Assembly (NCBI GenBank): GCA_030425425.1
Contig: JAUIAO010000059.1
Location: forward strand, 1-36,543
Direction of reading: 5' to 3'
Source: Bacteroidia bacterium
Lineage (GTDB): Bacteria; Bacteroidota; Bacteroidia; Cytophagales; Cyclobacteriaceae
DNA: 36,543 nt
Made by a program: the position numbers and the translations under genes. The notes beneath the pieces were generated by a model. The model was not told where the DNA came from, did no database searches, and saw only the letters and a list, made by a program, of their open reading frames with translations. Of the stretch, positions 1 to 36,543 are shown piece after piece. Position 1 is the stretch's first letter. Each line of letters begins with the position of its first letter.

Positions 1-131
1 TTCGGATTCTGAATTGCTTCAGACACCCTTGCCTTAAGCTAACGATTCCTCTCCATCTGGGCTCGCTCAGGACTTGGTTCAAAAAAAAACCTCACCTTAT
101 AGATGAGAAAAGCGTGCATGGCGCACAAGAA

Positions 132-164
132 AAAACCCTTCACACATTGAGTATGAAGGGTTTT
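132..164. terminator. Strong hairpin, probable (bidirectional) terminator
   Basis: An 11-bp perfect stem pairs AAAACCCTTCA (132-142) with TGAAGGGTTTT (154-164) around an 11-nt loop. The stem ends in A and T runs, so transcripts on either strand would finish in U; the run is longer on the minus strand. It probably insulates the nos cluster from a gene left of the window. Confidence 0.6.
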
Positions 165-400
165 GGTAGGATTTGACTCCTAATCAGCAGAGGCGGAGGA
201 ACTAGAACGATCAATATAACACATTATATATCAGTAACATACATACATCATCCAGCAATAGTTAACCGATTTGTTAACCGTAAATATTGATTGAATTTGG
301 GCTGTTTGAACTTTCACATTAGTTTGAAAATAAAAATTATCGCTTCGTTCGACTCCACCTTTTTCTTCAAGTATCAAATCATGATAAAAATCATCAATTT

Positions 401-428
401 TTATTTCGGATATATTTATCCGAAATAA
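401..428. promoter_or_regulatory. Perfect 12-bp inverted repeat, candidate Rrf2/NsrR-like operator
   Basis: TTATTTCGGATA (401-412) and TATCCGAAATAA (417-428) are exact reverse complements separated by TATT. The repeat lies 37 bases before the start of the Rrf2-type regulator and just upstream of the TACTTTTG box, where a bound repressor would cover the -33 region. Rrf2 regulators bind palindromes of about this size as dimers. The pairing with this regulator is inferred from position. I saw no second full copy in the window. Confidence 0.65.
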
Positions 429-438
429 AAAACATCAC

Positions 439-446
439 TACTTTTG
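439..446 (+). promoter_or_regulatory. Bacteroidota-type -7 box (TAnnTTTG) for the regulator/nos operon
   Basis: TACTTTTG matches the Bacteroidota -7 consensus TAnnTTTG exactly. Transcription would begin near 450, leaving a leader of about 15 bases before the ATG at 466. The palindrome at 401-428 covers the expected -33 region, which suggests repression in the absence of the inducing signal. Confidence 0.5.
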
Positions 447-465
447 TCTCGTAAATAACAGCAAA

Positions 466-891
466 ATGTTTTCAAAAGCTTGTGAATATGCACTTAAGAT
501 TATGATTTACCTCTGTTCTATACAAGATGAAGGAAAACTCGCAGGTTTAAAAGAAATCGCTAAATCAATAGACTCACCAGAAGCATTTACAGCCAAGATT
601 CTTCAACAATTAGTAAGGTCAAAATTACTTACCTCTGTTCGTGGGCCAGCCGGCGGATTTAAGGTTTCAGAAGGACCAATTGCACTCATTGATGTGGTGA
701 AGGCTATAGATGGTGAGGGCCTCGTAACTAACTGTGTACTCGGTTTGGAGGAGTGTTCTGGAGATCACCCTTGTCCTGCTCATGATAAGTTCATTGCGGT
801 CAGAGATCACCTTAAAGGCATCTTATTAACAACTAACCTTTCAGATCTGAAAGGTGGTATCATTGATGGAAATAGATTTTTGAGATTATAA
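466..891 (+). CDS. Rrf2-family Fe-S transcriptional regulator, NsrR-like
   Basis: The protein has 141 aa, the usual length for Rrf2 regulators. The N-terminal winged helix includes the typical start (MFSKACEYALKIMIYL) and a wing with RGPAGGF at residues 59-65. Three cysteines, C90, C97 and C103, sit where NsrR and IscR hold their cluster (spacing C-x6-C-x5-C). NsrR proteins sense NO through a [4Fe-4S] cluster and repress NO-detoxification genes. Here the next gene encodes the Fe-S repair protein RIC, followed by N2O reductase, so NO sensing is the best guess. The palindrome at 401-428 suggests autoregulation. An IscR- or RsrR-like redox role cannot be excluded from sequence alone. Confidence 0.85.
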   Translation: MFSKACEYALKIMIYLCSIQDEGKLAGLKEIAKSIDSPEAFTAKILQQLVRSKLLTSVRGPAGGFKVSEGPIALIDVVKAIDGEGLVTNCVLGLEECSGDHPCPAHDKFIAVRDHLKGILLTTNLSDLKGGIIDGNRFLRL

Positions 892-936
892 AAATTTTGT
901 AATAATTAAGGATAAAAAGGTCTTAATATCTTATAT

Positions 937-1668
937 ATGAACAATCTAAAAACAACCAAAGTAGGGAAAATAGTAGCCACTAACTACAAAGCATCTACAG
1001 TCCTGACGGCTTACAATATTGACTTCTGTTGTGGAGGCGGTATCACACTTGAAAAGGCATGTCAAGAAAAAAATGCCAACCTAGAAAAGGTAATAATTGA
1101 ACTTGAAGAAGCTTTCAAAACAAGAGATGTATATGACTATCAAGGCATGGATCTAGAGCATCTAATTGGAATCATTATAGAGGTTCACCATGCTTATGTA
1201 CAAGCCACAATTCCAGCTTTACTTGCATACTTACAAAAGCTATGTCAGGTTCATGGCGAAAGACACCCAGAACTGTTCGATATTTTTCAACTTTTCAAAG
1301 AAGGCTCTACGGCATTGACAGAGCATATGAAAAAGGAAGAACTGATCCTCTTTCCCTACATACATGCGATGGTTCAATCCAAGAAAAATGGATTCCCACT
1401 TTCTGATCCGCATTTTGGAGATATTGAAAACCCTATTGTAATAATGGAGCATGAACATGAAAATGAAGGTGCACGCTTCAGGAAAATAGCCGAACTATCC
1501 AACAACTATCTGTCACCAGATGACGGATGCCAAACATATTGGGTGACCTACGCAATACTCAAGGAATTCGAAGATGACCTGCACAAGCACATTCACTTGG
1601 AAAATAACATCCTTTTTCCTGCGGCAAGAGAACTCTACAATGAACTTAAAAATCAAATTAATTCATAA
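937..1668 (+). CDS. ric: Iron-sulfur cluster repair di-iron protein (RIC/YtfE/ScdA)
   Basis: The 243-aa protein has the two parts of the RIC family. An N-terminal DUF542/ScdA_N domain (about residues 5-60) carries the paired cysteines C31-C32 in FCCGGG. The rest is a hemerythrin-like four-helix bundle whose His and Glu ligands appear in EVHHAYV, TEHMKKEE, MEHEHENE and HKHIHLEN. RIC proteins act in the cytoplasm, supplying iron or removing NO so that nitrosylated Fe-S and di-iron centres recover. The gene follows the Rrf2 regulator after 45 bases, a pairing typical of NO-stress operons. Family assignment is firm; the symbol follows family usage (also scdA, ytfE). Confidence 0.92.
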   Translation: MNNLKTTKVGKIVATNYKASTVLTAYNIDFCCGGGITLEKACQEKNANLEKVIIELEEAFKTRDVYDYQGMDLEHLIGIIIEVHHAYVQATIPALLAYLQKLCQVHGERHPELFDIFQLFKEGSTALTEHMKKEELILFPYIHAMVQSKKNGFPLSDPHFGDIENPIVIMEHEHENEGARFRKIAELSNNYLSPDDGCQTYWVTYAILKEFEDDLHKHIHLENNILFPAARELYNELKNQINS

Positions 1669-1686
1669 TTCAAATCAATTATTCTA

Positions 1687-2157
1687 ATGAAGAATCTAAG
1701 CACTCTCGTTTTCGTAATTGCACTTTCGTTTCTATATGCTTGCGGAGGTGGAAGTAAAAGCAGAATTGAACAAATAAAAGCCCAATCTAAGGTAGAAGCT
1801 TCTGATCCTTATGAAAACTGGGAAGATTATCAGGGCATTGGCCCGGTAAGTGAATTCAAATTACCAACTTCTATCAATCAGGAGCTTGCATTATCCGGCC
1901 AGGAAATTTTTGAGGCTAAATGTACGGCTTGTCACAAAGTAGATAAAAAATTCATTGGTCCTTCACCACAAGGTATTATGTCCAGGAGAAACCCTGCCTG
2001 GGTAATGAATATGATACTCAATCCTAATGAAATGGTACAGAAAGACCCAATTGCTAAAAAACTCATTCAAGAATACAATGGTTCGCCAATGGCCAATCAA
2101 AACCTATCGAAAGATGAAGCCAGAGCTGTTTTAGAATATTTCCGAACTCTCAAATAG
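1687..2157 (+). CDS. Lipoprotein mono-haem cytochrome c, probable electron donor to NosZ
   Basis: This 156-aa protein starts with a lipoprotein signal ending at C19 (LYAC). A single CTACH haem site follows at C79/C82/H83, and a C-terminal SPM motif around M135 can supply the axial Met. The haem domain spans about residues 65-156. It would be a small class I cytochrome c tethered to the outer face of a membrane. Clade II nos clusters usually carry their own cytochromes to pass electrons from the quinol pool to NosZ, and this gene lies two genes upstream of nosZ on the same strand. The donor role is inferred from that context. Confidence 0.85.
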   Translation: MKNLSTLVFVIALSFLYACGGGSKSRIEQIKAQSKVEASDPYENWEDYQGIGPVSEFKLPTSINQELALSGQEIFEAKCTACHKVDKKFIGPSPQGIMSRRNPAWVMNMILNPNEMVQKDPIAKKLIQEYNGSPMANQNLSKDEARAVLEYFRTLK

Positions 2158-2177
2158 TCTAACCAAATAATAGTAAT

Positions 2178-2741
2178 ATGAAAAAGCGAAGTAAAAACTT
2201 AATCACTTTTTTAGTGGTGTTGGTGACACTAAATGCCTGTACACCACCAACAGAAAAAACAAGAACAGAAGAGCCAGTTAGCCATCCTAAAGGACAGGCA
2301 TCTGTGGTAGATGACGTGTCAGATCCGAACATACTTCAGGTAGCTGCCTCATCTGAGCCGCACAGTACACTTGTAGCTGCAGTACAGGCAGCTCAAATAG
2401 AACACGTACTTGTCAATGCCGGTCCGCTTACTGTTTTCGCTCCGGTTAATAGTGCCTTTGAGAAACTGCCAGATGGCACAGTTCAAAACTTACTCAAACC
2501 AGAAAACAAAGATGCACTGGCTCAGATCCTTACGCGACACGCTGCTCCCGGGTCTTATGACATTGAAGCACTTAAAAGAGAAGCCAAAAAAGGCAGAAAG
2601 CTATACATGGCAACAGGAGACTACCTGGAAGTAACTATGGATGGTGACAATATAAGTGTCGCAGGAGCCAAAATAGTAGGAACAGTAGCTGCTTCTAATG
2701 GAATCATCCATGTGATTGAGAATGTGATTTTACCAAAATAA
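2178..2741 (+). CDS. Fasciclin-domain lipoprotein of the nos cluster
   Basis: The 187-aa protein has a lipobox ending at C21 (LNAC). One FAS1 domain occupies about residues 45-187, with the family's two blocks visible: LTVFAPVNSAFEKLP, and the C-terminal NGIIHVIENVILPK. FAS1 domains are extracytoplasmic folds used for protein or surface contacts. The gene sits 20 bases after the cytochrome and 8 bases before nosZ, so it is clearly part of the unit. A structural or copper/redox partner role is possible, but nothing in the sequence shows a catalytic site. Function inside N2O respiration is unassigned. Confidence 0.85.
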   Translation: MKKRSKNLITFLVVLVTLNACTPPTEKTRTEEPVSHPKGQASVVDDVSDPNILQVAASSEPHSTLVAAVQAAQIEHVLVNAGPLTVFAPVNSAFEKLPDGTVQNLLKPENKDALAQILTRHAAPGSYDIEALKREAKKGRKLYMATGDYLEVTMDGDNISVAGAKIVGTVAASNGIIHVIENVILPK

Positions 2742-2749
2742 ATACCGAA

Positions 2750-4711
2750 ATGAAAAACAATAATTTACATGCAAATGCCCTTATCATAGGCATGCTGGCC
2801 TTGATAATGTCTTGCGGACAAGCGGGTAAAAACGGAAGCAACGGAGCTCTTAGCGGAAGTATAGCAGAGAAAGTATATATCGCACCAGGGGAGAGAGATG
2901 AGCAATATGCTTTTTTATCCGGTGGATATAGCGGCAATCTCACTGTTTATGGTTTGCCGTCAGGTCGATTATTCAAAGAAATCCCAGTGTTTTCACAATT
3001 TCCAACATCTGGATATGGATATTCGGAAGAAACAAAACCAATGTTGAATACATCCTTTGGTTTCATTCCATGGGACGACCTTCACCATCCGGATATATCA
3101 CAGACAAATGGAGAACTAGATGGACGATGGATTTTTGCTAATGGTAACAATACTCCCCGTATTGCGAGAGTCAGTCTGAGTACATTCGAGACAGAGGAGA
3201 TTATAGAAGTGCCAAATAGCGCAGGAAATCATAGCTCTTCATTCATCACAGAGAACACAGAATATGTGGTAGCCGGTACACGTTTTTCCGTTCCTGTACC
3301 ACAGAAGGATATTCCGATAAAGGAATACAAATCTAACTTCAAAGGAGCATTGACTTTCATATCTGTGGAACCCGAACATGGTCATATGGATATCAAATTC
3401 CAGCTTTTGATGCCAGGATTCAATTATGACCTTTCTCACCCCGGAAGAGGTAAATCTCATGGTTGGTTTTTCTTCTCTACATATAATACGGAAGAAGCAA
3501 ATACACTGCTGGAAGTCAATGCGTCTCAGAATGATAAGGATTTCATAGCGGCTGTAAACTGGAAGAAAATTGAGGAATTTGTCAACAATGGAGGAGGCAC
3601 CAAAATGGCCAGCAATTATGCTCACAATGTATATAATGAGTCAACCCACACAGCCACTTCAACCATCAAAAAAGAAGTTTTGACAGTGAATCCTGCAGAT
3701 GTCCCTGGAGCTATTTATTTCCTTCCTACACCTAAATCTCCACACGGATGTGATGTGGATCCAAGTGGACAATACATCGTGGGGGCAGGTAAACTTTCAG
3801 CCAATATCACGGTTCATTCATTTGATAAAATGCTAGCGGCTATTGAAGCTAAAAAATTTGATGGTGATGCTTATGGTATTCCTATCCTCAATTACGATGA
3901 TGTGCTGGCAGGTAGCGTACAAAGTGGCGGATTAGGACCATTACATACAGAATTTGATGGAAGAGGTAATGCATATACTACTTTCTTTATTTCTTCAGAA
4001 GTCGTCAAATGGAAATTAGAAACCTGGGAAGTAATTGATAGAAAACCTACCTATTACTCTGTGGGCCACTTGATGATACCTGGAGGAAATTCTAGAAATC
4101 CACATGGTAAATACCTGGTTGCGATGAACAAAATTACAAAGGATCGATATCTACCTACAGGTCCTGAAATGGAACATTCCGCTCAAATATATGATATATC
4201 TGGGGAGAAAATGGAGTTGCTTTATGACTTCCCAACACACGGAGAACCTCACTACGCTGCTGGTTGCAATGCCGATCTGCTAGTAAACAATTCAAAGAAG
4301 ATATACCGATTGGACGAAAACAATCACCCATATGGTATAAAGAGTCCAGCTGAAGCGAGAGTAGAAAGAGACGGTAAAGAAGTTCACATTTACATGTCCA
4401 CCATCAGAAGCCATTTCACGCCAGATAATATTGAAGGTGTCAAAGTAGGTGACAAGGTGTATTTCCATATCACTAACCACGAACAAGATTTTGATGTACC
4501 TCATGGCTTCTCTATGATAGGTCAGGGAACCTCTGAGATTTTAATCATGCCTGGGCAAACCAAAACTTCACTTTGGGAACCTAAAAAGGTTGGAGTATGG
4601 CCATTCTATTGCACCGATTTCTGCTCAGCACTCCATCAGGAAATGCAAGGCTACATAAGGGTTTCACCAGCACAATCAGACATCCAGCTAAGTTGGTCTT
4701 TGGATGAATAA
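2750..4711 (+). CDS. nosZ: Nitrous-oxide reductase NosZ, clade II (lipoprotein-type signal)
   Basis: This 653-aa enzyme reduces N2O to N2 in the periplasm. The C-terminal cupredoxin domain has the full CuA site: C621-x3-C625-x3-H629-x2-M632, plus the upstream VPHGF histidine. The N-terminal beta-propeller supplies His-rich CuZ motifs, including DLHHPD (H112/H113), AGNHSS, SPHGCD, NPHGK and HGEPHY. There is no twin-arginine motif. The signal is a short hydrophobic stretch ending at C22 (LIMSC), which marks it as Sec-exported and probably lipidated, as expected for clade II. It is preceded by cytochrome and fasciclin genes and followed by the maturation genes. An 11-bp hairpin lies just after the stop. 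Confidence 0.97.
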   Translation: MKNNNLHANALIIGMLALIMSCGQAGKNGSNGALSGSIAEKVYIAPGERDEQYAFLSGGYSGNLTVYGLPSGRLFKEIPVFSQFPTSGYGYSEETKPMLNTSFGFIPWDDLHHPDISQTNGELDGRWIFANGNNTPRIARVSLSTFETEEIIEVPNSAGNHSSSFITENTEYVVAGTRFSVPVPQKDIPIKEYKSNFKGALTFISVEPEHGHMDIKFQLLMPGFNYDLSHPGRGKSHGWFFFSTYNTEEANTLLEVNASQNDKDFIAAVNWKKIEEFVNNGGGTKMASNYAHNVYNESTHTATSTIKKEVLTVNPADVPGAIYFLPTPKSPHGCDVDPSGQYIVGAGKLSANITVHSFDKMLAAIEAKKFDGDAYGIPILNYDDVLAGSVQSGGLGPLHTEFDGRGNAYTTFFISSEVVKWKLETWEVIDRKPTYYSVGHLMIPGGNSRNPHGKYLVAMNKITKDRYLPTGPEMEHSAQIYDISGEKMELLYDFPTHGEPHYAAGCNADLLVNNSKKIYRLDENNHPYGIKSPAEARVERDGKEVHIYMSTIRSHFTPDNIEGVKVGDKVYFHITNHEQDFDVPHGFSMIGQGTSEILIMPGQTKTSLWEPKKVGVWPFYCTDFCSALHQEMQGYIRVSPAQSDIQLSWSLDE

Positions 4712-4723
4712 AAACACAGAGCA

Positions 4724-4753
4724 ATTGAGGCAGGCAAATATCCCTGCCTCAAT
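4724..4753 (+). promoter_or_regulatory. Intercistronic 11-bp hairpin behind nosZ
   Basis: ATTGAGGCAGG (724-734 of this kilobase, i.e. 4724-4734) pairs perfectly with CCTGCCTCAAT (4743-4753) over an 8-nt loop. It fills part of the largest gap in the core nos genes. No T-run follows, so it is more likely an mRNA-stabilising or partial-termination structure that lets nosZ exceed its maturation genes than a full terminator. A TATAAT-like stretch near 4764 could restart transcription. Confidence 0.5.
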
Positions 4754-4787
4754 ACTTGATCTACTATAATTTTTAATACAGAATAAA

Positions 4788-5402
4788 ATGAAAAGAGCTG
4801 GAATTTTAATGATTCTTGGAAGCATGTTGTTGGCTGGTTTGTTTGTATTTCCAATGTGGAACATTAGACTGGGAGCTCCACAGTATCCTGAGCCTCTTGG
4901 AATTGACATACATGTGAATGGTCTGAGAGGCGAAAGCGAATTTGATATCCAAAACATCGACGGTCTCAATCATTATATCGGTATGAAAACACTACCCAAA
5001 CCAGAAGATATGTGGGAGTTTTCCGTCTTCCCAAGGATTGTTGGTAGTATGGTTTTTTTGGGTGTGATGATAGGAACTCTTGGATTCCTGCAGAAAATTT
5101 CGCCCATTTGGTTTCTAATATGGTTTGTTGTTATGAGCATTTTAGGTGCACTAGGTGTCTACGATTTTAACTTATGGCTGATAGACTATGGTAGTGATCT
5201 GGATCCTGATGCCATTTTGAAACTGGTCAACCCTGATGGCACACCTATGCAATACAACCCTCCATTGATAGGTCACAAGAAGCTTTTAAATTTTGACGCA
5301 TATTCTTATCCGAGAATTGGGGGAATATTAATGGGAATTGGCATGCTATTTACTTTGATGGCGTACTATATGGGCCGAAAATTTCAACTATCCACTAAAT
5401 GA
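4788..5402 (+). CDS. Conserved membrane protein of clade II nos clusters (NosB-like position)
   Basis: The 204-aa protein has about four membrane segments: near residues 4-24, 83-103, 107-127 and 176-197. A first extracytoplasmic loop of about 55 residues begins with FPMWNIRLGAPQYPEPLG. No catalytic motif is visible. It sits between nosZ and nosL, the place where clade II clusters often encode a membrane protein such as NosB. I cannot show homology to NosB from memory of motifs, so the symbol is left empty. A role in assembling the enzyme or passing electrons at the membrane is inferred only from position. Confidence 0.75.
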   Translation: MKRAGILMILGSMLLAGLFVFPMWNIRLGAPQYPEPLGIDIHVNGLRGESEFDIQNIDGLNHYIGMKTLPKPEDMWEFSVFPRIVGSMVFLGVMIGTLGFLQKISPIWFLIWFVVMSILGALGVYDFNLWLIDYGSDLDPDAILKLVNPDGTPMQYNPPLIGHKKLLNFDAYSYPRIGGILMGIGMLFTLMAYYMGRKFQLSTK

Positions 5403-5410
5403 ACTGAGCT

Positions 5411-5875
5411 ATGAAAAAATCTAATGTCTTACACTGGGTATTCATTATCATCTTGCTATCAATTACAGCTTGCAGCCATGATCCTCAACCCATCAAATAT
5501 GGTGAAGATGCATGTGACTTCTGTAGAATGACCATTGTAGATAATCAGCATGCTGCTCAAATAGTAACTGTCAAAGGTCGAAATTATAAATATGATGCCA
5601 TAGAATGCATGATAAATGACCTCAGTAATTGGGAAAGACCTCCTGTGAAGATTCAACTTGTAGCAGACTATTCAAGACCTGGTATATTGACGGATGCAAA
5701 ATCAGCAAACTATTTGATAAGTAAGAAAATCCCCAGTCCGATGGGAGCGAATCTATCTGCTTTTTCGCAAGAGAAGAATAGAAATGAAATACATCAATCA
5801 GCTGGTGGCCAAAAGCTGAATTGGGAAGAATTAATCCTAACATTAAGTAAGCAACATACACATAATCATCACTAA
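5411..5875 (+). CDS. nosL: NosL copper-chaperone lipoprotein
   Basis: This 154-aa lipoprotein has its lipobox at C21 (SITAC). The NosL signature is clear: CDFCRM at residues 35-40, then YDAIECM at 61-67. NosL binds Cu(I) through Cys/Met ligands in the periplasm and delivers copper to apo-NosZ with the NosDFY complex. The C-terminus is His-rich (KQHTHNHH), which may add metal binding. It lies 8 bases after the membrane protein and 4 bases before nosD. Length and motif order are normal for the family. Confidence 0.93.
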   Translation: MKKSNVLHWVFIIILLSITACSHDPQPIKYGEDACDFCRMTIVDNQHAAQIVTVKGRNYKYDAIECMINDLSNWERPPVKIQLVADYSRPGILTDAKSANYLISKKIPSPMGANLSAFSQEKNRNEIHQSAGGQKLNWEELILTLSKQHTHNHH

Positions 5876-5879
5876 GTAG

Positions 5880-7115
5880 ATGTTACGCGGTATCACCATA
5901 TTTATCATTTTATCAAGCATTGTATTCGAATCCAATGCAAGAAGCCACAGTGTCTGTCACCAATGTGATTTACCTACATTATCAATAGCAGTCAATGAGG
6001 TATCACATGGAGATACATTAATGCTCGAAAAAGGCATATACTCGAGTCCAGGAATTGAAATTACCAAGCCCTTGACTTTGATTGGAAAGCCAGGAGCGGT
6101 GTTGGATGGTGAGTCAAAAGACTATGTGCTCAAAGTGCTTTCGGATAGTGTATTCATTTCTGGTTTGGAATTTATCAATACTGGAAAGAGTTATACCAAG
6201 GATTATGCGGCGATTTACATTCATAAGTCATCAATATTCACCCTCTCAAACAACCTGATTAAAGGTTCTTTTTTCGGGATACTAGTTGAAAAATCAAAGA
6301 ATGGACAAATCCTCAATAACAGAGTTTTGGGTAATGCGACACGCGAAGATCAATCCGGAAATGGAATACATCTTTGGGATTGTGACAGCATATTGATTTC
6401 TGAGAATAAGGTTTCGGGAATGAGAGATGGGATTTACCTGGAATTTGTTGATGGTAGTAAAATCATCAAAAATTACAGTCATCACAACGTACGTTATGGA
6501 CTTCATTTTATGTTTTCTAATCATGATCAATACGCTCGAAACAAATTCGAAGAAAATGGTGCAGGAGTAGCAGTGATGTTTTCTAAATGGATTCGAATGG
6601 AAAACAATAGGTTCATTAACAACTGGGGAACGGCTTCCTATGGGTTGTTACTCAAAGAAATCTACGATGCAGAAGTATTGAACAATACCTTTCAGGAAAA
6701 TACTCTAGGTGTATATGTGGATGGGTCTTCAAGAGTCAATTATTCAGGAAATACATTTCGACAAAATGGATGGGCAATCAAAGTGTCTGGAGGATGCTAT
6801 ACCAATGTATTTACGCGAAACAACTTCCTCGGCAATTCCTTTGACGTGTCCTATAATTCCAAAATGAACGACAATACTTTCAATAGTAATTACTGGGGAT
6901 CATATGCTGGATACGACCTGGACAAAGATGGCACCGGGGACGTCCCGTATAGGCCAGTTAAGTTATTTTCTTATGTGGTCAATAAAACACCAGAAACCAT
7001 TGTATTACTCAGAAGCTTATTTGTAGATATTATCAATTTTTCTGAAAAAGTATCTCCTGCATTTACTCCTGATGATCTGGTAGACCTATCACCTTCAATG
7101 CAAGTATTCAAATGA
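5880..7115 (+). CDS. nosD: NosD periplasmic copper-processing protein
   Basis: The 411-aa protein has a Sec signal peptide (about residues 1-20). It is followed by a right-handed parallel beta-helix made of repeated short strands (for example NNRFINNWG, NNTFQENTLG, GNTFRQNGW), typical of NosD/CASH-domain proteins. A C-terminal motif NYWGSYAGYDLDKDGTGDVPYRP is the conserved NosD end block; it is quoted here in part. NosD works with the NosFY ABC transporter and NosL to load copper into NosZ. The last four bases overlap the start of nosF, a sign of translational coupling. The match to family length is good. Confidence 0.93.
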   Translation: MLRGITIFIILSSIVFESNARSHSVCHQCDLPTLSIAVNEVSHGDTLMLEKGIYSSPGIEITKPLTLIGKPGAVLDGESKDYVLKVLSDSVFISGLEFINTGKSYTKDYAAIYIHKSSIFTLSNNLIKGSFFGILVEKSKNGQILNNRVLGNATREDQSGNGIHLWDCDSILISENKVSGMRDGIYLEFVDGSKIIKNYSHHNVRYGLHFMFSNHDQYARNKFEENGAGVAVMFSKWIRMENNRFINNWGTASYGLLLKEIYDAEVLNNTFQENTLGVYVDGSSRVNYSGNTFRQNGWAIKVSGGCYTNVFTRNNFLGNSFDVSYNSKMNDNTFNSNYWGSYAGYDLDKDGTGDVPYRPVKLFSYVVNKTPETIVLLRSLFVDIINFSEKVSPAFTPDDLVDLSPSMQVFK

Positions 7116-7810
7116 TTCAAGTCAAAAACATTCAAAAATCTTTTGGCAAGCTTCGGGTATTAGATCGAGTAAGCTTTGATATAACAGAAAGTGGAATAGT
7201 CTCCATTCTAGGCCCGAATGGATCGGGAAAAACTACTTTTCTCAAAATTCTATTAGGAATGGTTATAGCAGACAAAGGGTTCATTTTATATCAGGGTCAG
7301 AATATTTCACACTCTCACCGATACCGAAACAAAATCAGCTATTTGCCTCAGATCGCACGTTTCCCGGACAACCTGAAAGTAAAAGAAGTTATATCAATGA
7401 TTCTGGACATTCGCAACGAGCCAGCCAACCCGGAAAGTTTGATCGAATTGTTTGGATTGGCAAAATACATGGATCAGAAGCTGGGCAACTTATCAGGAGG
7501 AACCAGACAGAAGGTGAATATAGTGCTAACTTTTATGTTTGATTCTCCGGTAATAGTGCTGGATGAACCTACTGCGGGTCTGGATCCTGTATCGCTCATC
7601 AAACTAAAAGCTCTCATTAAACGAGAAAAATCTAAAGGAAAAATCATTCTGATCACTTCTCATATTATGAGTTTGGTTGAAGAACTTTCTGATGAAGTGG
7701 TCTTCTTACTAGAAGGTAATATCTGTTTTAAGGGCACGGTCGAAAAACTTAAGGCAAAAACCAATACTGAAGATTTAGAACACGCAATTGCAAAAATCCT
7801 GGAATCATGA
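7112..7810 (+). CDS. nosF: NosF ABC-transporter ATPase
   Basis: This 232-aa cytoplasmic ATPase has Walker A GPNGSGKTT (34-42), a Q-loop at about residue 80 (YLPQ), the signature LSGGT (127-131), Walker B VIVLDEP (147-153) and a switch histidine in ITSH. It powers the NosDFY complex, which acts in NosZ copper-site maturation. Both ends overlap neighbouring genes (ATGA with nosD, ATGA with nosY), so the three are coupled in translation. Confidence 0.94.
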   Translation: MIQVKNIQKSFGKLRVLDRVSFDITESGIVSILGPNGSGKTTFLKILLGMVIADKGFILYQGQNISHSHRYRNKISYLPQIARFPDNLKVKEVISMILDIRNEPANPESLIELFGLAKYMDQKLGNLSGGTRQKVNIVLTFMFDSPVIVLDEPTAGLDPVSLIKLKALIKREKSKGKIILITSHIMSLVEELSDEVVFLLEGNICFKGTVEKLKAKTNTEDLEHAIAKILES

Positions 7811-8589
7811 TTAAAATATTCAAATATAGTTTTTCGGATTTGATGCGAAGCAGGTGGAGTTTAGTCTACCTGGCATTCTATTTATTATTAGGCTTTGTCT
7901 TATTGTTTTTAAACAATGACCTTTCCAAAGGCATCATCACTTTAATGAATGTCATTGTAATATTGACACCTATGATCGGTACCATTTTTGGTGTCATGTA
8001 TTTTTATAATTCCAGAGAGTTCACTGAGCTACTTTTAGCTCAGCCAGTGAAACGTTCAGTCATTTTTTTTGGACAGTACCTGGGAGTATCTATTTCACTT
8101 TCTCTAAGCCTGATTATAGGTTTGGGAATTCCATTTCTGGCATATGGACTGTTTCGATCAGGAGTAATTGTCAATTTCCTCCTCCTTTTATCCAGTGGGG
8201 CTTTTCTTACTTTCATTTTTGTAGCACTTGCCATCTGCATCGCTCTTTTCAATACGAATAAGATCAAAGGATTTGGGTATGCAATATTGATGTGGTTGTT
8301 TTTTGCAGTGATTTATGATGGACTAATGCTTTTGTCAATGATGGTCTTCGCGGATTACCCCTTAGACAATTTTGCTTTGGTGGCTAGCTTCCTGAACCCC
8401 ATTGATTTATCGAGGATAATGATTTTACTCAAGCTGGATATCTCAGCGTTATTAGGCTATACTGGAGCCTTATTTCAACGATTTTTCGGGACTAACCTCG
8501 GGCTCATAGCCTCGTGGAGTATGCTCGTTTTCTGGACCTTCTGGCCCATTATATTGCTCATTCGAAAAGCACAGAAAAAGAATTTCTAA
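7807..8589 (+). CDS. nosY: NosY ABC-transporter permease
   Basis: The 260-aa protein is very hydrophobic, with about six membrane helices, and matches ABC-2-type permeases of the NosY family. The region SREFTELLLAQPVKRS after the second helix is the usual ABC-2 coupling segment. It pairs with NosF and NosD. It begins inside the last codons of nosF (4-base overlap) and is followed 19 bases later by the YtkA-like lipoprotein gene. Confidence 0.92.
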   Translation: MIKIFKYSFSDLMRSRWSLVYLAFYLLLGFVLLFLNNDLSKGIITLMNVIVILTPMIGTIFGVMYFYNSREFTELLLAQPVKRSVIFFGQYLGVSISLSLSLIIGLGIPFLAYGLFRSGVIVNFLLLLSSGAFLTFIFVALAICIALFNTNKIKGFGYAILMWLFFAVIYDGLMLLSMMVFADYPLDNFALVASFLNPIDLSRIMILLKLDISALLGYTGALFQRFFGTNLGLIASWSMLVFWTFWPIILLIRKAQKKNF

Positions 8590-8608
8590 CCATACATTAT
8601 CATAGAAA

Positions 8609-9385
8609 ATGAAAATCTTCAAATTCATATCAATATCCTTTTTTGTTATACTTTTTTCATGCGTTGATGATATTACAAATCTGGAAACTGAAACTAACCT
8701 TCAGGAAATAACTTCCTATACAGAAGGAAACCTTACAGTTAAACTGTATGCTACTACAGATTTATTTGTGGGCTATAATTCAATCACTGCCAGAGTCAAA
8801 GACTCGCAGGGAAATTCCATAGAAGGGGACATATCAGTTGTTCCTATGATGGATATGATGAATAAATCACATACTTGTCCATTAGAAATTGAAGATTCTG
8901 TTTTGAAAGATGGTGAATACAGCTTCAATACTGTATTTGTAATGCCATCCAGTGAAATGGGGAGTTGGCATCTAGATTTCACTATCAATAAAACAGAATT
9001 ATCAGTACCCATTAATGTGAATCAACCAGAATTGAGCCGTTTAGTTTCATTTAACAGTATAATGGATGAAAACACCAAATACTTTGTAGCATACATCGAC
9101 CCTCAGAAACCTGATGTAGGCCAGAATGATCTTGAAATAGCTGTATTCAAAAAACAAACTCTTATGGATTGGCCTGCAGTCACTTCACTTAGTTTTGAGG
9201 TGGAACCTTGGATGACCAGCATGGATCATGGCTCCCCAAATAACACTGCTCCTGTTCATACATCTAAAGGTCATTATAAAGGAACCGTCAATTTCACAAT
9301 GACCGGAGATTGGCAATTGCGATTGACTATGAAAGAGCATGATCAGGTTTGTGGTACACCATACTTTGATCTTTATTTTCAATAA
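8609..9385 (+). CDS. Met/His-rich lipoprotein with two YtkA/FixH-like domains
   Basis: The 258-aa lipoprotein has its lipobox at C18 (LFSC). Two similar beta-sandwich halves can be seen. Each has a Met/His block followed by a strand pattern ending in a GxW motif: PMMDMMNKSHTCPL then MGSWHLDF in the first half, and EPWMTSMDHGSP then TGDWQLRLTM in the second. This layout resembles YtkA-like/FixH-type domains, which occur in copper-handling contexts. Between nosY and a copper-type outer-membrane receptor, a periplasmic copper carrier or NosZ accessory is a reasonable guess. I do not recognise a named family for the full-length two-domain form. Confidence 0.7.
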   Translation: MKIFKFISISFFVILFSCVDDITNLETETNLQEITSYTEGNLTVKLYATTDLFVGYNSITARVKDSQGNSIEGDISVVPMMDMMNKSHTCPLEIEDSVLKDGEYSFNTVFVMPSSEMGSWHLDFTINKTELSVPINVNQPELSRLVSFNSIMDENTKYFVAYIDPQKPDVGQNDLEIAVFKKQTLMDWPAVTSLSFEVEPWMTSMDHGSPNNTAPVHTSKGHYKGTVNFTMTGDWQLRLTMKEHDQVCGTPYFDLYFQ

Positions 9386-9399
9386 TTAATACTTGAGCA

Positions 9400-11451
9400 T
9401 TGAAATTTTTAGTCACAGTTTTTGTAGTACTCACCAGTATTCAGACCTGCCTCGCCCAATCTGACCAGGACATTTACCTCGCCTGGTTGGATTCTATGAC
9501 TAGTGATCATTACATCGGCATCAAGATGGAACTGGATCACGTAATAGTGAGTGATTCTGCCGATCGGTCTCATCTCAATAATCCGATAATGCAAATGAAT
9601 ATGCGATGTACAGATCAATTGTTACATTGTTTACCTGGTGTCAACATGATCCGGAGAGGGAATTTTGCAAATGAACCTATGCTGCGCGGACTAAGCTCAG
9701 ACCGCTACATTGTGAGTGTGGATGGAATGCGAATCTATGGAGCCTGTACGGACAAAATGGACCCTACATCATCATATATAGAACCCATAAACCTAAAGAG
9801 CTTGGATGTCTCATTTGGGTGCGAAGGAAACATGACCGGATGTGGCACAGGAGGAAGTGTGAATTTTGGATTAAAAAAACCAATATTCAATAGCTCCAAT
9901 CCCTTTGGGGCAACCGCCAACATGAACTATTCTTCCGTTTCAAGAGCATTTGATCAATCGTTGGACTTGAACTACTCCAGGAGAAATTGGGCAGTTAGAT
10001 TGTCTGGAGTTCATCGCAAATCAGGTGATTATACAGCCGGTGATGGACAGACTGTACAATACAGCCAATTTGAAAAATACAACTATACTGGTTCCATAAA
10101 TTACCGTATCAATAGCCTTAGCATGATATCTCTTGATTTTGTGGGTGACAATGCTACTAACATTGGATATCCCGCACTTCCTATGGACGTAGCTTTTGCC
10201 AAAGCTAAAATCTTCGGACTGACCTATTTTACAGATCGTATGTGGTTCCTTAGAGAACCAGAAGTGAAATTCTATCATAATACAATCAGACATGAAATGG
10301 ATGATACCCACAGAGATTCTGTCACCATGCATATGGACATGCCCGGCCATACCCGCACAACAGGTGGATATATCAGTGGAATTTTATTGAACAGTCAACG
10401 TTCTTCTGTGAATGCAAAAGCTGATTTTCATCATGTATTCTGGCATGCTGAGATGACCATGTACCCCAATGAAGCAGGGCAACAGCCCATGTATATGCTT
10501 ACCTGGCCTGATATTCATCGTAGTATTGGAGGAATAGAGTTTAGTCACACTAGAAATTTCACTCCCAACAATCTGCTAAACAGCAACTTGAGGTTAGAGT
10601 TGGGACATTCCTATATCAGTAGTCATTTTGGAGAACGTCAACTTTCCGTCTTTGACAAGGGTACAAATGGTTCTAGAAGTAAGCTTCTTGTAAATGCTTC
10701 CATGAAATATCAGATAAAAGTTGGTAAAACAACTACAATCAATTCATCTATGGCTTACGGTGAGCGACTGCCTAACGCTTCGGAGCAATTTGGCTTTTAT
10801 CTATTCAATCAGCAAGATGGATATGATTACCTGGGAGATCCTGATTTAGCTAAAGAAAACAACATTCATTTAGAATTTGGTCAGAATACTAGCCGCGGTG
10901 ATTTCTACTTTGAAACCACAGCATTCGGATATTTATTTGACAACTATATCATGGGAGTTTATGACTCTTCTCTAAGTCATATGACCATAGGTGCCAAAGG
11001 CGTAAAGTGGTATAAGAATACAGGCAGAGCAGTTATGTTCGGTGGAGAAATTCTTTGGAAGAATCGCTTTTTCAAGCATTTGAATAGCGAATTCAGTGCA
11101 AAGTATGTCTTTGGAAGAGATAGTCATGCACGACCTTTACCTCAAATGCCTCCATTAAAACTAAGTTACTCATTATTAGAGCAAATACGAGGTTGGGATT
11201 TTCAACCGGAAGTAACTTGGTCATCAGCTCAAAACAGAATAAGTGAGCAATTTAACGAACGTCCAACAGACTCCTTTTTATTGGTAAATTTTGGAGCCTC
11301 AAAATCAATAAAAATGCGAACTGGAAGTGTGAGGATTAGCCTGGGCATCAGTAATATTTTTAATGCTTCATATCGTGAGCATTTTGATATTGGGTCAATT
11401 CTCCGTCCGGGCAGAAGTATCGACCTTATGATGAGTTGGAGGATTAATTAA
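9400..11451 (+). CDS. oprC: TonB-dependent outer-membrane copper receptor, OprC/NosA type (TTG start)
   Basis: This 683-aa protein has a signal peptide (MKFLVTVFVVLTSIQTCLAQ), a plug domain (about 55-160, with LRGLSSDRYIVSVDGMRI) and a beta-barrel ending in an aromatic-type C-terminus. The plug has GACTDKMDP, giving C116-x3-M120. The barrel has HEM, giving H298-x-M300. These match the CxxxM and HxM copper ligands described for OprC/NosA. NosA was first found as an outer-membrane protein needed for copper supply to N2O reductase, which fits the location. TTG at 9400 is chosen as start because it alone gives the signal peptide; the next ATG would remove it. The gene follows the YtkA-like lipoprotein by 14 bases. 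Confidence 0.88.
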   Translation: MKFLVTVFVVLTSIQTCLAQSDQDIYLAWLDSMTSDHYIGIKMELDHVIVSDSADRSHLNNPIMQMNMRCTDQLLHCLPGVNMIRRGNFANEPMLRGLSSDRYIVSVDGMRIYGACTDKMDPTSSYIEPINLKSLDVSFGCEGNMTGCGTGGSVNFGLKKPIFNSSNPFGATANMNYSSVSRAFDQSLDLNYSRRNWAVRLSGVHRKSGDYTAGDGQTVQYSQFEKYNYTGSINYRINSLSMISLDFVGDNATNIGYPALPMDVAFAKAKIFGLTYFTDRMWFLREPEVKFYHNTIRHEMDDTHRDSVTMHMDMPGHTRTTGGYISGILLNSQRSSVNAKADFHHVFWHAEMTMYPNEAGQQPMYMLTWPDIHRSIGGIEFSHTRNFTPNNLLNSNLRLELGHSYISSHFGERQLSVFDKGTNGSRSKLLVNASMKYQIKVGKTTTINSSMAYGERLPNASEQFGFYLFNQQDGYDYLGDPDLAKENNIHLEFGQNTSRGDFYFETTAFGYLFDNYIMGVYDSSLSHMTIGAKGVKWYKNTGRAVMFGGEILWKNRFFKHLNSEFSAKYVFGRDSHARPLPQMPPLKLSYSLLEQIRGWDFQPEVTWSSAQNRISEQFNERPTDSFLLVNFGASKSIKMRTGSVRISLGISNIFNASYREHFDIGSILRPGRSIDLMMSWRIN

Positions 11452-11466
11452 AACAAACAAACCAAA

Positions 11467-11868
11467 ATGAATAACGATATCAAGGACATAAGATCAGAGA
11501 AAGATGTAGAATTATTGGTTCACAATTTTTATAAAAAAGTTCGTCAGCACCCTGAAATCAGTCATTTTTTCATTGAGACCATACATGACTGGGATACACA
11601 TCTTAAAAAGTTAATACAATTCTGGATGGCCAATTTATTTGGACACACAGGATTCAATGGAAATCCAATTAGGGCACATATTCAAGTAGATCAATCCTTT
11701 GAAAATCAGATTGAGCAAGCACATTTTGGACATTGGATTCAATTGTGGTTTAATACAGTTGATGAGCTATTCAAAGGAGAGAAAGCTAATCTAGCGAAAG
11801 AAAGAGCACGCAATATTGCGCATATCACATTCATGAAAATATACCAATCACGAAAAGCAATTAAGTAA
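11467..11868 (+). CDS. Group III truncated haemoglobin
   Basis: The 133-aa protein has the group III truncated globin pattern: NFYKKVR near the start (Tyr at B10, about residue 22), then FWMANLFGH..FNGNP, and proximal histidine H89 in FGHWIQLWF followed by ERA. Members bind O2 and NO at haem, and some protect against NO. It lies 15 bases after the copper receptor gene and 7 before a cupin gene, inside the NO/N2O unit, which supports an NO-scavenging or NO-dioxygenase-like job. Enzymatic activity is inferred. Confidence 0.9.
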   Translation: MNNDIKDIRSEKDVELLVHNFYKKVRQHPEISHFFIETIHDWDTHLKKLIQFWMANLFGHTGFNGNPIRAHIQVDQSFENQIEQAHFGHWIQLWFNTVDELFKGEKANLAKERARNIAHITFMKIYQSRKAIK

Positions 11869-11875
11869 TAGTATT

Positions 11876-12199
11876 ATGGAAAATGTAAAAGAGTCTGTTG
11901 CATATGATCTTAAAACTATGATTTCATACGCCAAGGGTGCGACAGTTAGCAAAGTCTTGACTAAAAACAAGAATGGAAATACCACCTTATTTGCATTTGA
12001 AAAGGGACAAGGGCTTAGCGAGCATACCGCACCTTTTAATGCCACAGTTATAATTTTGGAAGGTCGATCTAAAGTAACTATTGCAGGAAACCCCCATCAA
12101 CTTTCTGAGGGTGAAATGATCATTATGCCTGCCAATATTCCTCATGCTTTAGAGGCAATCACTTCTTTCAAAATGCTATTAATTATGATTAAGGACTAA
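11876..12199 (+). CDS. Small cupin-domain protein
   Basis: This 107-aa single-domain cupin carries motif 1 (GLSEHTAPFNATVIILEG, about residues 49-66) and motif 2 (GEMIIMPANIPHALEA, about 80-95). The metal-binding His positions are partly kept (H53, H91). There is no signal peptide, so it is cytoplasmic. Small cupins of this sort accompany NO-stress and anaerobic-respiration genes in Bacteroidota, but no substrate can be named. It is 7 bases after the globin gene; a 69-base gap with a weak hairpin (about 12212-12241) follows. Confidence 0.85.
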   Translation: MENVKESVAYDLKTMISYAKGATVSKVLTKNKNGNTTLFAFEKGQGLSEHTAPFNATVIILEGRSKVTIAGNPHQLSEGEMIIMPANIPHALEAITSFKMLLIMIKD

Positions 12200-12268
12200 T
12201 TAATAGTGCAAAAAATGATCATCAATAATGGTGTTCATTTTGAGCTAAAGCATAAACATAAAAATTGA

Positions 12269-13465
12269 ATGAAATTATCCAGGGGTATAAATATCATTAT
12301 TTTCAATTTGATAATAGTGGCAATAATTGGCTGCCTAATGCGGTACTATTTTTTAGACCCAATATCAGGTGTCAATTATGGCTATATGCTTCATGCTCAT
12401 TCCCATCTGGCGTTTTTAGGATGGGTATTCATGGCCCTCTATATATTGATTACTTACGTGTACCTGCCCTTTGATTTTAGAAAGCGCAGAAAGTACGCAA
12501 ACATGTTTATCTTTTTGCAAGTAGCCAACATGGGTATGCTCTTTACATTTCCATTCATGGGATACGCATTTTGGTCCATTCTATTTTCTGCTATTCACGC
12601 CCTTCTAGCTATGTTTTTTGCGAGGGTATTTGTGAAGGATACCCTTTTGAAATTACCTAAAAAGCATCAATTTTCATTCTCATTTGTAAAATGGGGCTTG
12701 ATACTTATGGCCATCTCTAACCTGGCACCATTTGCCTTAGGGCCTGTTTCTGCCACACAAGGTAAAGGTGACTTATATTATCTTCTTATATACTTTTATC
12801 TCCATTTTCAATACAATGGCTGGTTTACCTTTGCGCTTCTGGGGTTAATGTTCTGGTTATTAGAAGATCAGGGGATTAGTACCAAATCCAGAATGCTTAG
12901 GATTGGTTTTTATCTGAAATTATTCGCCGTTTTTCCTGCCTACATTTTATCAACACTTTGGACAGATCCACATCCAATCATGTATGTGTTGGGAGGACTG
13001 GCCGCTTTGATGCAAACTGCTGGGTTGTTCTTTTTATTACGATTTTTATTGTCGCACATATTTATATTTCATAAAGAAAAACGACATTTTCATAGAATAC
13101 TGTTTTGGGTAGGTTCACTAGCCATTATTACCCAACATGTGCTTATTGTTCTTTCAGCTGTTCCCTCTTTGAGTGTCCAGGCTTTTACACGAAATGTGGT
13201 GATCGCATACCTCCATTTGGTACTAATAGGATTTGTATCTACCTGGATACTTCATCAGTTTTTTCAGCATCAATTTATATTAAAAAATACCATTACAAAA
13301 TTAGGGATTGGATTGTTTTTAGCAGCTTTTATTTTTACTGAAATCATTTTGATCCAACAAAGTAAAATTGAAAACGCATCCTTTTGGTTGTTTGTATTAG
13401 CCTTGATGCAGCTATGTGGTATATTAAGTATTTCCGTTAACCTAAATCGAAAAATTGAATCATGA
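12269..13465 (+). CDS. Polytopic membrane protein with haem-copper-like His motifs
   Basis: The 398-aa protein has about twelve membrane segments. An early helix has MLHAHSHLAFLGWV, and later helices have YLHFQYNGWF and HLVLIGF. Histidines set in helices beside glycine and aromatic residues recall cytochrome oxidase subunit I, NorB and NnrS proteins, but the full ligand set of a haem-copper oxidase was not found. It is the penultimate gene of the NO/N2O cluster and overlaps the next gene by four bases. A role in NO or haem/copper handling is likely from context. I do not recognise an exact family. Confidence 0.7.
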   Translation: MKLSRGINIIIFNLIIVAIIGCLMRYYFLDPISGVNYGYMLHAHSHLAFLGWVFMALYILITYVYLPFDFRKRRKYANMFIFLQVANMGMLFTFPFMGYAFWSILFSAIHALLAMFFARVFVKDTLLKLPKKHQFSFSFVKWGLILMAISNLAPFALGPVSATQGKGDLYYLLIYFYLHFQYNGWFTFALLGLMFWLLEDQGISTKSRMLRIGFYLKLFAVFPAYILSTLWTDPHPIMYVLGGLAALMQTAGLFFLLRFLLSHIFIFHKEKRHFHRILFWVGSLAIITQHVLIVLSAVPSLSVQAFTRNVVIAYLHLVLIGFVSTWILHQFFQHQFILKNTITKLGIGLFLAAFIFTEIILIQQSKIENASFWLFVLALMQLCGILSISVNLNRKIES

Positions 13466-14541
13466 TTAATACAATACTGCCAAAACTCCCTTTCATGCTA
13501 CTAATTGTAGCGTCGTTGATTTCAGGGATCCTTACTGGTTGGTTTCGGATAGGGTTTGACATGCCGGTGAGTAGAATATATCTACACCATGGAGCAATTA
13601 TGACAGGAAGTTTCTTAGGCACTGTAATCCTGATTGAGCGTATTGTTGCTTTGAAACGAAAATGGCTATTTTCTTTTCCACTCATTAATGCTTCCAGTTT
13701 GATTTTTTATTGGCTTGACTGGACTCAGATGGCCTTTCTAATGCTGATAATTGGTGCTGTAGGTTTATTTTATGTCTTTTTCCTAATCAATAGAATTCAT
13801 ACTGATATACCGCACAAGGTAATGTGGGCAGGAGCTGCGGCATGGTTCATTGGAAATATACATCTATTTATTTTTAATCAATATGCCCACTCAATATTGT
13901 GGTGGATGGCGTTTTTGTTACTGACAATAGTTGGGGAACGATTGGAGCTCTGTCGTTTCTTGCCCGTCAGTTCAACGAAAAAAAACCTCCTTTTAGTTCT
14001 CTTGGCATTATTTGTTGCATCCTGTGTTATTCCGATACAGGTGGGTAGTCAGTTAATAGCTGGGATCGCACTCATATTTATCTCAGCCTGGCTAATGATG
14101 TATGATATGGTTCGTAAATCTATTAAAATGACAGGGATTCATAGGTTTTCGGCAATTACCCTGATGTGCGGTTATCTGTGGTTGGCTGTTTCTGGGTTGT
14201 TATACCTTATGGAAACTACCGGAATGATTACATATGATATGTTGATTCATAGTTTCTTTTTAGGATTCATTTTTTCCATGATTTTTGCTCACGCCCCAAT
14301 CATTTTGCCTGGTGTTTTAAATTTGGGATTCAAACCTTTTCACCCATCTCTTTATGCCTGGGTTGCTATTTTTCAGATTTCATTGATTTTCCGAATATTT
14401 GGAAATATGCTTTCGTTTTCTAATTGGAAGCAATTTGGGGGCCTTGTAAATGGAATATCAATATTGCTGTTCATTGTGAATTTGATGATCATAGTGATCT
14501 CTCGTAAAGTAAAAACACACAACGCTAATTCATTGCCTTAG
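13462..14541 (+). CDS. NnrS-like polytopic membrane protein
   Basis: The 359-aa protein has about ten to twelve membrane helices. Motifs include LHHGAIMTGSFLGTVILIER near residues 37-56 and a later block HSFFLGFIFSMIFAHAPII (about 257-275). The latter resembles the H-x-x-x-L-G-F-x-x-x-M-x-x-x-H pattern of NnrS proteins. NnrS is a haem- and copper-containing membrane protein linked to NO tolerance. The gene overlaps its upstream neighbour (ATGA), so the two probably form a pair. It closes the nos/NO unit; a gap of 222 bases separates it from the RteC gene. Confidence 0.65.
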   Translation: MINTILPKLPFMLLIVASLISGILTGWFRIGFDMPVSRIYLHHGAIMTGSFLGTVILIERIVALKRKWLFSFPLINASSLIFYWLDWTQMAFLMLIIGAVGLFYVFFLINRIHTDIPHKVMWAGAAAWFIGNIHLFIFNQYAHSILWWMAFLLLTIVGERLELCRFLPVSSTKKNLLLVLLALFVASCVIPIQVGSQLIAGIALIFISAWLMMYDMVRKSIKMTGIHRFSAITLMCGYLWLAVSGLLYLMETTGMITYDMLIHSFFLGFIFSMIFAHAPIILPGVLNLGFKPFHPSLYAWVAIFQISLIFRIFGNMLSFSNWKQFGGLVNGISILLFIVNLMIIVISRKVKTHNANSLP

Positions 14542-14739
14542 TACCGTAGAAGGTTATAAGTCTTACACAAACAGAATGGATCATATAGAAATGATGAGAA
14601 TGAACGATGATCAGTTCGGCAGGAATTCATTTCTCATTAATGATAGCTTCTGACCAGCAATATCATCATTTGATATAACATGACTTAAAATGGTGTAATT
14701 TATTTAACCATCCATTTGCAATTAAAACAAAATGATATA

Positions 14740-14765
14740 ATATAGCGGCTTTATTCCGCCTATAT
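14740..14765 (+). promoter_or_regulatory. Imperfect palindrome over the start of the RteC gene
   Basis: ATATAGCGG (14740-14748) pairs with CCGCCTATAT (14756-14765) with one bulged C and a 7-nt loop. It overlaps a TATAAT-like sequence and the ATG at 14764. It could act as an operator or as an RNA hairpin hiding the start. No Shine-Dalgarno sequence is visible here. Confidence 0.3.
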
Positions 14766-15579
14766 GAATCAGCTGTTATCCCTAACCGAAGATCTGGAGA
14801 AAGGTCTGATTGGCATTGAAAATTCCAATGATACACGCCTTCAGAAGTGCATTAAGAAAATCAAACTATGCGAAAGTTTGATTAATAATCTCAAGCTTCT
14901 TTACAGAAAGAAACCCAAAATTGATCCTGATCAGGAAATACATTTCTTTAAGAAAATCAAGCCTCAATTCACTGTTGAACTACATTATCAAAATACACTT
15001 TTTGCTTATTTCAAAAATAAGCCCAGAGGAACGATAAAGGAAAAGAAGGTATTTATCAATCAGGAACTTGAACGTATTTCAGCATATCTCCAGCGCTACA
15101 ATGAGTTCTACACATACTATAAAACAGGTTCAGAATACCTTGATCACCTGTTTTATCGTCAGATTGAGTTTGATATCAAGATTCATGCTATGTTGGAGCA
15201 TCCTTTGGATAGGGAATTCACTTGTCCCGCTGGTCCGACATTAACTTGTGTAATTTGTGCTGAAAAAGTAATTCAATTCCTCAAAAACGAACTTTTTATG
15301 CTCAAAAACCCCCACCTAGACCCATCTTGGGAAAAGTCAAAAACATTAAGCTGGAAAGGATCTAAAACAGACCTTGTAGAATTGATTTATGCCCTTCATA
15401 GTACCGGAAAGGTTGATTCTGACCTAAAACAAATTGTTGCAGCAATGGAACACACGTTTAATATCGATATTGGGAATAATTACCGCACTTTTACAGAAAT
15501 CAAGCGTAAAAAGAACCCTACTGCATTTATTAACGAGCTCGAAACCTGCTTGTTAGAAAAAGTCAAATCAGAATTTTGA
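14764..15579 (+). CDS. RteC-family regulatory protein
   Basis: The 271-aa protein matches RteC-domain proteins along its length. It has a charged, helical N-terminus, then FYTYYKTGSEYLDHLFYR, and a C-terminal winged-helix-like part with WKGSKTDLVELIYALHSTG and NNYRTFTEIKRKKNPTAFIN (each quoted in part). RteC was described in Bacteroides conjugative transposons such as CTnDOT, where it switches on excision genes; many orphan copies exist. No RteA/RteB, integrase or transfer gene is visible here. The gene marks the left edge of the accessory region. Confidence 0.88.
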   Translation: MNQLLSLTEDLEKGLIGIENSNDTRLQKCIKKIKLCESLINNLKLLYRKKPKIDPDQEIHFFKKIKPQFTVELHYQNTLFAYFKNKPRGTIKEKKVFINQELERISAYLQRYNEFYTYYKTGSEYLDHLFYRQIEFDIKIHAMLEHPLDREFTCPAGPTLTCVICAEKVIQFLKNELFMLKNPHLDPSWEKSKTLSWKGSKTDLVELIYALHSTGKVDSDLKQIVAAMEHTFNIDIGNNYRTFTEIKRKKNPTAFINELETCLLEKVKSEF

Positions 15580-15667
15580 ACTTTTTTTATTCCTACTATC
15601 ACCCATCTTGTGAACAAAACTTGTCAATGCTATTCAGCTTTGTAGAAACAAATACAAAACGAAAAAT

Positions 15668-15937
15668 ATGGCAGCAACTATTATTACAACCGATGACCTG
15701 TATCAGTTCAAACACGAGCTACTTCATGAAATCCGTGAGATGCTTGGAGCAAAGCAAAATCAAAAGGAATGGCTAAGATCAAGCGAGATCCGAAAGATGC
15801 TCAAGATCTCACCTGGAACCCTTCAGAACATGCGTGTCAATGGAACACTTCCATATACTAAAATAGGAGGGGTGATCTACTACAACCATGAAGATGTGAT
15901 GAAAGTCCTCAACGACAACAAGTATAACGTTGACTGA
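15668..15937 (+). CDS. Small helix-turn-helix protein, excisionase-like
   Basis: This 89-aa protein ends in an HTH_17/MerR-type DNA-binding motif: WLRSSEIRKMLKISPGTLQN then LPYTKIGGVIYYNHEDVMKVL. Proteins of this kind often act as excisionases or small regulators next to RteC genes in Bacteroidota mobile elements. It lies 88 bases after the RteC gene. Start ATG at 15668 gives the usual length. Confidence 0.82.
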   Translation: MAATIITTDDLYQFKHELLHEIREMLGAKQNQKEWLRSSEIRKMLKISPGTLQNMRVNGTLPYTKIGGVIYYNHEDVMKVLNDNKYNVD

Positions 15938-15961
15938 AAGTCATATTGAGCTTGTCGAAAT

Positions 15962-16390
15962 ATGAATTACATCCAGCATATGAACTTATGGTTTGCAAAA
16001 ATCTACGAAGATTCTAGGCTACATACAACACACATTGCGTTGTATGTAGCAGTCTTCCAATTTTGGAACCTTAACAGGTTTCAAAACCCATTTACCATAT
16101 CGAGAGAAGAAGTGATGAGGCTATCCAAAATAGGATCAAAGAACACCTATACCAGGTGTTTGAAAGACCTCCATGAATGGGAGTATTTGATCTATGAACC
16201 TTCATTCAGTCCGTTAGTCGGTAGTAAAATCCACCTGTACAATTTTGATAATGCTGGTGATACAGGTAATGGTAAAGGTGATGGTAATGCTGGTGGGCAG
16301 CTGGTGAGACCTTATATAAAACATAATAAACACTTAAAACATAAAAAACAGGGAGATGAAAATTTTAAAAATTATGAAGAACCACTTTGA
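15962..16390 (+). CDS. Winged-helix/replication-type element protein
   Basis: The 142-aa protein begins MNYIQHMNLWFAKIYEDSRL and has a helix-turn-helix-like middle (FTISREEVMRLSKIGSKNTYTRCLKDL, quoted in part). The end is rich in Gly and Asn, then basic. It resembles the small DNA-binding proteins that follow RteC and the excisionase-like gene in Bacteroidota elements. I do not know an experimentally defined role. It is 24 bases after the HTH gene. Confidence 0.7.
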   Translation: MNYIQHMNLWFAKIYEDSRLHTTHIALYVAVFQFWNLNRFQNPFTISREEVMRLSKIGSKNTYTRCLKDLHEWEYLIYEPSFSPLVGSKIHLYNFDNAGDTGNGKGDGNAGGQLVRPYIKHNKHLKHKKQGDENFKNYEEPL

Positions 16391-16499
16391 TGAAAAAGTG
16401 AAAATATATTCAGTTCAAAACCGTCATTAAATATATAACTAATTGAAAAGGCCTTAAATCATGATGGTTAGTAAAAATTGGAGATTGAAAGATTATTAT

Positions 16500-16548
16500 G
16501 CAAAAGCATGTTTGAGTCCTGATGTAATCAGGATGAGTTTGCTTTTGC
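16500..16548. repeat. Two-level inverted repeat
   Basis: Outer arms GCAAAAGC (16500-16507) and GCTTTTGC (16541-16548) are exact reverse complements. Inner arms TCCTGAT (16517-16523) and ATCAGGA (16527-16533) close on a 3-nt loop. It could be a dispersed palindromic element or a terminator behind the 142-aa gene. Confidence 0.55.
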
Positions 16549-16604
16549 TTACCAGCTCAATCCAATTTTTTCCATCAGGATTTACAGCCTTGATTTTTTC
16601 TTTG

Positions 16605-16655
16605 CTTCGTTTCTTTTGGCGGTTCGCCGCAGCGATCAAGACAAAAGAAATGAAG
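16605..16655. repeat. Long inverted repeat with nested UUCG hairpin
   Basis: CTTC-g-TTTCTTTTG (16605-16618) pairs with CAAAAGAAA-t-GAAG (16642-16655), 13 bp plus a G-T pair. Nested inside is GCGG-TTCG-CCGC (16619-16630), a perfect stem on a TTCG loop. The structure lies directly before the ATPase gene. It looks like a dispersed palindromic repeat, but copy number cannot be judged from this window. Confidence 0.6.
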
Positions 16656-16672
16656 TGCCCTCCACAGCATAA

Positions 16673-17356
16673 GTGGTAAAAAATAATTCAATGTATCAAG
16701 GAACCACTTTTTCTGAAACCGGACTTACATCTTTTCAATCTGAAAAGTTTCCATTCCAGGAAGCCCTCTCCATCCTGGAACACTCAGGAAAGCGCCTCTA
16801 CGGAGACCACTTCCAGATTCACGAGCAGGATCACCTGGTCATCTTCAAACTCCTGGTCTATTTCCTTCGCGACAAAGAAAACGCCTCCTCATTAAGCATT
16901 TCATTCCGCAAGGGAATCCTCCTCACTGGCCCCATTGGTTGCGGTAAGACTTCTTTAATGAACCTTATGCGATACATCTCTGCAGCATATACCCATCATG
17001 TGATGAAACCCTGCCGACAGATCACCTTTGAATTTCATCGTGATGGATTTCCCGTGATCGACAAATACAGCGAACATTCATACGAACCGAAAGATGGCCA
17101 GCTGGTGCCCAAAACCTATTGCTTCGATGATCTGGGAGCAGAAAGCACCATCAAGTATTTTGGAAACGACACGAACGTAATGGCAGAAATCCTCTTGAGT
17201 AGGTATGACCAGTTTGTCAGCCAGGGAATGCTTACTCACATCACAACTAATCTAACGTCAAACCAAATCGAGGAGGCCTATGGACCAAGAGTCAGATCCA
17301 GACTCAGAGAGCAGTGCAATTTGATATCATTTAGTTCTGCTGATAAGCGTGTTTAA
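16673..17356 (+). CDS. IstB/DnaC-like P-loop ATPase of the accessory element
   Basis: This ATPase is 227 aa from a GTG at 16673, or 221 aa from the ATG at 16691, which I think more likely. Walker A is GPIGCGKT (86-93 in the longer form), Walker B YCFDDLG (149-155), and a sensor-1-like THITTNLTS appears near residue 195, followed by an arginine-rich RVRSRLRE. This order is that of DnaC/IstB-type AAA+ helicase loaders. Such genes often accompany RteC, HTH and replication-like genes in Bacteroidota elements, where they may help replication or transposition. A hairpin follows the stop. Confidence 0.75.
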   Translation: MVKNNSMYQGTTFSETGLTSFQSEKFPFQEALSILEHSGKRLYGDHFQIHEQDHLVIFKLLVYFLRDKENASSLSISFRKGILLTGPIGCGKTSLMNLMRYISAAYTHHVMKPCRQITFEFHRDGFPVIDKYSEHSYEPKDGQLVPKTYCFDDLGAESTIKYFGNDTNVMAEILLSRYDQFVSQGMLTHITTNLTSNQIEEAYGPRVRSRLREQCNLISFSSADKRV

Positions 17357-17357
17357 T

Positions 17358-17399
17358 CGTGCTTCCCTTGGAGTGCCCGACAAGGGAGCTGTCCGCACG
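17358..17399. terminator. Interrupted palindrome after the ATPase gene
   Basis: Outer arms CGTGC (17358-17362) and GCACG (17395-17399) enclose an inner 8-bp stem, TTCCCTTG (17363-17370) with CAAGGGAG (17381-17388), allowing one G-T pair. It begins two bases after the stop codon. No T-run follows, so it may be a repeat element that stops or shields transcription. Confidence 0.45.
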
Positions 17400-17579
17400 T
17401 CAGAGTAGTTGTGTAATATGATTTATTTTTCGAGTGAGGACAAACGAAGAAAATACTAATCTGAAATTCTCATAACGCGGTATTATTTATTTTGTGCAAT
17501 TTTCTAATCCAGTGTTTGAGATATTTCGCAATAACCATTTCATTTAGTTATATTTAATGTTAGATATAGTTATTTGTAA

Positions 17580-19217
17580 ATGGGAAAGAAATACCGAATA
17601 TCCAAAATATTGAAAATTGGTTCCCCTGATGCGGAAACTGATGATATTTTATTTGATACGTTTGTTCAAAGCGACTTGCTTGAAGAAATTATTGATACTA
17701 GAAGTAATAAATCCATTCTTCTAGGTCGGACAGGTTCAGGAAAAAGTGCGATTATAAAGTATATAGAAGGCAACTTTGAAGATGTAAAAAGACTAGCACC
17801 GGAAGAGTTGTCGTTAAGATTCTTAAGCAATTCTACAGTCTTAACCTATTTCAAAAGCCTAAATGTTAATCTCAACCTTTTTTTTAAAGTTCTTTGGAGG
17901 CATGTTTTTATCGTTGAATTATTGAAAATGTACTTCAGAGATGATTTTGATAAGAAATTACAAAATCGTTGGTATCATTATCTAAGAGAAAAATTCCTAA
18001 AACAAATTGGAAAAATTGATCCAAAGAAAGAAAAAGCAATTAACTATTTGGATAAATGGACTGATAATTTTTGGGAAGATACCGAATACCGTATTAGAGA
18101 GTTAACGAACTCACTTTCTAATAATTTTGCCGTTGGTGTAGGAATAAACAATTCGCATTTCAATTCTAAGGCTCAACTCGAGCAAGCCATTAAACAGAGT
18201 TCAATAGTAGATGTTAAGCACAAAGCTGAATCTATAATACACGATTCTCAAACTAAAGAACTAATTGAAATATTCAATATCATGCGAGATGATCTATTCA
18301 ATGATCATCAAAGAAAACTCTATTTGGTGGTAGATGACCTAGATAAAGAATGGATCGAAAACAGTTTCAGGTATGATCTGATTGATGCCATGGTTGAGGT
18401 TATCAAAGAATTTCGTCAATTCAATGGTGTGAAAATTGTAATTAGTTTAAGAGAGAATCTTTCAGATTTATTAAAGTTAGGTATTAATCATGCCGGTGGT
18501 CAACGAGAAAAATATAAGCCTCTTTATGCAAAATTAAGCTGGTCAGAAAATGACTTAAAAACTCTTCTTGATAGGAGGTTAAAATATGTTACTGATGATA
18601 ATTTAGATGTTAAGACGGCATTTTACGAAAAAAGAAGAAATCGAGAGACAGGATTTCAATACGTTCTTAACAGAACGTTTATGAGACCCAGAGATTTGAT
18701 TTCATACGTTAATCATGCATTTGAAAACTCTAAAAACAAAGCTTATTTCACAAAAGACATCATTTATAAAGCCGAAATCCCATATTCAATAGATCGTTTT
18801 GAAGCTTTGGAAGATGAATGGAGGGAAAACTATGGAAACATTGGTTATATCTGTAATTTTCTAAATGGCATTCATAATGGCTTCATGTTAAAAAGTCTTA
18901 CAGAAGATAGGTTTGAAGATATTTATTTAGATGACAATATTGAAAACAGTTTTAAAGGCCCTCTTTTGGATGCAGTTAAGGATTGGAAATCCAATAATAT
19001 AAATAGCATTGGATTTTTTAAGAAAATAGTCTTTTTACTTTATCATATTGGGATTTTGGGAGTTAAAAAAGGATCTAGTTTCCCGATAGCTTTTTTCTAC
19101 GATGAAATTTCCATTCGAAAGGAAGATATTTCAAACAGTAACAAGTATTTTGTACATCCATCACTTTTTTCATATTTCAAGGTAATTGACATGGATCAAT
19201 TGCCAGAATCCAACTAA
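17580..19217 (+). CDS. P-loop ATPase, Sll1717-like, in the type I RM operon
   Basis: The 545-aa protein has Walker A GRTGSGKS at residues 49-56 and Walker B LYLVVDDLDKEW at about 247-258. It has no membrane segments, unlike KAP NTPases, and no nuclease motif I recognise. The layout (FDTFVQSDLLEEI, then ILLGRTGSGKSAII) fits the family of stand-alone P-loop ATPases known as Sll1717-type, found in defence islands. The stop is 16 bases before hsdM, so it starts the operon. It may act as a sensor or regulator of the restriction system, or as an independent defence gene. The coding sequence looks A/T-richer than hsdM. Confidence 0.75.
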   Translation: MGKKYRISKILKIGSPDAETDDILFDTFVQSDLLEEIIDTRSNKSILLGRTGSGKSAIIKYIEGNFEDVKRLAPEELSLRFLSNSTVLTYFKSLNVNLNLFFKVLWRHVFIVELLKMYFRDDFDKKLQNRWYHYLREKFLKQIGKIDPKKEKAINYLDKWTDNFWEDTEYRIRELTNSLSNNFAVGVGINNSHFNSKAQLEQAIKQSSIVDVKHKAESIIHDSQTKELIEIFNIMRDDLFNDHQRKLYLVVDDLDKEWIENSFRYDLIDAMVEVIKEFRQFNGVKIVISLRENLSDLLKLGINHAGGQREKYKPLYAKLSWSENDLKTLLDRRLKYVTDDNLDVKTAFYEKRRNRETGFQYVLNRTFMRPRDLISYVNHAFENSKNKAYFTKDIIYKAEIPYSIDRFEALEDEWRENYGNIGYICNFLNGIHNGFMLKSLTEDRFEDIYLDDNIENSFKGPLLDAVKDWKSNNINSIGFFKKIVFLLYHIGILGVKKGSSFPIAFFYDEISIRKEDISNSNKYFVHPSLFSYFKVIDMDQLPESN

Positions 19218-19232
19218 CACCATTTCAATTAA

Positions 19233-20819
19233 ATGGCCAAAAAACAAACCAAACAAAAATCCATGGAAGAGACCCTCTGGGACTCTGCCAATAAACTCCG
19301 TGGTACCGTAGAATCCTCAGAATACAAACACGTAGTGCTTGGGCTTATCTTCCTCAAGTTTGCCAGTGACAAGTTTGAAGAACGACGCAATGAACTGATT
19401 GCCGAAGATCAGGAAGACTTTTTGGAGATGACGGAGTTCTACACCATGAAGAATGTCTTTTTTCTACCTCCCGAATCCCGCTGGAGTTACATCATGGAGC
19501 ACTCCAAGCAGAGCGACATTGCAATAAAGATCGATACGGCACTGCATACCGTGGAGAAAAACAACCAAAGCCTCAAAGGCGCTTTGCCGGACAATTACTT
19601 CTCTCGACTCAATATGGACGTGAGCAAACTGGCTGCCTTGCTCGATACCATCAACAACATTGACACCCTACGCGACAAACAGCAGGATATTGTTGGTAGA
19701 GTGTACGAATACTTCCTTAGCAAATTTGCCCTGGCCGAGGGAAAAGGTAAAGGCGAATTTTACACCCCAAAAAGCATTGTAAACCTCATTGCCGAAATGA
19801 TAGAGCCATACAAAGGCATCATCTATGATCCGGCTTGTGGTTCTGGTGGTATGTTCGTGCAGTCCATCAAGTTCATAGAGAGTCATCACGGCAATAAGCG
19901 AGAGGTGTCTATCTATGGTCAGGAGTACACTTCTACCACTTACAAACTAGCCAAAATGAATCTTGCCATTCGTGGCATCTCTGCCAATCTTGGTGCTGTG
20001 CCTGCTGATACCTTTGGCCGTGATCAGCACCCTGATCTGAAGGCAGATTTTATCATGGCCAACCCACCGTTTAACCAAAAGGACTGGCGGGGGCCTGATG
20101 AACTGATAGATGATCCACGATGGAAAGGATATGAAGTGCCACCAACGAGCAATGCTAATTACGGCTGGATTCTCAATATGGTGAGCAAACTCTCTCAAAA
20201 TGGCGTGGCAGGTTTCATACTTGCCAATGGCGCACTTTCCGGAGGAGGTGCAGAGTACGAGATTCGGAAAAAGCTGATCGAGAACAAGCTGGTAGAGGCG
20301 ATCGTGATCCTGCCACAAAACATGTTTTATACAACGAACATTAGCGTAACGCTGTGGATTCTGAATAACAACAAGAGAGAACGAACAATCAAAATCCCTG
20401 ATGGAGAGAGGCACTATCGTAACCGTGAAAATGAAGTGCTATTCCTGGATCTACGAGAGATTGGAGAACCTTTCGAGAAGAAATTCACTCAGTTCTCTCC
20501 TGAGCAGATCACTAGTATTGCCAAAACCTATCATGACTGGCAGCAGACCAGCGGTCATCCTGAGGCTCTCGAAGGATACCGCAATACACCGGAGTATTCA
20601 TACTCCGCCACACTGGATGAAATCAGAGCCAAAGACTACTCCCTGGTACCCAGCAAATACATCGAGTTTGTGAACCGCGATGAGAATGTGGACTTTGATG
20701 AAAAGATGACAACTCTGCAACAGGAGTTTGCTGACCTCCTGAAACAAGAACAGGACTCTAAAGATGAATTGCTTAAAGTGTTTGATAAACTTGGTTATAA
20801 AATCAGTCTTGAACCATAA
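19233..20819 (+). CDS. hsdM: Type I restriction-modification methyltransferase HsdM
   Basis: The 528-aa N6-adenine methyltransferase has an N-terminal HsdM helical domain (METLWDSANKLRG-type start, about residues 11-150). The AdoMet-binding motif YDPACGSGGMF lies near residues 198-208 and the catalytic NPPF at about 276-279. It methylates adenine in the site chosen by HsdS and forms the core of the restriction complex. It lies 16 bases after the P-loop ATPase and 8 bases before a GxxExxY gene rather than directly before hsdS. Length and motifs are intact. Confidence 0.96.
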   Translation: MAKKQTKQKSMEETLWDSANKLRGTVESSEYKHVVLGLIFLKFASDKFEERRNELIAEDQEDFLEMTEFYTMKNVFFLPPESRWSYIMEHSKQSDIAIKIDTALHTVEKNNQSLKGALPDNYFSRLNMDVSKLAALLDTINNIDTLRDKQQDIVGRVYEYFLSKFALAEGKGKGEFYTPKSIVNLIAEMIEPYKGIIYDPACGSGGMFVQSIKFIESHHGNKREVSIYGQEYTSTTYKLAKMNLAIRGISANLGAVPADTFGRDQHPDLKADFIMANPPFNQKDWRGPDELIDDPRWKGYEVPPTSNANYGWILNMVSKLSQNGVAGFILANGALSGGGAEYEIRKKLIENKLVEAIVILPQNMFYTTNISVTLWILNNNKRERTIKIPDGERHYRNRENEVLFLDLREIGEPFEKKFTQFSPEQITSIAKTYHDWQQTSGHPEALEGYRNTPEYSYSATLDEIRAKDYSLVPSKYIEFVNRDENVDFDEKMTTLQQEFADLLKQEQDSKDELLKVFDKLGYKISLEP

Positions 20820-20826
20820 TTATCTG

Positions 20827-21282
20827 ATGATGAAATATGAGGATTTGACATATAAGATTATTGGTTGCGCTATGGAAGTTCATAAACAACTAGGTAATGG
20901 ATTTCAGGAAGTGATTTATCAAAGAGCCTTAGCCATCGAAATGCAAATGCAGGGCATTGAGTTTAGTAGAGAACATGAAATGGCATTACAATACAAGGGA
21001 TATGACATTGGTACCAGGAGGGTTGACTTTTTTGTTGAAAACAAAATAATGGTTGAAATAAAAGCCCTGATAAACCTTGAGGATGTTCACCTCGCACAGG
21101 CCATGAATTATGTGGAAGCGTATGGACTTGAAATTGGTTTACTGATAAATTTTGGAGCAAAAAGCTTACAGCACAAGCGGGTTCATAACAACAGTTTCAT
21201 CCATGACGGGAATAAAAAATCAGGGAATCTGGTCAGTCATGAAAATCAAGGTTCAGACAATTTTCAAAACCCTGGGCTATGA
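20827..21282 (+). CDS. GxxExxY protein between hsdM and hsdS
   Basis: The protein is 151 aa from ATG 20827 (a second ATG follows at 20830). The family signature is clear: GCAMEVHKQLGNGFQEVIYQ contains G-x-x-E-x-x-Y-like spacing, and a later RRVDFFVENKIMVEIKA resembles a PD-(D/E)xK nuclease core (D...ExK). The frame stays open upstream into hsdM, but the start at 20827 avoids that overlap and begins where family homology begins. GxxExxY proteins have no settled function; some lie near defence or mobile genes. Its stop overlaps the hsdS start (ATGA), so it is translationally coupled to hsdS. Confidence 0.88.
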   Translation: MMKYEDLTYKIIGCAMEVHKQLGNGFQEVIYQRALAIEMQMQGIEFSREHEMALQYKGYDIGTRRVDFFVENKIMVEIKALINLEDVHLAQAMNYVEAYGLEIGLLINFGAKSLQHKRVHNNSFIHDGNKKSGNLVSHENQGSDNFQNPGL

Positions 21283-22565
21283 AATCGAACTATAGGAAGA
21301 TCGGGGAATTTATTCATTTGGTAGATGAGCGAAATAAGGATTTGGAGATCACAACCTTATTGGGCTTAAGTATCAGTAAAGTCTTTATTCCTTCAGTGGC
21401 CAATACTATTGGTTCGGACATGGCCAATTATAAAATCATTCGAAAGGGACAGTTTGCATGCAGTATTATGCAGGTTCGAAGGGATAAGAAAATGCCAGTC
21501 GCATTGCTTCAGGATTTTGAAGAGGCTATCATTTCTCAGGCTTATCCGGTTTTTGAAGTAAATGATCCACTGGAATTGGATCCTGAGTACTTGATGATGT
21601 GGATGAGCAGAAGCGAGTTTGATCGACATGCTTGTTTTCTGGCAGTGGGTGGAGTTCGTGGTAGTCTGGAATGGGAGGATTTTCTGGAAATGCCAATTCC
21701 TGTTCCCTCACTCGAAAAGCAGCGAGAGATCGTAGCGGAATATAACACAGTAGTCAACCGCATCAAACTCAACGAGCAGCTCAACGAAAAACTGGAAGAA
21801 ACCGCCCAGGCACTGTACAAGCGTTGGTTTGTAGATTTTGAGTTTCCAGTGGAGCTGTCCTCCCCTCAAGGGGAGGTGCCTGAAAGGCGGAGGGGTTACA
21901 AATCCTCCGGTGGCCACATGGTTTACAATGAAGAGCTTGGGAAAGAGATTCCTGAGGGATGGGATTTAATGAATTTATCTGAAATCTGCGAGATTACTTT
22001 TAGTAAAAGAATATATCAATCTGAGTATACTTCTGAAGGTGTGCCATTTTACCGTAGTAAGGAAATAATCTTGAAGAGCAAAGGTTTACCAATCCATAGT
22101 GCACTCTATATTTCACTTAACCGACGCAATGAAATTGTAAAGAAATTTGGTGGAATAAATGAAGGTGATATTTTATTAACAGCAGTTGGTACAATAGGAA
22201 TAAGTTATATGGTAAGTGAGAAGGATGATTTTTATTTTAAAGATGGAAATCTCTTCTGGTTTAGGTTGTTTAAAAAGAGAGGTTATAATTCCTTGATTTT
22301 CGAATGGATGCAGAATGAATTATTTGCCAATTCTTTAGAAGAAATCACATTTGGTTCCACCCAGCGTGTAATTACCACAGCTGCTGTGTATTTAATGAAG
22401 CATTTAATTCCAAAAGACCAGACTCTATTTGAATTTGATAATAGGATAAATGGTTTGCGACAATATATAGTTAATCTCAAGGAGCAGATTAGTACGCTTT
22501 ATGAAATTAAAAATCTAATCCTGTCTAAAATGACTGTAGTAGAGGAGGAGAGGGAGGTAGCCTAA
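21279..22565 (+). CDS. hsdS: Type I RM specificity subunit HsdS
   Basis: The 428-aa subunit has two target-recognition domains, about residues 1-140 and 225-390. Each is followed by a helical spacer; the first is PSLEKQREIVAEYNTVVNRI..LNEKLEETAQALYKRWFVDFEFP. It gives DNA sequence specificity to HsdM and HsdR. Residues 193-206 are encoded by a palindromic repeat inserted in frame (see the repeat at 21859-21888). Bases after that point look A/T-richer than those before, which suggests a swapped second domain. The gene starts in the GxxExxY stop codon and ends 12 bases before the SIR2 gene. Confidence 0.94.
   Translation: MKSNYRKIGEFIHLVDERNKDLEITTLLGLSISKVFIPSVANTIGSDMANYKIIRKGQFACSIMQVRRDKKMPVALLQDFEEAIISQAYPVFEVNDPLELDPEYLMMWMSRSEFDRHACFLAVGGVRGSLEWEDFLEMPIPVPSLEKQREIVAEYNTVVNRIKLNEQLNEKLEETAQALYKRWFVDFEFPVELSSPQGEVPERRRGYKSSGGHMVYNEELGKEIPEGWDLMNLSEICEITFSKRIYQSEYTSEGVPFYRSKEIILKSKGLPIHSALYISLNRRNEIVKKFGGINEGDILLTAVGTIGISYMVSEKDDFYFKDGNLFWFRLFKKRGYNSLIFEWMQNELFANSLEEITFGSTQRVITTAAVYLMKHLIPKDQTLFEFDNRINGLRQYIVNLKEQISTLYEIKNLILSKMTVVEEEREVA
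21859..21888. repeat. REP-like palindromic insert translated inside hsdS
   Basis: CCTCCCC (21859-21865) pairs with GGGGAGG (21870-21876), loop TCAA. It is followed at once by GCCT (21878-21881) pairing with AGGC (21885-21888). The pair of hairpins sits in the linker after the first spacer helix and adds about 14 residues (LSSPQGEVPERRRG) without breaking the frame. Palindromes rich in CCTCCCC are common as intergenic repeats in Bacteroidota. Confidence 0.7.
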
Positions 22566-22577
22566 AAGTATCAAAAT

Positions 22578-23711
22578 ATGGATATAGAGAAACTAAAGAA
22601 CTTAATTGAAAGCTGTCATTTGAATTTTTTGATTGGATCAGGTGCCTCAAGAAATCATCTAGGAACATTAGGCAATATTGAAGAATTATTAACTGAGCTA
22701 GCTAATTCCAAATTTGATGAAGAAAAGAAAATACTACTAGATGCTACCATAAAGTACCAATATTTCATTGTCGCTATTAAAGGGAATCTCGAGATTTTAG
22801 ATGGTGATGATGACGAATTAAATAAGACTAGAAAATCATATCAATCTTTTATTCACTCTATTAACTATTTCCTTAGAAGACGAAAGAGCAATCTTCTTTC
22901 TAAGCAAGCAAACTTGTTCACTACCAACATGGATTTGTTTCTTGAATCCACTTTGGAGCTTGAGAATGCAGAATATAATGATGGTTTTTCAGGTAAACTG
23001 AATGCTAAATATGGAACTGAAAATTTTCATAATTCAATATTCAAGTTAAGTACACATTACGATATTCGTTCTGAGGTTCCACTATTTAACCTTTTTAAGT
23101 TACATGGCAGTTTGAACTGGCTCGAATCTGAAAAGGGAATTGAATATGATTATGGTCTAAAGTCATTAAACGATATTGCTGGTATCGATTGTCCAGAGGA
23201 GGATTTTATTTCTATTCATAGTGATGAAGGGGTGCCATTAAACCTTACTGAAATCAGCTCGAAACTAGAAGAACTTGGAGTTGTAAAGAAAGAAGTACAT
23301 GAAGCCTTTCTTGCGGCCTATGATAAGTTGGTCATGATTAACCCTACAAAGGACAAGTTTGCAACAACAACCCAAAATCTTCTTTTTTATGAACTTTTAA
23401 GAATGTATTCAAATCATTTAGAACGGGAAAATTCAGTTCTATTCGTGTTTGGTTTCTCCTTTGCCGACGAACATGTACGGGAGATCACCAAGCGAGTTGC
23501 ACTAGCAAATCCAACTTTGTTGATAATCATTTTCGCCTATAATCAAGAAGCAAAAGTGAGTATTGAAGGATTAATTGGTCAAAAGTCCAATATCATAATT
23601 CTTGCTCCAGAAGAAGGTCAAGCTGGCTATACATTGGGAACCATAAATGAGAAATTTTTCAAAAATGTGATTACCAAAATTGAAGATCAAAATAAAGTAG
23701 CCAATGTCTAA
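22578..23711 (+). CDS. SIR2-like NADase-type defence protein
   Basis: This 377-aa protein has a SIR2-like fold. The Rossmann glycine motif LIGSGAS is at residues 18-24, TTNMD at 115-119 (N117, D119) and KLHGSLNW at 174-181, with H176 as candidate catalytic His. The C-terminal FGFSFADEHVREI is typical of bacterial SIR2-like defence proteins. Bacterial SIR2 partners such as Sir2-HerA deplete NAD+ upon phage infection. The next gene, overlapping by 8 bases, is HerA-like, matching that two-gene arrangement. The pair sits inside a type I RM operon. Confidence 0.88.
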   Translation: MDIEKLKNLIESCHLNFLIGSGASRNHLGTLGNIEELLTELANSKFDEEKKILLDATIKYQYFIVAIKGNLEILDGDDDELNKTRKSYQSFIHSINYFLRRRKSNLLSKQANLFTTNMDLFLESTLELENAEYNDGFSGKLNAKYGTENFHNSIFKLSTHYDIRSEVPLFNLFKLHGSLNWLESEKGIEYDYGLKSLNDIAGIDCPEEDFISIHSDEGVPLNLTEISSKLEELGVVKKEVHEAFLAAYDKLVMINPTKDKFATTTQNLLFYELLRMYSNHLERENSVLFVFGFSFADEHVREITKRVALANPTLLIIIFAYNQEAKVSIEGLIGQKSNIIILAPEEGQAGYTLGTINEKFFKNVITKIEDQNKVANV

Positions 23712-25143
23712 AAATACTCTCGAAATAGAGGATGTTCTTAGGGTAGGAAAGGTTGTTTCTGTAAAGGGACGATCCATCGAAGTGTTGGTTGATAAATCAA
23801 AAAACGGGTCTCATTTACTCTACAACGGAGAATTGATTAAGAATATTTCGGTAGGAAGTTATGTCAAAATTGCTAAAGGTTTCGAATCGTTCATTGGAAA
23901 AATAGAGGGAGAATATATTACTGAGGACAAGGTTTATCAGGATAAAATTTATCTTAATGAAAAAGATAAAATCAAACGAATCCTGAATATTAAACTACTC
24001 GGATACATTGAAAGTGGGAAATTCAAACAAGGAATTAAGGATCTTCCGCTAATAGATAATGAATGTTATCTGGTTTCTCAGGATGAGTTTAAGAAGGTTC
24101 ATTATTTCCTGAAAGAGATCAATGGAAAGCTCGACGAGGAGTTGGAGGTCGGACATCTTGCAAATGAAAGGGGTAAGGAAATCATTCTTGGTGTCAATAG
24201 TTTATTTGCAAGTCATATTGGAATTTTCGGCAATACTGGAAGTGGTAAGTCTTACACCTTAGCAAGTCTTTATCATCGTTTGTTCGAGAAATATAAGGAT
24301 GAACAGCGATTTAAAGAAAACGCCAAGTTTATAATAATTGACTTCAATGGGGAGTACCTAATGCCAGAAGGCGATGACAATATTATTGTACATTCAGAAT
24401 ACAAAAACACATATAATTTAAGCACTAGAAGAAATGATTCAGATAAATTTCCAATTTCTGCAAGTGAAATCAATGATGATGATTTTTGGTCAATATTCCT
24501 GACAGCAACCGACAAAACGCAAAAACCATTTTTAAAGCGCGCTCTGTCCAATGAATTTTATTTCTCAAGGTTTGATACAATTGAAAATTTCCGTTGGTGC
24601 TTAGGGAATGTAATCCAGAATCTAATTGAAAGGGGATCCGATAAAAGTGATATACTTCAGTTCCTGAGTGAAACTTCCAGTGCAATTGGTGGTAATGCTA
24701 CTCTTGAAGAAATTCGAAATGACTATTCATCTAAATTAAAATGGCATAATTCGAATACTACGTTCTATTATGAAACTCCACCCACAATTTATTTAGCTGA
24801 TCCTCAATTTAAAGGTGTGGTAATTGATCAGCCGATCAATCAGGTAAATGTCGACCTGAATAGTGTTTCTGATTTACAAAAAATCAGATTGAGAGTGGTA
24901 TTTGAGTATTATAATGAAATTGCAAAATTCGATCTTAATACTGAGCATATCTCACCTCTAATTAAACGGCTGAAGAGGATCGAAGAACTTGATAGAATTA
25001 TTACCATATCAGATGATTTCAGCGATAATTTTTTAGACATAATTTCATTATCAGATGTCAATACCTCTATGAAAAAAGTTATTCCCCTGTTAATCTGTAA
25101 GCAGGTATATGACAAAAAAAAAGCAAGCAAGAGATTCATCTAA
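23704..25143 (+). CDS. HerA-like ATPase, N-terminal part (frame broken at a 9-A run)
   Basis: This is the first 479 aa of a HerA-family DNA-translocating ATPase. A HAS-barrel-like beta region spans about residues 10-75, followed by Walker A GNTGSGKS at 176-183. The frame ends shortly after a run of nine A at 25114-25122; the last ten residues (KKKASKRFI) are junk produced by the shift. The Walker B (NIIIDEAHN) and the rest of the core lie in the next frame. With eight A the two parts would join into one protein of about 620 aa, normal for HerA. It overlaps the SIR2 gene and would be its partner. Whether the break is real, slippage-corrected or a sequencing error is open. Confidence 0.8.
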   Translation: MSKNTLEIEDVLRVGKVVSVKGRSIEVLVDKSKNGSHLLYNGELIKNISVGSYVKIAKGFESFIGKIEGEYITEDKVYQDKIYLNEKDKIKRILNIKLLGYIESGKFKQGIKDLPLIDNECYLVSQDEFKKVHYFLKEINGKLDEELEVGHLANERGKEIILGVNSLFASHIGIFGNTGSGKSYTLASLYHRLFEKYKDEQRFKENAKFIIIDFNGEYLMPEGDDNIIVHSEYKNTYNLSTRRNDSDKFPISASEINDDDFWSIFLTATDKTQKPFLKRALSNEFYFSRFDTIENFRWCLGNVIQNLIERGSDKSDILQFLSETSSAIGGNATLEEIRNDYSSKLKWHNSNTTFYYETPPTIYLADPQFKGVVIDQPINQVNVDLNSVSDLQKIRLRVVFEYYNEIAKFDLNTEHISPLIKRLKRIEELDRIITISDDFSDNFLDIISLSDVNTSMKKVIPLLICKQVYDKKKASKRFI

Positions 25144-25567
25144 GTACCTGAATATTATCATTGACGAAGCACATAATATTTTGTCTTATAGTTCTCAGAG
25201 AGAAAGTGAAACTTGGAAGGATTATCGCTTGGAGACTTTTGAAGAGATTGTAAAAGAGGGCAGGAAATTTGGTGTGTTTTTAACCATAGCCAGTCAGAGA
25301 CCATCGGATATTTCACCAACTATAATTTCTCAACTACATAACTACTTTTTGCACCGTCTCATTAATAATAAGGACATTGAAGCAGTGGAAAGAACCATTT
25401 CATATTTGGATAAGGTGTCATTTGACTCTCTTCCGATATTACCAACCGGAACATGTGTTCTTGCTGGATTAAGTGCACAAGTACCACTTATAATTGAGGT
25501 TAATAAGATTCCAGATGAGAATGAGCCTCAGAATAAGACGATAAAGCCAACAGAATTCTGGTCATAA
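25109..25567 (+). CDS. HerA-like ATPase, C-terminal part
   Basis: This open frame (152 aa if begun at its own ATG) continues the HerA protein in the +1 frame. It has Walker B LNIIIDEAHNIL, then a SQRPSDI block and a sensor/arginine-finger region (FLHRLINNKDIEAVER). These are the conserved C-terminal half of HerA/FtsK-like ATPases, so the ATG at 25109 is almost certainly not a natural gene start. The part after the A-run begins near 25123. It ends three bases before the AbiH gene. Confidence 0.75.
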   Translation: MTKKKQARDSSKYLNIIIDEAHNILSYSSQRESETWKDYRLETFEEIVKEGRKFGVFLTIASQRPSDISPTIISQLHNYFLHRLINNKDIEAVERTISYLDKVSFDSLPILPTGTCVLAGLSAQVPLIIEVNKIPDENEPQNKTIKPTEFWS

Positions 25568-25570
25568 ATT

Positions 25571-26542
25571 ATGGTTGATAGGCTTTATATTATCGGAAAT
25601 GGATTTGATCGCTATCACGGTCTAGACACAAGCTATCAATCATTTGGGTTATATCTGCAGAGGAAACACTGCTACGTAATCTACGAATTATTGACCGAAT
25701 ATTTTGGCTTACCAGACCTTGACGAAGATGATGAAGAAAGCAAGTGGGATCCATTATGGTCGGAATTTGAACAAAGGTTAGCTGAAATGGAATACGATGA
25801 AATATTAGAGGATAATTCTTATTATGTAGGAGATGCTGCCGGTTCTAATAAAGCCAGTGATTGGCACGCCTATGAGCAGGTTATGGACGATATTGTTGAC
25901 AGGCTAACAGTGAAACTTAGGGAGGCGTTTAAAAAATTTATTCTTAACGTATCCTTTTCAACTTCCATTGACTCGATGAAACTGAAATTAGATCAGGATG
26001 CGACCTTTTTTACATTTAATTATACAGATACCCTTCAAAGGTACTACGGCATCCCGGACAACAATATTTTACATATTCATGAAAAAGCTTTGGGATCAAA
26101 GGAGTTGATTCTTGGACATGGGACAGATCCTGACATGTTTGATCGTCATGAAGACGCGCCTCCAGATGGATTAACAGATGAAGAAATGATGGAGTGGGAG
26201 CAGAATATGAATGATCAATATAATTTCTCTTACGAGAGAGGAAAGGATTCGCTGCAGACTTATTACGCAGGTTCGCACAAAACAACAGAATCAATTATTA
26301 GAGGTAATCAATTATTCTTTGATCAATTGAAAAATTCTAAAGAGGTTGTTGTTTTAGGGCATTCATTATCAGATGTTGATCGGCCGTATTTCGAAAAGAT
26401 TATTTCAACGGTTCCCAAAAATTCAAAGTGGATTGTGTCTTTCTACGGGGATGAAGAGAGGAAATCACATAAGCAGCAACTTTTAAAAATGGGGCTCAAT
26501 GAAAAACAGATTTCTTTAGTAACTATGGACAGTTTAAAATGA
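25571..26542 (+). CDS. AbiH-family abortive-infection protein
   Basis: The 323-aa protein starts LYIIGNGFDRYHGLDTSYQSF, the AbiH hallmark (GNGFD at residues 9-13). Later blocks FFTFNYTDTLQRYYG, HIHEKALGS..LILGHG and VVVLGHSLSDVDRPYF complete the family pattern. AbiH proteins protect lactococci against phage by abortive infection; the biochemical activity is not established. It begins 3 bases after the HerA stop and ends 27 before the next gene, so it belongs to the operon. Confidence 0.9.
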   Translation: MVDRLYIIGNGFDRYHGLDTSYQSFGLYLQRKHCYVIYELLTEYFGLPDLDEDDEESKWDPLWSEFEQRLAEMEYDEILEDNSYYVGDAAGSNKASDWHAYEQVMDDIVDRLTVKLREAFKKFILNVSFSTSIDSMKLKLDQDATFFTFNYTDTLQRYYGIPDNNILHIHEKALGSKELILGHGTDPDMFDRHEDAPPDGLTDEEMMEWEQNMNDQYNFSYERGKDSLQTYYAGSHKTTESIIRGNQLFFDQLKNSKEVVVLGHSLSDVDRPYFEKIISTVPKNSKWIVSFYGDEERKSHKQQLLKMGLNEKQISLVTMDSLK

Positions 26543-26569
26543 AATTTTCTATAGCAAACATCAAATCCA

Positions 26570-28054
26570 ATGCCTGAAACCACCCGCATAGAATACAAAC
26601 AAGAACTAACCGATGGTTTAGAGAAAGAAGTCATCGCCTTTCTCAACTACCATGAGGGCGGTATCATCTACATAGGCATAGACAAATCCATGAAGACAAT
26701 CGGGCTTACTGACGCTGATGGTTCGGCACTCAAAATAAAGGACAGGCTCAAACACAACATTGCCCCCTCTTGTCTTGGGCTTTTCGATATTCAGATTCAG
26801 GAAAAGGATGGTCTTGACATCATCAAGCTCATTGTGGCCAGTGGGCCTGAGAAACCCTATCACCTTCCCAAATATGGCCTGACCCCCAAAGGCACCTATC
26901 TGAGAATTGGCACAGCTGCAGAGCCCATGCCTCAGAAGTTGATCGATGAACTGTTTTCCAAACGTACCCGAGCATCCATTGGGAGGATCCGCTCCAATCA
27001 TCAGGATTTGAAATTCGAGCAGTTAAAGATCTATTATCAGGAGCAAGGTAAGCCCCTCAATGATGCTTTTGCTAGAAACCTGGAATTACAAACAGAATCC
27101 GGCGATTTGAACTATGTAGCCTATCTTTTGGCAGATGTAAATACCAATTCTATCAAGCTGGCGAAATATTCTGGCAACACTAGGGTAGATTTAATAGAGA
27201 CCAATGAATACGGCAATTGCTCTTTGGTAAAGGCGACCAAGCAAGTGTTGGACAAAATTGAGTTGGAGAATAAGACCACAGCACAAATCACGTCCAGTAT
27301 GCGAAAAGAAACACGTCTGTGGAATCCCATTGCACTGCGTGAAGCCATTATCAATGCTTTCGTTCATAATGATTACACCAAGGAAGTACCACCCAAGTTT
27401 GAGATATTTGGTGATCGAATAGAAATCACCTCTGCGGGGAGCCTGCCGGATGGCTTAAGCCAGGAGGAGTTTTTTGAGGGCTACTCAGTTCCCAGAAATA
27501 AAGAAATCATGCGCATCTTTAAGGATCTGGATTTGGTAGAGCAGTTGGGGTCTGGTGTACCTCGTATCTTGGAACATTACGGCAGGGATTGTTTCAAGTT
27601 TAGCGACAACTTTCTGAGAATGTCTTTTCCTGCTGCCGTACCTATCACCTCTCAGTCTGGTAACCAAGTGAGTAACCAAGTGAGTAACCAAGTGAGTAAC
27701 CAAGTGGATCTCGATAAATTAGTAGAAGCCATTAAAAGAACTTTGCAAGGTGAGCCATACCAGCCTGCAGACACCAGCCTTCGCAAATACACCGAAGAAG
27801 CACGGGATCTTTCAGAAACATCAATAAAAATCATTGCTTTTTGCCAAACCCCTCGCAAGCGAAAAGAGATACTTGAAGAGGCCTTAGGTCTTTCCAATCA
27901 AACCAAAAACTTCAAAGCGAATATATCACCATTGATCGATGCTGATTTCATCCAATATACCATCAAAGACAAGCCCAATAGCCAGCACCAAAAATACGTG
28001 ATCACTACTAAGGGCAAAGTAGCCTTGTTTGTCAGAAACTATCAGGAAAAATGA
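26570..28054 (+). CDS. AlbA_2 / GHKL-ATPase DNA-binding protein with NQVS repeats
   Basis: The 494-aa protein has an AlbA_2 (schlafen-like) N-terminal domain, about residues 3-125 (TRIEYKQELTDGLEKEVIAF, GGIIYIGIDKS). A GHKL-type ATP-binding domain, about 255-345, carries LREAIINAFVHNDY and GSGVPRIL, followed by a C-terminal winged-helix region. Between them, residues 363-380 form four NQV(S) repeats encoded by a 12-base unit. Proteins of this type are often annotated as transcriptional regulators or RecG-like and are common in type I RM loci. Its stop overlaps the hsdR start (ATGA), so regulation of the RM system is plausible. Confidence 0.85.
   Translation: MPETTRIEYKQELTDGLEKEVIAFLNYHEGGIIYIGIDKSMKTIGLTDADGSALKIKDRLKHNIAPSCLGLFDIQIQEKDGLDIIKLIVASGPEKPYHLPKYGLTPKGTYLRIGTAAEPMPQKLIDELFSKRTRASIGRIRSNHQDLKFEQLKIYYQEQGKPLNDAFARNLELQTESGDLNYVAYLLADVNTNSIKLAKYSGNTRVDLIETNEYGNCSLVKATKQVLDKIELENKTTAQITSSMRKETRLWNPIALREAIINAFVHNDYTKEVPPKFEIFGDRIEITSAGSLPDGLSQEEFFEGYSVPRNKEIMRIFKDLDLVEQLGSGVPRILEHYGRDCFKFSDNFLRMSFPAAVPITSQSGNQVSNQVSNQVSNQVDLDKLVEAIKRTLQGEPYQPADTSLRKYTEEARDLSETSIKIIAFCQTPRKRKEILEEALGLSNQTKNFKANISPLIDADFIQYTIKDKPNSQHQKYVITTKGKVALFVRNYQEK
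27661..27707 (+). repeat. 12-base tandem repeat inside the AlbA_2 gene
   Basis: TAACCAAGTGAG occurs three times exactly (27661-27696), followed by a partial fourth unit to 27706. It encodes NQVS repeats in the linker between the ATP-binding and winged-helix parts. Because the unit is 12 bases, copy number can change without shifting the frame. Confidence 0.9.
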
Positions 28055-31000
28055 AATTCACCGAATCAGCCCTGGAAAACGCCTTTCTTGAACTGCTACA
28101 AGAACAAGATTATACCTACGAAAAAGGAGAAGATATCCCTCGCAATCCTTCAGAAGTACTTATCAAAGAGGATTTGAAGACTTACCTTCGGGAGAGATAT
28201 AAGTTCGACCAAATCACTGAAGTAGAAATTGATGGCATCATTCGCCATTTGGAAACATTCCCTGCTTCTGACCTCTACGAAAGCAATAAAGCCATCATGA
28301 AATTTATCACCGATGGTTATACGCTGAAAAGAGAAGATCGGAGCAAAAAAGACTTGCATATCGAGCTGGTTGATTTTAGAAAATCGAAACAGGAAAGTGC
28401 ATCATCAGAAGCATTATCGGTGGCTGCAGAATCATCAGAAGCCTACAGTGAGCCAGCCAATATCTTCAAAGCAGTAAATCAGTTTGAGATCATTGGTTTC
28501 GAAAAGCGCATCCCGGATGTTATCCTGTTTATCAATGGCTTGCCTCTTGTAGTAGTTGAGTTCAAAAGCGCCATCCGTGAGGAGGCCACCATTTTCAATG
28601 CTTATGAGCAATTGACTATTCGATATAAAAGAGATATTCCGGAACTTTTCAAGTACAATGCTTTCTGTATTATCAGTGATGGCGCCAACAATAAAGCAGG
28701 TTCCTTCTTTGCCAAATATGATTTCTTTTATGCCTGGCGAAAGATCAATCCAGAGGATACCAAGGAAGTAGATGGCATTGCTTCGCTTCATACCATGGTC
28801 AAAGGAATGCTGGATAAAAACCGTCTTTACGACATCATTCATCATTTCATCATGTTTCCTGATGCCAGCAAGAAAGATGAGAAGATTGTTTGTCGATATC
28901 CACAATATTACGCTGCTACCAAGCTTTTCAACAACATTCTGAACCATCAGAAACCCGAAGGTGATGGTAAAGGAGGCACCTATTTTGGTGCAACAGGTTG
29001 TGGTAAAAGCTACACCATGCTTTTCCTCACCAGGTTGTTGATGAAAAGTGTCTATCTGTCCAGCCCAACCATCATTTTGATTACAGACAGGACTGATCTG
29101 GACGATCAGCTTTCCGGTCAGTTTACCAATGCCAAACGTTACATTGGTGATGATCAGGTAATCAGCGTGGAAACCAGAGACCATCTGAAAGAATTACTCC
29201 AGGGACGAAACAGTGGAGGCGTTTTTCTGACCACCATCCACAAATTCACCGAAGCAACTGATCTCCTCACGGATCGTACCAATGTGATTTGCATTTCCGA
29301 TGAGGCTCACAGAAGCCAAATCAACCTGGATCAAAAACTGAAAATCACTAAAGATGGCGTGACCAAAACTTTTGGTTTTGCCAAATACCTCCACGATTCA
29401 TTACCCAATGCCACTTATGTCGGTTTCACCGGCACACCAATTGATGCCACCATGGATGTTTTTGGTGAAATTGTGGACAGCTATACCATGACCGAATCAG
29501 TGAAGGATGAAATCACCGTTCGCATAGTCTATGAGGGCCGTGCTGCAAAAGTCATCCTCAACAATCAAAAGCTCAAGGAGATTGAAGCATACTACGCCCA
29601 ATGTGCGGAGGATGGCAGCTCCGAACATCAGATTGAGCAAAGCAAAAAAGCTTCGGCACAGATGAATGCGATCATTGGTGATCCTGACCGAATCAAGGAA
29701 GTAGCCAATGACTTCATCAAACACTATGAGGAACGTGTTTATGAAGGCTCCACAGTAAAAGGCAAAGCAATGTTTGTCTGCAGTACTCGCCCAATTGCTT
29801 ATGAGTTGTACAAAGAAATCATATCCCAAAGACCGGATTGGGCAGAAATCAAAATAGCAGAAGAAGGTGCTGTCTTGACTGAAAAGGAAAAGCGGGAAAT
29901 CAAACCCATGCCTCGGGTCCAGATGGTCATGACCAGAAATCAGGATGACCCGAAAGAATTGTATGACTTACTAGGCACCAAGGATGATCGAAAAGAGCTT
30001 GATCGCCAGTTCAAAGAAGCCAAGTCCAATTTCAAAATTGCCATTGTGGTAGATATGTGGCTCACCGGTTTTGACGTACCTTTTCTGGACACGATCTACA
30101 TCGATAAGCCGATCAAACGTCACAACCTCATTCAAACCATTTCTCGGGTGAACCGAAAGTTTGAAGGAAAACCGAAAGGTTTGGTGGTGGATTACATTGG
30201 CATCAAAACCGAAATGAACAAAGCCCTGGCACACTACTCCAAAGTGGATGGTGCCAATTTTGAAGAAATCGAACATTCCGTGAATGTGGTAAAGGATCAG
30301 CTGGATTTGCTTTCACGATTGTTTCACACCTTCGATGATACATCATATTTCGAAGGTTCGTCCGTAAATCAACTCAATTGCCTCAACAATGCCGTGGAAT
30401 TTGTCCAGATGACAAAAACCATTGAAAACAGATTTCTCGGTTTGGTGAAGCGACTCAAAGCTGCCTATGACATCTGCTGCGGAAGTGAAGAAATCACAAC
30501 GGAACAGAGAGACTACATCCACTTTTACCTGGCCATCCGATCCATCGTGATAAAACTCACACGAGGAAATGCTCCGGACACAGCCCAGATGAATGCACGG
30601 GTGAGAGAAATGATCTCGGAAGCACTCAAAAGTGATGGTGTGGAAGAAATCTTCAAAATAGGAGAGGAGAAGCAAAAGGAGTTTGACCTGTTTGATGAAG
30701 AACACCTTGCACGTCTGGAAAAGATCAAACTGCCAAACACCAAAATGAAACTCCTTATCAAATTGCTTTCTCAGGCATTGGACAACTTCAAAAAAATCAA
30801 CAAAGCCAAAGGCACAGATTTCTCCAAACAAATGAAGGCCATTGTTGACAAATACAATGAACGCAAAGAGCAGGATACATTCAGGGGAGAAGTTGTGGAT
30901 GACTTCTCCAATGAAATCATTGAACTCTACAGGGCATTGCTGGAAGAAAGAAAATCATTTGGAGAGAAAGGGATTGACATTGAGGAAAAAGCCTTTTATG

Positions 31001-31260
31001 ACATCCTGTTTTCACTTTGCAAAAAATATGACTTTAGCTACCCTGAGGACAAACTCATAGTATTGGCATCAGAGGTGAAAAAGGTTGTCAACAACATCGC
31101 CAAATATGCCGACTGGAACAAAAAAGAAGACACCAAAGCCGAGCTGAGAGTAGAGCTTCTCCTCCTCCTCAAAAAGCACAACTACCCACCAGTGGACAAA
31201 GACGAAGTGTACAAAGAAATCTTCGAACAAGCCGAGAATTTGAAGAGGTATAAGGGGTGA
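28051..31260 (+). CDS. hsdR: Type I restriction endonuclease and translocase HsdR
   Basis: The 1069-aa motor subunit has a PD-(D/E)xK nuclease domain near residues 140-180 (RIPDVILFINGLPLVVVEFKSA, quoted in part). Walker A GATGCGKS lies near 312-319 and the SF2 motifs DEAH (in ISDEAHRS) and GFTGTP near 415-460. Motif VI QTISRVNRKF lies around 690-700. It translocates DNA and cuts it when unmodified sites are met. It starts in the stop codon of the AlbA_2 gene and lies about 5.5 kb after hsdS, separated by four inserted genes. Length and motifs are intact. Confidence 0.96.
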   Translation: MKFTESALENAFLELLQEQDYTYEKGEDIPRNPSEVLIKEDLKTYLRERYKFDQITEVEIDGIIRHLETFPASDLYESNKAIMKFITDGYTLKREDRSKKDLHIELVDFRKSKQESASSEALSVAAESSEAYSEPANIFKAVNQFEIIGFEKRIPDVILFINGLPLVVVEFKSAIREEATIFNAYEQLTIRYKRDIPELFKYNAFCIISDGANNKAGSFFAKYDFFYAWRKINPEDTKEVDGIASLHTMVKGMLDKNRLYDIIHHFIMFPDASKKDEKIVCRYPQYYAATKLFNNILNHQKPEGDGKGGTYFGATGCGKSYTMLFLTRLLMKSVYLSSPTIILITDRTDLDDQLSGQFTNAKRYIGDDQVISVETRDHLKELLQGRNSGGVFLTTIHKFTEATDLLTDRTNVICISDEAHRSQINLDQKLKITKDGVTKTFGFAKYLHDSLPNATYVGFTGTPIDATMDVFGEIVDSYTMTESVKDEITVRIVYEGRAAKVILNNQKLKEIEAYYAQCAEDGSSEHQIEQSKKASAQMNAIIGDPDRIKEVANDFIKHYEERVYEGSTVKGKAMFVCSTRPIAYELYKEIISQRPDWAEIKIAEEGAVLTEKEKREIKPMPRVQMVMTRNQDDPKELYDLLGTKDDRKELDRQFKEAKSNFKIAIVVDMWLTGFDVPFLDTIYIDKPIKRHNLIQTISRVNRKFEGKPKGLVVDYIGIKTEMNKALAHYSKVDGANFEEIEHSVNVVKDQLDLLSRLFHTFDDTSYFEGSSVNQLNCLNNAVEFVQMTKTIENRFLGLVKRLKAAYDICCGSEEITTEQRDYIHFYLAIRSIVIKLTRGNAPDTAQMNARVREMISEALKSDGVEEIFKIGEEKQKEFDLFDEEHLARLEKIKLPNTKMKLLIKLLSQALDNFKKINKAKGTDFSKQMKAIVDKYNERKEQDTFRGEVVDDFSNEIIELYRALLEERKSFGEKGIDIEEKAFYDILFSLCKKYDFSYPEDKLIVLASEVKKVVNNIAKYADWNKKEDTKAELRVELLLLLKKHNYPPVDKDEVYKEIFEQAENLKRYKG

Positions 31261-31393
31261 TAGTTTTTATGTTCTTGCATTTCAAGTTACCTCATAATAG
31301 ACTCTAAGAGAATCACCCAATTCATCAAATTCCGACTAAAAAAATTAAGAATATTAAGTTTTATTCAAAGGTTGTGAATTAAATTGAAGGTAA

Positions 31394-31423
31394 TTGTTTT
31401 CAATTAGCCTACATGGCTATAAT
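31394..31423 (+). promoter_or_regulatory. Possible promoter before the J-like/GrpE-like/Hsp70 genes
   Basis: TTGTTT (31394-31399) and TATAAT (31418-31423) are 18 bases apart, a sigma70-like arrangement, with a TAGCC-tacat-GGCTA palindrome (31405-31419) inside. The -10 lies only 12 bases before the ATG at 31435, so the leader would be very short. Bacteroidota usually use TAnnTTTG, so this is weak evidence. Confidence 0.3.
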
Positions 31424-31434
31424 TCACTGACCTG

Positions 31435-33645
31435 ATGCAGCTAATTACCAACAATCCTTATCATGTTTTAGGATTGCTATCTGATTCGCCACAGAGAGTA
31501 ATCGAACGTCAAAAAGGAAAAATCAATGCCCTTCAGAGGGTAGGAAAAGATATCGAGTTTACAGATGATATTTTGGCTATTGGATTTCCAAATCGTAAGA
31601 ATGGGTCCATAGAAAGAGCCTTTTCGCAAATTGAGATAAATCAAAACAAAGTTTTTCATTCTCTATTCTGGTTCGTCAATACTAATCATCTGGATGAAAC
31701 CGCATTAGGCTATCTAAGAACTGGGGATATTGACAAATCCCTGGATATCTGGAATAAAATCACTAGGGGCAAATCAGTAAATGAAAAGAATTTTGGAGCA
31801 TTCAATAACCTTGGTACTCTCAAACTATTTTATTCCACCAAATTTGAAAATTTCATTACTGAATCATTTCTAGATGCAATCAAGCTCAAAATCGAGTTAA
31901 TAAAATCAGAAGCATTCTCTAATTATTGTCAATTAGTTGCCGATGAAACTTATGTTATAAATACTGAGAAGGTTCTCATGGATTTAATTGGAAGTATAAT
32001 GGATGAGCATAAGTCCAGTAATATCACAAGCCCGAAGAACTTGCCGGCCTTGATCAGCAAACTTGACTCCAGTATATCATCACTTTTATCAGAAAATTTA
32101 GCAGATGAGCCTTTTGTTAATATTGAATCAGCTTTAGATCAAACCAAAAAGAATCGATTATCATATCCAAAAAAAGGGCAAGCCTTAGCAAAGAAGCTTA
32201 TAATCAGCACCAAATCTGACCATAAAACACTGAAAGATATTTTGGGTAAGAGTGACCCAAAATTCCAGCTCATCTCTGACAAGTTGGCAAAGGAAATTCT
32301 TCAATGTGGTGTAGACTACTTTCAGGAATATAGGGACTTGGATAAGGATAACTTGGGATCTAATGTAATGAAGTTACTTAAGTATGCTCATTCAATAGCT
32401 ATAGGCATTCAAACTAGGGAACGGATTGAGCAAAATATTGAAGGCCTGGAGGAATGGATAAGTTCAGAAAATTCTCGTAAGAAGAATGAGGAGATAGAAT
32501 CTGAATTAAGTTTCCTTGTCGAACAACTTGAAAATTTCGAAAGTGTCACAATTTCTTTAGCAAATGTTGAGTCATTTATCAAAAAATGTAGGCCAAAATT
32601 GTTAACAATTAGATCGGTGTTTGGGAGAGATGATGAGTTTTACCTTAAATTAAGTAGCGCGATTGTTAGCAGTGCTCAATCGATGCTTGTGTCTATCGTT
32701 AATAAGTCTCAAGATTTTTCATTACCGATTTCAACAAGAACCGCAGTTACTGGTGCATTCAAACAGTCAAAGGAACTTTTAGATTTTGATATGATCCCTG
32801 AACTAAATGATCAGTTTCAAAGAAACTTTGAAACACTGAGAAATATGTATGATCAATATATTCAATTATCATCGACCCCATTCTTAACTAACTCCCCATC
32901 CAAAACTCAATCACAGACCATCAAAACCTCTTCTGACAGTCATTCTCAAACTAATAAATCTCGTCCTCCAAGAACTCAAAATTCCTCCAATAACAATGGC
33001 TTGTTAATTATTTTAGGAATTGCTGCAATATTGATAATTATCGCTGCTATTTCTAACTCGAATTCTAATTCCAGAAGGTCTTCCAACAATAACTATCCTA
33101 GCTATTCTCCGTCTAATTCTTCTTCCAACTATAGTCCTCCAGCGAGCACAAACAAGACCCCGATAAAACCTAAAATTACAGTAAGTAAATACAAAGGAAA
33201 CCAACTTAATAATGGTGATTCACCATATAATTCTGTTTTTGGAAGTGGTGTTTATGATAAGTCTGTGAATAACTGGGTGCAATTCAAGAATGGCAATGCA
33301 CATGATGTAGTTATTTGTTTGGTCAATGTCTATTCTGATAGAACCATTAGAAATGAATACATCAGAGCGGGATCCACATTCCAAATGACCAATATTCCAA
33401 ATGGCACATATTATATCAAGGGTTTTTATGGAAATGACTGGAATCCCTACAAAAAAATTGATGGAACTAATATTAAAGGAGGATTTGACACAAATTTTAG
33501 CTTTAGTAAATCAGACGGTTACGGTGACCGACTTAGTCTTCAGGATAATGGTTATCAATATTCTACTTATGAGGTAACTCTTTATTCCGTCTCTAATGGA
33601 AACATGTCTCAGGAAGGCATTAGCCAATCCGAATTTTTCAAGTAA
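31435..33645 (+). CDS. Single-pass membrane protein with J-like N-terminus
   Basis: The 736-aa protein begins NNPYHVLGLLSDSPQRVIER, like the first helix and loop of a J-domain, and continues to KVFHSLFWFVN near residue 77. The HPD motif that stimulates Hsp70 ATPase is not visible. A long helical part reaches residue 520. One membrane helix (LLIILGIAAILIIIAAI, about 523-541) follows, then an Asn/Ser/Pro-rich linker and a 150-residue C-terminal domain with YKGNQLNNGDSPYNSVFG. There is no signal peptide, so the N-terminus is probably cytoplasmic and the C-terminus periplasmic. The next two genes encode GrpE-like and Hsp70 proteins, which supports a co-chaperone role. That role is inference. Confidence 0.65.
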   Translation: MQLITNNPYHVLGLLSDSPQRVIERQKGKINALQRVGKDIEFTDDILAIGFPNRKNGSIERAFSQIEINQNKVFHSLFWFVNTNHLDETALGYLRTGDIDKSLDIWNKITRGKSVNEKNFGAFNNLGTLKLFYSTKFENFITESFLDAIKLKIELIKSEAFSNYCQLVADETYVINTEKVLMDLIGSIMDEHKSSNITSPKNLPALISKLDSSISSLLSENLADEPFVNIESALDQTKKNRLSYPKKGQALAKKLIISTKSDHKTLKDILGKSDPKFQLISDKLAKEILQCGVDYFQEYRDLDKDNLGSNVMKLLKYAHSIAIGIQTRERIEQNIEGLEEWISSENSRKKNEEIESELSFLVEQLENFESVTISLANVESFIKKCRPKLLTIRSVFGRDDEFYLKLSSAIVSSAQSMLVSIVNKSQDFSLPISTRTAVTGAFKQSKELLDFDMIPELNDQFQRNFETLRNMYDQYIQLSSTPFLTNSPSKTQSQTIKTSSDSHSQTNKSRPPRTQNSSNNNGLLIILGIAAILIIIAAISNSNSNSRRSSNNNYPSYSPSNSSSNYSPPASTNKTPIKPKITVSKYKGNQLNNGDSPYNSVFGSGVYDKSVNNWVQFKNGNAHDVVICLVNVYSDRTIRNEYIRAGSTFQMTNIPNGTYYIKGFYGNDWNPYKKIDGTNIKGGFDTNFSFSKSDGYGDRLSLQDNGYQYSTYEVTLYSVSNGNMSQEGISQSEFFK

Positions 33646-33658
33646 ACCAACATTTCTT

Positions 33659-34603
33659 ATGAAAAAAATACTACTGACCCTATTATTTATAGTTTCATAT
33701 TGGTTTTCAATTGCCCAATCCGATAGCATTAGAATTCGAGATATTGAGGCAAAGCTTGAGGTCATTAACCAAAACTTAAGTACGGCTAAATCTGACTTGA
33801 TTAAGCTCCAAGAGGTTAACAATCGCCTCTCTCGCAATGTCAATGATCTTATATTATCCGGGCAAACAACAGATTCTAGACTTGACAGCCTTCAGATTTT
33901 ACTTCAAAGGAATAGCCAGTCAATTGAGGAACTATCTGAATTAATTTCGAGCCAGAAGACCGAACTCACTGGGCAAATTCAAAAAACGGAACAATCCGCT
34001 TCTGAAAGAATAGAATCACTTGATGAATCTCTAAGCAAGAACACCTTGTACTGGATTATTGCTGTTTTAGCAGTCGGATTGATCACATTGGGATTATTCT
34101 TTATGCTTCGCAAACGAGTTTCAGATAATCAATCTTCAATAGTAGAAAACATCTCTTCCACAAGAAAACAATTGGAACAAGAAGGCATTCGACTGGATGA
34201 AAAACTTATCGGCATAATGGAGACCCAGTTAAAAGTAATTCAGGAAGAAAAGACATCTTCAACCAGCACCTCAGAACCGGATCACTCACTTGCCTTGAAA
34301 GTCGCGGATGAGATTGTCAGAATAGAAAAGAATATCAGTCAAATGGATGAAGGCACAAAGGGTCTTAAGCAATTAGCAAAGGCGGTTGAACGCATTAGAG
34401 ACAACTTTGCTTCAAATGGTTATGAAATGGTTGATATGTTGGGTAAACCTTTTGACGATGGCATGAAAGTTACGGCCAATTTCAGGCCAGATGAAACCTT
34501 GGCCGAAGGAGAAAGAATCATAAGCAGGATAATAAAGCCTCAGGTTAACTTCAAAGGAGTCATGATTCAATCAGCTCAAATCGAAGTATCACAAGGAGAA
34601 TAA
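33659..34603 (+). CDS. Membrane-anchored coiled-coil protein with GrpE-like C-terminus
   Basis: The protein is 314 aa from ATG 33659. An earlier in-frame ATG at 33596 lies inside the previous gene and would hide the signal peptide MKKILLTLLFIVSYWFSIAQ. A coiled coil (about 25-135) and a membrane helix (WIIAVLAVGLITLGLFFML, about 141-159) come before a cytoplasmic part. The end (about 215-314) looks like GrpE. Its helices run LALKVADEIVRIEKNI and ERIRDNFASNGYEMVDMLGKPFDDGMKV (quoted in part), followed by a beta domain ending IIKPQVNFKGVMIQSAQIEV. GrpE acts as the nucleotide-exchange factor of DnaK. The downstream Hsp70 gene begins 10 bases later. Confidence 0.7.
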   Translation: MKKILLTLLFIVSYWFSIAQSDSIRIRDIEAKLEVINQNLSTAKSDLIKLQEVNNRLSRNVNDLILSGQTTDSRLDSLQILLQRNSQSIEELSELISSQKTELTGQIQKTEQSASERIESLDESLSKNTLYWIIAVLAVGLITLGLFFMLRKRVSDNQSSIVENISSTRKQLEQEGIRLDEKLIGIMETQLKVIQEEKTSSTSTSEPDHSLALKVADEIVRIEKNISQMDEGTKGLKQLAKAVERIRDNFASNGYEMVDMLGKPFDDGMKVTANFRPDETLAEGERIISRIIKPQVNFKGVMIQSAQIEVSQGE

Positions 34604-34613
34604 ACAAATCAAG

Positions 34614-36543
34614 ATGTCAAGAATAAAAATAGATTACGGAATAGACTTGGGGACTACCAATTCTGCCATTGCCAGAATGGAAAATGGCGAACCAACAATT
34701 AAGAAAACTGATACTCAAGAAGACACAATGCCTTCAGTTGTTGGCTTCAATAGAAAGAAATCATTACATGTAGGAAAACAAGCCTGGAATGTATTGAAAT
34801 CCGAAAAACTTTCGGCAATGAAGAAATGGGATGACACCAAAATAAATACCTTCATTGAATTCAAACGAACCATGGGAACGGACAAGAAATACCAAAGTTC
34901 CCACATGGAATCAGTTTTTAATTCAGAGCAACTCTCATCAGAAGTCCTTAAAAAGCTAAAATCCTTCATCTCTGATGATGCGTTTCAGTCGGTTGTAGTA
35001 ACCGTTCCTGCCAAGTTTGATATTCGTCAAAAAGATGCAACGCTGAGAGCTGCAAAGCTTGCCGGGTTCAATCATTGCGAACTTTTACAGGAACCAATCG
35101 CTGCTTCAATGGCCTATGGCTTATCCACAAGCAACAAGAATGGCTTTTGGGTGGTGTTTGACTTTGGTGGTGGAACATTTGATGCAGCTCTAGTGAAAGT
35201 AGCAGATGGCATCATTAAAGTGGTTGATACTGATGGTGACAATTACTTAGGTGGTAAAAATCTTGATGCTGCAATTGTTGATGAAATTATCATTCCATAT
35301 TTCGAATCTGAATATTCGATTGATAGCATTCTTGAAGATGATAAAAAGAAACGAATACTTCAGGAAGCAATGAAATACTATGCGGAAGAAGCTAAAATAC
35401 AACTCTCCTTCAAGCCAGATCACAATGTTCTTTCAGATCTTGGCGACATCCCCGGAGAGGATGATAATGGTGAAGAATTTGAACTGGACATCACGATTAC
35501 CCAAGAAGACCTAAGAAACGTGCTCGGCCCTATTTTTCAAAGGGCTATTGATATAACATCAGATCTGCTTAATCGAAATAATTTAAGCGGCTCTAAGCTT
35601 GATTCTCTTGTTCTAGTGGGTGGCCCTACTTACTCACCAATTCTAAGGTCGATGCTCCATGATCAGATCAAAAAGCCTGATACCAGCGCCGATCCAATGA
35701 CGGCAGTAGCTGTAGGTGCATCACTTTATGCATCAACTATTGATATAAGTGACGAGGTTAAGGAAATCACAAGGGATAAAACCAAGGTTCAATTGGACAT
35801 TGGGTATAGTGCGACATCAGTTGAATTAGAAGAATGGGTAACAATAAAGACGATTCCTGTAAAAACTGAAGGCAGTATTCCAAACCCAATATTCGCAGAA
35901 ATTATCCGTGGTGATAAGGCATGGTCGTCGGGAAAGGTTGTAATTAATGCTCAAGGAGAAATAATTGAAGTAAAGTTGCTGGAAGATAAATCCAACAGCT
36001 TTGAAATATCTTTGTTTGATGAGTCCGGAAATCGCGTGATATGCGAACCTGATGCCTTTACAATCCTTCAAGGAATTGGTGGAACTGATTCCGCTGCTTC
36101 ATTACCGCATAACATAGGTATTGAAATAAAGAGAAGGAGTGATAGTCGATTAATTTTCTCAACAATTGATGGGTTAAGAAAAAATCAAAGTTCACCGGCA
36201 ACTGGAACAAAGAATAATTTAAAGACGCAAAAGCAGATTCGGCCGGGGATGACCTCTGATGTCATAAAAATTCCAATTTATCAAGGGGATGATGATGCCG
36301 AAGGTTCAAGAGCTATTTACAACAAGATAATTTATTCCTTAACCATAACTGGAGATGATCTTCCTGCACTTTTGCCGGAAAATTCAGATGTAGATTTGAC
36401 CTTTGTAACAGACAGATCTGGACGAACTGCTTCTGTGAGAGCCTTTTTCCCTCTATTGGAGCACACTGTTGACCTACAGATTCCTGAAGAGTCAAGTAAT
36501 GAAATCGAATCTGATTTTCTTGAAAGAGAATTATTAAATGGAG
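34614..36543 (+). CDS. Hsp70-family protein (runs past the window end)
   Basis: The reading frame from ATG 34614 is open through the last base, giving 643 residues without a stop, so it is incomplete at the 3' end. The ATPase domain is clear: IDLGTTNSA (10-18, phosphate-1), FDFGGGTFDAALV (about 182-194, phosphate-2) and LVGGPTYSPILRSML (about 335, adenosine motif). The region after about residue 385 is unlike DnaK's substrate-binding domain in the parts I can recognise, though LPHNIGIEI near 500 recalls it. It follows the J-like and GrpE-like genes by 10 bases. The likely role is the motor of a separate, membrane-linked chaperone set, not the housekeeping DnaK. Confidence 0.88.
   Translation, partial: MSRIKIDYGIDLGTTNSAIARMENGEPTIKKTDTQEDTMPSVVGFNRKKSLHVGKQAWNVLKSEKLSAMKKWDDTKINTFIEFKRTMGTDKKYQSSHMESVFNSEQLSSEVLKKLKSFISDDAFQSVVVTVPAKFDIRQKDATLRAAKLAGFNHCELLQEPIAASMAYGLSTSNKNGFWVVFDFGGGTFDAALVKVADGIIKVVDTDGDNYLGGKNLDAAIVDEIIIPYFESEYSIDSILEDDKKKRILQEAMKYYAEEAKIQLSFKPDHNVLSDLGDIPGEDDNGEEFELDITITQEDLRNVLGPIFQRAIDITSDLLNRNNLSGSKLDSLVLVGGPTYSPILRSMLHDQIKKPDTSADPMTAVAVGASLYASTIDISDEVKEITRDKTKVQLDIGYSATSVELEEWVTIKTIPVKTEGSIPNPIFAEIIRGDKAWSSGKVVINAQGEIIEVKLLEDKSNSFEISLFDESGNRVICEPDAFTILQGIGGTDSAASLPHNIGIEIKRRSDSRLIFSTIDGLRKNQSSPATGTKNNLKTQKQIRPGMTSDVIKIPIYQGDDDAEGSRAIYNKIIYSLTITGDDLPALLPENSDVDLTFVTDRSGRTASVRAFFPLLEHTVDLQIPEESSNEIESDFLERELLNG

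Follow-up and report, generated by a model that had tools for sequence, protein, structure and literature searches.

A putative membrane-tethered Hsp70 operon with an HPD-less J-like protein and a GrpE-like membrane protein in Bacteroidota

The window analysed here is the whole 36,543-nucleotide stretch of contig JAUIAO010000059.1 (assembly GCA_030425425.1) from a Bacteroidia bacterium of the Cyclobacteriaceae. The open reading frame list places three consecutive genes on the + strand at the end of the window, encoding a J-like protein of 736 aa (31435..33645), a GrpE-like membrane protein of 314 aa (33659..34603) and an Hsp70 (34614..36543), as the sequence-only reading had described; all coordinates given below are on the same strand. 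The window contig (G000:C4) terminates within the Hsp70 gene. The sequence beyond position 36543 was found on contig C111, which overlaps the window contig by exactly 127 bp and supplies the remainder of the Hsp70, a kinase-AAA+ fusion and a TerB-like protein. The proposal of a private DnaJ/GrpE/DnaK set stands for the trio but not for its extent, since the operon continues with the two latter genes and comprises at least five genes, not three. Ordinary dnaK, grpE and dnaJ genes are also encoded elsewhere in the same genome. The gene 174 bp upstream of the operon encodes a type I restriction HsdR (28051..31260) and is a neighbour outside it.

The Hsp70 reading in the window is 643 aa long, or about 845 aa with the C111 part. 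It matches Pfam PF00012 with an E of 1e-65 over residues 9-417 and is 52-70% identical to 36 relatives. Alignments revealed that its nucleotide-binding domain (aa 1-385; 34614..35768) has kept the ATPase residues, with D8, T11, K70, E171, D194, T199 and D201 present in 81/81 Hsp70s, which agrees with the earlier remark that the ATPase motifs are intact. The situation is different for the J-docking residues. In the textbook view, Hsp70 chaperones are switched on by contact between the HPD motif and R167. Within DnaK, both R167 and Q378 are contacted by the HPD aspartate (PMC8215388, accessible text). In the operon Hsp70s the position of R167 is occupied by E in 73/81 and by Q in 8/81 (E156 in the window protein), and that of Q378 by Y in 59/81 and F in 22/81. 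Among positions 4-393 that are invariant in 31 DnaKs, HscA and HscC, 2/10 of the J-docking positions are kept, versus 54/65 of the others (one-sided p 1.5e-4); the contrast is weaker when positions invariant in DnaK alone are used (3/13 vs 69/126, p 0.028). The HPD itself is found in none of the 68 members of the J-like family within the first 140 residues, the window protein included. HPD has been lost from the J-like family, and its receiving residues from the partner Hsp70s, in a concerted manner.

The DnaK-type linker (VLLL) is changed as well: L391 is Q in 75/81, K in 5/81 and T in 1/81, and V389 is K in 72/81. By alignment, an inserted, beta-rich-looking module occupies about aa 389-489 (35778..36080, limits approximate); no match to the DnaK substrate-binding domain was obtained with it (E 0.07). 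It is followed by a region similar to the beta part of that domain (about aa 490-628; 36081..36497, limits approximate). Since hhalign values are pairwise throughout, only their contrast with mismatched controls was used, and the profile-profile signals for the J part, the GrpE part and the substrate domain were clearer only once Proteobacterial relatives had been added. For the substrate-domain-like region, the comparison with DnaK gave an E of 1.4e-5 over 111 columns when Proteobacterial rows were included, 5.6e-5 with those rows alone, and 0.006-0.017 with Bacteroidota rows alone (17 columns at 0.017). A PDB search with the C-terminal Hsp70 profile showed no Hsp70 among the best 60 of 84 matches (best E 0.0042). 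The C-terminal part, which had been called unfamiliar, includes this displaced substrate-binding-domain-like region.

The J-like protein carries NPYHVLGL at residues 7-14, and the J-like start without HPD is as first described. In the AlphaFold model (mean pLDDT 79.6), a J-like domain (aa 1-80; 31435..31674), whose helices at aa 8-11, 20-36, 56-65 and 69-76 follow the four-helix order, is followed by helical repeats (aa 85-479). Hydropathy places a membrane helix at aa 522-540 (32998..33054), where the model has a helix (aa 523-540) with low confidence. The single membrane helix expected for this protein is therefore present in the window, but it does not hold family-wide, being found by hydropathy in only 39/68 J-like proteins and in none of the other 29/68. 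A beta-rich domain lies near the C-terminus (about aa 614-716; 33274..33582) and has a counterpart in a protein of genome G037, described below.

The resemblance of the N-terminus to a J-domain is upheld in part. A search of its profile against 177635 PDB sequences gave 28 matches, 19 of which were J-domain chains, individually weak (best E 0.012) and aligned near the J-domain start. The profile-profile comparison with DnaJ gave an E of 1.6e-4 over 22 columns, versus 0.17 or worse for mismatched controls, and was weaker with a Bacteroidota-only profile (7e-4). However, Pfam DnaJ gave no row for the window protein, and the Pfam J-domain had no match in 9/10 N-termini tried, the tenth being a Nostoc DnaJ. 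For other members of the family, DnaJ was absent among the best 25 of 110 Pfam families. The full-length profile had 13 PDB matches, none of them a J-domain, and no J-domain was recognised among the best 50 of 782 matches in a whole-chain Foldseek search of the model. These 50 were mostly helical-repeat proteins, and included P58(IPK) through its TPR part. The whole-chain search was uninformative on the J part, as it was swamped by the helical repeats. We class the first gene as J-like and do not call its product a J-domain protein.

The missing Pfam row, the absence of HPD from all 68 members and the helical-repeat matches would also suit a protein that is merely a helical-repeat scaffold, with its first 80 residues J-like by chance and a chaperone made up of the GrpE-like protein and the Hsp70 only. 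We consider this improbable in view of the PDB matches above and of two other proteins. One, from G037, has an HPD-bearing J-domain (Pfam E 1.1e-27) and the same C-terminal domain, with 53% identity over query 542-736. The other belongs to a Nostoc plasmid operon, in which a Pfam-recognised J-domain without HPD stands in the equivalent place, before GrpE and Hsp70. In the Proteobacterial relatives, 2/7 (L196 and L197) are without a clear J-like N-terminus in the upstream gene. The Proteobacterial J-like starts were chosen by eye from genes close to the Hsp70, with candidates in L198-L202 but none in L197, because a plasmid search with the J-like N-terminus, at E up to 1, matched a Haliscomenobacter plasmid alone. 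L196 showed only a doubtful internal J-like start.

The GrpE-like protein is laid out as a long helix (aa 2-124), a membrane helix (aa 132-150 by hydropathy; 34052..34108), another helix and a GrpE-like head within the C-terminal region (about aa 207-314; 34277..34600). If translation began at an in-frame ATG further upstream, at 33596, the protein would be 335 aa long. The AlphaFold model shows helices 210-228 and 236-252 in the head, and strands from 255 on. Foldseek with this model returned GrpE at all of ranks 1-12 (best E 7.5e-6), and the profile-profile comparison with GrpE gave an E of 5e-6 over 100 columns, versus 0.15 or worse for mismatched controls; with a Bacteroidota-only profile it was weaker (4e-4). 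These results bear out the GrpE fold that had been suspected for the tail of this protein. No Pfam GrpE (PF01025) match was obtained for the window protein with a limit of E 1, or for the L009 protein with a limit of E 0.1, and the full-length profile against PDB matched mainly coiled coils, with no GrpE among the best 60 of 625. The membrane helix, also anticipated, lies ahead of the head in 75/75 family members, and K/R are richer after it in 72/75. The signal peptide read at the start of the protein is not firm: by eye the start does resemble one, but hydropathy detected an N-terminal hydrophobic segment in only 30/75 family members and none in the window protein.

The three genes are usual neighbours, as had been supposed. 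The Hsp70 gene adjoins the GrpE-like gene in 79/80 fetched loci, and the J-like gene is just upstream in 73/80, four of the seven misses being contig ends. In the kinase-AAA+ fusions, the AAA+ Walker residues are kept in 74/74, while the kinase catalytic Asp is kept in 36/74 and missing in 38/74. The latter, together with the loss of HPD and of the J-docking residues, could be taken as a sign of a degenerate, decaying copy of an ordinary DnaK operon. We rejected this very improbable explanation because the Hsp70 catalytic residues are intact in every member; the conserved gene order, the identity of the Hsp70 to its relatives and the ordinary dnaK, dnaJ and grpE elsewhere in the genome also speak against it.

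Like the DnaK-DnaJ-GrpE system, the operon encodes an ATPase-intact Hsp70 together with a J-like protein and a protein of GrpE fold. It differs in the absence of HPD (68/68), the replacement of R167 and Q378 (81/81), the changed linker and the module inserted before the substrate domain of its Hsp70, its membrane-spanning GrpE-like protein, and the extra kinase-AAA+ and TerB-like genes. HscC of E. coli is likewise an accessory Hsp70 with its own J-proteins, DjlB and DjlC, whose J regions have HPE in place of HPD; unlike the operon Hsp70, it has kept R151, R167, N170, T173 and Q378, and no GrpE-like gene is annotated within the 14-kb stretch viewed at its locus. The mitochondrial import motor consists of Pam18, which bears HPD, Pam16, which is J-like without HPD, mtHsp70 and Mge1. 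It shares with the operon a membrane-tethered Hsp70, an HPD-less J-like partner (Pam16) and a GrpE homologue, but it has the HPD-bearing Pam18, whereas no HPD-bearing J-protein was seen in the operon.

The original observation at this locus is confirmed, and its interpretation is supported. The interpretation passed both refutation tests set for it: structure comparison gave the GrpE fold and profile matches the J-like domain, and the survey of loci showed the genes to be usual neighbours. The operon probably encodes a self-contained membrane-tethered Hsp70 remodelling machine, distinct from the ordinary DnaK-DnaJ-GrpE system, with a coupling not based on HPD and an accessory anti-phage or envelope-stress role. 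The machine would sit on the cytoplasmic side of the cell membrane. Judging from its predicted fold and likely topology, the GrpE-like protein would cross the membrane by a single helix, with a coiled coil outside and a GrpE-type head in the cytoplasm, so that an envelope signal could reach the Hsp70; the modelled head is expected to dock on the Hsp70 and govern nucleotide exchange. The J-like protein may recruit the Hsp70 and present clients through its helical repeats. The HPD trigger would be unusable by it, and because the receiving residues are gone as well, hydrolysis would have to couple via a new interface or via the client alone. The Hsp70, whose ATPase site is complete and whose substrate-binding region is probably displaced, might hand clients to the AAA+ unfoldase, by analogy with DnaK and ClpB. 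Of the two accessory roles proposed for the machine, defence is perhaps slightly the more likely.

A bolder version is tentative and rather doubtful. It holds that the two halves of the HPD/R167 trigger, which is widely conserved elsewhere, were abandoned together in favour of another coupling, that the membrane-spanning GrpE is a receptor turning a periplasmic or phage-induced signal into Hsp70/AAA+ activity at the membrane's inner face, and that the whole is a Bacteroidota immune system with relatives in Proteobacteria.

With its motor retained and neither side of the switch left, the family offers a natural experiment on what an Hsp70 switch really requires. It opens to direct test an Hsp70 driven by a J-fold without HPD, and a GrpE acting as a membrane receptor. 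If the defence link is true, a complete, ATPase-intact chaperone machine would be added to bacterial immunity.

A defence role had been suggested from the adjacent genes alone. It is plausible, and the link is circumstantial. Sampled flanking proteins match 163 defence families, versus 29 in control regions, and related operons occur on plasmids, next to genes of Tn7 type, close to ZorA, or with SIR2 on one side and BREX genes on the other. These contexts and the HsdR neighbour agree with a dedicated anti-phage system. During infection, the Hsp70 at the membrane and the AAA+ protein would then detect phage or host proteins and remodel them; we regard this as a serious possibility. Comparable proteins occur in two systems. 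In one class of GAP1-N2 GTPase conflict systems, HSP70 and GrpE are encoded with a partner fused to DnaJ or TPR, in predicted, membrane-proximal operons of immune type. These systems also have GTPases and FNIII-repeat proteins and are described mainly from Actinobacteria and Firmicutes (Kaur et al. 2020; PMC7159879, accessible text). Unlike them, the present operon has no recognised GTPase, and Pfam scans of its genes listed no GTPase or FNIII family; TerB is absent from the text of PMC7159879. CoCoNuT type IV restriction systems contain the Hsp70-like protein CnuD, and their extended operons include a serine/threonine kinase gene according to a figure legend (PMC11090510, accessible text). 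The Walker A-like motifs of CnuD are said to be degenerate, allowing at most very little hydrolysis, and GrpE and DnaJ are absent from the text of that paper (PMC11090510, accessible text).

Other results weigh against the anti-phage reading. No PADLOC-DB 2.0.0 model matches the Hsp70 at E up to 1 or credibly matches the J-like and GrpE-like proteins (best DruC, E 3.3e-5, on the coiled coil), and Pfam scans recognised no nuclease, toxin or pore among the five operon genes. Defence neighbours differ by locus: among the 25 defence families listed, none matched more than one flanking protein. Homologues of the island genes of the window and of four other defence proteins flank 4/80 loci (729 kb) and 0/20 control regions (400 kb); therefore there is no fixed defence partner. 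The scarcity of island-gene homologues and the invariable membrane helix before the GrpE-like head would suit an accessory machine for envelope stress or for the quality control of membrane proteins, similar to DjlA or to HscC and its partners DjlB and DjlC, with no special phage link and spread by ordinary horizontal transfer. E. coli DjlA offers a precedent: it combines a membrane anchor, a TerB-like domain and a J-domain, and acts on an envelope phosphorelay by way of DnaK and GrpE (PMC11709261, accessible text). Unlike the operon, DjlA is a single polypeptide, its J-domain is functional and its Hsp70 is the general DnaK. The envelope-stress reading is possible, though it fits poorly with the mobile and defence-rich surroundings described above and with the sporadic distribution of the operon, which occurs in at most 7/395 Bacteroidota genomes, the window's own included.

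No relative was found in viral contigs and phage records, while the plasmid collection held one relative of the GrpE-like protein. No title or opening lines of an abstract in the literature searched described the operon, most subscription papers and preprints lying outside the search. As for the TerB-like protein, its L009 member scored an E of 0.014 (16.1 bits) against Pfam TerB, below the curated cut-off of 24.4, and the best PDB match (E 0.006) was to a chain named hypothetical protein PG_1108. A plasmid member of these proteins is named TerB family in its record.

The three consecutive genes described by the sequence-only reading as a membrane-tethered DnaJ/GrpE/DnaK-like set were found in the window, all on the forward strand: a J-like protein (31435–33645, 736 aa), a GrpE-like protein (33659–34603, 314 aa), and an Hsp70 that starts at 34614 and runs off the end of the contig. 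The window is the entire contig C4 of a 5.85-Mb genome in 121 contigs. A relative's kinase-AAA+ protein, used as the query against this genome, found a counterpart with 52% identity at the start of contig C111. The first 127 bp of C111 are an exact copy of the window end, an overlap of the kind that adjacent contigs of one assembly often share. The sequence past 36543, whose check had been proposed, is thus available: C111 carries the remainder of the Hsp70 (about 845 aa in total) and encodes the 594-aa kinase-AAA+ protein, a TerB-like protein of 170 aa, and a 183-aa protein whose N-terminus has a hydrophobic segment. C111 therefore continues the operon, and the gene order in this genome is J-like, GrpE-like, Hsp70, kinase-AAA+, TerB-like. 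Ordinary dnaK, grpE and dnaJ are also present in it.

An alignment of six GrpE-like proteins, used as the query in one scan across 84,980 genomes, yielded 135 relatives, and the best 80 of these were fetched. All 80 are labelled Bacteroidota except five MAGs labelled as other phyla (L060, L069, L073, L074 and L077), which are possibly binning errors. That the three genes are usual neighbours was borne out: the Hsp70 adjoins the GrpE-like gene in 79 of the 80 loci, and the J-like gene lies within 900 bp upstream of the GrpE-like gene in 73. Of the seven misses, four are loci whose sequence ends at the gene (L065, L069, L093, L104), two have the J gene about 1 kb further upstream (L033, L063), and one has the GrpE-like gene alone (L076). 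Under a stricter ORF rule the whole trio was counted in 69 of the 80 loci. Where more than 6.5 kb of downstream sequence was present (59 loci), the kinase-AAA+ gene was found in 58 and the TerB-like gene in 47. Two Hsp70-labelled genes occur in the same stretch at L052, L072, L082, L096 and L104. The distribution is sporadic. Among 395 genomes of the phylum, 7 gave a match to the GrpE-like profile, one of them the window genome; in G336 the match covers only the coiled-coil stretch, and in G308 it is at the end of a contig, with no recognised operon neighbours. The J-like protein matched 4 of 98 relatives, again including the window genome, two of them by the C-terminal domain only.

The GrpE-like assignment was upheld by structure. 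Our AlphaFold model (75 sequences; mean pLDDT 86.7, pTM 0.44) was searched with Foldseek against 350,542 PDB chains, and ranks 1–12 were all GrpE (E 7.5e-6 to 4.5e-3; identity 12–19%), with the next match at E 0.16. Rank 1 is an integrative model, the chains listed from Hsp70 complexes were judged by their lengths to be the GrpE ones, and the TM-scores of these matches are low (at most 0.27 by query length). Against an ordinary GrpE profile the family gave E 5e-6 over 100 columns, while mismatched controls gave 0.15 or worse; Pfam GrpE returned no row for the window and L009 members scanned. A membrane helix precedes the GrpE-like head in 75/75 family members, and lysine and arginine are richer after it than before in 72/75. 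By the positive-inside rule, this would place the head in the cytoplasm and the coiled coil on the outer side.

For the J-like protein the evidence is mixed. The helices modelled in its N-terminus (AlphaFold, 68 sequences, mean pLDDT 79.6) span residues 8–11, 20–36, 56–65 and 69–76, which we take to be the order of a J-domain; past this part the model shows helical repeats and a beta-rich domain, with a membrane helix between them that falls in a low-confidence stretch. A profile of 20 chosen N-termini (15 Bacteroidota and 5 Proteobacterial) gave 28 matches among 177,635 PDB sequences at E up to 10, and 19 of these were counted as J-domain chains, Sec63 chains included. The best was 2cug (E 0.012), a J-domain structure under the name mKIAA0962. 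Against ordinary DnaJ, the mixed profile reached E 1.6e-4 over 22 columns, which span helix I and run into the first part of helix II, and mismatched controls gave 0.17 or worse. The C-terminal domain is also found on a G037 protein with a true J-domain and HPD triad (L010, contig 12, 2573–3790), in which we saw a membrane segment by eye; a look by eye through the ORFs listed for that 6.9-kb contig showed no recognisable Hsp70. On the other side, Pfam DnaJ gave no row for the window protein and was absent among the best 25 of 110 families listed for the 68 members; as that listing is ordered by members and E-value, at most one member could match DnaJ, at E > 0.0064. When ten N-termini were scanned alone (E up to 10), DnaJ was found for the Nostoc protein only. 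The absence of HPD claimed earlier was confirmed, with the triad in 0 of 68 members within the first 140 residues. For these reasons the protein is called J-like and is not filed as a J-domain protein.

We then aligned 81 operon Hsp70 ORFs (from the window, L009, L019–L022 and the 80 loci; >500 aa, with the GTTNS motif) alongside 30 ordinary DnaKs, E. coli DnaK, HscA and HscC; two records are counted twice (L009/L031 and L019/L056), and a few loci give two tandem Hsp70s. In E. coli DnaK numbering, D8, T11, N13, K70, E171, D194, T199 and D201 are kept in 81/81, so the ATPase motifs are intact as had been read. According to two reports, DnaK is bound by the HPD aspartate at R167 and Q378 and by the histidine at the backbone of L391 (PMC8215388), and J-related residues comprise 146–148, R151, R167, N170, T173, T215, E217, V218, T383 and 388–392 (PMC4022485). 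In the operon Hsp70s, E (73) or Q (8) stands at the R167 position and Y (59) or F (22) at the Q378 position; N170 is replaced by Q in 78, T173 by V or I in 75 and L391 by Q in 75, and the R151 position varies, with K (56), I (14), N (10) and R (1). At positions within 4–393 that are invariant in the 31 DnaKs, HscA and HscC, the J-docking set (17 positions, the PMC4022485 residues plus Q378) keeps 2/10 and all others 54/65 (Fisher one-sided p 1.5e-4); the contrast is weaker at positions invariant in DnaK alone (3/13 vs 69/126, p 0.028). HscC, which has the HPE-bearing DjlB and DjlC as partners, keeps R167. Seven more distant Proteobacterial plasmid Hsp70s also lack R167 (A in 5, V in 1, S in 1). 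In a DnaJ, GrpE, Hsp70 operon on a plasmid of Nostoc sp. UHCC 0302 (L203, 6818–9749), the DnaJ is recognised by Pfam (E 4.8e-8) and has no HPD, and the Hsp70 has Q in place of R167 while R151, N170, T173 and Q378 are kept. Here, too, both sides have changed.

In the C-terminal part of the Hsp70, described earlier as unfamiliar, the first ~100 residues behind the nucleotide-binding domain gave no match to the DnaK substrate-binding domain (E 0.07). The stretch behind them matched that domain over 111 columns (E 1.4e-5; controls 0.36 or worse) only with Proteobacterial rows included; Bacteroidota rows alone gave E 0.017. As read from the alignment rather than from a structure prediction, the inserted module looks beta-rich and the far end of the Hsp70 helical. 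The module would sit just where the J-domain touches the linker and substrate domain in DnaK.

In the kinase-AAA+ family, the L009 member matched Pkinase (1.2e-35) and AAA (5e-39). All 74 members examined have the Walker A lysine and the Walker B glutamate. At the position of the catalytic Asp of the kinase, 36 members have D, 22 E, 8 N and 5 G, with one each of R, A and H; the H belongs to the window genome. The kinase half is perhaps a pseudokinase. The TerB-like protein is weakly TerB by profile. A single 58-kb contig of the window genome (C95) holds five kinase-like matches, at ~5000–37600.

These computations support a GrpE fold, a J-like start, intact ATPase residues and a conserved gene order, together with loss of HPD and its receiving residues and a membrane helix in the GrpE-like protein. 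The trio is very likely a private, co-adapted machine, and with equal confidence we regard it as membrane-held; its coupling is probably HPD-independent. The three proteins would bind one another, the coiled coil of the GrpE-like protein may sense the envelope, and clients may pass from the Hsp70 to the AAA+ protein. Hsp70-GrpE-DnaJ sets have already been published for the GAP1-N2 GTPase systems among predicted conflict systems (PMC7159879), and the Hsp70-like CnuD is known from CoCoNuTs (PMC11090510). No description of this operon was found in the literature searched, which left most subscription papers outside.

We viewed a Haliscomenobacter plasmid and 8 of the best 60 of 90 plasmid records with Hsp70 matches. 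In pHALHY02 of Haliscomenobacter the five-gene operon is flanked by SIR2/WD40 genes and by BrxL and PglZ, with a gene annotated as a 5-methylcytosine restriction component also on the BrxL/PglZ side. Proteobacterial plasmids have a GrpE-like tail of 114–123 aa without the membrane part ahead of the Hsp70. J-like starts were found near the Hsp70, upstream or downstream, in L198–L202, and were not clear in L196 and L197. One plasmid copy is near ZorA. The Shewanella and Aeromonas plasmid copies (L199 and L201) neighbour Tn7-type transposition genes that share one TnsA accession, and are therefore one case, not two. In both, the distant Hsp70 and GrpE-tail operon, with peptidoglycan-binding-domain genes, stands directly behind the Tn7-type genes, as cargo would.

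For the defence link suggested by the sequence-only reading, the evidence is circumstantial. The window operon lies 174 bp behind HsdR, in an island that also has HsdM, HsdS, SIR2_2, HerA-like, AbiH and Schlafen/AlbA genes. The 80 loci gave 214 complete flanking proteins, of which we sampled 140 (none longer than 900 aa). One of these, a TerB-like member, was set aside and the other 139 were scanned with PADLOC; 163 families were matched at E up to 1e-15, against 29 from 121 of 248 proteins in 20 arbitrary 20-kb regions of 14 relatives' genomes. As the counts are of families, several of which can match one protein, and the control genomes differ from those bearing operon copies, this enrichment is a modest sign only. 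Among the 25 families listed for each set, those of the flanks include Gabija, PbeA, type I and II methyltransferases, Cas1 and MkoA, and those of the control include Argonaute models. Only 4/80 loci have direct homologues of the window's island genes (0/20 control regions). Phage defence may be the purpose of the operon, which we hold at a little under an even chance; a role in envelope stress is somewhat less probable. Within the island, the SIR2_2 gene and the HerA-like (DUF87) gene that follows it lie at 22578–25143, between hsdS and hsdR of the type I restriction system, and are accompanied by AbiH and the Schlafen/AlbA protein. Ahead of the island is a nitrous-oxide reductase (nos) cluster with an Rrf2 regulator, a NosZ propeller repeat and NosD, and an RteC gene lies between cluster and island (466–11868 and 14764–15579).
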